Made by a program: the position numbers and the translations under genes. Shown here in pieces: positions 1-64,000 of a stretch of 64,000 nt of DNA; positions within the stretch are counted from its first letter, which is position 1, and each line of letters starts with the position of its first letter. The DNA comes from Sphingomonas sp. GTDB taxonomy: Bacteria > Pseudomonadota > Alphaproteobacteria > Sphingomonadales > Sphingomonadaceae. The notes beneath the pieces were generated by a model that worked only from the letters and a program-made list of their open reading frames with translations, had not been told where the DNA came from and made no database searches. The stretch is taken from the NCBI GenBank assembly GCA_017418975.1, contig JAFOMG010000005.1, positions 35,447 through 99,446 of the forward strand. Direction: 5' to 3'.

Positions 1-3000
1 CCATCCATGACCGGGCGATGGTTACCCCGCCTTGCCGGCCGCCGGACCCGGCGATCCTCAACGCCCTGCTGGCGCGGTTCGCGGGGGCCTTTCCGCTGGA
101 CGATTTCGTCTTCCATCTCGAAGTGCGGGTCGATGACGACGGCCAGCTGGTTCCGATCGACCTGTCGTTCCGACCCGGGGGCGGGCTGATCTTCCGCTCC
201 GTTCTCGAGGTCCATGGCGTCGACCTGCGTCTGGCGCACATGCATGCCACCCTCGGCCTGGGAGACGCGCTCCGCGCGATCGGGCGCCGCGCCGCGCCGC
301 GGAACGGGTCGGCCGCGATCGCCGCGGTGTTCAGCAACGGCCAGCCGCCGGACCGGCTCAACGCCAGCCTGTCGGCGATGCTCGCCCCCGAGCCGGGATC
401 GGGCGGCCTGATGACCTATGACCTGTCGAACGTCAGCATCCTGAGCGCCGCCTCGCAGGCATCGAAGCCCGATGTCGGGCTCTGCGTCACTTCGGCGCTG
501 ACCGCGGAGGCGGCGCTCGCCGAGCTGGATGCCGTCGTGGAACGGGCCGGGATGATGGTGGCGCCGGAGGGGGAGGCGCCGGAGGGGGAGGCGTGCGTCC
601 CGCCGCCGGGGCGGCGCGTTCCGGAGGGGGCGACGGTGCACGCGCTCTTCAGCGCCCAGGCGCGCCGGCGGCCGGACGCGATCGCGCTGGCGCATGGCGA
701 CGACAGGCTGAGCTATCATGCGCTCGATGCGCAATCGTCGCTGCTCGCGCGTCATTTGCGGGATCGCGGCGTCGCGCGCGAGACGCCGGTGGGCATCCTG
801 CTCGATCGCTCTCCCGATGCGGTGATCGCCATGCTCGCCACGCTGAAGGCGGGCGGCTGCTATGTCCCGCTCGATCCCGGCTTCCCGCCCGCGCGGCTGT
901 CGCAACTGGCGCGGGATGCAGGGGTTCGCCATCTCCTCTGCCGCGGCTCCGCCGTGCTCGACGCATATGACGGGGCGATCTTCGACATCGCGGGCCTCGA
1001 CCAGGGCTCGGCCATGCCCGCGGGCGCGGAGGAAGGGGCGATGGACGGTGCGAACCTGGCCTATATCCTCTTCACCTCGGGTTCGACCGGGCGGCCCAAG
1101 GCAGTCGGCGTGCCGCACCATGCGATCGCCAATCTGGTGCTTGGCCAGCGCCATGCCGATCTGGAAGCGGCGACGGCGATCCTGCAGGCGGCGCCATTTT
1201 CGTTCGACGCATCGACGTTCGAATTGTGGGGAGCGCTCCTGAACGGCAAGACCTGCGTGATCCACTCGGAGGAGGTGCCGAGTGCCGCGGGGCTGCGCGA
1301 AACGATCGCGCGCCACGGCGTCGACCTGGCCTGGTTCACCGCCTCGCTGTTCAACATGCTGGTCGAGGACGGCGCGGACGTGCTGGGGGCGCTACGCTGC
1401 GTGATTGCCGGCGGCGAGACGCTGTCGCCCCGCCACGTCCGCCGCTTCCGGGAGCAATGCCCGCGGACCCAGCTCGTCAACGGCTATGGTCCCACCGAAA
1501 CCACGACTTTTGCCTGCATGCATCGCTGCATCGAGGAAATGGACGGCGAGACCGCGATCCCGATCGGGCTGCCGCTCGCGAATGTCGAGCTCGCGATACT
1601 CGACGCCCGGATGCTGCCCGTTCGACCGGGAGAGGCCGGTGAGCTGTTCATCGGCGGAGCCGGGGTCGCGCGGGGCTATGTGAACCTGCCGGGCCTGACC
1701 GCGGAGCGGTTCGTCCCCCATCCGCGCATTTCCGGGGAGCGGCTCTATCGCACCGGAGACCGGGTCCGCCGCCGGGATGACGGCGCGCTCGAATTCCTTG
1801 GTCGCGATGACCGGCAGATCAAGCTTCGCGGGTTCAGGATCGAGCTCGACGAGATCGAGCACGCGCTGCTGCGCCTGCCGGGCGTCCGCGCCGCGACGGC
1901 GTCGGTGGTGGCCCGGGGGGGCGACGGGCAGCTGGCGGCGGCGGTCGTCCTGGGCGCGGAGCATCGCCCCGGCGCGAGCGCCGGCGACATACGGTCTGCT
2001 CTGGCCGGGCGGTTGCCGCGCTTCATGATCCCGGAGCGCATCGAGTTGGTCGATCGCCTGCCGGTCACGCCCCATGGCAAGCGCGATCGCACGCCGCCCG
2101 CGCCCCGCGATACGCCGGCGCCGGGGGAGGATTGCGCGGTCACGCAGGCCCTGCGCGAGATATGGTGCGAAGTGCTCGATATCGACGCGCTTTCCGGCGA
2201 GGATGATTTCTTCGAGCGCGGGGGGCATTCGCTATCCGCGACGCGTGTCGCCGTGCGGATCCGGGACCGGCTGGGCATCGAGATAGGGCTGCGGCTGCTG
2301 TTCGAGAATCGGCGGCTGGCGGATCTCGCCGCGGCGCTTCGGCGACTGATCGCGCAGGCGGCTGCCGGGCCGCCGGCATCCGGCGAGCCCGCCCCGATAG
2401 CGGCCGCCTCGCCCGATATGGAGGCCTCCGCGTCGCGCGCCGATCCGCCGCTCGGCAAGGGGGCCGGGCGGGAAGGCACCTGCGTCTCCGCGGGGCCATC
2501 CACGCCCATGTCGTTCGCGCAGCAGCGTCTATGGTTTCTCAACACGCTCTCCAATGGCGCCGATGTCAGCTACAACGTGCCGTTCGCGCTTCGGCTGCGA
2601 GGGGACTTGTCCCTGCCGGCGCTGCGCGCGGCGTTCGCCGATATAGTCGCGCGCCACGAGACGTTGCGGGCGCGCTTCGGAGTCGAGAATGCCGAGCCCG
2701 TGCAGCGAATTGCCGGCGCGGTCGCGCTCGACATGACCCTGGTCGATGCCGGCGCGGACGAGGTCGACGCGCTCGTCCGCGCGCACGCGCGCCACCTGTT
2801 CGACCTGGAACGCGGTCCGCTGATCGATGTCCGCGTGCTGCGCGTCGGCGAGGCGCAGCACATCCTGCTGCTCAACATGCATCACATCGTGGCCGATGGA
2901 TGGTCGGTGGGCGTGCTCGTCCGCGAGCTGAGCGTCTTCTATCGGCGCCATCTGCTCGGCGCGCCCGTGCCGCTCGCGGCGTTGCCGATGCGCTATGCCG

Positions 3001-6000
3001 ACTATGCCGAGCGACAGCGCGCGATGATCGAGGGGAGCGCGGGCCGGCGGCAACTGGACTTCTGGCTGCGGCAGCTGGCGGGCGCGCCGCTGCTGCTCGA
3101 TCTTGCCGATCGGCCGCGGCCCAACCGGATGAGCGGGAATGGCGCGCAGGCCCGGTTCGCCATCCCGGGCGAGGTTCGCGACCGGCTGCTGGCGCTGTCG
3201 AAGCGGCGAGGCGCCACGCTGTTCATGATGCTGATGGCGGCGTTCACGACGCTGCTCCACCGCCTGTCAGGCCAGCGCGACATCCTTGTCGGAACGCCGA
3301 TCGCCGGGCGAGGCGAGGTCGCGCTCGAAGAGATCATCGGCTGCTTCGTCAACACGGTCGTGATCCGCAGCCGCGCGGAGCCGGAGGATCTGTTCGCCGG
3401 GCATCTGGACCGCATCCGCGAGGCAAGCTTGAACGCCTCCGAGAATCAGGACGTGCCGTTCGAGGTGCTTGTCGAGCATCTCCAGCCGCATCGCAGCCTG
3501 AGCCATACGCCGGTCTTCCAGGTGATGATGGCGCTGCAGAACATACCGATCGGCAGTTTCTCGCTCCCAGGCCTCACCGTCGAGCCGGTGGTGCAGGAGC
3601 TCGCCACCGCGAAGTTCGACCTCAATCTCAGCCTTGCCGAGCGGCCGGACGAGATTGTCGGGGTTCTCGAATACAACGCGGACATATTCGATGGCCCCCG
3701 CGTCGCGCGCTTCGTCGAGGGATTCCTTGCGATCCTCGGCGACGTGGCGGTGCGCGGCGCCGAGGTGGCGATGGCGGATCTCGGCACCGGGGAGGCTGTC
3801 TCCGCGCCGGTGAGCGAGGAGCAGGCGGCGCATTGGGAGAAGCTGATCGAGGGCCGGGCGCACCTTGATTTCCCGCGCGAGATGCCCGGGCGGGCCGGCG
3901 CCGCCGGGTCGGCCCTGGTGGCGCTGCCCCGCGCGCATCTGGAGCCGCTGCGCGCCTTTGCCGGCGAGATGGGCGCCGGGGTCGGACAGGTCCTGAGCGC
4001 CGCGCTTGCGGTGCTGATGTTCCGCCTGACGCAGCAATCCTCCTTCCTCTTCGGCCTGGGGCCGGTCTCCGCGCCGGGCCGCGCGCGTGCCTGGCTGGGC
4101 TGGCATTGCGTTCTGACCGGCGAGATGGATTTCCGGCATGTCGTCCGGGATGCGTGCCTGGCGCTCGATCCGGCGGCGGGGCTCGCAATGGCCGTCGATG
4201 CGATCCGGGAACTGGCCTCGCCACCCGATGGCGTGCCGCCGACACCTTTGTTCTCGGTCAGCCTGGGTCTCGACCAGGATTGGCCGCCGATGCCGGAGGT
4301 GAGTCCGTTTCATTGCGCGATCCGGCTGGCGGAGGACGAGATCGCGGCGGCAATCGAATGCGGCCCCGAGATCGGGACCTCCTCCAATGCGGGCCGCATC
4401 GGGGAAATGCTCGGCACGATGCTGGGCGCCCTGCTCGCGGCGCCCGACGCCCCGATCTCGACGGCGCGGCTGCTCACGGACGCGGAACGCGCGCATGTCC
4501 TGCACGGACTGAACCCCGAGCGTACCGAGACCGTGCGCGAGAACAGCCTGGCCGCGCCCTTCGAGGCGTGTTGCGCCCGCATGCCCGACGCCGTGGCGCT
4601 GATCGGCGATGACCAGACGCTCACCTATCGGATGCTGGACCAGCGCGCGTCCCGCCTTGCCCATTATCTGCGCGAGGTCGGAGTGGCCGAGGGCGGGCGG
4701 GTGGGCATCTTCCTGCATCGCGGCATCGACATGGTCGTGGCGCTCTACGCGGTGGCGAAGGCGGGGGCGGCCTATGTGCCGATCGATCCGGACCTGCCCG
4801 ATGCGCGGGTCCTGGACATGATCGCGGATGCCGGCGTCGATTGCATCGTCGCGCAATCGGCGCAGGCCGGACGCGTCGCACCCGGCGGCGCGCGCGTGCT
4901 GGACCTGGACGGGATCGCCGATGCCCTGCGCGCAATGCCCGAGACCTCGATCGCGCTGCGCCAGCCATCGAGCGGAATCGCCTATCTCATGTACACTTCG
5001 GGCTCCACCGGACGGCCCAAGGCGGTGCAGTTTCCCATCGATGCCGCGATTCTGTCGATCCGCTGGCTCCAGCACCAATATCCGGTCGAGCCGGGCGATC
5101 ATCATCTGTTCAAGACGCCGTTCGGTTTCGACGTGTCCATCTGGGAGATATTCTGGCCGCTCTACCATGGCGGCACGCTGGTGGTTTGCGGGCCCGACGG
5201 CCATCGCGATCCCGCCTATCTGCGCAGCCTGATCGAGCGGCATGGCGTAACCTGCGCCAATTTCGTCCCGTCCATGCTGCAGGTCATGCTCGACGAACTG
5301 CCCCCGGCGGCGAGCTGCCCGTCGCTGCGCTGGGTGCTGAGCGGCGGAGAGGCGCTTTCGCCCCAGCTGCGCGATCGGTGCCATGCGCTGCTGCCGCATG
5401 CGACGCTCGTCAATCTCTATGGGCCGACGGAGACGCATTCGGTAACCGACATCGTGGTGCCGAGGGATCCGGGCAATGGCTTCGTCCCGCTCGGCCGCCC
5501 ATCCGCGGCCTATCGGCTCTATGTTCTCGACGGCGAGCTGGAGCCGGTGCCGGTCGGCGTCGTGGGCGAGCTCCATATCGGCGGCGATATCGGCGTGTCG
5601 CACGGCTATCTGGGCAGGCCCGCGCTCACGGCGGAGCGCTTCGTCCCGGATCCGTTCGGCTCGCCCGGCGCGCGCATGTACCGCAGCGGCGACGTGTGCC
5701 GCTATTACGCCGATGGCGTGCTCGAGCATCTCGGGCGGGGAGACCGCCAGGTGAAGATCCGCGGCGTGCGCGTCGAGCTTGGCGAGATCGAGGCCGCGCT
5801 GCTGGACGAGCCGGGGATAAGGTCCGTCGTCGCCGCGGCGATCGGGGACGGCACGGATCGCCAGCTGGCGGCATTCGTCGTGCCGGAGGATGGCGGGATC
5901 GAGGCGGCGGCGGTGCTGCATCGCGTCGCGGGCCGGTTACCGCGGCACATGATCCCCGCGGCGATCGTTCCGCTCCCGGCGATTCCCCATTCGATCAACG

Positions 6001-7052
6001 GCAAGATCGACCATGCGGCGCTGGCCCGGCTCTGGGCCGCCCGGGCGGACGCCTTGCCCATGGACGACGGCGCGCCGGCGCTCAGCGACACCGAGCAACG
6101 GCTCAAGCGCCTGTACGAGCAGATTCTGGGCCGCTCCGACATCGATCCGGAGCGCAGCTTCTTCGAGATGGGCGGCCATTCGATGCTCGCGTTCCGCCTG
6201 ACGGCGGCATGCGAGCGGGAATTCGGCATCGTGCTGTCGATGCAGGCGCTGTTCACGCACGACACGGTCCGGGGGCTCGCGCGCGAGATCGAGACGGTGC
6301 GGACCAGCCAGCGGCTGTCGCTGGTTCCGATGGAGCGCGGCCCGGAAGCCGGGCGACGGGTGGTCTTCCTGGTGCACGGCGCCGACGGCACCACGGTGCC
6401 GCTTCGCCATCTCGCAAAGGCACTGCGCGGCGATTGCGCGGTCTACGGCTTCCAGGCGCCGGGCCTGGACGACGAGAGCGATATTCCGCGATCGGTGCAA
6501 GCCTATGCCGAACGCTATGTCCGGATCGCGGAGCAGGTGGCCGAGGGGCGCCGGATCATTCTGGCCGGCTGGTCCTATGGCGGCGCGGTTGCGCTCGAGA
6601 TGGCGCGGCTCTGGCAGGAACAGGGCCTGCCGGTGGAAGCCACGATCCTGCTCGACTCCTTCGTCCTCGCGCCCGTATCGGCATCGCGGCAGGGCGACGC
6701 CGATGCCGGGTTCGACGGCATCGATTTCCTGGGTGCCGGACCGGTGGGGGAGGGCGTGCTGCTCGATCGGCTCGCATCGATCCTGAAGGCGAATCTCCGC
6801 TCGTTCCTCCGCTATTTTCCCGAGCGGTTTTCCGGTCGCGTCGAATTGATCAAGGCCGGTCGCGGCTTTCCCAATCTGTCGGGCGCGCTGCTGGGCGATT
6901 ACGACTCGACGTCCCGAAGCTGGGAGCACTTCCTCGACCATATCGCGACGCATGAGGTCGATGCCGATCATTTCGATCTTCTGTCCGAAGGAAGTGCCGA
7001 GATGACCGCGAAGAAGATGCTGAATATCATGGATTTATGCCATGAAACATAG
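1..7052 (+). CDS. NRPS with N-terminal ATP-grasp segment, A-T-C-A-T-TE (left end cut)
   Basis: The frame is open through the left edge (first internal ATG at 18), so the N-terminus is missing. Numbering from that ATG: residues 1-185 resemble the C-terminal half of an ATP-grasp enzyme (FHLEVRVDDDG, RPGGGLIF) and match the protein at 7180. They are followed by adenylation A1 (about 200-690; LFTSGSTGRPKAVG, YGPTETTT), carrier T1 (GGHSL, Ser738), condensation (MHHIVADGWS, LCL type), A2 (MYTSGSTGRPKAV, YGPTETHS), T2 (GGHSM, Ser2055) and thioesterase (GWSYGG, Ser2186; late His in ADHFDLL). My reading of the A1 pocket is D-A-F-W-I-G-G-T-F, a valine code. A2 reads D-V-W-N-L-G-L-S-V, nearest to serine-type codes but not a match I know. 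The likely product is a short peptide released by the TE. Domain calls are firm; substrates and the ATP-grasp role are inferred. Confidence 0.93.
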   Translation, partial: IHDRAMVTPPCRPPDPAILNALLARFAGAFPLDDFVFHLEVRVDDDGQLVPIDLSFRPGGGLIFRSVLEVHGVDLRLAHMHATLGLGDALRAIGRRAAPRNGSAAIAAVFSNGQPPDRLNASLSAMLAPEPGSGGLMTYDLSNVSILSAASQASKPDVGLCVTSALTAEAALAELDAVVERAGMMVAPEGEAPEGEACVPPPGRRVPEGATVHALFSAQARRRPDAIALAHGDDRLSYHALDAQSSLLARHLRDRGVARETPVGILLDRSPDAVIAMLATLKAGGCYVPLDPGFPPARLSQLARDAGVRHLLCRGSAVLDAYDGAIFDIAGLDQGSAMPAGAEEGAMDGANLAYILFTSGSTGRPKAVGVPHHAIANLVLGQRHADLEAATAILQAAPFSFDASTFELWGALLNGKTCVIHSEEVPSAAGLRETIARHGVDLAWFTASLFNMLVEDGADVLGALRCVIAGGETLSPRHVRRFREQCPRTQLVNGYGPTETTTFACMHRCIEEMDGETAIPIGLPLANVELAILDARMLPVRPGEAGELFIGGAGVARGYVNLPGLTAERFVPHPRISGERLYRTGDRVRRRDDGALEFLGRDDRQIKLRGFRIELDEIEHALLRLPGVRAATASVVARGGDGQLAAAVVLGAEHRPGASAGDIRSALAGRLPRFMIPERIELVDRLPVTPHGKRDRTPPAPRDTPAPGEDCAVTQALREIWCEVLDIDALSGEDDFFERGGHSLSATRVAVRIRDRLGIEIGLRLLFENRRLADLAAALRRLIAQAAAGPPASGEPAPIAAASPDMEASASRADPPLGKGAGREGTCVSAGPSTPMSFAQQRLWFLNTLSNGADVSYNVPFALRLRGDLSLPALRAAFADIVARHETLRARFGVENAEPVQRIAGAVALDMTLVDAGADEVDALVRAHARHLFDLERGPLIDVRVLRVGEAQHILLLNMHHIVADGWSVGVLVRELSVFYRRHLLGAPVPLAALPMRYADYAERQRAMIEGSAGRRQLDFWLRQLAGAPLLLDLADRPRPNRMSGNGAQARFAIPGEVRDRLLALSKRRGATLFMMLMAAFTTLLHRLSGQRDILVGTPIAGRGEVALEEIIGCFVNTVVIRSRAEPEDLFAGHLDRIREASLNASENQDVPFEVLVEHLQPHRSLSHTPVFQVMMALQNIPIGSFSLPGLTVEPVVQELATAKFDLNLSLAERPDEIVGVLEYNADIFDGPRVARFVEGFLAILGDVAVRGAEVAMADLGTGEAVSAPVSEEQAAHWEKLIEGRAHLDFPREMPGRAGAAGSALVALPRAHLEPLRAFAGEMGAGVGQVLSAALAVLMFRLTQQSSFLFGLGPVSAPGRARAWLGWHCVLTGEMDFRHVVRDACLALDPAAGLAMAVDAIRELASPPDGVPPTPLFSVSLGLDQDWPPMPEVSPFHCAIRLAEDEIAAAIECGPEIGTSSNAGRIGEMLGTMLGALLAAPDAPISTARLLTDAERAHVLHGLNPERTETVRENSLAAPFEACCARMPDAVALIGDDQTLTYRMLDQRASRLAHYLREVGVAEGGRVGIFLHRGIDMVVALYAVAKAGAAYVPIDPDLPDARVLDMIADAGVDCIVAQSAQAGRVAPGGARVLDLDGIADALRAMPETSIALRQPSSGIAYLMYTSGSTGRPKAVQFPIDAAILSIRWLQHQYPVEPGDHHLFKTPFGFDVSIWEIFWPLYHGGTLVVCGPDGHRDPAYLRSLIERHGVTCANFVPSMLQVMLDELPPAASCPSLRWVLSGGEALSPQLRDRCHALLPHATLVNLYGPTETHSVTDIVVPRDPGNGFVPLGRPSAAYRLYVLDGELEPVPVGVVGELHIGGDIGVSHGYLGRPALTAERFVPDPFGSPGARMYRSGDVCRYYADGVLEHLGRGDRQVKIRGVRVELGEIEAALLDEPGIRSVVAAAIGDGTDRQLAAFVVPEDGGIEAAAVLHRVAGRLPRHMIPAAIVPLPAIPHSINGKIDHAALARLWAARADALPMDDGAPALSDTEQRLKRLYEQILGRSDIDPERSFFEMGGHSMLAFRLTAACEREFGIVLSMQALFTHDTVRGLAREIETVRTSQRLSLVPMERGPEAGRRVVFLVHGADGTTVPLRHLAKALRGDCAVYGFQAPGLDDESDIPRSVQAYAERYVRIAEQVAEGRRIILAGWSYGGAVALEMARLWQEQGLPVEATILLDSFVLAPVSASRQGDADAGFDGIDFLGAGPVGEGVLLDRLASILKANLRSFLRYFPERFSGRVELIKAGRGFPNLSGALLGDYDSTSRSWEHFLDHIATHEVDADHFDLLSEGSAEMTAKKMLNIMDLCHET

Positions 7053-7064
7053 ATCTGGATCAGC

Positions 7065-7082
7065 TGAACTTCATGAAGTTCA
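7065..7082. promoter_or_regulatory. Perfect 18-bp palindrome after the NRPS
   Basis: TGAACTTCATGAAGTTCA is a perfect inverted repeat starting 13 bp after the NRPS stop and 98 bp before the ATP-grasp-like gene. No T-run follows it, so it looks more like a dimeric regulator operator or an mRNA hairpin than an intrinsic terminator. No regulator gene is visible nearby to pair with it. Confidence 0.45.
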
Positions 7083-7179
7083 TGCTTAATATGGATAATA
7101 GATATGCCGGAACTTTGATGTTATGCTGGTCCGGTAATCAAGTTCACGGGAATTCGTATAGACAAGCGGGAGGGAAGGC

Positions 7180-8484
7180 ATGTCCACGAAGAATCCGGTG
7201 GCATTCGTGCCAGAGGCCTATAATCCAGACGCCTATAATCCCAACGCGTATAACATGATCGTCTATTCGCGGCCGCAAAATCATTCCGAGCTGATGTTCT
7301 TTCCCCGGCGGCCGCAGGGCGGGCTTTCTACCCTGGAGGAAATCGCCAGCTCCAGCGGCGGCCAGGATATCCAGAGCGCGAGCGAACGAGGCGGGCAGCA
7401 GTTCGGCGCCGCGTTCACCGCCAAGGCGATGACCGCCGAATCCCGAAGCGAGCCGGGGGCGGTCGTGGCCTTTCTCGAAGGCTGCTATCCGATGGCGGTC
7501 ATGTTCAACACGGCCACCGGCGCCTGGACCTCGGCACAGGCGCAGGCCGCCATTGCCGCCGCGGACCGGACGAACGTGTTCCGCGCGCTCGAAGGGCTTC
7601 CCGGCCAGACCGAGGTGCCGGTCGTGGTGGAATCGGCAAAGGCGCTTGGCGACGCGATCGGCAAGGTCGCGAGCAGCGCCGGGCGTGCGCTCGTCCAGTC
7701 GAGCGTAGCGCCGATGTGCGCGGACATGCGGCTCGTCGACGTCTCGCGCAGCCCGGCCGTGCCCGTCGATATCTATGAAGCGGCGACCAAGACCTCTCCC
7801 GATCATCTCCTGATCGTGGCGCCGTTCCTCGGCCAGAAGGACTCGAAGCCGGAGATCTGCTGCGACGGCATTCTCGCGAATGGCGAACTGGTCTTCTCGG
7901 CCTTTTCGGAAAAGGCGCGCGTCGCTTCCGAGCCGCCTTATGAAGATCTTCGCATCGTCACCTCCGATGATCTCGATCCCGCTGTCCGCGAGGCCGCGCG
8001 CGATGTGGCGGCGCAGCTGGCGGCGAAGCTCGGGGTGCGGAACTGCGTGTTCCATGCCGAATTCTGGGTTACCGGCAATGGGCCGCAACTCAGCGATTTC
8101 ATGACCCGTCCGGGCGGCGGGCTCATTCCCGAGATGGTGAAGGCCAAATGGGGCGTCGATCTGCGTGCCGCGCACGTCTATGCCAGCTTTGCGATGGCGG
8201 ACGAGCTGGTGCGTATCGCGAGGGAAGCGAAGACCGCTCCCGAGCAAGTGGCGATCGGCAGCCTTTATTCCGCTCCCGGGAAGACCGCGACGATGCTGGG
8301 GAATGACGAGCGCGCCACCCTGGCCGAGGACGGGCGCGTGATCGCCTACAGCGTCGTGAGCGAGTTCTCCAACTCCGCCGTGGGCAGCAACGATTCGCGT
8401 GGGGCCTTGTGCGTGAAAGGAGCCGATTCCGCCGGAGCGGTCGCCGCGCTCGATGCCATCGCCGCGCGCTTCGGCCTTGCTTGA
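7180..8484 (+). CDS. ATP-grasp-like ligase with YNP repeats at the N-terminus
   Basis: Protein of 434 aa with a good Shine-Dalgarno (AGGGAAGG) before the ATG. The core resembles an ATP-grasp carboxylate-amine ligase: APFLGQKDSKPEICCDG (about 208-224) is the usual central strand segment, and FHAEFWVTGNG followed by TRPGGGLI and GVDLRAAH is the C-terminal active-site region. The same pattern is fused to the upstream NRPS, so the two are homologous. The canonical E-x-N metal ligands are altered (SDFMTR), so catalysis is uncertain. The N-terminus carries an odd tandem repeat, AYNPDAYNPNAYN. It is co-oriented with the NRPS, 127 bp downstream. Expected role: forming an amide bond on or with the NRPS product; a non-catalytic partner is possible. 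Confidence 0.75.
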   Translation: MSTKNPVAFVPEAYNPDAYNPNAYNMIVYSRPQNHSELMFFPRRPQGGLSTLEEIASSSGGQDIQSASERGGQQFGAAFTAKAMTAESRSEPGAVVAFLEGCYPMAVMFNTATGAWTSAQAQAAIAAADRTNVFRALEGLPGQTEVPVVVESAKALGDAIGKVASSAGRALVQSSVAPMCADMRLVDVSRSPAVPVDIYEAATKTSPDHLLIVAPFLGQKDSKPEICCDGILANGELVFSAFSEKARVASEPPYEDLRIVTSDDLDPAVREAARDVAAQLAAKLGVRNCVFHAEFWVTGNGPQLSDFMTRPGGGLIPEMVKAKWGVDLRAAHVYASFAMADELVRIAREAKTAPEQVAIGSLYSAPGKTATMLGNDERATLAEDGRVIAYSVVSEFSNSAVGSNDSRGALCVKGADSAGAVAALDAIAARFGLA

Positions 8485-8820
8485 GCATGACCGTCAGTTG
8501 AGCCGGATCATTTTGGGAAGGGAGGGCGCTATGCGAGCCTGGTTGTCGATCGCGGGCTGAGATGCCCGCACAGCAGCGCCCGTCACGCGACCGGGATGCA
8601 CCGTGAAGCAATGCATTTCGGATCGGGCGAGGGGCGCTCGTTCCTGTTGTCCGGGTCAGTCGCGGTTGCGCGGTGACTCGCCGGACGAAGTGCGTCTCGG
8701 CGGCCGGGGACCGGCATCGATTGGATATTCCCTCGTTGCGCGTGGGGGTGGGCGGCTTCGTGCCCGCCATCGGTGTCGTCGCGCCCCATGGGACTGGCAT
8801 TGAGTCATAGGGGGCAAGCC
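8485..8820 (+). other. Gap with two tiny ORFs, no recognised gene
   Basis: This 336-bp gap lies between the ATP-grasp-like and radical SAM genes. A 9-codon ORF (8531-8560, MRAWLSIAG) follows a purine-rich Shine-Dalgarno (GGGAAGGGAGG). A second ATG at 8562, right after its TGA, opens a 14-codon ORF. Neither resembles a known peptide. The rest of the gap encodes nothing I recognise on either strand. A translated leader peptide or chance are both possible. Confidence 0.25.
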
Positions 8821-10245
8821 ATGCGAGACGAGTATCTTTCGTTGTTTCTGCCGCAGGACATCCTGCTCGAATCCTTCACCTTCCCCTTCTTCGACATCAA
8901 CTACACCGTCGATCCGGTGGCGATGGCGAGCCTGTTCCACAACACCCCCGATCCCACGCCGGGGCGCGGCAAGCGCGGGCTCTATGTCCACATACCGTTC
9001 TGCGAGACGGTCTGCGCCTTCTGCCCCTTCATAAAATCGGTCGGCACGCTGGAGCGGATCGAACGCTATCTCGAGGCGCTCCATCTCGAGATCTCGATGC
9101 TCGCGGAAACGCCGCTTTGCGGGTCCTGGACGTTCGATGCGGTGTATCTCGGCGGCGGGACTCCGTCGGTGCTCAGCCCGCGCCAGATCGATGCGCTGCT
9201 GGCGCATATCCGCTCCGCCTTCCGCCTGTCGTCCGATCTCGAAATGACGATCGAGGTCGAGCCGAAATCGGCGACGGAGGCGTTTTGCGCGGCAGCGGCG
9301 GGCGCGGGGGCGAACCGCGTTTCGTTCGGCGTCCAGACGCTGAACCCACGCTATCGCGAGATGATGAACCTCACCGCCTCGCTCGACCAGATCCAGGCAT
9401 TGGCCGCCCGGTCGCGCAAGCTGTTCGAGGCCGCCAATTTCGACATGATCGTCGGCTATCCGGGCCAGACCGAGCGCGAGGTGGAGGACGACATGGCCGC
9501 CGCGCTGGCGCTCGACGTGGGGAATATCTCGGTCTTCCCGCTCGATTATCTCGCCACCTTGCCCAGTTTCCTCGATCGTGTCCGCCGTGGCGAATATCCG
9601 CCGCCGCCGCCGAGCGCGCGGCGCTGGGAGCTCTTCCATCACGCCCGTGCCGAGCTCGCCAGGGGCTATGACGCCCAGAACATGTATTTCTTCTCGGAGC
9701 CGGGAATGCCGGGTTGCCGCTACATGTTCGATATCGTGTACGGCGGCTATTTCGACGAGTTCGTCGGGGTCGGGGCGGGTGCCTACAGCATGCTCAGGGG
9801 GCTGGCCTACAGCAACGATCAGTTCGAGAGGAACTATACGCAGGCGCTGCTCGAGGAGCGCAGGCTGCCGATCGCCATGGCCACGCCGGGCCATGCCTAT
9901 GAGAAACACTATGTCTATTTCGGCAAGCGCACGCGCGCCGATCTCTCGGAGGCCCGGGAGCTCGGCATCGATACGGTCATCGCCGCGAAATTGAATGCGC
10001 TGGAGGGTGCGGGCTATGTCGCGCGCGATCGGCAGCTTTACACGCTCACCCCGGCGGGGGAACGTATCTATGCCCAGATCATGGTAGGTTTTCTGAGCGA
10101 CCATCAGCGCCGACTCTACGATCGGGTCTGCCTGCGGATGAAAGACAAGCTGAACTGGAACTTCGACGGCGCCCAGAGCGCGGACACCGCCGCGGCGCGG
10201 GGCCTGGCCGCGTTCAATGTGATGCCGCAGCGCAAGGCGCTCTAG
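8821..10245 (+). CDS. HemN-like radical SAM enzyme
   Basis: Protein of 474 aa. YVHIPFCETVCAFC holds the radical-SAM cluster ligands Cys61, Cys65 and Cys68 (Cx3Cx2C). The GGGTPS motif, the FGVQTLN segment and the C-terminal winged region (GKRTRADLSEARELGID) place it in the HemN/HutW/HemW superfamily. The extra cysteine of true HemN (CxC) is replaced by Pro-Phe, so it is unlikely to be coproporphyrinogen dehydrogenase. HemN-like class C enzymes methylate natural products and HutW types handle heme; either could apply. Its place after an NRPS and ATP-grasp gene suggests tailoring of the peptide. The ATG at 8821 is preferred because AGGGGG lies 7 nt upstream; an ATG at 8773 is possible. Confidence 0.85.
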   Translation: MRDEYLSLFLPQDILLESFTFPFFDINYTVDPVAMASLFHNTPDPTPGRGKRGLYVHIPFCETVCAFCPFIKSVGTLERIERYLEALHLEISMLAETPLCGSWTFDAVYLGGGTPSVLSPRQIDALLAHIRSAFRLSSDLEMTIEVEPKSATEAFCAAAAGAGANRVSFGVQTLNPRYREMMNLTASLDQIQALAARSRKLFEAANFDMIVGYPGQTEREVEDDMAAALALDVGNISVFPLDYLATLPSFLDRVRRGEYPPPPPSARRWELFHHARAELARGYDAQNMYFFSEPGMPGCRYMFDIVYGGYFDEFVGVGAGAYSMLRGLAYSNDQFERNYTQALLEERRLPIAMATPGHAYEKHYVYFGKRTRADLSEARELGIDTVIAAKLNALEGAGYVARDRQLYTLTPAGERIYAQIMVGFLSDHQRRLYDRVCLRMKDKLNWNFDGAQSADTAAARGLAAFNVMPQRKAL

Positions 10246-10277
10246 TCGAGCGGCGGTTCGTGGGCACTGCTGGCTGG

Positions 10278-10583
10278 TCAAACAAGGCAGAGCGTCAGCG
10301 CGATCGCCGCCATCGGCATCCAGGGAGCCGTGGCGATCGCGGGCCAGCGCGAATGGACGAGGACGAGTGTCACTCCGCTTGCCGACAATAGTGCGAGCCA
10401 CGCGGGAACGGCCTGATAGGGGCCAAATCTGTGCGCGGCGGCGAGCAGCGAGGCGAGGAGCAGGAACCAGCCGATGATCCGCGCCCGAGGCTGAGCGGGG
10501 CGGAGCGATCCGGCGCGTCGCCGCTTCCCCTGCGCGAGATTGGCGAGACCCGCATAGCCGAGCAGGGCAACTTCAAGCGACAT
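10278..10583 (-). CDS. DUF3325-like small membrane protein
   Basis: Protein of 101 aa with about three hydrophobic helices (start VALLGYAGLANLAQ, then IIGWFLLLASLLAAA and VPAWLALLSASGVTLVLV). The size, the late position in the operon and the neighbours DUF3649 and PepSY match the DUF3325 family found with siderophore receptors, comparable in layout to the fpvGHJK genes of pyoverdine iron release. Its ATG lies 11 bp inside the end of the PepSY gene, so translation is probably coupled. It probably sits in the inner membrane beside the PepSY reductase; its own activity is unknown. It converges with the radical SAM gene, with a 32-bp gap. Confidence 0.7.
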   Translation of the reverse strand: MSLEVALLGYAGLANLAQGKRRRAGSLRPAQPRARIIGWFLLLASLLAAAHRFGPYQAVPAWLALLSASGVTLVLVHSRWPAIATAPWMPMAAIALTLCLV

Positions 10584-12174
10584 CGGCGGCCTCCCGAACC
10601 TCGGGCCGGGCAACCTCGGGCCGGGCAGGGACGGTGCGCCGGCTTGGCCGGGCCGCAGCGATCGGCCGCTTTGCCAGCCGCCACGCCGCGAAGCCGAGCG
10701 CCGCGGCCAGCAGGGCCATGGTGGCGTCGAACGCGAGGAAGAGGCCATCGAACGGCTGCGGCGCCGACGGAATCCCGCGCATGGCGGCCAGATCCGCGAT
10801 GGGGATCGCCGCGAAGACCAGGGCAGCGATCGCCAGCGTCTCGATCCACGCCCGGCAGGCCGGACGGAGCAGCGACAGCCCGGCCAGCCCGAACCAGGTC
10901 CAGAACATGGCGGAGACCTCCAGATCGGCACGGCCGGGCAGCATCGGCGGCAGCAACCGGTTGGCGAGCAGATATGCCGCCATTCCCGCGGGCAGGCAGG
11001 CGATCACCCCGATATTGAGCCGTTCGACGAGCGACAGGCCGAAGAAGGGCTTCGCGCCCGGCCTGCGTCGCTTCACGGTCCACAGCACCAGGCCCGTCGC
11101 GACCATCGCGCCGCCGGTAAGGCCGAGCAGGAAGCAGACCCAGCGCAGCAACGGCCCGGCGAACCAGGCCAGGTGCAGGCCGAGCATCACGCCGGCGGTC
11201 TCCACGGCGGGGCCGGGCGCGGGAGAGGCGGCCAGCCTTTGGCCGGAGCCGCCGGCATAGGTGATCGATGCACCGCGCGCGTTCAGCCTGTCGTCGCTCG
11301 AGCGGAGCAGCGTGACGGTGGAGGATGCGTCGTCGGGATTGCCCACGATGATCCGCGAGACCCGGGCACCCCGCCATTCCGCCGATGCCGCCTCGACGAA
11401 CCGTGCGATGTCGGCGAGCTGTCCCGGCCGCCCCGATGCGCGCTGATTGGCGGTGTCTCCATAGAGGCTCGCGGAAAAGGCGGCGGGCTGCGGATAATTG
11501 GCCGCGATCGGCCAGGGCATGTACATCACGACGAGCGTGATCAGCCCGGTATAGGTGATCATCGCATGATAGGGCAGGGCGAGCACCGCGGAGACGTTGT
11601 GCGCGTCCAGCCAGCTGCGCTGCCCCTTGCTCCAGCGCAGCGTGAAGAAATCGACGAATATGCGCTTGTGCGTGATCACGCCGGACAGGATCGCCCCGAG
11701 CATGAACATCGCGCACAGCCCGGCGAGCCACCTGCCCCAGGGGTGGGGCAGCTGCAGCTGGAAATGGAAGCGATAGAAGAATTCGCCGCCGCGGGTCTCG
11801 CGCGCCTCGACGGGGAGGCCGTTTGCCGGATCCAGGCGGATTTCCGGCCGGCGCGGCGCGCTCGGCGCCTTGGGATCGGGGTTGGGCCGGGCGCGTGTGA
11901 ACACCCGGGTCACGAGCGTGCGCTCGGTCGGGAGGTAGATGGTCCATTGCTCGTCGTGCGGCGCGTTCCGCTGGAGCCAGGCGATAGCGCCGCGGGCCGC
12001 TTCGGACTGGGCGACGGGCCGCGGCCGGAACTCCGGTTGCATCCACCGAGTGACCTCGGGGCGGAAATAGCTCGCGGTGCCGGTCAGGAACATCGCGAAG
12101 AGGATCCAGCCGGCGACCAGTCCGAGCCAGCCATGGATCCACGCCATCGACTGGCGCAAGCCCTTGCCCCTCAC
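10573..12174 (-). CDS. PepSY-associated TM protein, FpvG-like iron reductase candidate
   Basis: Protein of 533 aa. The GTG start at 12174 forms a GTGA overlap with the DUF3649 stop, which decides the start over longer in-frame options. An N-terminal helix (WIHGWLGLVAGWILFAMFLTG) is followed by a periplasmic PepSY-type loop, then the LPHPWGRW / SGVITHKRIF / DAHNVSAVLALPYHAMITYTG block with conserved histidines suited to heme binding, and four more C-terminal helices. In Pseudomonas, FpvG of this family takes part in reductive iron release from the siderophore; this one probably does the same for the ligand of the adjacent receptor. Expression is likely Fur-controlled from the shared divergent promoter. 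Confidence 0.85.
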   Translation of the reverse strand: MRGKGLRQSMAWIHGWLGLVAGWILFAMFLTGTASYFRPEVTRWMQPEFRPRPVAQSEAARGAIAWLQRNAPHDEQWTIYLPTERTLVTRVFTRARPNPDPKAPSAPRRPEIRLDPANGLPVEARETRGGEFFYRFHFQLQLPHPWGRWLAGLCAMFMLGAILSGVITHKRIFVDFFTLRWSKGQRSWLDAHNVSAVLALPYHAMITYTGLITLVVMYMPWPIAANYPQPAAFSASLYGDTANQRASGRPGQLADIARFVEAASAEWRGARVSRIIVGNPDDASSTVTLLRSSDDRLNARGASITYAGGSGQRLAASPAPGPAVETAGVMLGLHLAWFAGPLLRWVCFLLGLTGGAMVATGLVLWTVKRRRPGAKPFFGLSLVERLNIGVIACLPAGMAAYLLANRLLPPMLPGRADLEVSAMFWTWFGLAGLSLLRPACRAWIETLAIAALVFAAIPIADLAAMRGIPSAPQPFDGLFLAFDATMALLAAALGFAAWRLAKRPIAAARPSRRTVPARPEVARPEVREAADVA

Positions 12175-12461
12175 GGGCGGATCCCCAGCAGCAGCGCGGT
12201 GCCGCCGGCGGCGATGGCCGTGCCCCAGATCAGGCCCGCAACCCGCACGAGCCGCGGCTCGTGAAACGCCCATAGCCCGAACATGGCATAGAGCAGGAAG
12301 GAAAGGATCATTCCCCAGACGGTGGCTTCGACCCGCGCGACCGGCAACGACCGAGCCGCCAGCGTCGCCAAGGCCGCCGCCGCGGCATAGCCGCCGACCA
12401 GCGCGGTCAGGCAGCGCCCCGCCATCGACCATCGCTGCCCGACTCCCTGGGCCCTCGCCAT
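12171..12461 (-). CDS. DUF3649-like membrane protein
   Basis: Protein of 96 aa from the ATG at 12461, chosen because AGGGGG lies 6 nt upstream; an in-frame ATG at 12488 also exists. It has three hydrophobic segments (CLTALVGGYAAAAALATLAA, ATVWGMILSFLLYAMFGLWAF, VAGLIWGTAIAAGGTALLLG), as in the DUF3649 family of iron-uptake operons. It is the first gene of the operon and reads away from the Fur box. The end overlaps the next start (GTGA). Probable role: inner-membrane subunit for siderophore-iron reduction. The family has no proven enzymatic activity that I know of. Confidence 0.7.
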   Translation of the reverse strand: MARAQGVGQRWSMAGRCLTALVGGYAAAAALATLAARSLPVARVEATVWGMILSFLLYAMFGLWAFHEPRLVRVAGLIWGTAIAAGGTALLLGIRP

Positions 12462-12510
12462 TCCATTCCCCCTTTTCCCGCCTTGCATCGGCTGGCGATC
12501 CCTCCTAGCA

Positions 12511-12529
12511 GCAAATGCGAATCGTTATC
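12511..12529. promoter_or_regulatory. Fur box
   Basis: GCAAATGCGAATCGTTATC matches 14 of 19 positions of the classical Fur consensus. It lies in the divergent region between the DUF3649 operon (start 12461) and the TonB receptor (start 12548), so it can repress both. It also covers the ATG at 12515, which argues against that codon as the receptor start. Confidence 0.75.
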
Positions 12530-12547
12530 AATAACAAAGGGGGTTTT

Positions 12548-14854
12548 GTGGCTGCTGCTTCCTGTCGCTCGCGTTTCCGTGGATTCCTGATGCATTCGGC
12601 ATGGGTGCCGGCGTTCGCGCTCCTGTGCGCACCCGCCCATGCCAAGGATGAGCCGGACGAGGACAAGGCCCAGGATTCCGCCATCGTGGTGACGGGCCTG
12701 CGCGAGAAGCAGGCGGGGTCCGGCACCAAGACCGACACGCCGCTGATGGAGACGCCGCAGACCATCACCGTGATCGACAATGACGAGCTGGTTCGCCGCA
12801 ACGCGCTGTCGATCAACCAGGCGCTCGGCTATGTCGCGGGCGTGGCGGCCAATCAGCGCGGAGGCATGGTCACGCGCTACGACCAGCTCATCCTGCGCGG
12901 TTTCGCGCCGGGGGTCTATCTCGACGGCATGCGGCTGCTGGCCGGTCCCTATTCGACACCGCAGATCGACTTCAATCGCATCGACCATATCGATGTCGTG
13001 AAGGGCCCCGCATCGGTTCTGTACGGCAATTCGACGCCGGGTGGCCTGATCAACCTGACGAGCAAGATGCCCGAGCGCGTGGCGTCCGGCCGGTTCGAGT
13101 TGCAGCTGGGCAATTACGACACGGTCCGCGCGGTGGCCGACATCAACCAGCCGCTCGATGCCGACGGCCGGTGGCGCGCGCGCATCGTCGGCGGCTGGCA
13201 GAAGGGGGACGGGCTGACCCGCGGCACCTTCTCCGAACGCTATCACGTCAGCCCGATGCTGACCTTCGCGCCCGACGATGCGACGAGCCTGACGCTGATC
13301 GCCTCCTACCAGCGCTCGCCGAGCGGCGGAGGCTATTCGGGCGTTTCGGCCTATGGCTCGGTCCTGCCCAATCCCAATGGCCGGCTGCCGCGCGACATCA
13401 ACACCGGCGATCCCGGCTATGAGCGCTACGACCACCGCGCCAAGTCGATCGAGGCGCTGTTCCGCCACGATTTCAACGCGAACCTCTCGTTCCGGTCGAG
13501 CGCCCGCTTCCAGAACAACTGGCTGAGCTATCGCCAGCTCTATGTGACGGGCTTCGCGACGACCGGGACGGGCGCGAACCGCAATACGGACTATTCGACG
13601 ATCATTCGCGGCGGCGGCGGCGCGGACGAGAATTTCGACACGCTGACGCTCGACAACAGCTTCAACGCCCGGTTCGAGACCGGACCGCTCCGGCACAACA
13701 TACTGGCGGGCATCGACTATCAGCACATCGCGGGCGAGAATTTCCAGCAGTTCAACACCGGGGTTTCGAGCAATCCGCTCGCCAGCATCCCCAATCTGAA
13801 CCTCTATCGTCCATCCTATGGCGGCACCCTGCCGAGCTTCGACCTGACCAAGCTGTCGAGCGCCTATACCAACAGCTACAGCAAGCGCGATCAGGTCGGC
13901 GTGTATCTGCAGGACCAGATCGCGATCGGCCGGCTCCAGCTCATCGCCAGCGGACGCTATGACTGGTACGACCAGACGACGCTCAACAAGCGCAGCAATG
14001 CGATGACGCCGTTCGGCCAGACCGCGTTCACCGGCCGGCTCGGTGCGCTGTACGAGTTGCCGTTCGGCGTCTCGCCCTATGTGAGCTATTCGGAATCGTT
14101 CGAGCCGCAGACGGGCGCGACCTGGGACGGGGTTCCGTTCGATCCGGTCTCCGGGCGCCAATATGAGGCGGGCATCAAATATCAGCCGCGCGGCACCAAT
14201 GCCCTGTTCACCGTCTCTGCCTATGACCTGCGCCGCCAGAAGGTCCCGGTGGGCGATCCGCGCGCCGGCACCAACGGAATCCCCTCGACGGCGCAGATCC
14301 AGATCGGCGAGGTGCGTGTGCGCGGCCTCGAGTTCGAGGGGCGGGGGGAAGTGACTCCGGGCTTCGACGTGGTGGTCGCCGCCGCCTATACCGACGCCAT
14401 CATCACCCAGGGCGCGCCCGCCGTCGCGCCGACCGCGACCAGCAGCGGCACGCCGACCACCACCGGCACCCGTCAGCTCGGCACGCCTGAATGGGCGGCC
14501 TCGACATTCCTGTCCTATGATTTCGGCAAGAGCGGGCGCATCGCCGGCCCTCTTGGCGGGCTCAGGACAGGCTTCGGCGTTCGCTATGTCGGCGGCTCCG
14601 ACGGCACCACCGCCTACAAGGTGATCAACGGCGTCACCACGTTCGAGCGCTTCACGACCGGGAGCTTCACTCTGGTCGACGCGATGCTCGGCTATGATCT
14701 CGGGCGGGCGACGCCGGCGCTGCGGGGCTTCTCGCTCGCGCTCAACGCGTCGAACCTGTTCGACAAGACCTATGTGTCTGCCTGCCCCTTCAGCAACAGC
14801 TGCTATTTCGGCGCGGGGCGGACAGTGGTGGGTTCGCTGCGCTTTCAGTGGTGA
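12548..14854 (+). CDS. TonB-dependent siderophore receptor
   Basis: Protein of 768 aa, outer membrane. The GTG at 12548 is chosen because AAAGGGGG lies just upstream and the earlier ATG is inside the Fur box. The signal peptide ends at CAPAHA. The plug domain shows ETPQTITVIDNDEL, QALGYVAGVAANQRGG and the IDHIDVVKGPASVLYGNSTPGG block typical of the siderophore subfamily (FhuA/FpvA-like). The 22-strand barrel ends in a terminal aromatic (RFQW), as the BAM signal requires. It lies divergent from the reductase operon across a Fur box and downstream of the NRPS genes. It probably imports a ferric siderophore, perhaps the NRPS product; the ligand is not shown by sequence. Confidence 0.93.
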   Translation: MAAASCRSRFRGFLMHSAWVPAFALLCAPAHAKDEPDEDKAQDSAIVVTGLREKQAGSGTKTDTPLMETPQTITVIDNDELVRRNALSINQALGYVAGVAANQRGGMVTRYDQLILRGFAPGVYLDGMRLLAGPYSTPQIDFNRIDHIDVVKGPASVLYGNSTPGGLINLTSKMPERVASGRFELQLGNYDTVRAVADINQPLDADGRWRARIVGGWQKGDGLTRGTFSERYHVSPMLTFAPDDATSLTLIASYQRSPSGGGYSGVSAYGSVLPNPNGRLPRDINTGDPGYERYDHRAKSIEALFRHDFNANLSFRSSARFQNNWLSYRQLYVTGFATTGTGANRNTDYSTIIRGGGGADENFDTLTLDNSFNARFETGPLRHNILAGIDYQHIAGENFQQFNTGVSSNPLASIPNLNLYRPSYGGTLPSFDLTKLSSAYTNSYSKRDQVGVYLQDQIAIGRLQLIASGRYDWYDQTTLNKRSNAMTPFGQTAFTGRLGALYELPFGVSPYVSYSESFEPQTGATWDGVPFDPVSGRQYEAGIKYQPRGTNALFTVSAYDLRRQKVPVGDPRAGTNGIPSTAQIQIGEVRVRGLEFEGRGEVTPGFDVVVAAAYTDAIITQGAPAVAPTATSSGTPTTTGTRQLGTPEWAASTFLSYDFGKSGRIAGPLGGLRTGFGVRYVGGSDGTTAYKVINGVTTFERFTTGSFTLVDAMLGYDLGRATPALRGFSLALNASNLFDKTYVSACPFSNSCYFGAGRTVVGSLRFQW

Positions 14855-14867
14855 GCGGTGCATCGGG

Positions 14868-14886
14868 GCGGCCATCCGAAGGCCGC
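14868..14886 (+). terminator. Weak hairpin after the receptor
   Basis: GCGGCC and GGCCGC form 6-bp arms around a 7-nt loop, 13 bp after the receptor stop. No T-run follows, so it is at best a weak terminator or mRNA 3' stabiliser. Confidence 0.3.
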
Positions 14887-14914
14887 GCCTGGTGTGTTCC
14901 TGCCGGATGAGCGG

Positions 14915-15340
14915 TCAGGTCGTCACGGCCCCTTGCGGACGATCTTCTGTCGAGATGTCCAACGGGGGCCTGATGCGTGTCGTGAGCCCCAGCGTGCGGC
15001 CCTCATTGTCCTTGAAGAAGGCCATCCATTCCTCGGTGCCGTCTCCGTACCGATGGATCCTGCGCGGCGGGTTCATGAATTCCACGCCCGCGGACTGGAG
15101 CGCGACGAGCGTCAGGCGGATATCCTCGACTTGAAAATAGAGGATCGATTCTCCGCCGCCGCCGCTGGGCTCCTCGGTCAGAAGCAATCTGACGCCGCCA
15201 CAATCGAAAGCGGCCAGATCGCCGAGCGAGAAAACATGCTCGAGCCCAAGCACCTCGCCATACCAATGCCGTGCAGCGGCGATATCCTTTACCTGGCGCG
15301 AAATCTGGCCGATCGGCCCGATGACCAGCTGGGTTGCCAT
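14915..15340 (-). CDS. VOC (glyoxalase/bleomycin-resistance fold) protein
   Basis: Protein of 141 aa. ISRQVKDIAAARHWYGEVLGL, FDCGGVRLLL and ILYFQVEDIRLTLVALQSAGVEF are the paired beta-alpha-beta-beta-beta modules of the vicinal oxygen chelate superfamily, and EWMAFFKDNEGRTLGL is the usual C-terminal metal-ligand strand. The substrate cannot be told from sequence; members include glyoxalases, dioxygenases and drug-binding proteins. It converges with the receptor gene and lies 245 bp from the next gene. The C-terminal tail (PPLDISTEDRPQGAVTT) looks disordered. Confidence 0.85.
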   Translation of the reverse strand: MATQLVIGPIGQISRQVKDIAAARHWYGEVLGLEHVFSLGDLAAFDCGGVRLLLTEEPSGGGGESILYFQVEDIRLTLVALQSAGVEFMNPPRRIHRYGDGTEEWMAFFKDNEGRTLGLTTRIRPPLDISTEDRPQGAVTT

Positions 15341-15584
15341 TTTGTCGGTGCCCTTCGCATGGAGTGAGCCATCGTTGCGTCGCCGATCCGATCCCCGAGT
15401 TCGGCGCGGCTGCGCGGGTTAGGTTTCGCGTGAATGCTGGTGACGCGATATTTGGCCAGGATATCGTGCAGTGACCCGATTTTCCCTCCCCTTGGGCGAT
15501 ATGCCGGCGTCAGCGCCTATACCGGCCTTTCGGACCTCGGAGGCGGGGAGTGAAATTCCCGTCTCGCGTCGATAAGCTTCGGGC

Positions 15585-16253
15585 ATGAACGCCAACCGGA
15601 AGAGAGGACGGCCCGCCTATCCGGATATTCTGACGCCGGGGGAGTGGCGCGTCGCGAAGGCGGCACGGTTCGGCATGACGAACCGGCAGATCGCCGAGCG
15701 GCTCGAAATCGGCGTCGAGGCCGTCAAATTTCATCTCGCGAACATCCTGCTCAAGCTGAGCATGGCGCGCCGGCAGGACCTGGCGAACTGGCCGGGCATG
15801 CCGGCGACCGATCGGAATTCTCAGGAGGCCGAAATGCAGCAATCGACCAGGGAAGAATCGCAGCCGCTCATCCCGCCCGGCTTCACGCGGGTCTTCCCCT
15901 ATCTCTTCGTCAGGAACGCCCGCGACTATCTGGGATTCCTTGACGAGGGCCTGGGCGGCGAAATCATCGACATTCACGCCGCGCCCGACGGCACCGTCCT
16001 GAATGCGCATGTTCGCTTCGGCGACACGACCATCATGGTCAGCGAGGCTCGGGGCGAGCAAGCCGCGTCGCGCGCGGCCATCTACCTCTATGTCGTCGAT
16101 GCGAAGGAAGCCATGGCGCGTGCCGTTGCGGGTGGCGGGCGCGAAGTCAGTCCGGTGGGTTTCCGGCCCTATGGAGAACGGCAAGGCGGCCTGGCCGATC
16201 CCTCCGGCAACATCTGGTGGCTCTCGCAAAGACTGGCCCCGGGCGGCTATTGA
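15585..16253 (+). CDS. LuxR-type HTH fused to a VOC domain
   Basis: Protein of 222 aa in two parts. Residues 10-70 form a LuxR/GerE-type HTH (LTPGEWRVAKAARFGMTNRQIAERLEIGVEAVKFHLANILLKL shortened). Residues 100-220 form a PhnB-like VOC domain (RVFPYLFVRNARDYLGFL, ending GGLADPSGNIWWLSQRL). The linker includes an in-frame ATG at 15834 with AGGAGG 5 nt upstream, so a free VOC protein (MQQSTREESQ...) may also be made. A ligand-sensing regulator is the simplest reading, since VOC folds bind small molecules, but the effector is unknown. The upstream ATG at 15585 has only a weak Shine-Dalgarno. Confidence 0.8.
   Translation: MNANRKRGRPAYPDILTPGEWRVAKAARFGMTNRQIAERLEIGVEAVKFHLANILLKLSMARRQDLANWPGMPATDRNSQEAEMQQSTREESQPLIPPGFTRVFPYLFVRNARDYLGFLDEGLGGEIIDIHAAPDGTVLNAHVRFGDTTIMVSEARGEQAASRAAIYLYVVDAKEAMARAVAGGGREVSPVGFRPYGERQGGLADPSGNIWWLSQRLAPGGY
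15823..15836 (+). promoter_or_regulatory. Internal Shine-Dalgarno and start codon
   Basis: AGGAGG at 15823-15828, then a 5-nt spacer and an ATG at 15834 in frame with the LuxR-VOC gene. This is among the strongest ribosome sites in the window and lies exactly at the domain boundary. Confidence 0.55.
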
Positions 16254-16323
16254 GGCCGCTCAGCCGAGCGTCCACGCCGAATGGTGCAAGGCATTCGCGA
16301 TCAGGCGCAAGGACGCATCCCGG

Positions 16324-17007
16324 TCAGCGCGCGGCCAGCGACCTGATACCGGCGGCGACAAAGGCGGGCAGGCGGTCGGCAATTCCCGCGAAATCCTCGG
16401 AGGAGACGGACCCTCCGGAGATTCGGTCGATGCGGCCGGTCTGGCCAAGCGAGAAGGTGAAAGCGCCGGTGAGGAAGTGATAGCCCCAATATAGGGTTTC
16501 GCGCGGAACCTCGGGCATCAGCCGCTGCATGTCGTCGATCAGCACGCGCGAGACCTCGTCGAAGACTTCCGACATCAGCGCATGCATGGTGCCGCGCGAG
16601 CTGTTCACGAACGCGACGATGGCGGCGTAGTTGCGGTGCCCCTCGCTCAGCATGCCGAACTCGAAGCCCGGGCGGGTAAATGCCTCGAGGAGCCCCTCGA
16701 GCGTGCCTTGCCCGCCGGTCGCGGCGCGATAGGCGTCCAGCGCCTGCACGCGCAGCGCGTTGACCACGGGACCGCGCCTGCGGAAGACGGCGGCGAACAG
16801 TTGCTCCTTGTCACCGAAATAATAGCGCATCAGCGCGGCATCCACGCCCGCGGCCTCGGCGACGCTCACAAATGTCGTGCCGTCATATCCCTTGGAAGCG
16901 AACTCCGCCTCGGCATGATCGAGAATGATCGTCATCGACTCTTCGCGACGTTCGGCGTTCGAGCGCCGCGATGACGGCGACTTTCTCGACTTCCGTTGCG
17001 TTGTCAC
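16324..17007 (-). CDS. TetR-family regulator
   Basis: Protein of 227 aa from a GTG at 17007, with GGGG about 7 nt upstream; the open frame extends further but has no TetR-like content there. The N-terminal HTH is typical (ILDHAEAEFASKGYDGTTFVSVAEAAGVDAALMRYYFGDKEQLFAAVF, given as a span of about residues 30-80), followed by a helical ligand domain with a PGFEFGMLSEGHRNYAAIVAFVN core like the AcrR/AefR type. It lies divergent from the TonB receptor-peptidase-ligase genes, so it most likely represses them and itself from the inverted repeats in between. The inducer is unknown. Confidence 0.88.
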   Translation of the reverse strand: MTTQRKSRKSPSSRRSNAERREESMTIILDHAEAEFASKGYDGTTFVSVAEAAGVDAALMRYYFGDKEQLFAAVFRRRGPVVNALRVQALDAYRAATGGQGTLEGLLEAFTRPGFEFGMLSEGHRNYAAIVAFVNSSRGTMHALMSEVFDEVSRVLIDDMQRLMPEVPRETLYWGYHFLTGAFTFSLGQTGRIDRISGGSVSSEDFAGIADRLPAFVAAGIRSLAAR

Positions 17008-17143
17008 GTCCAAACCCCAGTTGAAACTGTTGCCGCCCCGCCTCTCCCGGCGGGGGAGAAACTCGCGGCGATGCCCAAGCCTCTCGTCCTCGGTAGGCAC
17101 TTTTTTCCAGGAAAGAAAATAGATTCGCCCCCGATTCCGAAGG

Positions 17144-17165
17144 GGTTCGCCGCCAGGGGCGAACC
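17144..17165. promoter_or_regulatory. Inverted repeat in the TetR/receptor divergent region
   Basis: GGTTCGCC and GGCGAACC are perfect 8-bp arms around a 6-nt spacer, between the divergent TetR and receptor genes. This is a plausible TetR operator. Confidence 0.4.
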
Positions 17166-17204
17166 GGTTGCGAAACATATTCCTTCCTAACAAAAGAAAG
17201 ATAT

Positions 17205-17232
17205 TGACTCGGCGGCGCTGTTGGCGGAGTCA
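17205..17232. promoter_or_regulatory. Second inverted repeat before the receptor
   Basis: TGACTC at 17205 and GAGTCA at 17227 are inverted around a 16-bp centre, 61 bp before the receptor start. It could be a TetR or other operator overlapping the promoter. Confidence 0.3.
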
Positions 17233-17292
17233 TTGGATGGAGAGGACGGGCAGACGACGATGGTCGCGCCCAAGCTGAAAAGGGGCGGGTCA

Positions 17293-20121
17293 ATGATCAG
17301 GCCGATATTGTTTGCGTCCGCATGCTCGGCAGCGCTGATGGCGGCTCCCGTATATGCGCAATCCGCAGCGAACCCGTCGGGGGAGGCGCTGCCGCAAGAC
17401 TCCCAGAAGGATGCAGGAGCGGCTCCCGCCGACGGCGCGGATATCGTCGTGACCGGATCGCGGGCGATCCGCGACGGGTCGCAGGCTCCCACGCCCGTCA
17501 CGGTCATGGCCGCGGAGGATCTCGCCAAGGCCCAGCCCGGCCTGATCGGCGAGGCGCTCAACCAGCTGCCGTCGTTCCGCGGATCGACGCGCCCGGCAGG
17601 TGCCTTTACCGGGGCGGTGGGGCCGCAGTCCGGAAGCTATCTCAACCTTCGCAATCTCGGCGTGCAGCGCACGCTGGTGCTCATCGACGGCCGCCGCGCG
17701 GCGCCTTCGTCCCGCGACGGTTCGACCGACATCAACCTGTTCCCGCAAGAGCTGGTGAAGCGCGTCGATGTCGTGACCGGCGGTGCCTCGGCCGCCTATG
17801 GGTCCGATGCCGTGGCCGGCGTCGTGAACTTCGTGCTGGACACGCGCTTCACCGGGATCAAGGCGAGCGCGCAGGCGGGCATCTCCGACAAGGGCGACGC
17901 CCCGACCTACAAGGCCAGCATCACCGCCGGCCAGTCCTTCGCCGACGGGCGCGGGCGGATCGTGGCCAGCGCCACCTATTTCGAGATGGGCGGCATCCAG
18001 AGCGTCGGCGACCGGGACTGGGGGCGGCGCGGCACCGGTTTTCTCGGCAACCCGGCGGTTCCGGGCCAGTTGATCTTCCGCGACGATCTGCGGTCGTCGA
18101 CCGCGTCTCCCGGCGGCCTGATCCTGAGCGGACCGCTGGCGTTCCAGCAATTCGCTCCCGGCGGAACGCTGGTTCCCTATTCGCGCGGGTCGGCGCAATC
18201 GGGGCTGATCCAGGTCGGCGGGGACGGCGCCCAGGTGTTCAGCAACCTTTCCGCCGACGTCACCACCCGCAGCTATTTCGGGCACGCGGAGTTCGACGTC
18301 ACGCCGTCGCTCACGCTCTATGCCCAGGGCAGCCTGGCACTCGCGCGCAACCACTATAACCAGGCCCAGCAGTTCAACCCGGGCGGCTTCAACGGCTTCA
18401 CCATCTTCAGCGGCAACGCCTTCCTGAATCCGGCGGTGCAACAGGTGCTGACCACGACGAACACGCCCGCCTTCGCGATGGGCCGGGTGAATTTCGATTT
18501 TGGCGAGCCGGCGAACGCGACGGCGCGGGCGCGCACGCTCGATCTCACCGCCGGCTTCCGCTTCGCCGGGGCGGGCGGGCTCCAGGTCGAGGGCTATTTC
18601 GAGCATGGCAGGAACCGGACCAACATCCGGACCTACAACAACGTGGCGCTCGAACGCCTCTATGCCGCGGTGGACGCGGTGCGCGATCCAGCCACCAGCC
18701 AGATCGTCTGCCGGGTCACGCTCACCAACCCGGGCCTGTATCCCGGCTGCGTTCCGATCAACCTGTTCGGGGCCGGCGCGCCTTCCCAGGCTGCCATAGC
18801 CTATGTCGAGGGGGCTTCGAGCTACACCACCAACTTCACCCAGGACGTCGCCGACCTTTCGTTGCGCGCGCAGCCTTTCTCCACCTGGGCGGGGCCGGTC
18901 TCCCTCGCGGCCGGCGGCCAGTATCGCCGCGTCGCGCTGGACCAGGTTGCCGACGATATCGCGCAGAGCATCAACGACGCCACCGGCATCCGCGGCTTTC
19001 CCCCGGCCTATCAGAACCAGCCCGGCGGCTGGCTGCTCACCAACGTCTTTCCGGTGAAGGGCGCCTATCATCTGTGGGAAGTGTTCGCGGAGGCGGCGGT
19101 GCCGCTCGCCCGCGACCTGCCCTTCCTGCATGCGCTCGATATCAACGGCGCCGTGCGATATACCAACTACAGCACGAGCGGCGGAGTGACGACCTGGAAG
19201 GCCGGCGCGGTGTGGGAGCCGGTGGCCGGGGTGCGCCTGCGCGGTACCGCCTCGCGCGATATCCGCGCGCCCAACGTGCCGGAGCTGTTCGCCGGGATCG
19301 TGCAGAACACCGGCTCGGTGATCGATAACGGCGTCACCGTGCCCATCGTCCAGGCGGCTCGGGGCAACCCTTCGCTGCAGCCCGAAAAGGCCGACACCTA
19401 TACCGCGGGTATCGTCCTCAGCCCCGCCTTCGCGCCGGGGCTCACCCTGTCGGTCGACTATTATTCCATCGACATCGCCGGCATCATCTCGTCGCTGACG
19501 CCGCAGCTGACGCTGAACCAATGCCTGGCCGGCGCCACCAGCCTCTGCGCGAACATCACCCGCAACCCGGCGGGGCAGATCACCCGCATCGAGTCCCCGA
19601 CGCTGAACCTCAACCGGCTAGCGACATCCGGCCTCGACATCGAGCTCAATTACCGGCCGCGCGGGCAGGTCCTTGGCGGCGCCGCGAGCCTGAGATTCAT
19701 CGCCAGCTATCTCGACAAGCAGCGGCAGGACATCCGCAACGGCCCGTCCATAGACCGGGCCGGGGAAGTCGGCCTCAGCGCCAATCCGCGCTGGAGCGCG
19801 ACCGCCGGCCTGGATTGGAAGAGCGGCCCGGTCGAGCTCTTCGCGCAGGAGCGGTTCATCGGCGCGGGAACCTATGACGTCACCCGGGTGGAACCGAAGA
19901 CCATCGAGAGCAATCGCGTGAAGTCCGTCTTCTATACCGACCTGACCGCCGCCGTGCGGCTCAAGGATGGCTATCGCTTCTTCCTGACGGTCAACAATCT
20001 GTTCGATCGCGCTCCGCCGCTGGCGCCGAACGGTACGCTCTTCACGTTCATCCCCACCAATCCGCTGCTCTACGACGTGACTGGACGCCAGTTCACGGCG
20101 GGTGTGAACATCAAATTCTAG
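17293..20121 (+). CDS. TonB-dependent receptor (OMR type)
   Basis: Protein of 942 aa from the ATG at 17293 (signal peptide MIRPILFASACSAALMAA.PVYAQ, GGGGCGGG upstream). The TonB box-like DIVVTGSRAIRDGS is followed by the plug (LNQLPSFRGSTRP, LNLRNLGVQRTLVLIDGRR, KRVDVVTGGASAAYGSDAVAGVVNF split over about residues 130-200) and a long barrel ending INIKF. The RTLVLIDGRR/GGASAAYGSDA pattern is that of the large sphingomonad/xanthomonad receptors used for carbohydrate, peptide or aromatic uptake, not classical siderophore import. It is the first gene of a likely unit with the peptidase and CoA ligase downstream, so the ligand may be a peptide- or acyl-linked compound. Confidence 0.92.
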   Translation: MIRPILFASACSAALMAAPVYAQSAANPSGEALPQDSQKDAGAAPADGADIVVTGSRAIRDGSQAPTPVTVMAAEDLAKAQPGLIGEALNQLPSFRGSTRPAGAFTGAVGPQSGSYLNLRNLGVQRTLVLIDGRRAAPSSRDGSTDINLFPQELVKRVDVVTGGASAAYGSDAVAGVVNFVLDTRFTGIKASAQAGISDKGDAPTYKASITAGQSFADGRGRIVASATYFEMGGIQSVGDRDWGRRGTGFLGNPAVPGQLIFRDDLRSSTASPGGLILSGPLAFQQFAPGGTLVPYSRGSAQSGLIQVGGDGAQVFSNLSADVTTRSYFGHAEFDVTPSLTLYAQGSLALARNHYNQAQQFNPGGFNGFTIFSGNAFLNPAVQQVLTTTNTPAFAMGRVNFDFGEPANATARARTLDLTAGFRFAGAGGLQVEGYFEHGRNRTNIRTYNNVALERLYAAVDAVRDPATSQIVCRVTLTNPGLYPGCVPINLFGAGAPSQAAIAYVEGASSYTTNFTQDVADLSLRAQPFSTWAGPVSLAAGGQYRRVALDQVADDIAQSINDATGIRGFPPAYQNQPGGWLLTNVFPVKGAYHLWEVFAEAAVPLARDLPFLHALDINGAVRYTNYSTSGGVTTWKAGAVWEPVAGVRLRGTASRDIRAPNVPELFAGIVQNTGSVIDNGVTVPIVQAARGNPSLQPEKADTYTAGIVLSPAFAPGLTLSVDYYSIDIAGIISSLTPQLTLNQCLAGATSLCANITRNPAGQITRIESPTLNLNRLATSGLDIELNYRPRGQVLGGAASLRFIASYLDKQRQDIRNGPSIDRAGEVGLSANPRWSATAGLDWKSGPVELFAQERFIGAGTYDVTRVEPKTIESNRVKSVFYTDLTAAVRLKDGYRFFLTVNNLFDRAPPLAPNGTLFTFIPTNPLLYDVTGRQFTAGVNIKF

Positions 20122-20164
20122 CCCGGCGCCAGAACGCTGCCGAACACGAATGGGAGATCGCTCG

Positions 20165-21730
20165 ATGCATGACCAATCGCTCATTTCACGCCGGAGCGCG
20201 CTCCTTGCCGCCGCCTGCGCGCTGGCGAGCGCGAGTGCCCCGGCCCGCGCGCTCGCATCGATGCCGCTCCGCCGGGCGCCGGTGCCGTTGCCGTCCGCCG
20301 CGGATATCCGGCGGGACTATCAGGAAATGGTCGATTTCGGCCCCCGGCTTCCCGGCAACGCCAACCATCTCGCGTTCGTGGACTGGATGGCCGGCCAGTT
20401 CCAGGACGCCGGCCTCCTGCTCGGCCCGTGCGAATCGTACAGCTATCGGCGATGGGATCCCAAACGCGTCAGCCTCGAAGTCCTGGACGGCGGCGCGCGC
20501 AGGCCCGTCGACAAGGTCACCTTCTTCGTCCGTTCGGCGCCCACCGGTCCGGAAGGCGTCACCGGGCCGCTCGTCTATGGCGGCTCGCTGAAGCCGACCG
20601 GCCCCGAGGCGCTTCCCGATTTCCCGAAGGGCAGCATCCTCGTCTTCGACGGGCAGCTTCCGCGGATGACGATGGGGAAGCTCACTCATCCCCATTTCGT
20701 CCATGTGCGGGACGAACCGGCGGCCGCGTCGCTCGACGCGCCCTATCACCGGCTGTGGACGACCCCGGCATTTCCGCTCGACGCGCTGGCCGAGCGTGGC
20801 GTCGCCGGCGTGGCGATCATCATGGACGTCTCGTCGGCGATGATCGAGGGCAATTATTCCCCCCATGCCTCCCATTACCGGCCGAAGGTACCGGCGCTGT
20901 TCGTCGGCCAGGATGCGGGCGAGGAACTCCGCCGCGCGGCCAAGGCCGGCAAGACGGCCCGCCTCACGCTCGATGCCGAATGGACGACCGGAGACGTGCC
21001 GCAGCTCACCGCGATCCTGCCCGGCGAAAGCGACGAGGTGATGATCATCGACACCCACACCGATGGCCAGAATTTCGTCGAGGAAAATGGCTGCATCACC
21101 CTGCTGCACCTCGCCCGTCACTTCGCCAGCCTGCCCAAGGGCGAGCGGCTGCGCCGGAGCCTGGTCTTCGCGGGCTGGCCCGGCCACATGACGGGCGAGA
21201 TGCCGGAGGCGCCGGGCTGGGCGCTGGCGCACCCCGAGCTCATGAAGCGCGCGGCGGCGGCGTTCACGATCGAGCATCTGGGATCGAGCGAATGGCTGGA
21301 CATCCCCGGCAAGGGCTATGGGCCCACCGGGCACAACGAATATATGAACTGTCCGACGTCCGCCGGGCCGCTGACCGATATCGTGATCGAGGGCATTAGG
21401 CGGCACGACCTGCTGCGGCACGGCGTCGAGCCGGGCCCCGGGGTCACCACGGGCGTGGTGTTCCATGAAAGCGGCGTTCCGCACATGGCGCTCATCGGTG
21501 GCCCCAGCTATCTGCTGAGCATCGCTGCCAACGGACATATGGACAAGCTGGATGCCGGGCTGGCGGCGCGCCAGACGGCGATGCTCGCCGAGGTCATCCG
21601 CAAGGCGGATCGGGTTCCGATGGCGATGCTCAAGGGCAGCGACCCCAGCCTCGGCGCGAAGCCGGTGACCGGGATGGACACCAGCAGGCGCGGCGCCTGC
21701 CGCCCGCCACGGCGCACCACGCCCAATTGA
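20165..21730 (+). CDS. Secreted M28-like metallopeptidase/amidohydrolase with PA-type insert
   Basis: Protein of 521 aa from the ATG at 20165 (GGGAG upstream). A twin-arginine signal (SRRSALLAAACALASASAPARA) points to Tat export. The order is an N-terminal MVDFGPRLPGNANHLAFVDWM segment, a PA-like insertion (about 130-270), then IIDTHTDGQNFVEENGCITLLHLAR, where THTDG and EEN occupy the M28 metal-ligand positions, and late histidines (HESGVPH, ANGHMDKLD). The pattern deviates from canonical M28 (no HxDS), so the exact substrate class is open. It lies 43 bp after the receptor and overlaps nothing; it probably processes the imported ligand in the periplasm. Confidence 0.75.
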   Translation: MHDQSLISRRSALLAAACALASASAPARALASMPLRRAPVPLPSAADIRRDYQEMVDFGPRLPGNANHLAFVDWMAGQFQDAGLLLGPCESYSYRRWDPKRVSLEVLDGGARRPVDKVTFFVRSAPTGPEGVTGPLVYGGSLKPTGPEALPDFPKGSILVFDGQLPRMTMGKLTHPHFVHVRDEPAAASLDAPYHRLWTTPAFPLDALAERGVAGVAIIMDVSSAMIEGNYSPHASHYRPKVPALFVGQDAGEELRRAAKAGKTARLTLDAEWTTGDVPQLTAILPGESDEVMIIDTHTDGQNFVEENGCITLLHLARHFASLPKGERLRRSLVFAGWPGHMTGEMPEAPGWALAHPELMKRAAAAFTIEHLGSSEWLDIPGKGYGPTGHNEYMNCPTSAGPLTDIVIEGIRRHDLLRHGVEPGPGVTTGVVFHESGVPHMALIGGPSYLLSIAANGHMDKLDAGLAARQTAMLAEVIRKADRVPMAMLKGSDPSLGAKPVTGMDTSRRGACRPPRRTTPN

Positions 21731-21753
21731 TCGCAACTGCCGCCGGAGAAGCC

Positions 21754-23337
21754 GTGACCACCCCGAGAATCCTGATGACGCCGGCAGCGGATGCCTATGC
21801 CTATCCCCTCCTGCTGCGCCACCTGCTCGCCAATGTGGCGCAGCAGACAACCGCGGAGATCGTGAGCGGCCGGCGGCGCTTCAGCTATGCCGACCTGCTC
21901 GATCGCGTGACGCGCCTGGCGACGCTGCTCTCCGAACGCGGGGTGCGGGCCGGCGACACGGTCGCGGTGATGGACTGGGACAGCCATCGCTATCTCGAAT
22001 GCTATTTCGCCATTCCGATGATGGGGGCGGTGCTGCAGACCGTGAACGTGCGGCTGTCATCGGCCCAGATCGAATATACGCTGCGCGAATCCGGCGCTTC
22101 CTTCGTCCTCCACCATGCCGATTTCGTTCCGCTGTTCGACGGGATCCGGCCGAACCTTCCCGCGGTGCGCGACGCGATCCTGATGGCGGAGGAAGCGAGC
22201 GCGGACAGCTATGAGGCGCGGATCGCGGCGACCCCGCCTTCCTTCCGGTTCGCGGATTTCGACGAGAATGCGATCGCGACCACCTTCCATACGACAGGCA
22301 CCACCGGCAGCCCCAAGCAGGTCTTCTTCAGCCACCGGCAGCTCGTCCTCCACACGCTGGCATTGGCGGCTACCCTGGCGAGCCAGCCCGTCGGCCAGGG
22401 CCTTCGGCGTGACGACGTCTATATGCCGATGACGCCGATGTTCCATGTCCATGCATGGGGCCTGCCGTTCGTCGCGACGATGCTGGGGCTCAAGCAGGTC
22501 TATCCCGGGCGCTATGATCCGAAGCACCTGCTGGCGCTCAAGCGGCGCGAGCGGGTCAGCTTCTCGCATTGCGTTCCGACGATATTGCGCATGTTGCTCG
22601 ATGCGCGGGAAGGCGCGGAGTCCCTGGGCCCCTGGACGGTGATCATCGGCGGTTCCGCCCTGCCGCCGTCGCTGGCGGAAGAGGCGGCCCGCGCCGGCCT
22701 GTCGACGCTCGTCGGCTTCGGCATGTCCGAGACGGGACCGGTCGTCGCGCTGGCGCGGTCGCCGGGCGGCGATACCGCGGAGCTGTGCCGGGCCGGCTTT
22801 CCGATCCCGCTGGTCCATGCGCGCATGGACGAGGCAGGCGGCGGCGAGCTGATGCTGCGCGCGCCCTGGCTGACGCAGGGCTATGGCGCCCAGGCCGCCT
22901 CCGACACGCTCTGGGAGGGAGGCTGGCTCCACACCGGCGATGTCGCCGCGATGGACCGGGACGGGGCCATCCGGATCGTCGACCGCCTGAAGGACGTGAT
23001 CAAGACCGGCGGAGAGTGGGTCTCGTCGATCGCCCTCGAGGCGCTTCTCATGGAGCTGCCCTCGGTGGCGGAAGCCGCGGTCATCGGGGTTCCGGACAGC
23101 AAATGGGGCGAGCGGCCCGTCGCTTTCGTCGTCGCGGCCGCTCGCGGCGATGCACCGAGCGCCGAGCTTCTGCGGAACGGCCTGATGCACCATGTCGATG
23201 CCGGGCGGCTGAGCCGATACGCCATTCCCGAGCGGGTGCTCGTGCTTGCCGGCCTTCCTCGGACCAGCGTCGGCAAGGTGGACAAGAAGGCGCTTCGCGC
23301 CCGCCTGGCCAATGACGAGGCAGAGGCGGGCGCCTGA
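21754..23337 (+). CDS. AMP-dependent acyl-CoA synthetase
   Basis: Protein of 527 aa from a GTG at 21754 with GGAGAAG upstream; a TTG at 21727 overlapping the previous stop is an alternative. The ANL motifs are clear: TTFHTTGTTGSPKQVFFSHR (A3-like P-loop), GFGMSETGP (A5), GGWLHTGDVAAMDRDG (A7) and RLKDVIKTGGEWVSS (A8, long/medium-chain fatty acyl-CoA ligase style), with the catalytic lysine in SVGKVDKKAL. It activates a carboxylic acid as acyl-AMP then acyl-CoA in the cytoplasm. It follows the peptidase closely, so the unit may import, hydrolyse and activate an acyl compound. The chain length is not predictable. Confidence 0.9.
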   Translation: MTTPRILMTPAADAYAYPLLLRHLLANVAQQTTAEIVSGRRRFSYADLLDRVTRLATLLSERGVRAGDTVAVMDWDSHRYLECYFAIPMMGAVLQTVNVRLSSAQIEYTLRESGASFVLHHADFVPLFDGIRPNLPAVRDAILMAEEASADSYEARIAATPPSFRFADFDENAIATTFHTTGTTGSPKQVFFSHRQLVLHTLALAATLASQPVGQGLRRDDVYMPMTPMFHVHAWGLPFVATMLGLKQVYPGRYDPKHLLALKRRERVSFSHCVPTILRMLLDAREGAESLGPWTVIIGGSALPPSLAEEAARAGLSTLVGFGMSETGPVVALARSPGGDTAELCRAGFPIPLVHARMDEAGGGELMLRAPWLTQGYGAQAASDTLWEGGWLHTGDVAAMDRDGAIRIVDRLKDVIKTGGEWVSSIALEALLMELPSVAEAAVIGVPDSKWGERPVAFVVAAARGDAPSAELLRNGLMHHVDAGRLSRYAIPERVLVLAGLPRTSVGKVDKKALRARLANDEAEAGA

Positions 23338-23808
23338 GAGTCCCGGCCGGGATGGCTTCCCCGAATTGCGCCGCGCAGCCGCCGCGGATCACCTTCGCAT
23401 GGGTTTCGGGCATGCGCCTATACCATCGTAGCGTTGCGCCATACCGACCACGGGGAATAGTCCGAGCGCGGCATCGGGCATCTCGCGCCCATGCAGTCAA
23501 GGGGATGAGATGAACCTGCGAACCGGTATCCGTCGGACGATTGCGGCAAATAGGGGCGCTCAGCGCCACGGTCCGCATCGTGCGATGACGGAAGGTCGAT
23601 GAACATCGACGCCGCGGTGCCGGCGACGAGCTGATCGCCTTCGCCTTCCGGGCCGTTCCCGAGAAGGCAAGAATGCGCAACGCCTGATTTCATCGCCGCC
23701 AGCGCGCCGCCGGCGGCGGTCGCGAAACCTGTTTCCTACCCACGCCTCATCATCTGCCGTTCGCGCGGCGGACGGATGGCGCGTGCGCCGTTTTAAGAAA
23801 GAATTCCC
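23338..23808. other. 471-bp intergenic region, nothing recognised
   Basis: No protein-like frame or RNA gene is recognisable on either strand. It holds a GC-rich self-complementary patch near 23697-23720 (GCCGCCAGCGCGCCGCCGGC) and presumably the promoter of the receptor at 23809. Confidence 0.4.
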
Positions 23809-26151
23809 GTGCTCCCATTCTCGAAAATCCTCATCCATTGCGGTCGATCGGCGCTGGCGATCGGCCTGATCGGCGGTGTCGCCGCGCCGGCCCGGGCGCA
23901 GACATCCGATGCGGTGACCGCGCCGGCCGCGGAACCCCAGCTGGACGCGGAGATCACCGTGACCGCGACGCGCGCGGCGCACTCCGACGGCACGAAGCGC
24001 CCGGTCGAGGCAGGCGATTATGCCCTTACCAAAAGCGACTGGTCCGACGTGCTGTCCGGCAGCAGCGCCCTGGCGCTGGTCAAGAATCTGCCGGGCGTAA
24101 CCTTCACGTCGACCGATGCCTATGGTCTCGATCTGTCCGATGGCTTTCTGCTGGTGCGCGGGTTCCGCCAGAACGAGCTGGCGATCACCTTCGAGGGGGT
24201 TCCGCTGAACGACGGCAGCTATGGCAGCGTAACCGGAACCGCGCCGCTCAACATCGGTGTCGCCGGCAATATCGATTCGGTCAGGATATCGCCCGGCTCC
24301 GCCGCGGTGAGCACCTTCTCGAACACCGGAAATGGCGGCGAGATGCTCTACGCCATCGCGGATCCCAAGGCCGATTTCGCGATCGAGATGACGCAGGGCG
24401 TCGGCGGGGATCATAGCCTGGTGAGCAGCGCCACGGTCAATACCGGCCGGATCGGCGAGGCGGGGCCGCGAATGCTGTTCGGCATCGAGCGGATATCCAA
24501 GGACAAATATACCGGCGCCGGAACCCAATATATGCTGCGCGCCAACGCCAAGCTCGTTCAGGACCTGCCCTGGGGCGATCTCACCGCCTTCTTCTCCTTC
24601 GCCCGCGCCGAGATCTGGGGCTACAACAACACATCCTTCGACATGCTGGCCAAGCTCGGCTGGAACGGGACCGACATCCTCTATCCGAACTATGCGCGTG
24701 CCGTCTTCATTGCCGCGCCCGAGAATGCGAACAAGTCGTGCGGAGCGTATAGCTGTGGGGAACTGGCGTCGCTCATCCCCTATGACACGGGCCAGGCGAC
24801 CGACGATTTCGTCGGAAACGTCACTCATCGCTTCAACCTGACGGAGCGGCTCTCCGGAAGCGTGATGGGCTATGCCGCGATCGGCAAGTCGGACATCGAG
24901 ATCTCGGATGTCTCGACGCCCTCGCAAACCGGCGCGCCATTCTCGTCCCAGGTCTGGCAGACCCGCCCGCGGCGTTTCGGGAGCGCGGCGAACCTTGGCT
25001 GGAAGGGCGGGGGCCACACCGTCTCCGTCGGCGTCTGGGTGGAGCGCGGCTCGTCCACCTCGCGTTTCGCCTATTATGATCAGCCGCTGCCGGGGCAGGG
25101 CGCGCCGCTGCGGGCGATCGGACCCTATGATGTCTATGGGCCAGCCTTTCAGATCGCCAATGACTCGCGCTGGAGGACCGATTCCTTCCAGCTCTATGTG
25201 CGGGACGTCTTCAAGCCCAGCGAGACCGTGACGATCGATGCCGGTTTCAAATCGGTGGATTTCTCGACCAGGGGCGGCGGCATCGGCCCGGACCGCGCGC
25301 CGAACGGGGCGCTGAGGACCACCGATCCGTTCCTGCCGCATCTGTCGATCGACTGGCATCCGGATGGCCGCACCTCGCTCTATCTCGATATCGCCAAGAC
25401 GGCGGTGGGCTATCGCGTGTCGTCGCGCGGCAATATCGGGCCGGTGTCTTCCGCCTGGGCCGCCGACAGCCAGGAACTGTTCGATGCGGCGCGTGCCACG
25501 CTCAAGCCGGAGAAGGACTGGAACTTCACGATTGGCGGATATCGCCGGCTCGGCGCGCTGAGCATCAATGTCGACGCCTATTACGGCATCATCCTCAATC
25601 GCCTGCTCAACGGAACGAGCGGCCCGCAATTCAATCCGGTGCGCACCGTCGGAGTGGTGCCGCGATCCGAGCTGCTCGGAGCGGATGCGATCATCGACCT
25701 GAAACCCGCCGCCTGGCTGGACATCTCGCAGTCCGTTTCGGTCAGCAAGCTGCGCTACGCCGATGATCTGGTGGTGGCGGGGGAGGCGACACCGCTGAAG
25801 GGGCATTTCCAGCCGGGCTATCCGGGGGTCTCGCTGATTTCCCAGGTCTCGGCGAAGCGCGGCCGGTTCGAGGCGGGGGCAACCAGCACGCTCTATCTCG
25901 ACGATCCCTTCACCTACAGCAACGACATATATGTGCCCGCCTATTGGCAAGTGAACGCACACGCGTCGTACCGGCTGCCGAAGCGCGCCGGCATGCCGGA
26001 GCTGCTGTTCCGCCTGGATGTCACCAATGCCCTTGACCGGAAGAACATCGGCTCCGTGGGGATCGGGGGCTATTCGGTTTCGGGCGATTATCAGACGTTC
26101 ATGCGGGCCGCGCCGCGCACCGTCCTGTTCAGCATGAACGCGAAGATCTGA
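23809..26151 (+). CDS. TonB-dependent receptor
   Basis: Protein of 780 aa from a GTG at 23809 (AAGAAAG upstream). The signal peptide ends AAPARAQ. EITVTATRAAHSDGTKR is the TonB-box region; the plug has ALVKNLPGVTFTSTDAYGLDLSDGFLLVRGFRQNELAITFEGVPLNDGSYG (about residues 85-140, summarised) and the barrel ends FSMNAKI. The DSVRISPGSAAVSTFSNTGNGGEMLY block is the usual plug end. The ligand is not evident; it is unlike the siderophore receptor at 12548 and no Fur box precedes it. No transport or catabolic partner is adjacent except the small ORF downstream. Confidence 0.9.
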   Translation: MLPFSKILIHCGRSALAIGLIGGVAAPARAQTSDAVTAPAAEPQLDAEITVTATRAAHSDGTKRPVEAGDYALTKSDWSDVLSGSSALALVKNLPGVTFTSTDAYGLDLSDGFLLVRGFRQNELAITFEGVPLNDGSYGSVTGTAPLNIGVAGNIDSVRISPGSAAVSTFSNTGNGGEMLYAIADPKADFAIEMTQGVGGDHSLVSSATVNTGRIGEAGPRMLFGIERISKDKYTGAGTQYMLRANAKLVQDLPWGDLTAFFSFARAEIWGYNNTSFDMLAKLGWNGTDILYPNYARAVFIAAPENANKSCGAYSCGELASLIPYDTGQATDDFVGNVTHRFNLTERLSGSVMGYAAIGKSDIEISDVSTPSQTGAPFSSQVWQTRPRRFGSAANLGWKGGGHTVSVGVWVERGSSTSRFAYYDQPLPGQGAPLRAIGPYDVYGPAFQIANDSRWRTDSFQLYVRDVFKPSETVTIDAGFKSVDFSTRGGGIGPDRAPNGALRTTDPFLPHLSIDWHPDGRTSLYLDIAKTAVGYRVSSRGNIGPVSSAWAADSQELFDAARATLKPEKDWNFTIGGYRRLGALSINVDAYYGIILNRLLNGTSGPQFNPVRTVGVVPRSELLGADAIIDLKPAAWLDISQSVSVSKLRYADDLVVAGEATPLKGHFQPGYPGVSLISQVSAKRGRFEAGATSTLYLDDPFTYSNDIYVPAYWQVNAHASYRLPKRAGMPELLFRLDVTNALDRKNIGSVGIGGYSVSGDYQTFMRAAPRTVLFSMNAKI

Positions 26152-26167
26152 CACCGGGAGAACGGCC

Positions 26168-26359
26168 ATGCCACCAGATCACCCTATGCCGATGCCACTG
26201 AAGCTCCGGCTGCGATTGCGATTGCTGGCCGGCATGGAGGTCCTGTTGCTGCCCCATCGCCGAAGAAGCCGCGCGGCGGCGGACCTGCTGGCATGGATCG
26301 ATGCCGAACATGTCCGCATCCATCATGCGGTCCGTCGCGACCGGAGCAGCCGGTCCTAG
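26168..26359 (+). CDS. Small basic hypothetical protein
   Basis: ORF of 63 aa starting 16 bp after the receptor stop, with GGGAG 7 nt before the ATG. The product (MPPDHPMPMPLKLRLRLRLL...) is very rich in Arg and Leu, with one short hydrophobic stretch, and resembles no family I know. It converges with the response-regulator gene and their stops overlap by 4 bp. The ribosome site favours translation, but the composition could also arise by chance in GC-rich DNA. Confidence 0.35.
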   Translation: MPPDHPMPMPLKLRLRLRLLAGMEVLLLPHRRRSRAAADLLAWIDAEHVRIHHAVRRDRSSRS

Positions 26360-26970
26360 GCGTGGATGCGATCGAAGGCGCGGACGAGATCGGGCAGCGT
26401 CCGCGCCTCCATCTTGCGCATCATGTTGCCGCGGCGGACCTTTACCGTGATCTCGCTCAGCCCGAGCTCGGCGGCGACCTGCTTGTTGAGCAATCCGCGC
26501 ACCACCAGCCGCGCCACCTCGCGCTCACCCGGGGAGAGCGCTTCCCACAATTGCCGCACATGCCGCGTTTCCGCCGCCGTCGCGCGGCGCGCGCGATCGA
26601 TCTCGATGCCGCGATTGATCGCGTCGAGCAGGTCCTGATCGCGGAACGGCTTGGTGAGAAACTCGATCGCGCCGTCCTTCATCGCGCGAACGCTCATCGC
26701 GATATCGCCATGGCCGGTGATCATCACCGTCGGCAGGGCGGTGCCGCGTTCGGCCATATGGGCGAGGAACGCCATCCCGCTATGCCCCGGCATCCTGACG
26801 TCGAGCACGAGGCACGACGGCACCTCCGCGCGCGCCGCGCCGACGAATTCCTGCACCGAGGCGAACGAGCGCGAAGCGAGCGCGACGGACGACAGCAGAT
26901 CCTCCAGCGCTTCGCGGACGGAGCCGTCATCGTCGACGATATAGACGATCGGGGATTCGGGATCGGTCAT
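26356..26970 (-). CDS. FixJ-family response regulator
   Basis: Protein of 204 aa. The receiver domain (VYIVDDDGSVREALEDLLSS, phospho-acceptor Asp57 in LVLDVRMPG, MITGHGD, then FLTKPFRDQDLLDAI) is followed by a LuxR-type HTH (LSPGEREVARLVVRGLLNKQVAAELGLSEITVKVRRGN shortened) from about residue 145. It controls transcription when phosphorylated by the kinase encoded just upstream; the ATGA overlap shows that the pair is co-translated. Because the unit begins with mgtA, it could report on Mg2+ or membrane status, but the target genes are not visible. Confidence 0.93.
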   Translation of the reverse strand: MTDPESPIVYIVDDDGSVREALEDLLSSVALASRSFASVQEFVGAARAEVPSCLVLDVRMPGHSGMAFLAHMAERGTALPTVMITGHGDIAMSVRAMKDGAIEFLTKPFRDQDLLDAINRGIEIDRARRATAAETRHVRQLWEALSPGEREVARLVVRGLLNKQVAAELGLSEITVKVRRGNMMRKMEARTLPDLVRAFDRIHA

Positions 26971-28193
26971 GTTCCGGCTTCCTCCGCGCCATCGACCGGC
27001 GCGACCGGCAGGGTGAACAACAGGGCCGCGCCGTCCAGCTCGCTTTCCTCGACCCAGATGCGGCCGCCATTGGCCTCGACGATCGCGCGGCTGATGGTGA
27101 GCCCGAGCCCGATGCCGTCCTGCTTGGTGGTCCAGAAGGCATCGAACAGCCGCTCCGCTTCCTGACCACGAAAGCCGATGCCGGAATCCGCAACCTCGAG
27201 CGTAACGCTCGACCCGTCCGGGGCGAGGGAGGCGATCACCTCTATCTCATGCCCGCGCGCCGGATCCGCCATCACGGCGTCGATGGCGTTGAGCAGCAGA
27301 TTGCCGACGACCTGGCCGATCTGCACCCGATCGCCAAAGACCCGCGGCAGGCCTTCCGGCAGGTAGAGCCGCAGCAATATGCCGTTGCGATCAATCTGTG
27401 CGCGCGCCAGTCCGACGATCTCCTGCACCAGCGTGCCGAGATCGAATGCTCCACGTATCGGCGACTTGCCGCTGGCAAGGCCCCGCACGCGCGCTATCAC
27501 CTCGCTGGCGCGGTTGGCTTCCGCGACGATCCGTTCGGCGGCGCGCTCCGCCTTTTCGATATTGGGAGGATCGGCGGCCAGCCAGCGCCGGCACGCCCCG
27601 GCGCTCGTCATCACTGCGGCGAGGGGCTGGTTCACTTCGTGCGCGATCGAAGCGGTGAGTTCCCCCAGGCTCGTCACTCGCGCGATGCGGGTGAGCCGCT
27701 CGCGCGCGTCGTGGATCGCGGCCTCCGCCGCGACCAGCTTGAGCGAGAGATAGGTGGTCACCGCGATCGCGACGAGGCTGATCCCGGTGTTGATGATGCC
27801 GACCTCGTACAGCCCGGAATGGGTGAGCGTGAAGCTGATCACCGTCAGCGCCCCGCAGGCCGATGCCAGGATGACGACCGATCGGGGGCGCATCCAGCGC
27901 GTGGCGAGCAGGATCACCGCGACGTAGAATACCGCCGCGGCAATGGCGTAGTTGGTCACGGTATCGACGACGAAGATCGCGGCGATCGCGGCGACCAGCA
28001 GGGCGATCCTGATTGCCGGGCCGCTTCCGAGCCGCCGCGTCACGACATTGTGCCTGAGTTCATCGCGAAGCCTTCGGGTATGCCTGCGCCGTGCGTGTCG
28101 ACTTCCTTCTCTATGCCGCGCGGATCGCTTGCCGTCGATCATTCTGCGCCGTCCGCTGCGGCGGCGCCCCGGAAAGCCCGTCCGCATGGTCAT
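26967..28193 (-). CDS. Membrane sensor histidine kinase
   Basis: Protein of 408 aa. The start at 28193 makes an ATGA overlap with the 98-aa gene; the ATG at 28187 has better Shine-Dalgarno spacing. An Arg-rich N-terminus is followed by four to five helices (about 60-190; ALLVAAIAAIFVVDTVT, AAAVFYVAVILLATRW, VVILASACGALTVISFTL) without a large periplasmic sensor. Then come the HisKA box (SLGELTASIAHEVNQPLAAV) and HATPase_c (NLLLNAIDAV, DSGIGF, DGIGLGLTISRAIVE). It resembles FixL/TodS-type kinases paired with FixJ regulators. The basic N-terminal stretch is unusual and may interact with the membrane or the adjacent ATPase. Confidence 0.92.
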   Translation of the reverse strand: MTMRTGFPGRRRSGRRRMIDGKRSARHREGSRHARRRHTRRLRDELRHNVVTRRLGSGPAIRIALLVAAIAAIFVVDTVTNYAIAAAVFYVAVILLATRWMRPRSVVILASACGALTVISFTLTHSGLYEVGIINTGISLVAIAVTTYLSLKLVAAEAAIHDARERLTRIARVTSLGELTASIAHEVNQPLAAVMTSAGACRRWLAADPPNIEKAERAAERIVAEANRASEVIARVRGLASGKSPIRGAFDLGTLVQEIVGLARAQIDRNGILLRLYLPEGLPRVFGDRVQIGQVVGNLLLNAIDAVMADPARGHEIEVIASLAPDGSSVTLEVADSGIGFRGQEAERLFDAFWTTKQDGIGLGLTISRAIVEANGGRIWVEESELDGAALLFTLPVAPVDGAEEAGT

Positions 28194-28486
28194 CCGCTCC
28201 TGCGCAGGATGCCGAGGGCAGCCTGTTGAAGACGATGGCAGAAGCGCGAGGCGTGCAGCCATTGCCGCCGGGAGATCGCGCCGCGCCGGGCGAGCATCGC
28301 GGCCATGGCGAGCAGGTGCATCGCGCCGGTGACCATCGCCCAGGCGACCAGTCGGGCCAGGCGCGCCCGCCACGAGGGTTCGGGCGGGGGCCCGGATCCC
28401 TCGGGTCGTCCGCCCGGGCCATTGCCGTGCCAGTCTTCCTGCGGGAAGGGGGCCCGGAACGCCAAGGCACCGCGATTCAGAACCAT
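28190..28486 (-). CDS. 98-aa single-helix protein between mgtA and the kinase
   Basis: Protein of 98 aa whose ATG overlaps the mgtA end by 10 bp and whose TGA overlaps the kinase start. A charged/proline-rich N-terminus (residues 14-40) precedes one hydrophobic helix (LARLVAWAMVTGAMHLLAMAAML) and a basic tail. Small single-helix partners are known for P-type ATPases and for sensor kinases, so it may tune one of its neighbours; this is inferred from gene order only. I do not recognise a family. Confidence 0.6.
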   Translation of the reverse strand: MVLNRGALAFRAPFPQEDWHGNGPGGRPEGSGPPPEPSWRARLARLVAWAMVTGAMHLLAMAAMLARRGAISRRQWLHASRFCHRLQQAALGILRRSG

Positions 28487-31191
28487 TGCCCGAACCGCCG
28501 GATGTAGAGCGCCTTCATCGATTGGGCGACGATGCAATAGCTCAGCAGGATGCCGGCCAGCCAGGGGAAATACTGCCAGGGCAGCGGCTGAAACCCCACC
28601 ATCGCCCCGAGCGCGGAGAAGGGGAGAAACACGCCGAGCGCGCAGATCAGCGCCGTCATCACCAATACCGGCAACGCCGCGACGCTCTGCAGGAAAGGGA
28701 TGCGCTGGGTGCGCAGCATGTGTACCACCAGCGTCTGCGACAACAGCCCTTCGACGAACCAGCCCGACTGGAACAGCGATTGATGCTCGGGCGAATTGGC
28801 GCCGAATACGAACCACAGCAGCGCAAAGGTGGTCACGTCGAAGATCGACGAGGTCGGCCCGATCCACAGCATGAAACGCCCGATGTTGCGCGCGTCCCAC
28901 TTGCGCGGACGCATGAGGAACTCGCGGTCCATCCTGTCCCAGGGCAGTGCGAGCTGAGACACATCGTACATCAGATTCTGGATCAGGATCTGAATCGCCA
29001 GCATCGGCAGGAACGGGATGAAGGCGCTGGCGATCAGCACCGAGAAGACGTTCCCGAAATTCGAGCTGGCCGTCATGTTGAGATACTTGATGATGTTGCC
29101 GAAGGTCTCCCGTCCCTTCAGCACGCCTTCCTCCAGCACCATCAGGCTCTTTTCGAGCAGGATGATATCGGCCGATTCCTTCGCGATGTCGGTGCCGCTG
29201 TCGACGGAGATGCCTACATCGGCGTCCCGCAGCGCGGGGGCGTCGTTGATCCCGTCGCCGAGGAAGCCGACGGTATGGCCATTCGCCTGCAATGCCTTGA
29301 GCACCCGCGATTTCTGGAGCGGGGTAAGCTTGGCGAAGATCGTCCGCTCATCGACCAGCCTGCGCAGCCGGGCATCGTCGAGCGCTTCGATCTCGCGCCC
29401 GAGCAGCGGCTGACCCGGCTCCAGCCCCACCTCGCGGCAGATGCGCGCGGTGACCACTTCATTGTCGCCGGTCAGCACCTTCACCACCACGCCATGCGCG
29501 GCGAGCGCGGCGAGCGCCGGCGCGGCGCTTTCCTTCGGCGGGTCGAGAAAGGTTAGGAAGCCCTCGACGATGAGGTCGCGCTCGTCCGCGATCCCGTAGA
29601 GCGGCTTGCGCTCGTCCCGCGGCACCCGCCGCGTCGCGACCACCAGAACGCGGAAACCCTCCGCGTTCATGGCGCGGGCGCGGGCGATCAGCGCATGGCG
29701 CTCCTCGTCGCCGAGCGGACGCACCGCGCCGCCATCGCGGATGGCGTGCGCGATGCCGAGCATTTCCTCCACCGCGCCCTTGCAGACGATCAGCTGCCGG
29801 CCCGCGGCGTCCTCGACCACCACCGAAAGGCGGCGGCGGACGAAATCGAACGGCAGCTCGTCGATCTTGCGATAGCTCTCGACCGGGCGGATCACGTCCG
29901 GCAATTCGCTTGCGAAGCGGAGCACCGCCTGATCCATCAGGTTGCGCACGCCGCTCTGGTGGTGGCTGTTGATCCAGGCATGGCGCAGCACGGCTTCGTC
30001 GCGCTCGCCATGGATATCGAGATGCTGCTCGAGGATGATGCGATCCTGGGTCAGCGTGCCGGTCTTGTCGGTGCACAGCACGTCCATCGCGCCGAAATTC
30101 TGGATCGCGTTGAGCCGCTTCACCACGACCTTGCGCCGCGCCATGGCCACCGCGCCCTTGGCGAGATTCGACGAGACGATCATCGGCAGCATTTCGGGCG
30201 TGAGGCCGACCGCGACGGCGAGGGCGAACAGGAAGGCGTTGGTCCAGTCGCCCTTGGTGAACCCGTTGATCAGCAGCACCACCGGCACCATCACCAGCAT
30301 GAACCGGATCAGAAGCCAGCTGACCGAGTTCACGCCGCGATCGAACGCGGTTTCCGCCCGCGAGCCGACGATCGCCTTGGCCAGCGAGCCGAAATAGGTC
30401 CTCGCCCCGGTCGCGACGACGATTGCGGTCGCGGTGCCGCTCACGACATTGGTGCCCATGAAGCAGATCGTCGGCAGGTCGAGCGCATTGGCGTCGTCGT
30501 CGGCCGCGGCGGTGGCCGATTTGCCGGCCACCGCGCCCAGGGTGTCGTATTTTTCCACGGGCAGCGCCTCGCCGGTCAGCGCGGCCTGGCTGACGAACAG
30601 GTCGCGCGATTCGAGCAGGCGTATGTCGGCGGGTATCATGTCGCCGGCGGAAAGCTGGACGATGTCGCCGACGACGATCGCCGCCATCGGAATTTCGCCC
30701 GTGTGCGGCTCGGCATCTTCATCGCTGCGCCGCCGCACCGTGGCGGTGGTGCGCACCATCGCCTTCAACGCATCGGCGGCCTTGCCCGAGCGATATTCCT
30801 GCCAGAAGCGCAGCAACGCGCTCAATATCACCATCGTCACGATGATGACGACGCCGGTATAGTCCGCGGCCTCGCCGTTGCGCAGCGGAATAATGATGTC
30901 GGTTATCGACGAGATCGCCGCCAGCGTCATCAGCACCGCGATGAAGGGATTGGCGAAGGCATGCAGGAGCTGAACGGATACGGGCGGCCGGCGATCATGC
31001 GCTACTTCGTTCGGCCCATCCTTGGCCAGGCGCGCTGCCGCCTCCGCCTCGGTCAGCCCGTCGCCGCTGGCGCGGAAATTGGTCAGCGTCGTCCCCACGC
31101 TGTTGCGCGCCTCGCGGATCGCGCGCACCGATAGCCTGGGATCGCGGGGCCGTTTGGGCGCGCCCGGCGGGGCCTTCGTCATCAGGGTCAT
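28477..31191 (-). CDS. mgtA: Mg2+-importing P-type ATPase (MgtA/MgtB type)
   Basis: Protein of 904 aa, the expected length of type IIIB P-ATPases. The N-terminal cation-ATPase domain (GLTEAEAAARLAKDGPNEVA), actuator TGEALPVEK (about 206-213), phosphorylation site Asp375 in CTDKTGTLTQDRI, P-domain TGDN and GDGINDAPALRDADVGISVDSG, and ten membrane helices including VGLTPEMLPMIVSSNLAKGA all fit. It imports Mg2+ into the cytoplasm. AGGA lies 8 nt before the ATG. It heads a four-gene overlapping unit with a two-component system, so transport and signalling are co-expressed. The 583-bp upstream region is long enough for a leader-type control, but I could not identify a riboswitch. Confidence 0.93.
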   Translation of the reverse strand: MTLMTKAPPGAPKRPRDPRLSVRAIREARNSVGTTLTNFRASGDGLTEAEAAARLAKDGPNEVAHDRRPPVSVQLLHAFANPFIAVLMTLAAISSITDIIIPLRNGEAADYTGVVIIVTMVILSALLRFWQEYRSGKAADALKAMVRTTATVRRRSDEDAEPHTGEIPMAAIVVGDIVQLSAGDMIPADIRLLESRDLFVSQAALTGEALPVEKYDTLGAVAGKSATAAADDDANALDLPTICFMGTNVVSGTATAIVVATGARTYFGSLAKAIVGSRAETAFDRGVNSVSWLLIRFMLVMVPVVLLINGFTKGDWTNAFLFALAVAVGLTPEMLPMIVSSNLAKGAVAMARRKVVVKRLNAIQNFGAMDVLCTDKTGTLTQDRIILEQHLDIHGERDEAVLRHAWINSHHQSGVRNLMDQAVLRFASELPDVIRPVESYRKIDELPFDFVRRRLSVVVEDAAGRQLIVCKGAVEEMLGIAHAIRDGGAVRPLGDEERHALIARARAMNAEGFRVLVVATRRVPRDERKPLYGIADERDLIVEGFLTFLDPPKESAAPALAALAAHGVVVKVLTGDNEVVTARICREVGLEPGQPLLGREIEALDDARLRRLVDERTIFAKLTPLQKSRVLKALQANGHTVGFLGDGINDAPALRDADVGISVDSGTDIAKESADIILLEKSLMVLEEGVLKGRETFGNIIKYLNMTASSNFGNVFSVLIASAFIPFLPMLAIQILIQNLMYDVSQLALPWDRMDREFLMRPRKWDARNIGRFMLWIGPTSSIFDVTTFALLWFVFGANSPEHQSLFQSGWFVEGLLSQTLVVHMLRTQRIPFLQSVAALPVLVMTALICALGVFLPFSALGAMVGFQPLPWQYFPWLAGILLSYCIVAQSMKALYIRRFGQWF

Positions 31192-31774
31192 GTCGTCTTC
31201 CTGGCTTTGACCAAGCGAGCTTCGTCAATGTGAGCTGCGCCGGAGCACCGCCCGGGTCCGCGCCGCGAATGCGCGTTTCCCGAGCCGGCTCGCTGCGGCG
31301 GAATTGGGTTGTCGGGGATACGCTTTCGTGCATCGGCGGCGCGACGGCGCGGATTGCCGCTCTGGCGGCCTGGCGGCGGGGCACGGATGCGTTCCGCTTC
31401 AAGGGATGTTCATGCCGGCACCTCGCTGTGGCGCGACCGCGCCGCCAGCAGGAAGCCGAACCTCAGCTCCGACCAGACGGCGACAGTGGCGCGGTTTCTC
31501 GACTACTGTCGCATTGCATGGTTGTTGGTTCCTCGGTGCGATCCGAAGCGAAGCCAGCCCGGGATTGCAGCATGCGACTTAGGTTCCGGCAGGGCGATCA
31601 GCTAGAGATACCAACGGCGTCGCCGCTATCTCTTGGTCGCCTCGGTCTATACGAAGGTATAACCAGCCGCCCCGCGGGTCGGGATGCGCCGGAGCCCGGA
31701 GCCATCCACCGTGAAAAGCCACCATTTCGGGGACGCGCCATGGCGCTCCGCCGCGAGCGTTATATACAGCTTCG
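31192..31774. other. 583-bp region between divergent mgtA and gntR; no gene seen
   Basis: No convincing frame is present. A small inverted repeat, TATAC-GAAG-GTATA (31648-31661), lies about 115 bp before the GntR gene and is flanked by GGT and ACC, so it could fold as a bulged hairpin or be a second GntR site. The part near 31191 should hold the mgtA promoter and leader. Confidence 0.4.
31759..31769. promoter_or_regulatory. HutC-like operator and -10 element before gntR
   Basis: GTTATATACAG shares 9 of 11 positions with the TGTATATACAG site before the TonB operon at 36738. It includes a TATATA -10 candidate ending 8 bp before the ATG, so RNA polymerase and the repressor would compete here. 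Confidence 0.5.
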
Positions 31775-32548
31775 ATGGATCACGCCGAAGCACTCCCCCG
31801 GGATTCCCATGAAATCGAGGAAGCCCCGGCAAGCGATGTGCCGGAACCCCGCTACCGCGAGATCAAGCGGTCGATCATCGGATTGGTCCGCTCCGGCAAG
31901 CTGAAGCCGGGCGATCGGGTGGCTTCCGAAGCGGAGATCGTCGAGCAGTTCGGCGTGTCGCGGATGACTGCGAACCGCGCATTGCGCGAGCTGACCGGTG
32001 CCGGCTTCCTGACGCGCCGCGCCGGTGCGGGCACGTTCGTTGCGGATCCCAAGCCGATCGGCCACATGATCGAGATCCGCAACATCGCCGATGAGGTGCG
32101 CGCGCGCGGGCACAGCTACAGGGCGCGGGTGCTGCGCAACGAAGCGATCAAGGCCGATGCCGCGCATGCGGCGCTGCTCGACGTTCGAGTGGGCACGCGG
32201 CTGTTCCACAGCCTGATCGTTCATCACGAGGCCGATTTCCCGCTGCAGCTGGAGGACCGGCTGGTGCTGGCGTCGATGGCGCCCGGCTATGGCGACATGG
32301 ATTTCCGCCTGCAGACTCCCAATGAATATCTGACTCGCATCGCGCCGATCGCCCGGGTGGAGCATCGGGTGACCGCCGAGATGCCCGATCCCGGGGTGCG
32401 TGCGGTGCTCGGCATGCAGGCGGACGATCCCGTCCTGGTGATGCACCGCCGGACCTGGAGCGGGAAGCGGCTGGTTTCGCACGCAATGCTCACGCACCCG
32501 GCGAGCCGCTACGCGCTGACCGCCACCTTCGAGGTCAAGCTCGACTGA
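31775..32548 (+). CDS. GntR-family regulator, HutC subfamily
   Basis: Protein of 257 aa. The wHTH (YREIKRSIIGLVRSGKLKPGDRV, FGVSRMTANRALRELTGAGFL) is followed by a UTRA ligand domain ending LTHPASRYALTATFEVKLD, the HutC-type signature. Homologues repress histidine-utilisation genes and bind urocanate at TGTATATACA-like sites; two such sites occur here, one before this gene and one before the TonB-PepSY operon. I infer autorepression and control of that operon, with an effector that may or may not be urocanate since no hut genes are visible. No Shine-Dalgarno precedes the ATG, so the mRNA may be leaderless. Confidence 0.9.
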   Translation: MDHAEALPRDSHEIEEAPASDVPEPRYREIKRSIIGLVRSGKLKPGDRVASEAEIVEQFGVSRMTANRALRELTGAGFLTRRAGAGTFVADPKPIGHMIEIRNIADEVRARGHSYRARVLRNEAIKADAAHAALLDVRVGTRLFHSLIVHHEADFPLQLEDRLVLASMAPGYGDMDFRLQTPNEYLTRIAPIARVEHRVTAEMPDPGVRAVLGMQADDPVLVMHRRTWSGKRLVSHAMLTHPASRYALTATFEVKLD

Positions 32549-32554
32549 ACCGGG

Positions 32555-33271
32555 TCAGCGCATGGCGGGCTTGCGGCGGCGCAGCCAGCGGAAGTCGGAT
32601 TTCCGGAAGCTCTTGAACAGCAGATAGAAGCCGGTGCCCGACAGCCACAGCACCCCGAAGGCGACGAGGATGATCAGCGGGTGGTTGAAGCTGGTCCGGC
32701 TGGCATAGTCCATGTTGTGGAGCATCCAGAAGAAGTCCCAGGTGCGCCAGGTGTCGCCGCGAGTGACGAGGTGCCGGCCGGTCGTCGCCGAGACATAGAT
32801 GCTGGAATGCTCGGCGTCGCCAAGGTCGATGCGCCACATCGGCGCGGCATGCTCGCGCGCTTCCAGATTCGGTCGCTCGAGCAGAGTGGTGCGCAGGACC
32901 GGCGCGGTGGCGCCTTCACCGGCGATCGCGACGGCACGGGGGCCATCGATACGCACCGGCGCGCCCGACCGGGCATCGACGAGCCGGACGCCCGCTGCCG
33001 TGGTCAACTCATAGACGGGTGTTCCGGCCAGGTCGCGCAGCGCCATGCCGCTGACCGCCTGCACCCCCGCGATCCGGGCGGGGGCGATCAGCCCGTCGGT
33101 CGCGACGGGCATGACGTGCGCCGCCGGGCCGTCATGGCCGCCGACGGCGTCCGCGTCGAGCAACGCCATCATCGAGCCGCTGAGCGCCCAGAGGATGAAC
33201 TGGATGCCGAGCACCAGGCCGACCCATTTGTGGATGCGGCGGAACAGCAATTGGGAAAGGCGCAGGCGCAT
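32555..33271 (-). CDS. PepSY-domain membrane protein (second of pair)
   Basis: Protein of 238 aa. The start at 33271 forms TGATG with the preceding stop. N-terminal helix (FRRIHKWVGLVLGIQFILWALSGSMMALL), periplasmic PepSY-like region (about 50-170), then DFFWMLHNMDYASRTSFNHPLIILVAFGVLWLSGTGFYLLF (summarised, about 175-220) and a basic C-terminus. The HKW, WMLHNMDY and FNHPL histidines recur in the upstream paralogue and suggest heme or metal binding. Pairs like this accompany TonB receptors and are thought to reduce or release iron in the periplasm. It is the last gene of the operon and converges with gntR, 6 bp apart. Confidence 0.8.
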   Translation of the reverse strand: MRLRLSQLLFRRIHKWVGLVLGIQFILWALSGSMMALLDADAVGGHDGPAAHVMPVATDGLIAPARIAGVQAVSGMALRDLAGTPVYELTTAAGVRLVDARSGAPVRIDGPRAVAIAGEGATAPVLRTTLLERPNLEAREHAAPMWRIDLGDAEHSSIYVSATTGRHLVTRGDTWRTWDFFWMLHNMDYASRTSFNHPLIILVAFGVLWLSGTGFYLLFKSFRKSDFRWLRRRKPAMR

Positions 33272-33981
33272 CAGATCGACTTTCGCTTCTTGCGGCGGGG
33301 AAAGGCCCAGACCAGCAGCCAGGCGCCGGTCAGCGCCATGGCGAGCGCGGTCCAGGTGGCGACGCGCAGCAGCGGGTTGTTGACGTCCGTGCGCTCGCCA
33401 TAGTCCATGATGTGGAGCATCCAGGCGAAGTCGAAGACTCGCCACAACAGGTGCCGCCGGGCGAGCAGTTCGCCGGTCTGCGGCGCGATGTAGAGGGTTG
33501 GGCGGTTCCAGCCGGCGAACTCGACCTGCCAATAGGGTAGGGGGCGCTTGCCCATTTCCTGAACCGGCGCCGTGAGGCGGGTCGCGCGGACGATCTCCGT
33601 ATCGCCGGTGAAGCGCGCCTTCGCGGCGGCACGAACCTCGCCCTCGCTCAATTCACCCAGGCGCGCGCCGGACCGTGCGTCGAACACTGCTACACCCGCT
33701 GCGCCCTGCACCCGCCAGGCGGGGCGGCCGAGACGGGAGATCAGCCGCACTTCGCTCGCTCCGGGCACCGCGGCTGCCGCTGCTCCCGGTGGGGACAGTC
33801 CGGCAAGCGCGACGGCGGGCGCCGGCGCGGGGCGGACGAGATGATCGCCATGGATGGTGTCGATATGGACGACCACCATGTAGAAGCCTGTGGCCGTCCA
33901 GAAGACGACCTGGACCCCGATCAGCAGCGCCAGCCATTTGTGCGTCCGCCGCACCAGTTGCGGCCATCGGATCGCGCGCAT
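33271..33981 (-). CDS. PepSY-domain membrane protein (first of pair)
   Basis: Protein of 236 aa from the ATG at 33981, 4 bp after the receptor stop; an ATG at 34011 inside the receptor gene is less likely. It has the same plan as its downstream paralogue: RRTHKWLALLIGVQVVFWTATGFYMVVV, a periplasmic loop with repeated RLGRPAWRVQ/ARSGARLGELS strands, and WMLHIMDYGERTDVNNPLLRV before the last helix. Two tandem paralogues suggest a heterodimeric inner-membrane electron carrier serving the receptor's ligand. Translational coupling (TGATG) to the next gene is clear. Confidence 0.82.
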   Translation of the reverse strand: MRAIRWPQLVRRTHKWLALLIGVQVVFWTATGFYMVVVHIDTIHGDHLVRPAPAPAVALAGLSPPGAAAAAVPGASEVRLISRLGRPAWRVQGAAGVAVFDARSGARLGELSEGEVRAAAKARFTGDTEIVRATRLTAPVQEMGKRPLPYWQVEFAGWNRPTLYIAPQTGELLARRHLLWRVFDFAWMLHIMDYGERTDVNNPLLRVATWTALAMALTGAWLLVWAFPRRKKRKSI

Positions 33982-33985
33982 CGCG

Positions 33986-36691
33986 TCAGAACGCCGTGCG
34001 GAAGCCGACATAGAAACGGCGTCCGAGCAGGTCGTACGTCATCGTGTCGGTGTTTCCGTCGGTGAAGCTGGCGATATAGGGCGCCCTGGTGTCGAACAGA
34101 TTGTCGACGCCCAGCTGGAAGCGGGTCTTCGCGCCGATCTCGAAGGCGAGCTGGACATTGTGATAGAAGATGTCCGGAGTGCGATAGCCGATCGCCGTCG
34201 GTGCCGCGTTGAAGTCCTGCGCCTTGCCGATCCACTGGGTCGACCAGGTAAGGGCCACGCCGTCCTGCCGGGCGGTCGCCACCCCATAGCCGCGCCATTT
34301 CGGATAGCCGCCATTGCCGCCGCCGATGCGTCCGTCGAAGACGATTGGCGCGCCGCCCGGGAAGGGCTCGACGACATAGCGGTTCAGATAGGTGGCGTTG
34401 AGATCGACCTGCAGCTCGAGCCGGTTGAGCTTGCGGGCATAGACCAGCCCGAGATCCAGCCCGCTCATCCGCTCGCGGCCGGTGTTGATCGGCTGGGCGG
34501 AGAGATAAGTGACTTCGCCGGTCAGCGCGCTGCGGGTGAAGTCGCGGCAGAAGGGATGCGACAAATTGGCGCTGGCATAGCAGACCGCGAGCTTGGTCGA
34601 GCCGGGGATGGCGCGGATCGCACCGGCGATGTCGATGTCGAACCAGTCGGCGGTGAGCGACAGCCCGGGCACGATCCCCTTGGGCTGGAGGACGGTGCCG
34701 ATGGTCCAGCTCTTCGAGGTCTCGGGCTTGAGGTTCTGGTTGCCGCCGACCGTGGTCAATATGGTGGTGCCGAGCTGGACATAGCCGGCCGGCACGCCCG
34801 AGGCGCGGCAATTGGCGACCAGGGTGGTGTTGCTGCTACTCGAATAGCGGCTGCACGGATCGGTGGTGGTGAGATTGCCTTCGGAGACGCCGCCGAACAG
34901 TTCGGGGACGTTGGGGACGCGGAAGCCGGTGCCATAGGTGCCGCGCAGGCGCACGCCGTCGACGATCATCCAGTCGGCGCTGAGCTTGTAGTTCCAGTCG
35001 TCGCCGAACAGGTCGTAGCTCGAATAGCGGACCGCGCCGTCAAGGGTCAGCGCGCGGAACAAGGGTATGTTGGCGAGGACGGGAACCGACAGCTCGAGAT
35101 AGGCTTCCTTGGCGCGGACCCGGCCCGAGATGGGGGATTGCTGGTTGGTGTTGGCCACGCCGGCAACGGTGAGCGGATCGGGATTCCGCCAGCCCTTCTC
35201 CTCGCGATAGGAAACGCCCGTCGCGAAGGATACCGCGCCCGCCGGTAGCCGGAACAGCGAGCCGTTGAGGTCGCCGGTCAGCGACAGGAGCGAGTTGCCG
35301 CCGGTATCGCGCGAGGTGAACAGGATATAGTCGAGCACCTTCGGCGTCAGGTCGCCAAAGCCGAGATAGTCCGCGCAGGGAATGGCGGCGCCGGCCGCGA
35401 AGCTGCATTTGGCGGTGTCGAGCGAGTTGCGGACATGGTCGAGATTGGCGACGTTGGTCGAACCTTCGACACCGGTGTTGCGGCCATAGGCGCCGGCAAC
35501 TTCCCAGGCCCAGTCGTTGGCGAGCTTGCCGCGGAAGCCCAGCGTGCCCTGCCAGGTATCGGTCCGCTGATAGAATTCGCGGGGCCCGGGCTCGGCGAGG
35601 CGCCGCTGGATCAGCACGAGGTTCTGGCCGGTCGGGTTCGTCGGATTGGTCGCCGCGATGTTGAGGTTGCGCAGCGTCCCCGGCGTCGCGATCTGGTTCG
35701 ACCTGCGGTGGGTGTAGAGGAACTCGCCGAACAGCTCGATCCGGTCGGTCAGGTCATAATCGCCGAATATCGCAGTCGAGATGCGCTCGATCGGGCTGAC
35801 CGCATAGAGGAACGGGTTCGAATTGAAATTGTGCTTCGCGGCGCTGTAGGGCTCGTAGAAATTGCCGTTGCCGCCCGGGACCTGGTTGAAGTTGATCTGC
35901 TGGCCGTTCGGCAGCGCGGCGCGGCCGCCGATGGTCGAGGCGCTGTTGACGCAGCTGAGCGATCCCGGCGTGGTCTCGGCCAGGGAGCAGGGCGCGCGGG
36001 TCGCCATGTTGACCGGCTCGGTCTTCTGATAGGTGGCGGCAAGCAGGATGCCGCCGCGGCTGCCGCGCTTCCCGGCGAGCAGGTCGACCGTATAGTCGCC
36101 GCCATCGCCGCGCCCGGTGACGCCGCTGCGGCCGCTGACGCCGATGCCATTGAAATCCGTGCGGGTCACCAGATTGACGACGCCCGCCATCGCATCGGCA
36201 CCGTAGATCGCCGAGGCACCGTCCTTGAGCACATCGGCACGGGCCAGGGCGACGGTGGGGATCATGTTGAGATCGGGCGAGGAGTTCGCGCCGGTCCCAC
36301 CGGCGACGAGGCGGCGGTTGTTGAGCAGCACCAGCGTGCGCTTGATGCCGAGGCCCCGCAGGTTGACCTGTGCGGTGCCATAGCCGTTCCCGGTCCAATA
36401 GGCCGAGGTCTGGTTGCCCGCGAAGCCCGCATTGGCGGGCAGGCGCTGGAGCAGAGTCTCGACATTGACGATGCCGGTGCTCTCGATCTGCTCGGCGGAG
36501 ACCACCGTGGCCGGCCCTACGCCGGCAATGTCCTGTCGGCGGATGCGGCTGCCGGTCACCAGGATTTCGTTTCCATTCTCGTCCTGCGCACCGGCCTGGT
36601 CGGCAGGCGGCGGCGTGTCCACGGCCTGCCCGAACGCGGGTGCGGCGGTGGAGAGAAACGTGGCGGCGAGAAGTAAGGTCGAGAGTTTCAT
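33986..36691 (-). CDS. TonB-dependent receptor (GntR-linked)
   Basis: Protein of 901 aa from the ATG at 36691 (GGGGG upstream; signal peptide MKLSTLLLAATFLSTAAPAFGQ). NEILVTGSRIRRQDIAGVGP is the TonB-box region; the plug includes LLQRLPANAGF, RGLGIKRTLVLLNNRRL and ADVLKDGASAIYGADAMAGVVN. The barrel ends GFRTAF. The large OMR-type plug and the GntR control suggest a catabolic or metal-chelate ligand. It heads the operon with the two PepSY proteins, and a HutC-like site lies 47-56 bp upstream. This is the likely target of the regulator at 31775. Confidence 0.93.
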   Translation of the reverse strand: MKLSTLLLAATFLSTAAPAFGQAVDTPPPADQAGAQDENGNEILVTGSRIRRQDIAGVGPATVVSAEQIESTGIVNVETLLQRLPANAGFAGNQTSAYWTGNGYGTAQVNLRGLGIKRTLVLLNNRRLVAGGTGANSSPDLNMIPTVALARADVLKDGASAIYGADAMAGVVNLVTRTDFNGIGVSGRSGVTGRGDGGDYTVDLLAGKRGSRGGILLAATYQKTEPVNMATRAPCSLAETTPGSLSCVNSASTIGGRAALPNGQQINFNQVPGGNGNFYEPYSAAKHNFNSNPFLYAVSPIERISTAIFGDYDLTDRIELFGEFLYTHRRSNQIATPGTLRNLNIAATNPTNPTGQNLVLIQRRLAEPGPREFYQRTDTWQGTLGFRGKLANDWAWEVAGAYGRNTGVEGSTNVANLDHVRNSLDTAKCSFAAGAAIPCADYLGFGDLTPKVLDYILFTSRDTGGNSLLSLTGDLNGSLFRLPAGAVSFATGVSYREEKGWRNPDPLTVAGVANTNQQSPISGRVRAKEAYLELSVPVLANIPLFRALTLDGAVRYSSYDLFGDDWNYKLSADWMIVDGVRLRGTYGTGFRVPNVPELFGGVSEGNLTTTDPCSRYSSSSNTTLVANCRASGVPAGYVQLGTTILTTVGGNQNLKPETSKSWTIGTVLQPKGIVPGLSLTADWFDIDIAGAIRAIPGSTKLAVCYASANLSHPFCRDFTRSALTGEVTYLSAQPINTGRERMSGLDLGLVYARKLNRLELQVDLNATYLNRYVVEPFPGGAPIVFDGRIGGGNGGYPKWRGYGVATARQDGVALTWSTQWIGKAQDFNAAPTAIGYRTPDIFYHNVQLAFEIGAKTRFQLGVDNLFDTRAPYIASFTDGNTDTMTYDLLGRRFYVGFRTAF

Positions 36692-36736
36692 CGCATCCCC
36701 CGGCAATTTTGGCCCTGGGGAGGAAACAAGCATTAT

Positions 36737-36748
36737 TTGTATATACAG
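36737..36748. promoter_or_regulatory. HutC-like operator before the TonB-PepSY operon
   Basis: TTGTATATACAG contains the perfect palindrome TGTATATACA at 36738-36747, the core bound by HutC-type repressors. It lies beside a TTGACC -35-like hexamer on the minus strand. Confidence 0.65.
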
Positions 36749-36955
36749 GTCAACTGGATTCTGAAAGTAATTTCAAATACTTATCTCGTAAATTTCTGTA
36801 CATTCCCCCGATTGAGTACGCATGGCCGGCGGGCATCCCTCAAAAAAATGACGCCGGGTTCAGAATGGTCGCCAATGCCATCGGCTTTGGCTGACGGACG
36901 CCCGGCGCCTCCGGCGGGCAGCTCGTCGCGCATCATCCCGGCAATCGGGCGAGAT

Positions 36956-36979
36956 CGAGGGGGCCCGTAGGCCCCCTCG
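36956..36979 (-). terminator. Strong GC hairpin after the SnoaL gene
   Basis: CGAGGGGGCC and GGCCCCCTCG are perfect 10-bp arms around CGTA, 30 bp past the stop of the gene at 37010. There is no clear T-run on either side. It probably serves termination or 3'-end protection. The rest of 36760-37009 holds no gene that I recognise. Confidence 0.5.
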
Positions 36980-37009
36980 GGAGCGGAGGTCATACTCCGC
37001 CAGGCCGGC

Positions 37010-37477
37010 TCAGGCGTCCGCGGCGGCCGCGGCCGCCTCGATCAGGCCAAGCTGGGTGAGCGCGGCCACGCCGTCGTCCAGGCCGATTTCCTCGACGATC
37101 TTGCCGTCGATCACCTTGAGCACGGTGGTGCCGGTGAAGTGCATCTTGCGGCCGGTTGCCGCCGGCAGGCCGCCGACGAGGAAGTCGCTGAAGGCCGGGC
37201 CGCTATGCGTGCCGCCGCCCCGCCATTGGCCGACGACATAATCGCCTTCGGCGATCAGGTCGGCGGTGCCCCAGAAATGGAGATCGGGGAAGGCCGCGCG
37301 GAAATCGGTCATGAACGCCTTGATATCGTCGCGGCCGCGGCGCGGCGCATGCAGCGAATATTGGAGCAGCATGTCGGGCGCGGCGATCTCGTCGACTACG
37401 GCGAGGTCGACGTCCTTGCCCCAGAATTCGGTGAACCAGCGGCCGACCACGGCCTTGTTGTCTTCTTCCTTGCTCAT
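37010..37477 (-). CDS. SnoaL-like protein
   Basis: Protein of 155 aa from the ATG at 37477 (GAGGA 8 nt upstream); an ATG at 37492 is also possible. The cone-shaped SnoaL/NTF2-like fold is visible in VVGRWFTEFWGKDVDLAVVDEIAAPDM, DIKAFMTDFRAAFPDLHF and GRKMHFTGTTVLKVIDGKIVEEIGLDD (given in part). Members are polyketide cyclases, ester cyclases or small-molecule isomerases. Here it sits behind copy A of the shared alkylation-island element, so it may be a member of that regulon, which would be unusual for this family. Confidence 0.85.
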   Translation of the reverse strand: MSKEEDNKAVVGRWFTEFWGKDVDLAVVDEIAAPDMLLQYSLHAPRRGRDDIKAFMTDFRAAFPDLHFWGTADLIAEGDYVVGQWRGGGTHSGPAFSDFLVGGLPAATGRKMHFTGTTVLKVIDGKIVEEIGLDDGVAALTQLGLIEAAAAAADA

Positions 37478-37564
37478 TGCAGCAATCCTCATGGAGTTTG
37501 GGTGAAGCTCATCGACGGTGTTCGACGGCCTCGGCACCTGGCTAGGCCCCTGCCGATCGGCTCG

Positions 37565-37589
37565 AACTCCGGTTCTTGTCCTGAAATCG
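37565..37589 (-). promoter_or_regulatory. Shared island element, copy A
   Basis: On the minus strand it reads CGATTTCAGGACAAGAACCG then GAGTT; 18 of 25 positions match copy C before ada. It lies 73-88 bp before the SnoaL starts. Confidence 0.55.
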
Positions 37590-37626
37590 AAAAGCGATCT
37601 GCCGGCGAGGGCTCCAGGGCAGCCTT

Positions 37627-37821
37627 CAGGGAATGGCTCGCGGCCGGCTCGCCCGCTCGCTGTTCGCCCGCTATCTCGGTCGCGGCGGCCTGCTCGCCGA
37701 TCACGATCATCACCGGCTGCATGAGCCGCGTCTCGGCAAAGGCGAAGGCATCCCGGGCGAGCGTCTTCTGCGCGTGCGAGAACGGCATGCGGGTGGCGCC
37801 GCCGGTCGCATTGCCGCCCAC
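37627..37821 (-). pseudogene. Remnant of an alpha/beta-hydrolase C-terminus
   Basis: The frame reads RMPFSHAQKTLARDAFAFAE and then TRLMQPVMIVIGEQ, which resembles the late core strand of YcjY-like alpha/beta hydrolases. No nucleophile elbow or catalytic histidine is present and the resemblance ends abruptly, so this is at most a short decayed fragment. It sits between copy A of the shared element and the ChaC-like gene. Confidence 0.35.
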
Positions 37822-37836
37822 GCGCGACCGCTGAGG

Positions 37837-38562
37837 TCAGGCAGCGAGCGCAAGGGCCCGGCTTTCTCCGATCGCGCCCGAGACCTGAAACGCGAGTCGC
37901 GCAAGGTTGCGGTCGACGATTCCGTGGCTTCGCAACGCATCGTCGGTCCGAAAGAGATAGTCCGCGGACGTCCCCCAGCTGCCGGCCGCAGTCGCAAGCC
38001 GCATGACTTGCGTGCCGGTCGGCAGATTATCGACATAGTGCGGGGCATCGCGATCGATGACGAAAGCAATTGCCCATCCAAAGGCGATGCCTTCAGCGTT
38101 CTTCACCTCCAGCCATTGCGGGATATAGCCGGCGATCAGCATCTCGCGGTTCCACAGGATCGGCAATTCCGTTTCGAGATCGGTATCGGCGATGCGATAG
38201 GCCATGCCTTCGCAGCCGCCGCCCCGATCAAGGCCAAGCGCGAGCCCCGGCCTGTCGGCCGTGCCGCGGCCAACGGGCATCGACAGGCAAAATGCGCGAT
38301 GCCAGTCGTCAATCCGGGCGCGGCGCTCTTCGGCGATCCTGAGCGCGGGATTCCAGATGAGCGAACCATAGGCAAACACCCAGAGATCGCCGGACGGACG
38401 ATCCCGGAGGAAAAGGCGAAGCGATGCAGACCGCTCGGCCTCGCTGGTCAATCGGATCGCAGGGTCATCCGCGGCGGCGAGCGCGCCCGCGCCACCAGCT
38501 GCGATCAGCGCGCGCGAGAGCACCGGTCGCGGCCGAGCGGCCGATGTCGCCGCACATCCCAT
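37837..38562 (-). CDS. ChaC-like gamma-glutamylcyclotransferase
   Basis: Protein of 241 aa from the ATG at 38562; a GTG at 38583 is the alternative. WVFAYGSLIWNPAL is the hallmark YGSL substrate loop, and GLALGLDRGGGCEGMAYRI, MLIAGYIPQWLEV and HYVDNLPTG complete the ChaC/GGCT fold. ChaC enzymes cleave glutathione to 5-oxoproline and Cys-Gly in the cytoplasm. An N-terminal extension of about 60 residues lacks a fold I know. Copy E of the shared element lies about 100 bp upstream, which suggests co-induction with alkylation repair; glutathione turnover fits alkylating stress. Confidence 0.87.
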   Translation of the reverse strand: MGCAATSAARPRPVLSRALIAAGGAGALAAADDPAIRLTSEAERSASLRLFLRDRPSGDLWVFAYGSLIWNPALRIAEERRARIDDWHRAFCLSMPVGRGTADRPGLALGLDRGGGCEGMAYRIADTDLETELPILWNREMLIAGYIPQWLEVKNAEGIAFGWAIAFVIDRDAPHYVDNLPTGTQVMRLATAAGSWGTSADYLFRTDDALRSHGIVDRNLARLAFQVSGAIGESRALALAA

Positions 38563-38638
38563 ATGGGTGGATTTCCTCGTCACGTGCCTGGCTCCCTGCC
38601 TTCTCGCCGGCGGCCAGGGCGGCCGCTGCGTGCACGTT

Positions 38639-38929
38639 TCACTCGAGGAGGGGAGGCGGACCGGCACTCCGGATCGTGCTTTTCAATCCTTCTTCGATTT
38701 GACGGCAGAAAACGGAGGCTGACGCGTTTGCTTTCCCGATAGCCTGGCCGGCCGCCTGCGCCGCGGCGGCGCTCGAATGGAAGGTCAGGTTCTGCCGCTT
38801 GGGCGTCTGGGCCGGGCAGATCGGCCGGCAATGGATGCCGGTCGTCCGGACGCCGACGAACAACCGTCCGTCGAACCGGGCGTCACGCGTCGACAGCGCG
38901 CGACAACAAGCATCGGCGTCCAGGATCAT
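38639..38929 (-). pseudogene. Truncated Ada-type zinc domain (AlkA/Ada fragment)
   Basis: The first 60 residues are a clear Ada N-terminal methyl-phosphotriester domain of the kind fused to AlkA: RDARFDGRLFVGVRTTGIHC, then RPICPAQTPKRQN and HSSAAAAQAAG. The expected second cysteine pair (RPCxRC) and all downstream domains are missing. The frame runs on through unrelated sequence and through copy E of the shared element to a stop at 38639. This is a broken gene whose 3' part was lost at about 38745. Confidence 0.7.
38665..38689 (-). promoter_or_regulatory. Shared island element, copy E
   Basis: On the minus strand it reads GGATTGAAAAGCACGATCCG then GAGTG; 18 of 25 positions match copy C. It lies between the Ada-domain remnant and the ChaC-like gene. 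Confidence 0.55.
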
Positions 38930-39016
38930 GGACGACAGATGGTGCCGGAAGGCACCGGCTGTCTGGTGGTTTCGGAGGTGGTCATTGGTCGCGCTGACGA
39001 TTGCGGCAGGCGCCGC

Positions 39017-39769
39017 TCAGCGCGCGTCGTGGAAAATGATGCCGACGGTATGGCGCATGCCCGAACGCAGCCGGCTCACGCCGTGCCGTAAATTGACCCG
39101 ATAGTCGCCGCGCGTGCCGCGAACCGGGCGATGGTTGACCGCGAATGCCACGGCATCGCCCTGGCGCAACGGCACGACCTCCGTGCGACTCTGCATCCGG
39201 GGGCGCTGTTCGGTCAGCACGAACTCGCCACCGGTGAAATCGGCCCCCGGCTCGGACAGCAGAATCGCCACTTGGATCGGAAACCAGATATCGCCGTACA
39301 GATCCTGGTGCAGGCAGTTATAGTCGCCCTCGACATAGTGGAGCAGCAACGGCGTTGGCCTGGTCTGGCCTGCGGCATGGCAGCGATCGAGGAACGCTCC
39401 GTGCGTGTCGGGAAAATGCTCCGCAATGCCCATGCGCCGGTTCCAGCCGTTCGCGATCCCGGCAAGGCGCGGATAGAGCGCGGTGCGGAAATCCCCGATG
39501 AGGCTGGGCAGCGGATAGCTGAAATAGCGATATTCGCCTTTGCCGAAGCCATGACGCGCCATGACCACGCGACTGCGGAAATGACCTTCCTCCGGATAGA
39601 GGGCGGCGATCCCGCGGCACTCTTCCGGAGAAAGGAGACCCGGCAGCATCGCGCAGCCGGCATTGTCCAGCTCCGCGGCAACCGTGTCCCAGCAATAGGC
39701 GGCCACGCGCGCCTCCGCCGGCATGTTCCCGGCAACCGGAGCGATCGCGTCCGTGAGCCGCGGGGTCAT
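39017..39769 (-). CDS. 2-oxoglutarate/Fe(II) oxygenase
   Basis: Protein of 250 aa. The start at 39769 makes an ATGA overlap with ogt. The double-stranded beta-helix ligands are visible: HQDLYGDIWFP (HxD), then FTGGEFVLTEQRP and the late His/Arg in RGTRGDYRVNLRHGVSRL. This matches a family of 2OG oxygenases related to prolyl-4-hydroxylases that is often encoded beside ada/ogt. The LLHYVEGDYNCLHQD segment is characteristic. It is co-translated with ogt, so a repair or damage-response role is likely; the substrate is unknown. Confidence 0.85.
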   Translation of the reverse strand: MTPRLTDAIAPVAGNMPAEARVAAYCWDTVAAELDNAGCAMLPGLLSPEECRGIAALYPEEGHFRSRVVMARHGFGKGEYRYFSYPLPSLIGDFRTALYPRLAGIANGWNRRMGIAEHFPDTHGAFLDRCHAAGQTRPTPLLLHYVEGDYNCLHQDLYGDIWFPIQVAILLSEPGADFTGGEFVLTEQRPRMQSRTEVVPLRQGDAVAFAVNHRPVRGTRGDYRVNLRHGVSRLRSGMRHTVGIIFHDAR

Positions 39770-40329
39770 GCCAGGGTCTCCCGCTGGATCAACGTGCGCT
39801 TGCGCTCGATCCCCCAGCGATAGCCGGCAAGGTCGCCGTCGCTGCGGACCACCCGGTGGCAAGGAATGGCCAGTGCGATGGGATTGGCCGCGCAGGCGCT
39901 GGCGACCGCACGCGGATGCGACGGGGGCGTCATGCTGCTGGCCAGGGCCGCATAGGTCGTCGTCTCGCCGGCCTTGATCCGACGCAGCGCCTGCCAGACG
40001 CTCCGCTGGAACGGGGTGCCGCGCATATCCAGCTCCAGATCGAGGCCCCTTGCGGGCCGCTGGATGTAGTTCAGGACCCTGAAGGCATCATCCTTCGCCA
40101 CATCGTCGATCCGGAGGCGCTTCGATGCCGGGAAGCGGCCGGCAAGATCCGCCTCGAGCTCCTGATCAGCCTTGCCGATCAGGATCGAGCAGACGCCGTG
40201 CCTGCTGCGCGCGACCAGTATCTTGCCGATATCGGCATCGACGATGGTGTAGGCGATCGCGTCGATGGCCGTCGTGCGGGTGGCTGCCCGGGAAGACGCC
40301 TGCATATCTTCGTTCGTCATGAGGTTCAT
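39766..40329 (-). CDS. ogt: Methylated-DNA-protein cysteine methyltransferase
   Basis: Protein of 187 aa from the ATG at 40329 (AAGGAG 8 nt upstream). The N-terminal Ogt domain (AIAYTIVDADIGKILVARS) is followed by the methyltransferase core with acceptor Cys157 in AIPCHRVV and the RGTPFQRSVWQALRRIKAGETTTY DNA-binding segment (about 103-125). It removes O6-methyl groups from guanine in a suicide reaction. The first residues differ from plain Ogt and resemble the C-terminal half of Ada. It heads a two-gene unit with the 2OG oxygenase; copy B of the shared element ends 57 bp before its start, the same spacing as before ada. Confidence 0.93.
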   Translation of the reverse strand: MNLMTNEDMQASSRAATRTTAIDAIAYTIVDADIGKILVARSRHGVCSILIGKADQELEADLAGRFPASKRLRIDDVAKDDAFRVLNYIQRPARGLDLELDMRGTPFQRSVWQALRRIKAGETTTYAALASSMTPPSHPRAVASACAANPIALAIPCHRVVRSDGDLAGYRWGIERKRTLIQRETLA

Positions 40330-40385
40330 TGCCGTGACTCCTTGGCGTTCACTGGCTCGACGCTAGGGCGCCCTTCACGACGCCG

Positions 40386-40410
40386 AACTCCGTTCCTTGT
40401 TTTCAAATCG
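40386..40410 (-). promoter_or_regulatory. Shared island element, copy B
   Basis: On the minus strand it reads CGATTTGAAAACAAGGAACG then GAGTT; 22 of 25 positions match copy C. It ends 57 bp before the ogt start. Nothing else is recognised in 40330-40568. Confidence 0.7.
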
Positions 40411-40568
40411 GGAATGGATGGCGGGACGATCGACGCTCGCGGGCCGGCAATGCGCGCTTGCGCCGGACGCCTGCTCCGTCACGGCTCGATTCTCGCTGAA
40501 CTCGAGCCCCACGATACCGCGGTCGGACATGGCGACCAGGAAGTCGCCGAGCGCGCCGGCGCTGCCGA

Positions 40569-40820
40569 TCAGGCGAGCCGCAGGATCGATGCCTGCCCGA
40601 GAAGATAGATTTCGCCCGAGGTGAAGCGCACTTCGATCTCGCCACGGGTTTCCACCGTGAACTCGGCATATCCGGCGGCGACGATCTGGGCGATATGGTT
40701 CAGGACCAGCTTCTTTTCCGGATCGACATCTGCAAAGGCGACGAGGTCGTCAAAGACTCTCCGTGCCTCCACCGATTTCCGCCGCTTCGCGCTTGCGTCA
40801 TATCCGCCCTGCGAAAACAT
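40569..40820 (-). CDS. 83-aa hypothetical protein in the alkylation island
   Basis: Protein of 83 aa with GGGAAG 8 nt before the ATG. A lysine/arginine-rich start (DASAKRRKSVEARRVFDDLVAFADV) leads into HIAQIVAAGYAEFTVETRGEIEVRF, a helix-strand pattern without a family I recognise. Copy G of the shared element lies about 100 bp upstream on the same strand. That promoter evidence, rather than the short frame alone, makes it a credible gene and a candidate new member of the alkylation response. Confidence 0.6.
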   Translation of the reverse strand: MFSQGGYDASAKRRKSVEARRVFDDLVAFADVDPEKKLVLNHIAQIVAAGYAEFTVETRGEIEVRFTSGEIYLLGQASILRLA

Positions 40821-40921
40821 CGCCCTGCTTCCCTGTCTTGCGCCATCGCGCCCACCAGTCCGGCTTCATCATTCAGAGCGGGGCCATGCTGCCTTATCCA
40901 GCCCGACAAGCGGAACGCCGG

Positions 40922-40946
40922 CACTCCGGTTATTGCGGTCAAATTC
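40922..40946 (-). promoter_or_regulatory. Shared island element, copy G
   Basis: On the minus strand it reads GAATTTGACCGCAATAACCG then GAGTG; 18 of 25 positions match copy C. It is upstream of the 83-aa gene and just past the alkB stop. Confidence 0.5.
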
Positions 40947-40964
40947 AAATAACCCCGCCAAATG

Positions 40965-41615
40965 CTAGCGCGCGTGGCGGAAAGTGAGATTGATCCGCAC
41001 GGCGCCGAGCAGGGGATGGTCGCCCGCCTTCAGTTCCGAGACGCCGTGAAAGCGCAGTCGCGAAGGTCCTCCCCAGACCGCGACATCGCCATGGCGCAGC
41101 GCATATCGCTTCACCGGATCGTTGCGCTTCAGGCCGCCGAACTGAAAGGTCGCCGGCAGGCCGAGCGAGACCGAGACGATCGGGCTGGCAAAGTCGCGCT
41201 CGTTCCTGTCCTGGTGCAGCGTGAGCCTGGCGCCGGGTACGTAGCGATTGACCAGGCAGGCATCCGGCGCGAAATTCGGATAGCCGGCACGGGCCGCGGC
41301 CTGGGCGGCGAGCGCCCGGAAGCAATCCGGCATCGGCGGCCATGCGCGCCCATGGAGTGGATCCTCGGGATCATAGCGATAGCCGGTCCGGTCGGAGACC
41401 CAGCCGACGGCGCCGCAGTTCGTCATGGCGACCGACATCGGATATCCGCCGGGCGTGACCAGGTGCCGGAATGGCGATCGACCGGTAATGTCCTCGACCG
41501 CCGCGAGAAGCTCCCCGTCGAAGGCGAGTGCCTCGCCGCGCAGCAGCATGGCGCCCTCGGCCAGCATTTCGCTGACCGGTTCGGTCGGTTCCAGTTTCTC
41601 GAACAGGTCCATCAT
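40965..41615 (-). CDS. alkB: AlkB, oxidative DNA demethylase
   Basis: Protein of 216 aa, the classical AlkB type. The iron ligands are HQD in LTLHQDRNERDFASPIVSVS and the His of RLRFHGVSEL; RINLTFR carries the 2-oxoglutarate-binding arginines. TNCGAVGWVSDRTGYRYDP is the nucleotide-recognition lid. It repairs 1-methyladenine and 3-methylcytosine by oxidation in the cytoplasm. It is the last gene of the ada-alkA-alkB operon, 36 bp after alkA; the start has a weak ribosome site, so expression probably depends on the upstream genes. Confidence 0.95.
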   Translation of the reverse strand: MMDLFEKLEPTEPVSEMLAEGAMLLRGEALAFDGELLAAVEDITGRSPFRHLVTPGGYPMSVAMTNCGAVGWVSDRTGYRYDPEDPLHGRAWPPMPDCFRALAAQAAARAGYPNFAPDACLVNRYVPGARLTLHQDRNERDFASPIVSVSLGLPATFQFGGLKRNDPVKRYALRHGDVAVWGGPSRLRFHGVSELKAGDHPLLGAVRINLTFRHAR

Positions 41616-41651
41616 GGGATAAATCGGCCTTCTCGGAAGGGATCGGCTATT

Positions 41652-42290
41652 TCAGGACGTTTCCGCGCGCGCGCGAGGAACGCGCCAGAGATACCAGGCC
41701 GCGACGGTACGATGCGGCGCCCATGCGCGCGCGATTTCGCGCAGCGCCTTCGGCTTGGGTTGCGCGTCCAGCGACTTGAGCACGCGATAGCCCTCGCGCA
41801 CTCCGAAATCGTCGACAGGAAGCACGTCCATGCGCTCCAGCGAGTACATCAGCAGCATCTCCACGGTCCATCGGCCGACGCCCTTGATGCTGATCATCCG
41901 CTCGATGAGCGTCTCGTCGTCCATCGTGACGGCAGTCTTGCGCGCCGGAACGACGCCGGCGATCGCCGCCGCTGCGACGGCCTGGATGGTGGCGGTCTTG
42001 CTTGCCGAGAATCCGCAGGCACGCAGAAGACCGGCATCCGCATCGACGAGATCTCGCGGCGTCGGGAAGATGCGATCCCCGAACAACGCCATGAGCCGCC
42101 CGATCATGGCGTCGCCGGCCTTGGCAGTGAGCTGCTGATACGCGATCGCGCGCACCAGCGCCTCATAGGGTTCGCGAGCGGCCTTGGGATCGTGACGACA
42201 GGGGCCGATCTGCGCGATCAGCTGCGCCCAATCCGCGTCGACACCAGCCAGGAATTCGACCGAGGCATCATATCGTGCCGAGAGACTCAT
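41652..42290 (-). CDS. alkA: DNA-3-methyladenine glycosylase II (AlkA type)
   Basis: Protein of 212 aa. The start at 42290 makes an ATGA overlap with ada. Helix-hairpin-helix IKGVGRWTVEML (about 135-146) and the catalytic aspartate in LPVDDFGVREG (Asp160/161) define the HhH-GPD superfamily; ALVRAIAYQQLTAKAG is the usual interdomain helix. It lacks the N-terminal TBP-like domain of E. coli AlkA and is the compact MAG form. It excises alkylated purines in the base-excision pathway. It is the second gene of the operon, between the sensor/regulator Ada and AlkB. Confidence 0.93.
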   Translation of the reverse strand: MSLSARYDASVEFLAGVDADWAQLIAQIGPCRHDPKAAREPYEALVRAIAYQQLTAKAGDAMIGRLMALFGDRIFPTPRDLVDADAGLLRACGFSASKTATIQAVAAAAIAGVVPARKTAVTMDDETLIERMISIKGVGRWTVEMLLMYSLERMDVLPVDDFGVREGYRVLKSLDAQPKPKALREIARAWAPHRTVAAWYLWRVPRARAETS

Positions 42291-43381
42291 GCGACCTGCG
42301 CCGCCTCGCGGCCGAGGATCGCGCGCTTCCTCTCGACGCCCCATGCATAGCCGGAGATCGCGCCATCGTTGCGCACCACGCGGTGGCAGGGAATCGCCAC
42401 GGCCAGATTGTTCGCGGCGCAGGCCCCCGCAACTGCCCGCACGGCCTTGGGCGAGCCGATGCGACGCGCGATTTCGGCATAGGACACGCGCTCCCCTACG
42501 GGAATCTCCTGAAGCGCTTGCCAGACGCGGCGTTGAAACGCCGTGCCGCGAACATCGAGCGGCAGGTCCAGGCCGATGCTGGGATCCTCGACGAAGCCGA
42601 CCACGCGCGCAATCAGCGCTTCATAGTCGCGGTCCATGCCGATCAGATGCGCCTTGGGGAAACGGTCCTGGAGGTTGCGGACCAGCGCATCCGGGTCGTC
42701 GCCGAGCAGGATCGAGGCGACGCCCTTCTTGCTCGAGGCGACCAGGATCGCACCGAGACATGACGCGCCGACTGCGAACTTGATTTCCTCGTTGACGCCG
42801 CCGGCACGATATTGCGTGGGAGTCATGCCGAGCATGCTGGTCGATTTCTCGTAGAAGCGACCGCTCGAGTTGAACCCGGCATCATACATCGCCCCGGTGA
42901 CGCTCGCGCCCGATTCCAGGCCCTCGCGCACCTTGCGCGCCCGATCGGCCGCCGCATAGGCCTTGGGGGTCAGGCCGGTTGCGGCCTTGAATACCCGGTG
43001 AAAATAGCTCGGGCTCCGGCCGATCGCCGCGGCCACTTCCTCGAGCGACGGCTCTTCCTCGCACGCCTCGATGAAACGGCAGGCTCTGGCGACGAGCTCC
43101 GCATTCTCGTTATCGAGGGACGGGCCATCGGGATGGCACCGCTTGCACGGCCGAAAGCCGGTCGCCTGCGCGCTTTCGAGCGTGTCGTGAAGCGTGACGT
43201 TGCGCGGGTTCGCCGTGCGCGAAGGGCAGGACGGGCGGCAGTAGACCCCCGTCGTGGCGACGGAATACCAGAGAATATCATCGGCGGACTTGTCGCGCGC
43301 GACGATGCGCTCCCAGCGCGGATCGCCTTCGGCCGCGACGGGCAGGCCGCGCGCCGATGCTATGGGTTGCGAAACAGTCAT
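42287..43381 (-). CDS. ada: Bifunctional Ada regulator/methyltransferase
   Basis: Protein of 364 aa. The N-terminal zinc site has Cys48, Cys52, Cys79 and Cys82, with the spacing of E. coli Ada 38/42/69/72; Cys48 would accept the phosphotriester methyl group and turn on DNA binding. An AraC-type HTH follows (about 95-190, SPSYFHRVFKAATGLTPKAY), then the O6-methylguanine transferase with Cys332 in IPCHRVV. All domains are intact. It heads ada-alkA-alkB. Copy C of the shared element ends 58 bp before the ATG, the position expected for an activator site. The ATG at 43381 is preferred to 43399, which has no ribosome site. Confidence 0.96.
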   Translation of the reverse strand: MTVSQPIASARGLPVAAEGDPRWERIVARDKSADDILWYSVATTGVYCRPSCPSRTANPRNVTLHDTLESAQATGFRPCKRCHPDGPSLDNENAELVARACRFIEACEEEPSLEEVAAAIGRSPSYFHRVFKAATGLTPKAYAAADRARKVREGLESGASVTGAMYDAGFNSSGRFYEKSTSMLGMTPTQYRAGGVNEEIKFAVGASCLGAILVASSKKGVASILLGDDPDALVRNLQDRFPKAHLIGMDRDYEALIARVVGFVEDPSIGLDLPLDVRGTAFQRRVWQALQEIPVGERVSYAEIARRIGSPKAVRAVAGACAANNLAVAIPCHRVVRNDGAISGYAWGVERKRAILGREAAQVA

Positions 43382-43438
43382 TGCTCTTGTTCTTTCCATC
43401 ACGTCCGCACGCAACGTGTCGCGATGCCAGGGTCCGAA

Positions 43439-43463
43439 CACTCCGATCCTTGCTTTCAAATCG
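43439..43463 (-). promoter_or_regulatory. Shared island element, copy C (before ada)
   Basis: On the minus strand it reads CGATTTGAAAGCAAGGATCG then GAGTG; this is the reference copy. The GAAAGCAAGG core resembles the AAAGCGCAA and AAAGCAAA Ada boxes of E. coli ada and alkA. Confidence 0.7.
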
Positions 43464-43545
43464 ACTCCCCGCGGAATGCGCTGCCGCGAAGACGAGCCGC
43501 CAGGGCACCGGGACCAATGTCATATAGTGGCGTTTCGGTGATGTG

Positions 43546-43570
43546 CCCTGTGAGGACAAGAAACGGAGTG
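43546..43570 (+). promoter_or_regulatory. Shared island element, copy F
   Basis: On the plus strand it reads CCCTGTGAGGACAAGAAACG then GAGTG; 17 of 25 positions match copy C and 16 of 17 match copy A in the AGGACAAGAACCGGAGT block. It ends 56 bp before the ATG at 43626, and diverges from copy C. Confidence 0.55.
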
Positions 43571-43625
43571 TTGGCCGATCCGGCCCGTGAAAATCTCCTG
43601 TCGTCTTCAGGGACGGGAGTGAGAC

Positions 43626-43850
43626 ATGACCAACGCCACCGCCAAGCGCCAAGCCTTGCGCAAGCTGCATGGCGGTTTCTTCGTTCTTCCCGATGCCGCG
43701 ACGCCGGGTGAAGCGAAAGCACTCGAGAAACTGGGCTTCAAGGCGATCGCATAGGCCAGCCATGGCCTGTCGCTCCCAAGCCGGTCAACGTCATCCTCGT
43801 CGGCCCCGATATGAAGGCGTCGGACTTCGAGGCGCTCGGCGCGCGCGGAC
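43626..43850 (+). pseudogene. Decayed PEP mutase/isocitrate lyase-family gene
   Basis: The first 42 residues (RQALRKLHGGFFVLPDAATP, then ALEKLGFKAIA) are the typical start of this family, but a TAG follows AIA where ATTSAG-like residues are expected. Shortly after, the frame at 43794 reads VGPDMKASDFEALGARG, resembling the C-terminal PVNVL...ALGVRRIS region. The catalytic middle, including the metal-binding aspartates, is gone. The promoter element copy F and a GGGAGTGAGAC ribosome site are still present, so loss may be recent. Confidence 0.6.
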
Positions 43851-44014
43851 TTCCTGTTCCCGCGATCATTATCGGCTGCGCGGACAAATGCTCGCGAACA
43901 GGGAGCGGTCCGGGCTTCGCACCAGGGCGAGGCCCAGGCCTTGTATCTCGCAGCCCGGAACATGTCGGATCAAAGGGATTGCCGCGCGACCGCCGCCAGG
44001 GATATCGCGCGAGA

Positions 44015-44674
44015 CTATCGCCGGACGGGCGCGCCGACGGTGGGATGCCAGACCGGCACGAAGCCCTCCCGCAACACCGCGACCGTAGTGGGCGGGGTCA
44101 CCAGGCGCAGTTGCTGTCCGGAAAGGCAATCAAGCGGGATCGGGCCGGAATAGCCGGCGAACGACCATTTGTACGCATTGCCCGCACGGAGCGCATAGAC
44201 CACCTGGGTCGCGGCGATCATCGTTCCGTCGGGCAGATCGCCAAGCGCGTCGAGCGTCACGAAAGGGAGCCGGCCGCCAGAGGCCGTCCGTTCCGCATGC
44301 AGCCGCCTGTCGATCATCGGCGCGCGCGGCTTTTCGATGTCGAATGCCTGGCCGAACCTCGACGCGAAATCGGTCGCGCGATCGCGTCGACAGAAGAAGC
44401 AGGGGCGATGGCCTGCGGCCAGTGCCGTCACCTCGTCGAGAAAGAACAACTCCGTCCAGCCGGTTTTCCCGCCCGGCCGGTTCCTGCCCATCGGCTCCCG
44501 TCGCCAGTCGCGATATTCGCAAGTGCAGATGATCCAGGCCGGCAGGGTCCAGCGCTTCTTGAGAAGCGTCTTGGTCTCGGGATCATGGATGATGCCGCGA
44601 TTGCCGGTGAACAGGCCGCGCTCCGGTGCGGCATGGATGGCGCCGAAGGGATCGACCCGGTTCTGCAATGGCAT
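44015..44674 (-). CDS. Conserved protein of unknown function with CxxC knuckle
   Basis: Protein of 219 aa from the ATG at 44674 (AGGGAGA upstream). MPLQNRVDPFGAIHAAPERG and FTGNRGIIHDPETKTLLKKR are followed by AWIICTCEYRDWRRE and AAGHRPCFFCRRDRATDF; the CTC and PCFFC cysteines could bind zinc. TELFFLDEVTALAAGHRP is also distinctive. I know proteins of this look only as uncharacterised neighbours of DNA-repair genes. Copy D of the shared element lies 70 bp upstream, supporting membership of the alkylation regulon. A nucleic-acid-related role is an inference from context. Confidence 0.8.
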   Translation of the reverse strand: MPLQNRVDPFGAIHAAPERGLFTGNRGIIHDPETKTLLKKRWTLPAWIICTCEYRDWRREPMGRNRPGGKTGWTELFFLDEVTALAAGHRPCFFCRRDRATDFASRFGQAFDIEKPRAPMIDRRLHAERTASGGRLPFVTLDALGDLPDGTMIAATQVVYALRAGNAYKWSFAGYSGPIPLDCLSGQQLRLVTPPTTVAVLREGFVPVWHPTVGAPVRR

Positions 44675-44743
44675 CGCATTCTCCCTGGTGGACGAGCCCG
44701 CTCCCGAGAAGGCGGCGATCCTGTCCTTTCTACGCCCATTCCG

Positions 44744-44768
44744 CTTTCCGATTCCTGCTTTCAGATCC
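44744..44768 (-). promoter_or_regulatory. Shared island element, copy D
   Basis: On the minus strand it reads GGATCTGAAAGCAGGAATCG then GAAAG; 19 of 25 positions match copy C. It ends 70 bp before the start at 44674. Confidence 0.55.
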
Positions 44769-44931
44769 AGGAATGCGGAACGTCGCGTCGGTTCGCTCGC
44801 GACCATGTCCGAAAACCGCCAGCCATGCGCGGGGATACACCCTATATCGGTCGAATGTCGGTGGATCGCCGCAGGCGATGCCACACGAGCCAGCCATATC
44901 CGTGGCGTGGCCGAGATGACGAGGTGCCGGA

Positions 44932-45522
44932 GTGCAGACCGAATTGTTCGATATGCCGGCTGTCGTTCCCGGCCTGGGCTTTCGGGATGCGATCATTTCT
45001 CCCGAGGAGGAGCGCGCGCTGATCCACGAGATCGATGCGATCGAGCTTCCCCATTTCCCGTTTCAGGGATGGACGAGCAAGCGTCGCACCCGCTCGTTCG
45101 GCTGGCATTATGATTTCGACAAGTCCGAGTTCGGGCCGGCCGATCCGTTCCCGGCTTTTCTGTCGCCGCTGAAGTCGCGGGCGGCGGCGTTCGCCGGTGT
45201 CGCGGCCGATGACGTGGTGCAGGTCTCGATCCTCAAGTACGAGCCTGGCGCCGGCATCGGCTGGCACAGGGATCGGCCCGAACTCGATGCGGTTGTCGGC
45301 ATCTCGCTCGGATCACCGGCGACCATGCGTTTCCGGCGGCGCAACGGGGAGCGCTATGATCGCGCCTCCATCTTCCTCCCGCCGCGCTCGATCTATCGTC
45401 TCGACGGAGACGTCCGGCACGGATGGGAGCACAGCATCGTGCCCGGTGCCGCGACACGGTGGTCGATCACCTTTCGCGGCCTTTCGGAAACGGGAAAATG
45501 CAAGGTCGGGCACGCGGGGTAG
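44932..45522 (+). CDS. AlkB-like 2OG/Fe(II) dioxygenase
   Basis: Protein of 196 aa from a GTG at 44932 (GAGG 7 nt upstream). HxD is WHRDRPELDAVVGISLG, the distal His is RHGWEHSI, and RWSITFR holds the 2OG-binding arginine. The FPFQGWTSKRRTRSFGWHYDFD segment is that of the ALKBH/AlkB family distinct from classical AlkB. It probably repairs alkylated nucleic acid or acts on another methylated substrate. It is the only intact plus-strand gene of the island and has no clear copy of the shared element, so it may be controlled separately. Confidence 0.88.
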   Translation: MQTELFDMPAVVPGLGFRDAIISPEEERALIHEIDAIELPHFPFQGWTSKRRTRSFGWHYDFDKSEFGPADPFPAFLSPLKSRAAAFAGVAADDVVQVSILKYEPGAGIGWHRDRPELDAVVGISLGSPATMRFRRRNGERYDRASIFLPPRSIYRLDGDVRHGWEHSIVPGAATRWSITFRGLSETGKCKVGHAG

Positions 45523-45806
45523 GGCCTGACGAAAGCCGTCTTCCCGCGACTATGACGCCGGCTAGGCCGTGCATGTCGCCCACGCGAACAGCGCGCCGAG
45601 GTCCATGCTTCCCAGAGCGACCGAGGCCCACGCGCGCAAGAACACGCATCCAGGACGAGCGCGCGACAATTCAGACGCGTTGGCGCAACGACGCAAACCC
45701 TTCGATAAGACCATAATGGTTATATTACGGGAGCGGATCGATCGCCTAAGATAAATGAGAACAAGAGTCAAGTAGATTATGGTCTGATAGTTGATCTATA
45801 TCGAGC
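45523..45806. other. Intergenic transition to AT-rich DNA
   Basis: No gene is recognised. From about 45710 the base composition becomes clearly AT-rich compared with everything to the left, and it stays so through the regulator gene to about 46600. Confidence 0.5.
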
Positions 45807-45834
45807 TTGACATAAAAAAATCCAAACCTTTAAT
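45807..45834 (+). promoter_or_regulatory. Sigma70-type promoter of the regulator gene
   Basis: TTGACA at 45807, a 16-bp spacer and TTTAAT at 45829 (5 of 6 to TATAAT). Transcription would start near 45841, giving a short leader before the GTG at 45864. Confidence 0.65.
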
Positions 45835-45863
45835 GATGGATGCGACCGAGGGGGGATAATTCG

Positions 45864-46532
45864 GTGTCAAATATTGATGTGGCGCGTGATATAACTCGCG
45901 CTGTTCGTTCTGCTGAGCGTTTCGCTAAGGGTTTGCGCGAGATACAATTAAAACTCGATGGGCTTTCGCAGCAATCTGTAGAACAAATAAACACATCTGC
46001 TACAATTTTTAGTGCAAATTTATCGGATAACCTGAGTGCGTCCGATGTTAAACTTGCATTGTCGCGGTCGCAATCGCGGCCGAACTTCGGGGCACCCGAT
46101 CTTTTCGGAAATGCGCTTTGGAGCCTTATGCTCGAGCTTCTGCTGGCCGAGATGGACGGCGAGGCCGTTCCCGTCAGCAATGCGTGCATCAGCCTGGGTG
46201 GGCCGCAAAGCACGGCTATCCGCCTCCTAAACTGCATCGAGAAGCGCGGATTGGTGGTGAGTCAACCCGACCCCAGCGATGGCCGCCGACGCCTTCTGCG
46301 CCTTGCTGAATCGGTCAGGGCAAAGCTGATCGCCCATCTTGAGGCTGAGCACTCGGGCGGCGCGGTGCGTTTCCGGGTCAACATGAGGCTGACCGAGATG
46401 CGCGAAGATTCCGCAGAGGGGGCGCAGGGGGACGAAGTATCCCCATCGTGCATGACAAGTTTTGATCAGAAAGCTCCAGTATTGGATGCAGTCAATAACG
46501 ACGCAAATTCTGTATTCCTCAAAGTATCTTGA
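45864..46532 (+). CDS. MarR-like winged-helix regulator
   Basis: Protein of 222 aa from a GTG at 45864, preferred because GAGGGGG lies 9 nt upstream and the predicted transcript starts near 45841; an ATG at 45840 would leave almost no leader. The N-terminal 65 residues are helical, perhaps coiled (ITRAVRSAERFAKGLREIQLKL). The wHTH spans about 85-155 (LFGNALWSLMLELLLAEMDG, STAIRLLNCIEKRGLVVSQP, DPSDGRRRLLRLAESVRAKL), close to MarR. The AT-rich codons differ from the operon downstream. It probably controls the peptide gene through the palindrome at 46546. Confidence 0.78.
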   Translation: MSNIDVARDITRAVRSAERFAKGLREIQLKLDGLSQQSVEQINTSATIFSANLSDNLSASDVKLALSRSQSRPNFGAPDLFGNALWSLMLELLLAEMDGEAVPVSNACISLGGPQSTAIRLLNCIEKRGLVVSQPDPSDGRRRLLRLAESVRAKLIAHLEAEHSGGAVRFRVNMRLTEMREDSAEGAQGDEVSPSCMTSFDQKAPVLDAVNNDANSVFLKVS

Positions 46533-46545
46533 GATGGGATGTAGC

Positions 46546-46579
46546 ATTAGTCGAATTGCAACAGGTGCTTTCGACTAAT
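46546..46579. promoter_or_regulatory. Perfect inverted repeat before the peptide gene
   Basis: ATTAGTCGAA and TTCGACTAAT are exact 10-bp arms around a 14-nt loop, ending 15 bp before the ATG at 46595 and next to the AAGGGG ribosome site. It could be the operator of the upstream winged-helix protein or an mRNA hairpin controlling translation. Confidence 0.65.
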
Positions 46580-46594
46580 CTAAGGGGAAATATG

Positions 46595-46840
46595 ATGCGT
46601 AATCTTTCTCTCGTCGAGCTGGAAATGATCGTCGGCGGCTATGGCGAGTTCGACGCCGGAAGCTATGCCAGCGTCGCCACGGATAATGGCGATGGCAGCT
46701 ACTCGCTCGTCGTGAGCGAGGCGCAGTATTCGGCTCAGGCCGGTGCCGCAGCCGACAATGGCTGGGGCGTCGAGGTTACCGGCGGCTGGACTCAGAACGG
46801 CGGCTTCTCGGTGGGCGTCAAGGCCTCGAAGAAGTGCTGA
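46595..46840 (+). CDS. Double-glycine-leader precursor peptide
   Basis: Peptide of 81 aa from the ATG at 46595 (AAGGGG 7 nt upstream; ATG at 46592 also possible). MRNLSLVELEMIVGG is a textbook GG leader, close to the colicin V leader MRTLTLNELDSVSGG, so the C39 exporter downstream should cut after Gly15. The 66-aa remainder is rich in Gly, Ala, Ser and Asp, with aromatic residues spread through it (YGEFDAGSYASVATDNGDG; GWGVEVTGGWTQNGGF), and ends KKC with the only cysteine. It may be a class II microcin-like bacteriocin or a modified RiPP. It is the first gene of the operon and is followed by a terminator. Confidence 0.82.
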   Translation: MRNLSLVELEMIVGGYGEFDAGSYASVATDNGDGSYSLVVSEAQYSAQAGAAADNGWGVEVTGGWTQNGGFSVGVKASKKC

Positions 46841-46847
46841 TGTGATC

Positions 46848-46880
46848 GCGACGCCCCGGTTCGCCGGGGCGTCGCATTTT
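46848..46880 (+). terminator. UUCG-loop terminator after the peptide gene
   Basis: GCGACGCCCCGG and CCGGGGCGTCGC are perfect 12-bp arms closed by TTCG, then ATTTTG. It lies 7 bp after the peptide stop and 20 bp before the acyltransferase start, so it should make peptide mRNA abundant and let a minority of transcripts run on. Confidence 0.75.
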
Positions 46881-46894
46881 GCAAGTGTGGTGTC

Positions 46895-47839
46895 ATGGCA
46901 GATCCCGTTCCGTTGCCGTCGCAGAGCGAAGCTGATCGCCGTGGCGCCTACTCCCTGGCCGAACGCGGTGTCCGCCTATTGGCGCGTCTCCCGATGCAGG
47001 TACGCCGGAAGCTGCTCCGCTCGGCCTTTAGCCTCTCGCGGGCATCCGGGTTGTTGCGGCCCTGCGGCAGGAGCGCGTGGATGATGGCCAGGGTCTTGCA
47101 GTTGCCTCGTGCGCAGGCGTGGAAGCTGGCCGGCGAGAACGGCTATCATGATCTGCTTTTCCAGATGGAATGGCTCGCGCTCGCCGATCGCTCGCTGCCT
47201 GGGCTGCTCGCCGATGCCGCAAACGTCCGGACTGAAGATGATGATGCGCTGCGCTGGATTTCGCGCCAGCGCGGCGCGGTTCTGGCGACGCTGCACATGG
47301 GGCCCTATTCGCTGGCGCTTGCATGGCTGCTGCATCGCTATTTCCGCGACCGCGACGTCATCATCGTCAAGACGCAAACCGCGGATGATGACGAGAGCCG
47401 GGCGATGAACCGCCTCGATCAACTGGGCGTACGCGTGGCACTGATGGCGCCGACGGAGCCGGCGGAGTTTCATGCGCTGCTCAAGCGAGTGCGCATGGGG
47501 GCGATCCTGATCGCGCTGGTTGACCTGCCCGAAAGCTATGGCCGTGCGGTAGATGCCGACTTGCTCTGGACCCCGGCGCGGATCGCGGCGGGTGCGGTCG
47601 ATATCGCGGCACTTTGTCAGGTTCCGCTTCTGCTGTTCCGGGCCGAGGCGCGGGGCACGGGCGACCAAGTCACCGTGGCGGACCTGCTCGAAGTGCCTTC
47701 GCGACAAGGCGAACGTGACCGTGCGACCGGAAAGGTCGCGTCCTTCATCACCAACTCCGTGCGCGGCTGCCCCGAGCAATGGCATATGTGGCAGCGCTTC
47801 GACGAGTTCGTCACCGCGCGGCAGCGGTGCGCGGCATGA
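46895..47839 (+). CDS. LpxL/HtrB-like acyltransferase
   Basis: Protein of 314 aa. GAVLATLHMGPYSLALAWLL and late PEQWHMWQRFDEF resemble the late lipid A acyltransferases (LABLAT family), which move acyl chains from ACP. His134 is present, but the acid expected five residues later (HX4D/E) is Ser139, so catalysis may be altered. No N-terminal membrane anchor is obvious. In this operon, with an ACP and a ketosynthase, it could acylate the peptide; membrane lipid acylation is the alternative. The ribosome site is weak; translation may rely on read-through past the terminator. Its end overlaps the adaptor gene (ATGA). Confidence 0.75.
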   Translation: MADPVPLPSQSEADRRGAYSLAERGVRLLARLPMQVRRKLLRSAFSLSRASGLLRPCGRSAWMMARVLQLPRAQAWKLAGENGYHDLLFQMEWLALADRSLPGLLADAANVRTEDDDALRWISRQRGAVLATLHMGPYSLALAWLLHRYFRDRDVIIVKTQTADDDESRAMNRLDQLGVRVALMAPTEPAEFHALLKRVRMGAILIALVDLPESYGRAVDADLLWTPARIAAGAVDIAALCQVPLLLFRAEARGTGDQVTVADLLEVPSRQGERDRATGKVASFITNSVRGCPEQWHMWQRFDEFVTARQRCAA

Positions 47840-49077
47840 CCGCCATCCTCACCAAGCCGCGTAGCGCGGCCGACATGAATTCGAAAGTGCTGCTCGCGCA
47901 GCCCGTGTTCGACCATGTCTTGAGCATATTCTTCGGCTCGCTGCTCATCGTGGGGGGAATCTTCTGCTGGGCCACGCAATATTCGAAGCAGGAGACGGTA
48001 TCCGGCGAGATAGCCGCGGTCTCGGGCTTCTCGGCGGTCGTCGCCGATCAGGGGGCGATCGTCTCGCAACTGCGAGTCACCTCGGGCACGCGCGTCCATA
48101 AGGGGCAGGTGCTGGCGGTGCTCAGCCTGCCGCCGGTGATCAGCGGCGACGGCGACACTATCGCGCAGAGCATCCAGCGCATGCGCGAGTCCATCGCGAA
48201 CATGGACAGTCAACTCGCCGAATATGCGCGGTCGAGCGAGGAGGCGCGCCACCAGATCACCGAGGTCGAGGCGAGCGCCCAGGCATCGCTCGCCTCGGCG
48301 CGCAATCGCGGCAGCGCGACCAAGGAGCGCCAGCAGATGGCCGAGCGGCGCCTGCGCGGCTATGAGCAACTCGCCAGCAAGGGCTTCATCACCGACATGG
48401 CCGTGGACCAGGTGCGCGGCGTGGTCATGCAGCTCAACCAGGAAGCCTCGGACACCGAACTGACCCTGCAGGAGGTACGGCGCTCCCGCGCCGATCGCGT
48501 GACCGCGCTCGAGAACCGCATCGCCGAGATCCGCCAGGCGATGCTCAACCTCAGCACCCAGCGGCTGCAGACCGAGAACCAGCTGCACGGCCAGACCTCG
48601 CTGCAGACGCGCGAGATCGTCGCCCCCGCCGACGGCGTTGTCGCGGCAGTTTCGGTGCGGCCGGGCGAGCGCATCGAGGCCGGCGCGCGCATCCTCGCCA
48701 TCGGCCAGCCTGCGGCACGGCTGACCGCCGTCCTCACCGTGCCGTCCAAGGCGATCGGCATGATCGATGTCGGCCAGCGCGTCGTGCTGAAGTACGACGC
48801 CTTTCCCTATCAGAGCTTCGGCGTGCGCTACGGCAAGGTCGTCCGGGTCGAGCAGGCCTCGATCGACACCGGCGCACAGAAGCCCGACGACGCCAAGCAG
48901 ATCGAACGCAACTTCATCGTCGAAGTGGCGCCCGCCGACGACGCAGTCGAGGCCTATGGCCGCCGCCGCGCGCTCAAGGTCGGGATGACGCTGACCGCCG
49001 ACATCGAAGTCGAGCGGCGCAACCTGCTGCAATGGTTCCTGGAGCCGCTCGTCGCACTCAAGGGACGCATGGGATGA
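47836..49077 (+). CDS. HlyD-like membrane fusion protein
   Basis: Protein of 413 aa from the ATG at 47836. One N-terminal helix (SIFFGSLLIVGGIFCWATQYS) is followed by a biotinyl-lipoyl half (VSGFSAVVADQGAIVSQLRV), a long coiled coil (about 100-245, MRESIANMDSQLAEYARSSE; TALENRIAEIRQAMLNLSTQ), and the second half (EIVAPADGVVAAVSVRPGERI) with a barrel. It bridges the ABC exporter to an outer-membrane channel, as in CvaA/HlyD. The start overlaps the acyltransferase and the end overlaps the ABC gene (ATGA both times). No TolC is encoded here; the chromosome should supply one. Confidence 0.92.
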   Translation: MTAILTKPRSAADMNSKVLLAQPVFDHVLSIFFGSLLIVGGIFCWATQYSKQETVSGEIAAVSGFSAVVADQGAIVSQLRVTSGTRVHKGQVLAVLSLPPVISGDGDTIAQSIQRMRESIANMDSQLAEYARSSEEARHQITEVEASAQASLASARNRGSATKERQQMAERRLRGYEQLASKGFITDMAVDQVRGVVMQLNQEASDTELTLQEVRRSRADRVTALENRIAEIRQAMLNLSTQRLQTENQLHGQTSLQTREIVAPADGVVAAVSVRPGERIEAGARILAIGQPAARLTAVLTVPSKAIGMIDVGQRVVLKYDAFPYQSFGVRYGKVVRVEQASIDTGAQKPDDAKQIERNFIVEVAPADDAVEAYGRRRALKVGMTLTADIEVERRNLLQWFLEPLVALKGRMG

Positions 49078-51206
49078 ACCTGTTCGAATCCGGGCGGCGG
49101 ACGCTGCCCATGATCCTGCAAGAGGCCAATGGCGAGTGCGGGATCGCCTGCATGGCGATGATCGCGCACTGGCACGGTCACCGGCTCGACTTGACCTATC
49201 TCCGCAGCCAGTACCGCACGACGCGGCGCGGCCTCAGCCTTTCCGACCTGGCCAGTGTCGCCGACCAGCTGCGCTTCGATGTGCGGGGCTTCCGCGTCGA
49301 TGATTTCGCCGATCTCGCCCATGTCCGCACGCCGGCGATCCTGCACTGGGACAGCAATCACTTCGTCGTGCTGAAGTCGGTCCGGCGCGGCCGCGTCGTC
49401 ATCCACAATCCCGCGATGGGCGTGCGCACCTATGACATGGCCGAGTTTGGCGAGCATTTCAGCGGCACCGTCCTCGAGGTCTCGCCGGGCGGCGCGTTCG
49501 AGACGATCGTGCGCGCCAAGAAATACACGCTGTCGCGGATCTTCGACCTCACCCACGGCTTGAAGTCCTCGCTGATCCAGGTGATCGTCGTTGCCACCGC
49601 GGGTGCCGTCATCGCGATGCTGATGCCGATGATCGTCCAGGTCGCGCTCGATTCGGTGCTGCCGCGCAACGACCTCGACCTGCTATGGGTGCTCGCGGTC
49701 GGCCTGATGCTGGTCTCGATCAGCACCGCGGTGGCGACCTGGATCCAGAAGCGCGTCATCGCCAATGCCGGCAGCGCCTTCTTCGCGCAGCTGACGCGCA
49801 ACGCCGTGGGCCATATCTTCCGGCTGCCGCTGCGCTATTTCGAGGGCCGCCATCCGGGCGACGTGGCCACCCGGCTCGATTCGATCGATTCGGTGCGCAA
49901 TGTCGTCACCAAATCCTTCTCCGCCGCGGCGGTGGACCTGATCATGATCCTGCTGAGCGGCGCGATCATGTTTCTCTACGCGCCCGGACTGGCCGCACTG
50001 GTGAGCGCGATCTTCCTGATAGTCATCGCGATCCGGCTCACGCTCTATCCCTATATGCGCCGCCAGGGCGCAGTCGCGCTCAAGGCCAAGTCCGACGAGC
50101 GCTCGCGCCTCATCGACAATCTGCGCGCGGTCGCCGCGATCAAGACCGGCAATGCGACGATCGTCACCACCAACCGCTGGTACGACAGTCTGGTGCGGCA
50201 CGTGAATGCCAGCTTCCGCATCCAGATCACCGAAGCCAATGCGGTCTTGCTGGTCGAGCTGGTCACGGCGCTGGGCATGGCGGTGACGCTCTATTACGGC
50301 GTCGCCGCGGTGCTGCTCCAGCAAATGACCGTCGGCATGCTCTATGCCTTCTTCACCTATCGCACGATCTTCTTCGACCGGATCGACAATCTGGTCACGA
50401 CGATGACCGAGGTATCGCTGCTCGGCGCGAACATGACGCGGCTGTCCGATTTCCTTGAGGAGGAGCCCGAGCCGAGCGACCAGCCGATCGAGCGCCATAT
50501 CCGCGACGCGGTCAAACTGCGCGGCGTGACCTATCGCGCCGGATTCGCCGACGCGCCGATCCTGTCCGACATCGATTTCGAGCTTGGTGCGAAGCAGGGC
50601 AACGCGATCGCGATCATGGGTCCGTCAGGCTCGGGCAAGACGACGTTGCTGAAGATCCTGGCCGGACTCTACACGCCGAGCGAAGGCGCGATGGAAGTGG
50701 ACGGCGTCGGTCTCACGACCTGGGGCCTCAAGGCCTATCGCGCCAATGTCGGACTGGTGCTCGGCGCGGACAAGCTGGTGCGCGGCTCGATCCTCGAGAA
50801 CGTCACCGGATTCGAGGAAAGCCCCGACCGCGGCCGCGCGCTTTCGGCACTGCGGGTGGCCTGTCTCGATGACGTAGTCGAGGGATTGCCGCGCGGACTC
50901 GACACGGTGGTGAGCGAAGAGAACGGCACGCTCTCCAGCGGGCAGCGTCGCCGTCTGATGCTGGCGCGCGCGCTCTATGGCGATCCCCCTTTGCTGCTGC
51001 TCGACGAGGTTACTTCGAACCTGGATGCGGAAACCGCCACCCGGATGATCCGGGCGCTCGCCGAGCATCCCTCCACCAAGGTGATCACCTCGCACGACCC
51101 GCAGGTCCTGGAGATCTGCGACACCGTCTACCGCATGGAAGCGGGGCGCCTGACGCGCGACGCCGCCTATGAACAGCTTTCAATCCACGAGCGGAAAGGT
51201 CTCTGA
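49074..51206 (+). CDS. ABC exporter with C39 leader peptidase
   Basis: Protein of 710 aa in the order C39 peptidase (1-140), six-helix membrane domain (about 155-430) and NBD (about 480-700). The peptidase has Gln16, Cys22 (QEANGECGIAC) and His96 (HFVVLKS), but the usual catalytic Asp is Asn112 (IHNPAMG). The NBD has Walker A GPSGSGKTTLLKIL, signature LSSGQRRRLMLARAL, Walker B LLLLDEVTSNLD and H-loop TSHDPQ. Such transporters cleave GG leaders while exporting the peptide (CvaB, LagD types). The precursor at 46595 is the evident substrate. Confidence 0.94.
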   Translation: MNLFESGRRTLPMILQEANGECGIACMAMIAHWHGHRLDLTYLRSQYRTTRRGLSLSDLASVADQLRFDVRGFRVDDFADLAHVRTPAILHWDSNHFVVLKSVRRGRVVIHNPAMGVRTYDMAEFGEHFSGTVLEVSPGGAFETIVRAKKYTLSRIFDLTHGLKSSLIQVIVVATAGAVIAMLMPMIVQVALDSVLPRNDLDLLWVLAVGLMLVSISTAVATWIQKRVIANAGSAFFAQLTRNAVGHIFRLPLRYFEGRHPGDVATRLDSIDSVRNVVTKSFSAAAVDLIMILLSGAIMFLYAPGLAALVSAIFLIVIAIRLTLYPYMRRQGAVALKAKSDERSRLIDNLRAVAAIKTGNATIVTTNRWYDSLVRHVNASFRIQITEANAVLLVELVTALGMAVTLYYGVAAVLLQQMTVGMLYAFFTYRTIFFDRIDNLVTTMTEVSLLGANMTRLSDFLEEEPEPSDQPIERHIRDAVKLRGVTYRAGFADAPILSDIDFELGAKQGNAIAIMGPSGSGKTTLLKILAGLYTPSEGAMEVDGVGLTTWGLKAYRANVGLVLGADKLVRGSILENVTGFEESPDRGRALSALRVACLDDVVEGLPRGLDTVVSEENGTLSSGQRRRLMLARALYGDPPLLLLDEVTSNLDAETATRMIRALAEHPSTKVITSHDPQVLEICDTVYRMEAGRLTRDAAYEQLSIHERKGL

Positions 51207-51207
51207 G

Positions 51208-51474
51208 ATGAACGAAGACATTGAAGCCGATGTGATCTCGCTGGTCCGCGATGCGGCCCGCGTCGGCGATGTCCCGATCGATCTCGATACCAGCCTGGAG
51301 CAGCTGGGAATCGAATCGCTCGACATGGTCGAGCTGCTCTTCGCGATCGAGGACCGTTTCGGTATCGACGTGCCCTACAACGCCAATGCGGTCGGCGAAT
51401 CCGGCCTCGCCAAAGTGCGCGATGTCGTGACGGCGATCCGGCAACTCATCTCGCAGCGGACGGCGCAGGCGTGA
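51208..51474 (+). CDS. Acyl carrier protein
   Basis: Protein of 88 aa starting 1 bp after the exporter stop. TSLEQLGIESLDMVELLFAI contains the phosphopantetheine serine Ser37 in the IESLD form of the usual DSL; EDRFGIDVPYN is the recognition helix end. It would carry acyl chains as thioesters for the ketosynthase that follows and perhaps for the LpxL-like enzyme. A dedicated ACP next to a C39 exporter is unusual. No holo-ACP synthase is encoded here. The stop overlaps the next start (GTGA). Confidence 0.92.
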   Translation: MNEDIEADVISLVRDAARVGDVPIDLDTSLEQLGIESLDMVELLFAIEDRFGIDVPYNANAVGESGLAKVRDVVTAIRQLISQRTAQA

Positions 51475-52679
51475 GACGGGTCGCGATCACCGGTATCGGC
51501 GCGCTCACTGCCGGGGGCATCGATGCGGAGCGCAGCTGGCAGGCGGTACGCGATGCGCACCAGCCCTTCGGCGCGCCTTCGCGGCTGGGCGACAAGACAA
51601 CGGGCGTCAGCCGGGTCGCGGAGCTGCGCGACTATGACCCCGAGACCTATTTCGACCGGCGCCGGCTGAGCGCGCTCGATCCCGCCGCGCAATATGCGAT
51701 CGTCGCCGGGCGCGAGGCGCTGGCCCAGTCGGGCATCGATTTCGCCGATTACGATCCGGACCGCACGATGTGCGTGATCGGCAGCGGCGCCGCGGGCGAA
51801 GCGACGCACGACATGAGTTCCGAAAGGATCTACCGCCACGGCGCCGACCGGCTTCATCCGCTCACCGTGCCCCGGCTGATGGCGAGCGCGCCGGCGAGCC
51901 AGCTGGCGATCGAATTCGGGATCCGCGGCGGCGTATTCCTGATCGCATCCGCCTGCGCGTCGGCCGCCCATGCAATCGGACAGGCCTATCAGGCGATCCG
52001 TTACGGAATGGCCGATATAGCGATGACCGGCGGCACCGAGGCGAGCCTGACCTTTGGCTGCCTCAAGGGCTGGGAAGCGCTGCACGTGCTTTCCGACGAT
52101 CTTTGCCGGCCCTTCTCGTTCGGGCGGCGCGGGCTGATGCTCGGCGAAGGCGCCGCGATCCTGGTGCTCGAGGAGATGGAAGCGGCGCGCAGGCGAGGGG
52201 CCGACATATTGGGCGAACTGCGCGGGTTCGGGATGAGCTCGGATGCGGGCTCGCTGACCTCGCCCGATCCCGCCGGCATGGCGCGGGCGATGCGCCTGGC
52301 GCTCGCCGACGCGGGAGCCGACGCCGGCGCAGTCGATCATCTGAACGCGCATGGCACCGGCACCAACATGAACGATGCGAGCGAATGCCAGGCGTTGCAT
52401 CAGGTGTTCGGCGATCGCGCCACGCGCCTTCCCGTCACCGCCACCAAATCGGTGCTCGGCCATTGCCTGGGCGCCTCGGGCGCGATCGAGTTGGTGATGG
52501 CGGTGAAGTCGCTCGGCGCGCAGACGCTGGCGCCGACTGCGAACTTCGTCGAGCCGGACCCCGAATGCCCGATCGACTGCATCCCCAATGTTGCCCGCGA
52601 TGCCAGGATCCGCACGATCGTCTCCAATTCCTTCGCCTTTGGCGGCCTCAACGCCTCGCTGGTGCTCGGACATGCTTGA
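51471..52679 (+). CDS. FabF-like beta-ketoacyl-ACP synthase
   Basis: Protein of 402 aa from a GTG at 51471 overlapping the ACP stop. The triad is complete: Cys162 (IASACASAAHAIG), His294 (LNAHGTGTNMND) and His331 (TKSVLGHCLGASGAIE), with Lys326. RPFSFGRRGLMLGEGAAILVLEE is the typical gate loop. It condenses malonyl-ACP with an acyl chain. No reductase or dehydratase is present, so it would depend on primary fatty-acid synthesis or make a beta-keto or short product. It is closest in appearance to FabF/KS-alpha. It probably provides a special acyl group to the pathway. Confidence 0.93.
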   Translation: MRRVAITGIGALTAGGIDAERSWQAVRDAHQPFGAPSRLGDKTTGVSRVAELRDYDPETYFDRRRLSALDPAAQYAIVAGREALAQSGIDFADYDPDRTMCVIGSGAAGEATHDMSSERIYRHGADRLHPLTVPRLMASAPASQLAIEFGIRGGVFLIASACASAAHAIGQAYQAIRYGMADIAMTGGTEASLTFGCLKGWEALHVLSDDLCRPFSFGRRGLMLGEGAAILVLEEMEAARRRGADILGELRGFGMSSDAGSLTSPDPAGMARAMRLALADAGADAGAVDHLNAHGTGTNMNDASECQALHQVFGDRATRLPVTATKSVLGHCLGASGAIELVMAVKSLGAQTLAPTANFVEPDPECPIDCIPNVARDARIRTIVSNSFAFGGLNASLVLGHA

Positions 52680-53214
52680 GCGGGTGGACAGCTTCCTGGC
52701 CGCATGCATGACGGTGAACCCGGCCGCGCGGGATGCCGGCCTTCCGCCGTTCACAGCGCCGCTCGGGCGGGAGACACCGCTCGACAGTTCGCCTTATGTC
52801 TACGACGTCGCGCGCTTCGCCGATGCCTTTGCCGGCTCGGAACAGAGGCGGGTGCTGCTGACCGCGCTGCTGACGCGGGTCGCGGCGCTCGAGCAGGCCG
52901 GGATCCGTGTGGATCTGCTGCTCGTCGGCGGCAGCTTCTTGCGCCTCGGCCAGGAGCCGCGCGATATCGATGCGCTGGGCGTGTACACGCTGACCTGCGA
53001 TCCCGAGGCAGGCGCGGCGGCACTGTCGCAGGCGATGGCGCGCGGCGACATGGCAGATCTCCATCTCTGCCCTGCCGATGCGCATCCCGCAGTGCTGATC
53101 AAGCGCGCGATCTATTTCTCCAACACTTTTGCCTATGACAAGGGAACAGGGGCGCTCGATCGCGGAATCGTGATGGTGGTGCCGCGCCGTGCCGCCACGG
53201 CGGCCGCGGCATGA
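52672..53214 (+). CDS. Nucleotidyltransferase-fold protein, twin 1
   Basis: Protein of 180 aa whose ATG lies inside the ketosynthase end (8-bp overlap). LLLVGGSFLRLGQEPRDIDALGVYT shows the NTase signature hG[GS]x9Dh[DE] with Gly86-Ser88, Asp98 and Asp100. A helical stretch precedes it and VLIKRAIYFSNTFAYDKGTGALDRGIVMVV (summarised) follows. It resembles the DUF6932-like group. The neighbour is a paralogue. It may transfer a nucleotide to the peptide or to a carrier, or be a non-catalytic scaffold. The third acidic residue of the fold could not be assigned. Confidence 0.7.
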   Translation: MLERVDSFLAACMTVNPAARDAGLPPFTAPLGRETPLDSSPYVYDVARFADAFAGSEQRRVLLTALLTRVAALEQAGIRVDLLLVGGSFLRLGQEPRDIDALGVYTLTCDPEAGAAALSQAMARGDMADLHLCPADAHPAVLIKRAIYFSNTFAYDKGTGALDRGIVMVVPRRAATAAAA

Positions 53215-53729
53215 CGGGCGTTTCGATTGCCGGCCAGGCGATGCTGCGCGGCGAGGCGCTGGCCGTGCCCGCCCGCATGCTGCTTGCGCCGGAACCGGCG
53301 CCGAACATGTTCGCAAGCAGCCCGCATGTCGTGCGCTTCGCCTGGCTGTTCGAGCATCTCGCCTGGTCGCCCGGGCGCCGCGCTTTGCTGGAGCGCTTCG
53401 CGGCGCGGATCGAGGCGATCCGGGCGCAGGGCGTGATGCCATTGTGCGCGCTGATCGGTGGCAGCTTCGTCGGGACTGGCGAGGCGCCCAACGACCTGGA
53501 CGCGCTTGTCATCTACCGGGCCGATGCCGCGCCGGAGGCGATCGCCGCGGCGTTGAGCATGAAGATCGAAGGGCTCGATTTGCGCTACGTTCCCGAAGAT
53601 GCCGACCCGATCCTGCTCATCAAGATGACGTGCTTCTTCCACACGCTCTATCAGGGGATCGACAAGGGCGGCGGTCGCGGCAGCATATTGGCATTGTTTC
53701 ACGATCCGACATTGGCAGGAGCGGACTAG
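53211..53729 (+). CDS. Nucleotidyltransferase-fold protein, twin 2
   Basis: Protein of 172 aa with an ATGA overlap to twin 1. CALIGGSFVGTGEAPNDLDALVIYR has Gly83-Ser85, Asp95 and Asp97 at the same spacing as twin 1, and ADPILLIKMTCFFHTLYQGIDKG aligns with the AHPAVLIKRAIYFSNTFAYDKG part of twin 1. The pair therefore arose by duplication and probably acts as a heterodimer. An adjacent AbiEi-like fragment (55118) recalls AbiE systems, in which the toxin is an NTase, but that link is weak. Confidence 0.7.
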   Translation: MTGVSIAGQAMLRGEALAVPARMLLAPEPAPNMFASSPHVVRFAWLFEHLAWSPGRRALLERFAARIEAIRAQGVMPLCALIGGSFVGTGEAPNDLDALVIYRADAAPEAIAAALSMKIEGLDLRYVPEDADPILLIKMTCFFHTLYQGIDKGGGRGSILALFHDPTLAGAD

Positions 53730-54317
53730 ATGCGTTTTTCGATGACGATGTTTGCGGTCGCGGCCGCGTGGATGCCGGCCGTGGCGATGGCCCAGGCAGA
53801 GGCGCCGTTCACGGGTACCTATGTCGGGGTAGAGGCAGGCGCGCTCGAGCACCATATCTATCTGGAACCGCAGGGCGGCAACGGGACCGCAGGGCGCTAT
53901 TACCGCGCCTGGGGCGCGGGCGGGGGCGTGTTCGTCGGCCATGACATCGCGGTGGGAGAGCATCTCCGCATCGGCGGCGAGGCCGGCGTGACCGCGGGCG
54001 GGGGCGACAATGTCGTGCGCTTCGCGGGAGGATCGGAGCTGCGTCTCGCGCCGCGCTACGGCTATCGCGTCTCGCTGCACGGCGGGGCGGTGATCGGCTC
54101 GGCGCTCTTCGTCTATGCCAGCGGTGGCTATGGCGGCAATCGCTATCGGATCCGCAACACCGCGGGGGTCACCGGCGTGTCCGAATGGGGCGGCAGCTTC
54201 GAAGTCGGCGCGGGCGTCGAATACCGGATCTCGCCACGTCTCGGGATTCGGGTCGACTACAAGCATGTCGACAACCAGACCCATCAGTTCTTCGTCGGCG
54301 TGCCGGTCCGCTTCTGA
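53730..54317 (+). CDS. Outer-membrane beta-barrel protein
   Basis: Protein of 195 aa. The signal peptide ends at VAMA.QAE, followed by alternating strands (YVGVEAGALEHHIYLEP, GGVFVGHDIAVGEHLRIGGE, SLFVYASGGYGGNRYRI-like) and a terminal RLGIRVDYKHVDNQTHQFFVGVPVRF region with final Phe. This is the OmpA/OmpW/Opa-like eight-strand barrel pattern. It starts right after the stop of twin 2. It could protect the producer, serve as an exit or receptor component, or bind the product; the family alone does not tell. Confidence 0.8.
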   Translation: MRFSMTMFAVAAAWMPAVAMAQAEAPFTGTYVGVEAGALEHHIYLEPQGGNGTAGRYYRAWGAGGGVFVGHDIAVGEHLRIGGEAGVTAGGGDNVVRFAGGSELRLAPRYGYRVSLHGGAVIGSALFVYASGGYGGNRYRIRNTAGVTGVSEWGGSFEVGAGVEYRISPRLGIRVDYKHVDNQTHQFFVGVPVRF

Positions 54318-55111
54318 TGGGGCAGGGCAAGTCGGTCCTCGTCCTGTTGCTGCTCGGGCTGTCGATCGGCCTGACGCCCGGCTGGGCCGGGCAGATCGAC
54401 AGCCGCATCTTCCGGCCCGATCCGATGCCACGCGAGGTGCACTGGGCGGGGCCGGCGCCGGCGGAGGTCACCACCACCACGGCCGACGGCCTTCAGCTCA
54501 AGGGCTATTGGTGGGCGCCGACGCGCGCGGGCGCGCCCGTGCTGGTGTTCTTCCACGGCCAGAGCGGCAACCGCTTCGAATCTGCGACCATGGCGGCCGC
54601 GCTGGTGACCGACGGTCAGGGGGTGCTGGTCGCCTCCTATCGGGGCTATGGCGACAATCCGGGCAAGCCGTCGGAGACGGGGCTCTATGCCGATGGCGAC
54701 GCGTTTGTCCGGCTCGCGGGGACGCTCGCGCCGGGCGCGCGGCTCTATGTCTGCGGCTTTTCGCTGGGCAGCGCAGTCGCCCTGCACACGGGGACGGCCC
54801 CCGGCGTGCGCGGGATCGTGACGATCGGCGCCTTTACGCGCATCGCCGACCTCGCCTCGCCCGTTACACGTGCCTTCGTCGGAAACCGCTTCGACAATCT
54901 CGGCGCGATCGCGCAGGTCGAGAAGCCAGTGCTCCTGATCCATGGCACGGCGGACGAGGTCGTGCCCTTTGCCCATGCGGAGCGCTTGCGCGCGGCTGCC
55001 AGGCAGGCGCGCTTGCTTAAATTACCCGGCGCGCCGCACAGGCTGGATTTCGCGCAACTTGCGCCGATGCTCTGGAACAATCTGGCGCAGATGCCTGCGC
55101 CGCGCGACTAG
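54317..55111 (+). CDS. Secreted or membrane-anchored alpha/beta hydrolase
   Basis: Protein of 264 aa; the start makes TGATG with the barrel stop. An N-terminal helix or signal (VLVLLLLGLSIGLTPGWAG) is followed by the hydrolase fold: VLVFFHGQSGNR, ASYRGYGDNPGKPSE, nucleophile Ser149 in CGFSLGSAVAL, IHGTADEVVPFAHAE with the acid, and a late His in APHRLDFAQL. It resembles the BEM46/YtxM-like group. In a pathway with acyl transfer it could be a thioesterase, a depalmitoylase-type enzyme or an immunity enzyme. It is the last overlapping gene of the operon. Confidence 0.87.
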   Translation: MGQGKSVLVLLLLGLSIGLTPGWAGQIDSRIFRPDPMPREVHWAGPAPAEVTTTTADGLQLKGYWWAPTRAGAPVLVFFHGQSGNRFESATMAAALVTDGQGVLVASYRGYGDNPGKPSETGLYADGDAFVRLAGTLAPGARLYVCGFSLGSAVALHTGTAPGVRGIVTIGAFTRIADLASPVTRAFVGNRFDNLGAIAQVEKPVLLIHGTADEVVPFAHAERLRAAARQARLLKLPGAPHRLDFAQLAPMLWNNLAQMPAPRD

Positions 55112-55117
55112 GTTCCG

Positions 55118-55342
55118 ATGGCATCTCCGGATCTGGCCTGGCGTAAGGCGCTGGCCGGCTGCCCGAAGCCATCATTGCGGGAACGGGCATGTTCCTTTGC
55201 TTCCAAGCACATCACGGCCAGAACGCGTGACTTCACCGCCGTCGGCATCCCAAGGCATTATCTTGCCCTGATGTGCCGGGAAGGGCTGCTGGTGAGGATC
55301 GGCCATGGCGTCTATCGCGCCGCGGATCGTGAGGTTTCTTGA
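55118..55342 (+). CDS. AbiEi-like winged-helix fragment
   Basis: ORF of 74 aa starting 7 bp after the hydrolase. ITARTRDFTAVGIPRHYLALMCREGLLVRIGHGVYRAADREVS (described, about residues 32-74) is the N-terminal wHTH of AbiEi-type antitoxins, but the remaining 150-200 residues of that family are absent. There is no obvious frameshifted continuation. It is either a truncated antitoxin or a stand-alone HTH. No AbiEii toxin follows; the region 55343-55414 is empty. Confidence 0.5.
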   Translation: MASPDLAWRKALAGCPKPSLRERACSFASKHITARTRDFTAVGIPRHYLALMCREGLLVRIGHGVYRAADREVS

Positions 55343-55414
55343 TCGGTCGCACCAGCGAAGATTCAGGACCGCCCGGATGCGGGGTGCTTCCGCTACTGTA
55401 TCGTCACGTCGCCA

Positions 55415-56455
55415 TTACCTGCCCGGCGGCCCGGACGGATCGCGTGCCGAGAACCAGTCGACGAGAGTATTGGGCGTTCCCTCGACTTCGCGCTCGGCGA
55501 TATTGCGGGCGTTCGTGGGACTCACGCCATAGGTCGCCCGGAAGGCACGCGCGAAACTCGCATCGCTGCCGAACCCCCAGCGGCGGGCTATCCGGCCCAC
55601 ATGGGCGCGCTTGCCCGTATCCGCGCGCAGATCCTGCAGGCTCCGGCGCAGCCGCTCGCGGCGGATATAGTCCGAGATGCTGCCATAGCCGGCGAAGAGG
55701 CGGTACAAGGTGGCGCGCGAGACGCCGAAATGCCGTGCGATCGCGCTCGCGCCCAGCGCCGGATCGGCGAGGTTCGCATCGATATGTCGCCGAATGGCGA
55801 GCGGCAGGGATCCGTCGATCGCCTCGCCCCGGCCGTTGCCGGACTCCGCGCGGACAAGGGTTGCCGCAAGGAGCGCGAGCGTTGCGTCGACGAGCTCGTC
55901 GGCCTGGGGTGCCTCCAGCTCCGGGGCGATCTCGTCGATGGCGAGCAGGTGCCTGCCCAGCAACCGGGTCATGCCGCGGTCGTGCGGCAGCACGACGCCG
56001 TGCAGATTGTCCAGATTGGGCAGGCGCGCGCCGAGCAGCGCACGCGGGACCGCCATCGTCAGATTGTCGAAAGCCCCGGCCTCGGTGCGGAAGGTGGCCG
56101 CCAGGTCGAGCACGCAGATGTCGCCGGGGCGGACCCGGATCGGAAGCCCGGCGGCATCGCCCTGATATCCGCCCGAGACGTAGAGCTGGACCAGCACATG
56201 ATGGTCTCCCCCGCGCGCGATCACCTGCTCGTCGCGGATGAAGCGCTGCGCGCTGCTGCGGGTCCGTCCGAACAGGATCGGCCCGATCTTGTAGCTGTGC
56301 ATCGCCAGGTGGAAGGGCGCGGAATCGTCAGGCTCGACATCGAACAGCAACTGCACCGAAGACCGCCAGACCTGCAGGGCCTCTTCCATGCTGGTCCCGG
56401 AGCTGTCGAAACCGAAACTCGGAACCGGATTGGCCGGCGCTGGGCGCGGCTTCAT
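55415..56455 (-). CDS. AraC-family regulator
   Basis: Protein of 346 aa. The N-terminal half (about 30-210) is an AraC-binding-like domain of the OprQ/FeaR look (VRPGDICVLDLAATFRTEAGAF). The C-terminal HTH pair is clear: ALGASAIARHFGVSRATLYRLFAGYGSISDYIRRERLR and IARRWGFGSDASFARAFRATYGVSPT (in part). It lies divergent from the two-partner secretion genes and probably controls them and itself. Direct TGAGACA repeats, 21 bp apart, precede its start. An ATG at 56389 with a better ribosome site is an alternative start. Confidence 0.9.
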   Translation of the reverse strand: MKPRPAPANPVPSFGFDSSGTSMEEALQVWRSSVQLLFDVEPDDSAPFHLAMHSYKIGPILFGRTRSSAQRFIRDEQVIARGGDHHVLVQLYVSGGYQGDAAGLPIRVRPGDICVLDLAATFRTEAGAFDNLTMAVPRALLGARLPNLDNLHGVVLPHDRGMTRLLGRHLLAIDEIAPELEAPQADELVDATLALLAATLVRAESGNGRGEAIDGSLPLAIRRHIDANLADPALGASAIARHFGVSRATLYRLFAGYGSISDYIRRERLRRSLQDLRADTGKRAHVGRIARRWGFGSDASFARAFRATYGVSPTNARNIAEREVEGTPNTLVDWFSARDPSGPPGR

Positions 56456-56461
56456 GCATTC

Positions 56462-56489
56462 TGTCTCAATGTCGCGGCACTTTGTCTCA
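56462..56489 (-). promoter_or_regulatory. Direct repeat TGTCTCA at 21-bp spacing
   Basis: TGTCTCA at 56462 and 56483 (TGAGACA on the AraC-gene strand). A spacing of two helical turns is typical of AraC-family half-sites. In the rest of the 204-bp divergent region, ACTTGCT (56508) and AGCAAGT (56541) form an inverted pair. Confidence 0.45.
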
Positions 56490-56659
56490 GATCGCCGGTC
56501 GCGGTTGACTTGCTTTCAGCTAGCTCGCTTACGGCGACCTAGCAAGTAGCGGAGGATTTCCGCGGCCGAGGGAGCGGAGGGCGGTCGGCGCTTGCGGCGC
56601 GCGAGGGCATTGAGCACCAGCTGTCCGGCGCGTCCGTTTCAAAGGGTGGGGATCAACGG

Positions 56660-58402
56660 ATGTTGCAGTTTCGACGCGCGGTTTCGCGCGGTGCGCCCGC
56701 GTGCGCGTTCTTGGCCGCCATGGGCGCGACCCCGGCGATGGCGCAGACCGCTTCCCAACTGACTCCGCCCAGCTTCCAGCCCCAGATCCAGCGCGATGGC
56801 ACCGCCCTGAAGCTCGCCGGGCCCGCCGCGGCGGAACCGCCGGCGAATGCCGAGCAGTTTCATGTCCAGATCGGTGACGTGATCGTGGAAGGCGCGCCTG
56901 CCGAGATGGCGCCCGCCGTAGCGCGCCTGCGTGCCGGGCTGAGCGGCCGCACCGTGACGGCGGCCGAGATCTTCCGTGCGGCGCGCGCGCTCGAAACCGA
57001 AGCGGCGGCAAATGGCCGGATACTCGTCCGCGTGCTGGTGCCGGAGCAGCGGCTGGAGAATGGCGAGACTCTCCGCCTCAGCCTGGTCGACGGCTTCATC
57101 GAGTCAATCGACACCAGCGCGCTGCCGCGGCCGATCCGCAATCGGATCGCCCATCTGCTCGCCCCGCTGACGGGCAGGCCCGGCATAACCTATCGCGAGA
57201 TCGAACGGCGCCTGCTGCTGGCGGGCGACACGCCCGGCACGGCGCTGCGCTCCACCCTGGCGGCGGGCGAGAAGCCCGGCGGGAGCAGGCTGGTGATCGA
57301 GGCGCGCTACCGCCCGGTCGGCGTGAGCCTTTCGGCGGACAACACGCTCTCGGCCGCGTTCGGCAACGAAACCTATGGCCTTGGCGTCACCTTCAACTCG
57401 GTGCTCGGCCTTGGCGAGCTCGTCTATCTCCGCGCCAATGGCCAGCCCTTCAACGGCGACTATGCGGAGCGGCGCCCGCTGAACCGGGCGCTCGCCGCCG
57501 GCTATGTCCTGCCGGTGGGACGCGACGGGCTGACGCTCAACGTCGAGTTCAGTGCCTCGAGCGCGACGCCGCGCGTCTCGCGGTTCGAACCGCCCATGGG
57601 ATCGGCCTTCTCGCGCTTCGCCGCGCGCGCCAGCTATCCGCTGGTCCGCGGCCAGGCATTGAGCGATTCCGTCACGCTCGGCCTCGACATCGCGCGCGAG
57701 CGGCTCGACTATATCGGTTCCGCGCGCCCGGTGGCGCTGGCACTCGATCGCCTGCGGGTGCTGCGGCTGACCAACGATCTCCGGATGCGATCGGAGGACG
57801 GCACCACGCTGACGGCGCTGGTCACGCTGTCGGTCGGTCTCGACGCCCTGGGCGCGCGGGGCGAGGCGGATGCGGTGCGGAGCCATGTCCCGCTTTCGCG
57901 GCAGGGCACGCGGCCCGATTTCCGTTCGCTGCTCGCCACGGTCGATTATTCCAGGCCGCTCGCGCCGCATCTGGCCATCGGGCTTCGCGGCATGGCGCAG
58001 ACTTCGTTCGGCATGCCCCTGCCGAATGCCGAGCGCATCGGGCTGAGCGGTCCCAACGCGCTCTCGGCGATGGAGTCCGGCGCGATGCTCGGGGATTCCG
58101 GATTGCTGGCGCGCGGCGAGATCCAGGCGCCCTTCTTCGCGCCGATCGCCCGCGATCGGGGGTCGATGCTCACCGCGCCCTATCTGTTCGTGGCGGGAGG
58201 CGCGGTGAACAATGATCGCCCCACCATCCTCGAGCGCGCATGGACAAGCGGGCTGTCCTGGGGCGGCGGCGTTCGGCTGGGCGCGGCGCCGCGCGCCAGC
58301 TTCGCCGGCACGAACCTGACCCTGGAACTGGGCCGCTCGACCAGGAGCGACCGGGCCCGTGCGTCCAATCGCTTCACCGCCTCTTTCAACCTGCAGTTCT
58401 GA
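56660..58402 (+). CDS. TpsB outer-membrane transporter (ShlB/FhaC family)
   Basis: Protein of 580 aa. The signal peptide ends PAMAQ. POTRA-like domains (FHVQIGDVIVEGAP, ARLRAGLSGRTVTAAEIFRAARALETEAAANGRILVRV given in part) precede a 16-strand barrel ending TASFNLQF. The conserved barrel motif region (VGVSLSADNTLSAAFGNETYGLGVTFNS, in part) fits the family. It secretes and folds the TpsA protein encoded 9 bp downstream across the outer membrane. An adjacent AraC-type gene is divergent. Confidence 0.9.
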   Translation: MLQFRRAVSRGAPACAFLAAMGATPAMAQTASQLTPPSFQPQIQRDGTALKLAGPAAAEPPANAEQFHVQIGDVIVEGAPAEMAPAVARLRAGLSGRTVTAAEIFRAARALETEAAANGRILVRVLVPEQRLENGETLRLSLVDGFIESIDTSALPRPIRNRIAHLLAPLTGRPGITYREIERRLLLAGDTPGTALRSTLAAGEKPGGSRLVIEARYRPVGVSLSADNTLSAAFGNETYGLGVTFNSVLGLGELVYLRANGQPFNGDYAERRPLNRALAAGYVLPVGRDGLTLNVEFSASSATPRVSRFEPPMGSAFSRFAARASYPLVRGQALSDSVTLGLDIARERLDYIGSARPVALALDRLRVLRLTNDLRMRSEDGTTLTALVTLSVGLDALGARGEADAVRSHVPLSRQGTRPDFRSLLATVDYSRPLAPHLAIGLRGMAQTSFGMPLPNAERIGLSGPNALSAMESGAMLGDSGLLARGEIQAPFFAPIARDRGSMLTAPYLFVAGGAVNNDRPTILERAWTSGLSWGGGVRLGAAPRASFAGTNLTLELGRSTRSDRARASNRFTASFNLQF

Positions 58403-58411
58403 GAGCTGATC

Positions 58412-61400
58412 ATGACCCGTCGTCTTTCGCGCACGATCGCGCTGCTCGTCACCACTTCGCTTGCCGGGATCGGCAGCGCCGCGGCCCAGACCTTGCCCAC
58501 CGACGGGCAGGTGGTGCGCGGGGAGGCATCGATCGCCACCGGCGCGCCGGGCTCGATGACGATCGAGCAGAAGACGAACCAGGCCGTGATCGACTGGCAG
58601 AGCTTCTCGGTGGGCGAGGGCGCGCGGCTGGACATTCTCCAGCCCGACGCCAGCGCCCGTCTGCTCAACCGGGTGACCGGCGATACGCGTTCGACCATCG
58701 CCGGCCAGATCCACGCGAACGGCCAGGTCTTTCTGGTCAATCCGAACGGCATCGTGATCACGCCGACCGGCACGGTGGATGCGAGCAGCTTCGTCGCGTC
58801 GACGCTGGGGATCAGCAACGAGGACTTTCTGGCCGGGCGCTATGATTTCGCGGGAGCGGGCGCGGCGGCGGTCGTCAATGGCGGGAGCATCCGGGTGGTG
58901 CGGGGCGGCTATGCCGCGCTGATCGGCGGAGCGGTGCGCAATGACGGTCTGATCGCGGTGGAGCTCGGCAAGGTCGGGTTGGGCGCTGGGGAGGCGGTGA
59001 CGCTCGATCCGGGCGGCAACGGCTTCCTCCAGGTCGCGCTTCCGAGCCGTGCGGCCGGGGAAGGCGCGCTTGTCGAGAATGCCGGCGCGATCCTTGCGCG
59101 GGGCGGCCGCGTGGTGCTGCGCGCGGATGCAGCGCGTGAGCTGGTGCGCCGCACGGTGAACATGTCGGGCGTCATCGAGGCGCGGTCGGTCTTTGGCCGC
59201 GACGGCGCGATCGTGCTGGACGGCGGGCAGGGGACGCTGACGGTATCCGGCACGCTCGATGCGGCGAGCGACGCCATGGGCGGTGGCGCGCTGACCCTTA
59301 CCGGGCGCGACGTCGTGCTCGCTGGCGCGAAGCTGGATGCCTCGGGCGCGATGGGCGGCGGCGCGATCCGCATCGGCGGCGACTGGCAGGGCGGAGGCAG
59401 CCTCGCGCGGGCCGAAACGCTCGCCGTGGATGCGGGAACCCTGATCGACGCCAGCGCGCGTTCCACCGGCACCGGCGGCAGCGTCGTGCTGTGGTCGGAC
59501 GGGGAAACCCGCTTTGCCGGCACGATCCGGGCCGTGGGCGGCGCCGATGGCGGGGATGGCGGCAATGCCGAAGTCTCGGGCAAGTCGATACTCGCCTATT
59601 CGGGCAGCGCGGACCTGCGGGCCGCGCTGGGCAATTGGGGGACGCTCCTCCTGGACCCGTACAACCTCACCATCGCCGGCACGGGGGGATCGAACTTCAC
59701 CGCGCAGGCCGATGACAGCGTGCTGAGCGCGGCGACGCTGGTCCAGCAGCTCGCGATCGGCAATGTGGTGGTCTCGACGGGGGCGTCGGGCAGCCAGGCC
59801 GGCAACATAGTGGTCGCGGCGCCGATCACCTGGAACCAGAGTTCGACGCTGACCCTGTCGGCGGCGGGCAAGATCCAGGTCAATGAGAACATCACCGTCG
59901 CCGGCGGCGGCAAGGTCCAGCTCAACCATGGCAGCGGCCTGAACTTCGCACTGGGCTCCGGCATCGCCTTCGCGCCTGGGCAGAGCGGGCAGGCGCTCGC
60001 CATCAACGGCACGAACTACACGTTGGTGCGGACGCTGGCCGATCTGCGCGCGATCGATTCGAACCGCACGGGCAATTTCGCGCTGGCGAACGGCATCGAC
60101 CTGGTGGGGACCCCGCTCGTCGGCAGCGTGTTCGGCGAAAGCGGCTCGTTCGGCGGGCGGCTGGAGGGGCTGGGGAACAGCATCTCCAACCTCAAGATCA
60201 ACGGCAGGTCGAACAATTGGACCGGCTTCATCGGCGCCACCGAAACGGCCACGACGATCAGCAACCTGCTGCTGCTCAACGTCGATATCTCGGGCAGCTT
60301 CAACGTCGGCGGCGTGGTCGGCCTGAACGCCGGCACGATCCGCAACGTCTTCGTCAGCGGCGTGGTCAACGCGGTCGGGCGTGGCGGCGGCATCGCCGGC
60401 GTCAACCGCCAGGGCGCGATCCTGGATTCGATCAGCGCCGTGGCCGTGCTGGTCCAGTCAGGATCGGCCGGCGGGATCGCGGGCGAGAACACCAATGGGG
60501 GCTGGATCAGCAACACGCTCTCGCTGGGGCCGGTCCAAGGCTATTTCCAGCTCGGCGGAATCGTCGGTGTCAATTTCGCGAACGTCGCCAACAGCATCGC
60601 CACGGGCTGGGTCAACGTCACCGGCGAGATCGGCGAATATGGCGGCCTGGTCGGCAGCGGTGCCGGCGCGACGAACAGCTATTATGACGGCGATGTTGCC
60701 GGAATAGGCGGTGGCTCGACGACGGCCATGCTGACCAACGGCAGCGTGCCTGCCGGGCTCGACGCCAATATATGGGGGGCGGGTGCGGGCCTGTATCCCT
60801 ATCTGAAATCCTTCTTCCCCAATGGCGTCAGCCTGGCGACGGGCACGGCCTATCGGGGTGCGGGCAACACGCCCGCGGCGCGGGCGCGGGTCACGCTCTA
60901 TTCGGGGGGCGGCGTGGTCGGCTTCGGTGTCTCGGGCGCCAACGGGCTCTACGGCGCGATGGTCCGTGCCGATCGCGTCAGCGGCGATCGGGTGATCCTG
61001 GCGCAGGACCTGAACGGAACGCTGGGCGGCGTATATGGTGGCGGCGCGGCGCTGGCCGGCGCCACGGTCCATAGCGGCTGGCTCGATATCGACCGCAGCG
61101 GGGCCGCCGTCGCCACCAATGGCCTGGCCGCCGGGATCGCCGCGGCCGTGGGCGGCAATCTGGAGCTGTCGAGCTTCGCCAATCTGCGGCTCGCGGCCGA
61201 TCGCATCACCGTCGATTCGGCCATCGCGCTCTCCGGGACCCTCGTCCTTAATGCAGGGACAAGCGCCGGCAAGGCCGCAGGCACGAGCCTGTCGGCCGGA
61301 GCGCTGCTGGCGCTCGGCGGCGATATCGATCTGGGGCAGGTGACGATCGGCACCGTCGCCGGCGCGTCCAGCCGGCTGGTGTTCGGGACCAGCGGCGACC

Positions 61401-64000
61401 TGGTCGTGGACCGCATCGGCGACATCAACACCAGCTCGTTCGACGGGATCGCCGGCGGCTCGCTGACAGACCTGGGCGCGGCGGGGAGCATCCGGCTCAA
61501 TTCGCGGATCACCGGCGGCGGCGAGGTGCGGCTGCGTGCCAAGGGAGCGTTCGTCAACCGCGCCGGCCCCGATGCGGTTTCGGGCCGGTGGCTGATCTAT
61601 TCGGCATCGCCGGCCGGAAATGATTTCGGCGGCCTCGACAGCATGAACCGCGCGGTCTGGAACACCACGACCGACATGATGCCCGCGGTCAGCGGCAACC
61701 ACTATGTCTTCGCCTATCGGCCGGCGCTGGAGGTGCTGCCCTACAACAGCATCAAGAGCTATGGCGACAGCGCCGGCCTCTCCTATTATATCTCGCCCTT
61801 GCAGAGCGGCGTCGCCGGCGCGTTCCTCGGTGATGGGCTGTCCGGAACCGTGTCGATCAGCTCGGCCGGCGCCGCCGGGACCGCGGGGGTCGGCAACTAT
61901 GCGATCACCGTGGACACCTCCGCCCTGATCGTGCCGGAAGGCTATGAGCTGCGGACCAGCAGCGCCACGCTGACGGTCAACCGGCGCGCGATCGACGTCT
62001 TCGCCAACTCCGTCACCCGTGTCTATGGCGAGGCCAATCCCGGCCTGACCTATCTCGTCGGCGGCGGCGGGCTGGTGAATGGCGACACGCTTGCCGGGGG
62101 CCTTGCGACCAGCGCTGCCCAAGGCTCCGGCGTTGGCGGCTATGCCATCACCCAGGGCACGCTTGCCAATGCGAGCTACGTGATCAACTTCATCGGCGGC
62201 ACGCTGAGCGTCACGCCGCGGGCGATCAGCATCGCCGCCAATGCTGCCACCCGCGTCTATGGCGATGCCGACCCGGTATTCACCTACAGCGTGGGCGGCA
62301 TGGGCCTGGTCAATGGCGACACCCTGACCGGCGCGCTGGCCGGCAATGCGACGGCGGCGTCGAACGTCGGCAGCTATCGCATCGGGCAGGGTACGCTCGC
62401 GGCTTCCGCGAACTATGTGGTGACCGGCTATACCGATGCGGCGTTGACGGTGACTCCGCGCGTGATCCAGGTAACTGCGGATTCGCTCAGCCGAGCCTAT
62501 GGCGATGCGAACCCGCTGCTCAGCTATACGGTCGGCGGCATGGGGCTGGCGAATGGCGACACGCTCTCCGGCGCGCTCGCCACCGCCGCCACGACCGGAT
62601 CCGGCGTCGGCAGCTATGCGATCGGACAGGGCACGCTTGCCGCCTCGTCGAACTACAGCTTCGGCTTCACCGGCAGTACGCTGGTGGTGACGCCGCGCCT
62701 GATCAGCGTCATCGTGGACCCCAAGTCGCGCGTATATGGCGGCGCCAATCCCGAGCTGACCTACACGCTCGCCGGCACGCTGGTGAACGGCGACACGATC
62801 AGCGGCATGCTGGCGACCGCGGCGACGAGCGGCTCGAACGTCGGCAATTATGCGATCACGCAAGGCTCGCTGGCGGTCTCGTCCAACTATCTGCTCAACT
62901 ATGTCGGCGCGAACCTCAGCATCCTGCCGCGCCCGGTGCTGATCTACGCCCATGACGTGAGCCGCAGCTATGGCGATGCCAATCCCGCGATCGGCTATTC
63001 GGTGGTCGGGTTGCTCAACGGTGATGTCGTCACCGGCGCGCTCGCGGGGCCCGGTGCCGGCGCTTCGGTGGGCAGCTACGGCGTGACGCTCGGCTCGCTG
63101 GCCGCTTCGCCCAACTACCAGCTCAGCGTGATGTCGGGCACCGTGACGGTCATGCCGCGCGCGATCAGCATCGTCGCGGATCCGATGACCCGCTATTATG
63201 GCGAGGCGAACCCGGCGCTCACCTATACCATCACCGGTGGATCCCTGCCCAATGGCGACCTGCTGAGCGGCGCGCTTTCGACCGGCGCGACGATCGGCTC
63301 GGGCGTGGGCAGCTATGCGATCACGCTCGGCACGCTGGCGGCGGCGGGCAACTATGCCATCGACTTCACCGGCGGCACGCTCACGGTCGCACCGCGTCCG
63401 ATCACGGTGATCGCCGATGCCCGCCAGCGCATCTATGGCGAGGCTAACCCGGTTCTGAGCTATACGGTTGGCGGTTTGGGTCTGGTGAATGGCGACGCGC
63501 TGAGCGGTGCCCTGGCGACGGGGGCGGATGTCCGCTCCGGGGTGGGCGGCTATGCGATCACCCTGGGCACGATTGCCGGGGCCAATTATGCGATCAGCTA
63601 TACCGGCAGCACGCTGAACATCACTCCGCGCGTGATCACCATCGCGGCCGACACTCTCGCGCGCGTTTATGGTGATGCGAACCCGGCGCTGTCCTACAGC
63701 GTGGGCGGTTTGGGGCTGGTGAATGGCGACACGCTGACGGGTGCGCTCGCCACTTCGGCGGACGCGCGCTCGAACGTGGGGAACTACGCGATCGGGCTGG
63801 GGACGCTGGCAGCCTCGGCCAATTATCATGTGATCGGCTTCACCGGCGCCGACCTGGCGGTGACGCCGCGTCCGCTGGTCATCCAGGCGAACGACCTGAG
63901 CCGCATCTATGGCAATGCCGATCCGGTGCTGTCCTATGTGGCGAACGGCCTGGTGAACGGCGACATGCTCACCGGCCTGCTCGCCGGGCCCGGCGGGGGC
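58412..64000 (+). CDS. TpsA hemagglutinin-like exoprotein (right end cut)
   Basis: The frame stays open from the ATG at 58412 to the window end (1863 codons visible). The signal peptide ends AAAQ. The TPS secretion domain follows (about 30-150: QAVIDWQSFSVGEGARLDIL, GQVFLVNPNGIVITPTGTVD), then beta-helical Gly-rich repeats. A GLUG block lies at about 630-760 (GGVVGLNAGTIRN, GGIAGVNRQGAILD, GGIVGVNFANVANS). From about residue 1190 there are MBG-type repeats (VYGDANPxLTYxVGGxGLVNGDTLTGAL). Such proteins are adhesins, biofilm factors or contact toxins; the C-terminus that would decide lies outside the window. Confidence 0.92.
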   Translation, partial: MTRRLSRTIALLVTTSLAGIGSAAAQTLPTDGQVVRGEASIATGAPGSMTIEQKTNQAVIDWQSFSVGEGARLDILQPDASARLLNRVTGDTRSTIAGQIHANGQVFLVNPNGIVITPTGTVDASSFVASTLGISNEDFLAGRYDFAGAGAAAVVNGGSIRVVRGGYAALIGGAVRNDGLIAVELGKVGLGAGEAVTLDPGGNGFLQVALPSRAAGEGALVENAGAILARGGRVVLRADAARELVRRTVNMSGVIEARSVFGRDGAIVLDGGQGTLTVSGTLDAASDAMGGGALTLTGRDVVLAGAKLDASGAMGGGAIRIGGDWQGGGSLARAETLAVDAGTLIDASARSTGTGGSVVLWSDGETRFAGTIRAVGGADGGDGGNAEVSGKSILAYSGSADLRAALGNWGTLLLDPYNLTIAGTGGSNFTAQADDSVLSAATLVQQLAIGNVVVSTGASGSQAGNIVVAAPITWNQSSTLTLSAAGKIQVNENITVAGGGKVQLNHGSGLNFALGSGIAFAPGQSGQALAINGTNYTLVRTLADLRAIDSNRTGNFALANGIDLVGTPLVGSVFGESGSFGGRLEGLGNSISNLKINGRSNNWTGFIGATETATTISNLLLLNVDISGSFNVGGVVGLNAGTIRNVFVSGVVNAVGRGGGIAGVNRQGAILDSISAVAVLVQSGSAGGIAGENTNGGWISNTLSLGPVQGYFQLGGIVGVNFANVANSIATGWVNVTGEIGEYGGLVGSGAGATNSYYDGDVAGIGGGSTTAMLTNGSVPAGLDANIWGAGAGLYPYLKSFFPNGVSLATGTAYRGAGNTPAARARVTLYSGGGVVGFGVSGANGLYGAMVRADRVSGDRVILAQDLNGTLGGVYGGGAALAGATVHSGWLDIDRSGAAVATNGLAAGIAAAVGGNLELSSFANLRLAADRITVDSAIALSGTLVLNAGTSAGKAAGTSLSAGALLALGGDIDLGQVTIGTVAGASSRLVFGTSGDLVVDRIGDINTSSFDGIAGGSLTDLGAAGSIRLNSRITGGGEVRLRAKGAFVNRAGPDAVSGRWLIYSASPAGNDFGGLDSMNRAVWNTTTDMMPAVSGNHYVFAYRPALEVLPYNSIKSYGDSAGLSYYISPLQSGVAGAFLGDGLSGTVSISSAGAAGTAGVGNYAITVDTSALIVPEGYELRTSSATLTVNRRAIDVFANSVTRVYGEANPGLTYLVGGGGLVNGDTLAGGLATSAAQGSGVGGYAITQGTLANASYVINFIGGTLSVTPRAISIAANAATRVYGDADPVFTYSVGGMGLVNGDTLTGALAGNATAASNVGSYRIGQGTLAASANYVVTGYTDAALTVTPRVIQVTADSLSRAYGDANPLLSYTVGGMGLANGDTLSGALATAATTGSGVGSYAIGQGTLAASSNYSFGFTGSTLVVTPRLISVIVDPKSRVYGGANPELTYTLAGTLVNGDTISGMLATAATSGSNVGNYAITQGSLAVSSNYLLNYVGANLSILPRPVLIYAHDVSRSYGDANPAIGYSVVGLLNGDVVTGALAGPGAGASVGSYGVTLGSLAASPNYQLSVMSGTVTVMPRAISIVADPMTRYYGEANPALTYTITGGSLPNGDLLSGALSTGATIGSGVGSYAITLGTLAAAGNYAIDFTGGTLTVAPRPITVIADARQRIYGEANPVLSYTVGGLGLVNGDALSGALATGADVRSGVGGYAITLGTIAGANYAISYTGSTLNITPRVITIAADTLARVYGDANPALSYSVGGLGLVNGDTLTGALATSADARSNVGNYAIGLGTLAASANYHVIGFTGADLAVTPRPLVIQANDLSRIYGNADPVLSYVANGLVNGDMLTGLLAGPGGG
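61981..64000 (+). repeat. Tandem MBG-type protein repeats
   Basis: Eight complete copies and one partial copy of about 231-240 bp start near 61981, 62216, 62456, 62692, 62924, 63155, 63391, 63622 and 63862. Each begins after a TPRxI-like strand and contains VYGxANPxLxY and GLVNGDxLxGxL. They code for beta-sandwich adhesin repeats and continue beyond the window. Confidence 0.85.

Follow-up and report, generated by a model that had tools for sequence, protein, structure and literature searches.

Ribosomally synthesized and post-translationally modified peptides (RiPPs) that carry lipid chains have been described in several bacterial systems. As set out in the excerpted text of PMC9505594, lipolanthines and goadvionins consist of a peptide joined to polyketide chains, and the selidamide phaeornamide is the product of an alphaproteobacterium that has a putative peptidase-containing transporter. 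A further route is announced in the title of PMC12636315, a lipidated macrocyclic peptide made through the lipoprotein pathway, which appears to be a RiPP without a GNAT. Here, we analysed a 64,000-nucleotide stretch of Sphingomonas sp. DNA (the window) that encodes a Gly-Gly (GG) leader peptide, an acyltransferase (AT) of the PatA/LpxL fold and a C39 peptidase-ABC exporter in one operon. We consider it fairly probable that the operon encodes a ribosomal peptide which receives a fatty acyl group in the cytosol before its export. The product is probably a secreted fatty-tailed peptide because related bacteria repeatedly carry the peptide, AT and exporter as a set.

The operon occupies window positions 45840-55111 on the + strand and reads regulator, precursor, AT, HlyD, C39 exporter, acyl carrier protein (ACP), ketosynthase (KS), two DUF6932 nucleotidyltransferases (NTases), barrel and hydrolase. 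ORF inspection and Pfam bore out this gene list, order and strand, all of which had been proposed in the original prediction from the DNA letters. The first gene encodes a MarR-like regulator (46532 is its last position, 45840 its first) that matches Pfam MarR_2 at E 0.005, under the cut-off, and its relatives precede the precursor in L027, L028, L007 and L029. The HlyD-type membrane fusion protein (47836-49077; HlyD_3, HlyD_D23) is followed by the exporter (49074-51206), which has Peptidase_C39 (PF03412, 116.9 bits; cut-off 22), ABC_membrane and ABC_tran domains and scores 423 bits against the NHLP bacteriocin export family TIGR03796, under its cut-off of 853. The predicted overlapping junctions are also present, with ATGA at AT/HlyD (47836), HlyD/C39 (49074) and between the two NTases (53211), GTGA at ACP/KS (51471) and TGATG at barrel/hydrolase (54317); the C39 and ACP genes (51206/51208) are separated by a 1-bp gap, without overlap. 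Pairwise dN/dS against L028 is 0.05-0.24 for ten operon genes, the regulator being left out. Since AT, HlyD and C39 recur jointly elsewhere, the adjacency of these genes is not due to chance.

The precursor is a small ORF (46592-46840, + strand; start at 46592 or 46595) downstream of an AAGGGG stretch, and it encodes the leader MRNLSLVELEMIVGG and a 66-residue core ending in KASKKC. Its L028 relative is 90% identical, and the ORF looks like a real gene because pairwise dN/dS between the two is 0.20 overall (leader 0.08, core 0.24). GG-leader precursors are found at 32 of the 34 AT-HlyD-C39 loci, window included, with up to six tandem copies adjoining the AT; the loci yielding none are L131, at a contig end, and L118, where 88 N interrupt the sequence of this region. 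Downstream of the precursor, positions 46848-46875 (+ strand) form a GC-rich hairpin of 12 bp with TTCG as its loop. This had been read as a terminator, which does not hold: only four T follow the hairpin, and a terminator scan did not list it. It is possibly an attenuator or mRNA stabiliser, and similar hairpins were seen by eye 3' of the precursor in five of six distinct sphingomonad loci, with none seen in L029.

The precursor C-termini suggest where an acyl group might be attached. A Cys or Ser is the final residue in 58 of 60 precursors from 31 loci and lies within the last two residues in 60/60, a count that leaves out two antisense regex matches (L116:9224, L122:10776) and an identical L027 copy. 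Cys/Ser is the final residue in 17 of 18 dissimilar representatives against 3.5 expected from core composition, with p ~1e-12 under an assumption of independence that is untrue of homologues. In a control of 25 AT-free C39 loci with short flanks, all six GG peptides judged plausible by eye have Cys/Ser within the last two residues, and one of the six has it as the final residue; by pattern, none of five strict matches and three of 31 relaxed matches end in Cys/Ser. Because near-terminal Cys/Ser is thus also present in AT-free control peptides, the C-terminal Cys/Ser as candidate acyl acceptor is a guess, although it is our best one. Lys as a universal acceptor was ruled out by the L030 core, which has no Lys.

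The AT (46895-47839, + strand), a candidate peptide acyltransferase, matches PF03279 (Lip_A_acyltrans) at 24.4 bits (cut-off 22.3), compared with 35.0 and 31.8 bits for its relatives in L110 and L033; no other Pfam family matched it, and it falls far under NCBIfam equivalog cut-offs. Its AlphaFold model (pLDDT 87.8) yielded 14 PDB matches at E <= 0.001, twelve to PatA and two to LpxM, with E 1.9e-12 for PatA and E 3.6e-11 for LpxM. The fold is that of lipid acyltransferases, which is consistent with an AT that acts on a membrane lipid, either lipid A or phospholipid, to give producer immunity, with the ACP and KS supplying a special lipid chain. This alternative also draws on the K/R found within the last four residues of 58/60 cores, and no other immunity candidate common to the loci was noticed. 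The distribution of the AT argues against it, and we regard it as improbable. As had been predicted, AT and exporter are linked, and AT, HlyD and C39 lie side by side in 34 of the 35 strong AT loci, which span Sphingomonadaceae, one Rhizobium plasmid and one further genus; the one relative apart (G465, L013) has no exporter within the 16 kb examined. The AT and this exporter type share the same six of 295 genomes of the window's genus (two of one species), in which exporter identity is 59-100%, while the next exporter among the matches listed is at <=35%. On an exporter tree, the AT-linked exporters form one side of a 100/100 branch versus 24 others, and the group again received 100/100 in a second tree with 16 others, including Methylobacterium, Phyllobacterium and Rhizobium; the AT-free exporters compared in these trees include no named microcin exporter. 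The AT is present in 26 of 109 sampled genomes of one genus. In the window's genus, no AT relative was found within the 14-20 kb examined around each of six C39 loci without an AT. This absence and the restriction of the AT to one exporter group both count against the membrane-lipid alternative.

A single-protein scan of genome contigs matched only Sphingomonas sp. CBMAI 2297, and plasmid searches with three ATs matched only Rhizobium sp. SSA_523. Weaker AT matches (G340 at E 3e-4, G397, G447, G773, G1139, G1324 and G1287) were left out of the strong set. By eye, no C39 was seen near G397, G447 or G773, and the flanks examined for G1139, G1324 and G1287 gave no C39 match; G397 and G773 adjoin what we recognize, and take to be, lpxK.

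The dedicated ACP (51208-51474, + strand; PP-binding) and the FabF/NodE-like KS (51471-52679, + strand; both ketoacyl-synthase domains) are linked at 13 of 34 AT loci, window and L027 included. Any concern that ACP, KS and AT never accompany the peptide and exporter is answered by these 13 loci, all of which have AT, HlyD, C39 and a GG peptide; both the AT and the KS of L122 are broken across two frames. The original prediction had also included ACP and KS in the system, and here it needs revision, since they form a module rather than part of the core and are missing from the flanks of 21/34 loci. These 21 loci retain AT, HlyD and C39 in every case and TolC in 18, and five of the 21 genomes have a similar KS (63-72%) elsewhere. 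Among the linked loci, MaoC occurs at five and a class III aminotransferase at two (Pfam was run on two MaoC and both aminotransferases). Key residues of the module are kept, with the KS Cys-His-His triad intact in 9/9 checked and the phosphopantetheine Ser present, by eye, in 13/13 cassette-type ACPs. The window KS is 40-42% identical to NodE/HsnB-type KS and 36% to its own genome's FabF, and its best non-cassette match, at 49.9%, is a Xanthomonas sacchari protein that is not a nod gene. Monophyly of the cassette KS was not supported, as these rows require three changes on the tree; the two NodE-type rows, the only ones included, pair with each other, and deep forks are open. An ORF comparison of 20 loci without ACP/KS placed 719 of 1532 ORFs in one uninformative group, and genes of the arginase and ornithine-cyclodeaminase families lie upstream in 10/20; enzymes other than the AT may therefore also modify the peptide at such loci.

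The patchiness of this module bears on a second alternative, in which the operon encodes a plain C39 bacteriocin or microcin-type peptide and the fatty-acid genes make a small lipid or signal of their own, with only regulation or export in common. The 21/34 loci without linked ACP/KS and the similar KS elsewhere in five such genomes are as this reading would have it, and ACP-KS pairs also occur elsewhere, for instance in nod clusters. In the window, however, the ACP lies 1 bp from the exporter gene and overlaps the KS within one operon, and the AT stays with the exporter even where ACP and KS are missing, making this alternative quite improbable.

The active site of the AT departs from that of its relatives. 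The HX4(D/E) acid is absent in 26/26 ATs aligned, while His134 and Asp210 (window numbering) are invariant among them. In PatA, according to the available portion of PMC4792965, His126 pairs with E200, and the HX4D Asp is inessential, D131A retaining 37% activity. The idea that the AT is inactive for want of this acid is weakened by that mutant, though the residue opposite catalytic E200 of PatA is L208 in the window AT; the alignment is weak there, and Asp210 lies two residues on. A catalytically dead AT that chaperones the peptide or serves as a docking protein for the exporter would fit the lost acid and this Leu, but it is very unlikely given the invariant His134 and Asp210, an AT dN/dS of 0.13 (vs L028), the ACP and KS companions and the residual activity of the PatA mutant.

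We read the last four genes as accessories, perhaps with a part in immunity or tailoring. The two NTase-fold proteins (52672-53214 and its paralogue at 53211-53729, + strand) score 46.9 and 39.8 bits against DUF6932 (cut-off 27) and conserve GG(S/G)F...DxD. An NTase model of medium quality (pLDDT 74) had its best PDB matches at E >= 0.015, a designed protein first, followed by a putative nucleotidyltransferase and MNT antitoxins; a sequence search of the PDB gave no match at E <= 1. The outer-membrane beta-barrel protein (53730-54317, + strand) scores 50.3 bits against OMP_b-brl. The NTases and barrel are present in the window as predicted, but elsewhere they matched in sphingomonad loci only, and patchily. 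The alpha/beta hydrolase (54317-55111, + strand; weak esterase-family matches) has relatives in sphingomonad loci (L007, L029, L031) and in L104 and L127; two relatives from other lineages are Hydrolase_4 by Pfam.

Taking cytosolic acylation followed by export as the preferred reading, the regulator would switch on the precursor, the ACP would hold an acyl chain and the KS would lengthen it. In some relatives, the MaoC dehydratase and/or class III aminotransferase may further alter the chain. The AT would then transfer the acyl group from the ACP to a core-peptide nucleophile; at loci without ACP and KS, the donor is probably the housekeeping acyl-ACP or acyl-CoA pool. Family knowledge and the GG leader suggest that the C39 domain would cleave after Gly-Gly and that ABC-HlyD together with a TolC would export the peptide. 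A more specific proposal, which we put forward tentatively and consider rather doubtful as a whole, is that a PatA/LpxL-fold lipid acyltransferase turned peptide acyltransferase modifies GG precursors by O- or S-acylation at their C-terminal Ser/Cys, that NodFE-like KS/ACP, with MaoC or aminotransferase in some lineages, are exchangeable and set the chain, including beta-keto- and beta-amino-acyl forms, and that the products are a new lipidated ribosomal peptide class in Alphaproteobacteria. If true, a lipid-acylating enzyme family has taken on gene-encoded peptides as substrates, lipidated RiPPs gain a tool besides GNAT enzymes, and both the peptide and the fatty tail of such lipopeptides could be read from genes. 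With ATs in the 26/109 and 6/295 genomes and with variable, often tandemly duplicated cores, there are many natural variants for testing.

Comparison with known systems places the operon between several of them. Nod factors are acylated on a chitooligosaccharide. NodF-NodE resembles the operon in its adjacent ACP and KS, with the KS identity given above and the KS triad and ACP Ser present here. In R. tropici, where we take the KS to be NodE from its gene position, the ACP and KS are two genes downstream of NodA, and an S. meliloti record labels the equivalent pair HsnA/HsnB. The rhizobial nod module differs in having no C39 exporter annotated there; no NodA is among the operon proteins, and the AT was not matched to NodA. 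The likeness to the "peptide maturation system ACP-related protein" family TIGR04069 is one of NCBIfam name only, as the window ACP scores 16.4 bits, well under the cut-off of 70. PatA, LpxL and LpxM have the fold, PF03279 and the conserved His in common with the AT, which differs in lacking the HX4(D/E) acid and in its peptide-exporter context. Class II microcins and other C39-exported GG-leader bacteriocins share the GG leader, C39-ABC and HlyD, to which the operon adds the AT and ACP/KS, with an exporter group apart from the AT-free exporters compared. The combination of AT, ACP/KS, GG peptide and C39 was undescribed among the matches listed from open-licence PMC literature, and the portions of PMC9505594 and PMC13060382 that treat the known lipidated RiPPs are in keeping with the original claim that these rely on other families of acyltransferase. 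Selidamides, lipolanthines, goadvionins and lipoavitides, like the operon, combine a ribosomal leader precursor with an acyltransferase in the cluster. Pfam and NCBIfam searches found no GNAT and no lanthionine synthetase among the operon proteins; whereas lipidated lanthipeptides use GNAT acyltransferases, as stated in part of PMC13060382, the window has a PatA/LpxL-fold enzyme and short GG leaders.

The operon in the window (45840-55111, forward strand) has the gene content and order of the original prediction, as confirmed from the sequence and by Pfam and NCBIfam searches: a regulator, a GG-leader precursor, a PatA/LpxL-fold acyltransferase (AT), HlyD, a C39 exporter, an acyl carrier protein (ACP), a ketosynthase (KS), two DUF6932 nucleotidyltransferase-fold proteins (NT1 and NT2), a barrel protein and a hydrolase. 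Judged from sequence, this operon probably encodes an acylated-peptide export system, in which the PatA/LpxL-fold enzyme is the candidate peptide acyltransferase. The precursor comprises MRNLSLVELEMIVGG followed by a core of 66 residues with a KASKKC end. The genome is 4.7 Mb in size, G966 belongs to the same species, and the whole operon set is also found in a related genome (L028). Pairwise dN/dS values against L028 were 0.05-0.24 across ten genes, including the precursor and leaving out the regulator, indicating a functioning gene set and not a reading-frame accident. Just downstream, an outer-membrane transporter at 56660-58402 presumably resembles a two-partner secretion TpsB/ShlB-type protein.

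AT homologues are sparse, with matches in 6 of 295 genomes of the window's genus, 3 of 397 in the family sample (one weak), 5 of 385 in the class sample and 7 of 398 in the phylum sample. The genus of G1298 (g314) is richer, with 26 of 109 genomes, and a sample of its family gave 3 of 89, all three found before. Among 72,556 plasmid records, one carries an AT (Rhizobium sp. SSA_523 pHM3). At E <= 2e-20 there are 35 distinct strong loci, comprising six from the window's genus, L007 from its family, the Rhizobium plasmid, 26 from g314 and one from G465. The original prediction proposed a search for the conserved neighbourhood; HlyD and C39-ABC adjoin the AT in 34 of the 35 loci, and a linked ACP and KS was present in 13 of the 34. 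For G465, no exporter was seen within 16 kb of contig around its divergent AT relative, which adjoins a small GG-containing ORF (L013:1624-3892).

The exporters reproduce this association. Searching the same 295 genomes placed the exporter at six sites (59-100% identity), in the six AT-bearing genomes, and the next exporter among the matches listed was at 35%. In a 45-exporter tree, the 21 AT-linked exporters form one side of a 100/100 branch, recovered in 100% of 200 bootstrap trees. The AT-linked split was unchanged (12 versus 16 rows) when exporters from Phyllobacterium, Methylobacterium (two) and Rhizobium were added, which have no AT match within 16 kb. A second C39-ABC exporter of the window's genome (L001, G000:C4:39729-41798) is 32% identical to the window exporter and lies outside the AT-linked group. 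From these sequence comparisons, with trees rooted at their midpoints, we infer that AT and exporter seem to have been together since before the split of sphingomonad and other lineages, whether they were inherited or transferred jointly.

GG-leader ORFs occur at 32 of the 34 cassette loci (the window, L027, L028, L007, L029-L031, L008, L032, L033 and 22 others). Sphingomonad leaders read MRxL...EL..I.GG or similar, and those of g314 mostly M(K/T)KLD...L..V.GG. At L119 (8352-9476), six tandem precursors with nearly identical cores precede one AT. Across loci the cores differ widely, and the last residue is Cys or Ser in 58 of 60. This C-terminal argument is weakened by six GG peptides at AT-free control C39 loci of the genus: all 6 have Cys or Ser within the last two residues, and 1 of the 6 ends in one of them. 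These Lys-rich peptides (L055, L058, L059, L063, L065 and L071), of the MRDL..EL..V.G..G type, adjoin HlyD-C39; their wider flanks matched HlyD and C39, and no AT, ACP or KS relatives were found there.

The 13 loci with a linked ACP-KS module are seven sphingomonad loci, the Rhizobium plasmid, L032, L033, L103, L104 and L122. In L122 (G1438), AT and KS are each split over two frames (9440-9889 and 11107-12491), which points either to decay of this copy or to an error in sequencing. AT-HlyD-C39 stands without any ACP or KS match in the flanks examined at the remaining 21 loci, 18 of which have TolC. A module-like KS lies elsewhere, at 63-72% identity, in five genomes without a linked module (G1448, G1460, G1473, G1432 and G1471); G1416 has a 43% match, and the remaining module-less genomes have matches of at most 41% or nothing at the cut-off used. 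ACP-KS pairs stand apart from the AT cassette of the same genomes in L125, L126 and L127 (their KS share 63-71% identity with that of the module), accompanied by MaoC in L125 and by TolC and a hydrolase in L127. In the midpoint-rooted 45-row exporter tree, module-less rows cluster together (93/89) within a larger set of rows that have the module, which suggests that the module is ancestral and was later lost or moved; the fork between the two is open in a smaller tree, also rooted at its midpoint.

The KS Cys-His-His residues are kept in 9 of 9 cassette rows, and the ACP serine, by eye, in 13 of 13 cassette-type ACPs, two of them unlinked (a regular expression alone matched 8). The window KS is 40-42% identical to NodE/HsnB-type enzymes versus 36% to its own FabF. 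By analogy with NodFE, the window KS would elongate a host-derived acyl group bound to its dedicated ACP. MaoC-like genes occur in L032 and L033 (by Pfam) and in L103, L104 and L122 (57-59% identity to a Pfam-assigned one), and class III aminotransferases in L008 and L032 (Pfam; 77% mutual identity). A linked MaoC could yield an unsaturated acyl chain, and a linked aminotransferase a beta-amino-acyl chain. ACP-KS pairs also occur in other contexts (L039 and L040). The best non-cassette plasmid match of the window KS, at 49.9%, is from Xanthomonas sacchari, where the pair lies with GNAT, class III and DegT aminotransferase genes and an ABC/HlyD pair; a Sphingobium yanoikuyae plasmid pair lies with a type III polyketide synthase.

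Among the seven sphingomonad loci, NT1, barrel and hydrolase are each present in six and NT2 in five, and the NTases keep a GG(S/G)F...DxD signature. A fold search with an NTase model gave PDB matches no better than E 0.015. At loci outside sphingomonads, NTase and barrel relatives gave no match; hydrolase relatives were found at L104 and also at L127, where one adjoins the unlinked KS. Of the 20 g314 loci compared, 10 carry arginase-family and ornithine-cyclodeaminase-family genes upstream of the precursors (Pfam for L110). These ten loci (L110-L113 and L115-L120) also keep a molybdopterin-oxidoreductase gene upstream. The arginase- and ornithine-cyclodeaminase-family genes may simply be adjacent on the chromosome, or they may take part in maturation.

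The AT itself belongs to PF03279, and a fold search with its AlphaFold model (26 input sequences, pLDDT 87.8) gave PatA (E 1.9e-12) and LpxM (E 3.6e-11) as the only matches at E <= 0.001. The main rival explanation, that the system remodels lipids for immunity, is unlikely in our judgement, and we favour peptide acylation. All 26 ATs compared keep His134, and the position five residues after it is Ser, Ala, Pro or Val, and an acid in none. For PatA, published work (PMC4792965) identifies E200 as the catalytic partner and finds the Asp at that position non-essential. PatA E200 aligns with L208 of the window AT, and an invariant D210, a candidate for the catalytic acid, lies two residues further. 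Lipidated RiPPs are already known as a kind, and one lipidated peptide is reportedly made through the lipoprotein pathway. In the portions of two articles consulted, the lipidated RiPPs described involve GNAT enzymes, polyketide hybrids or prenylation (PMC9505594, PMC13060382).
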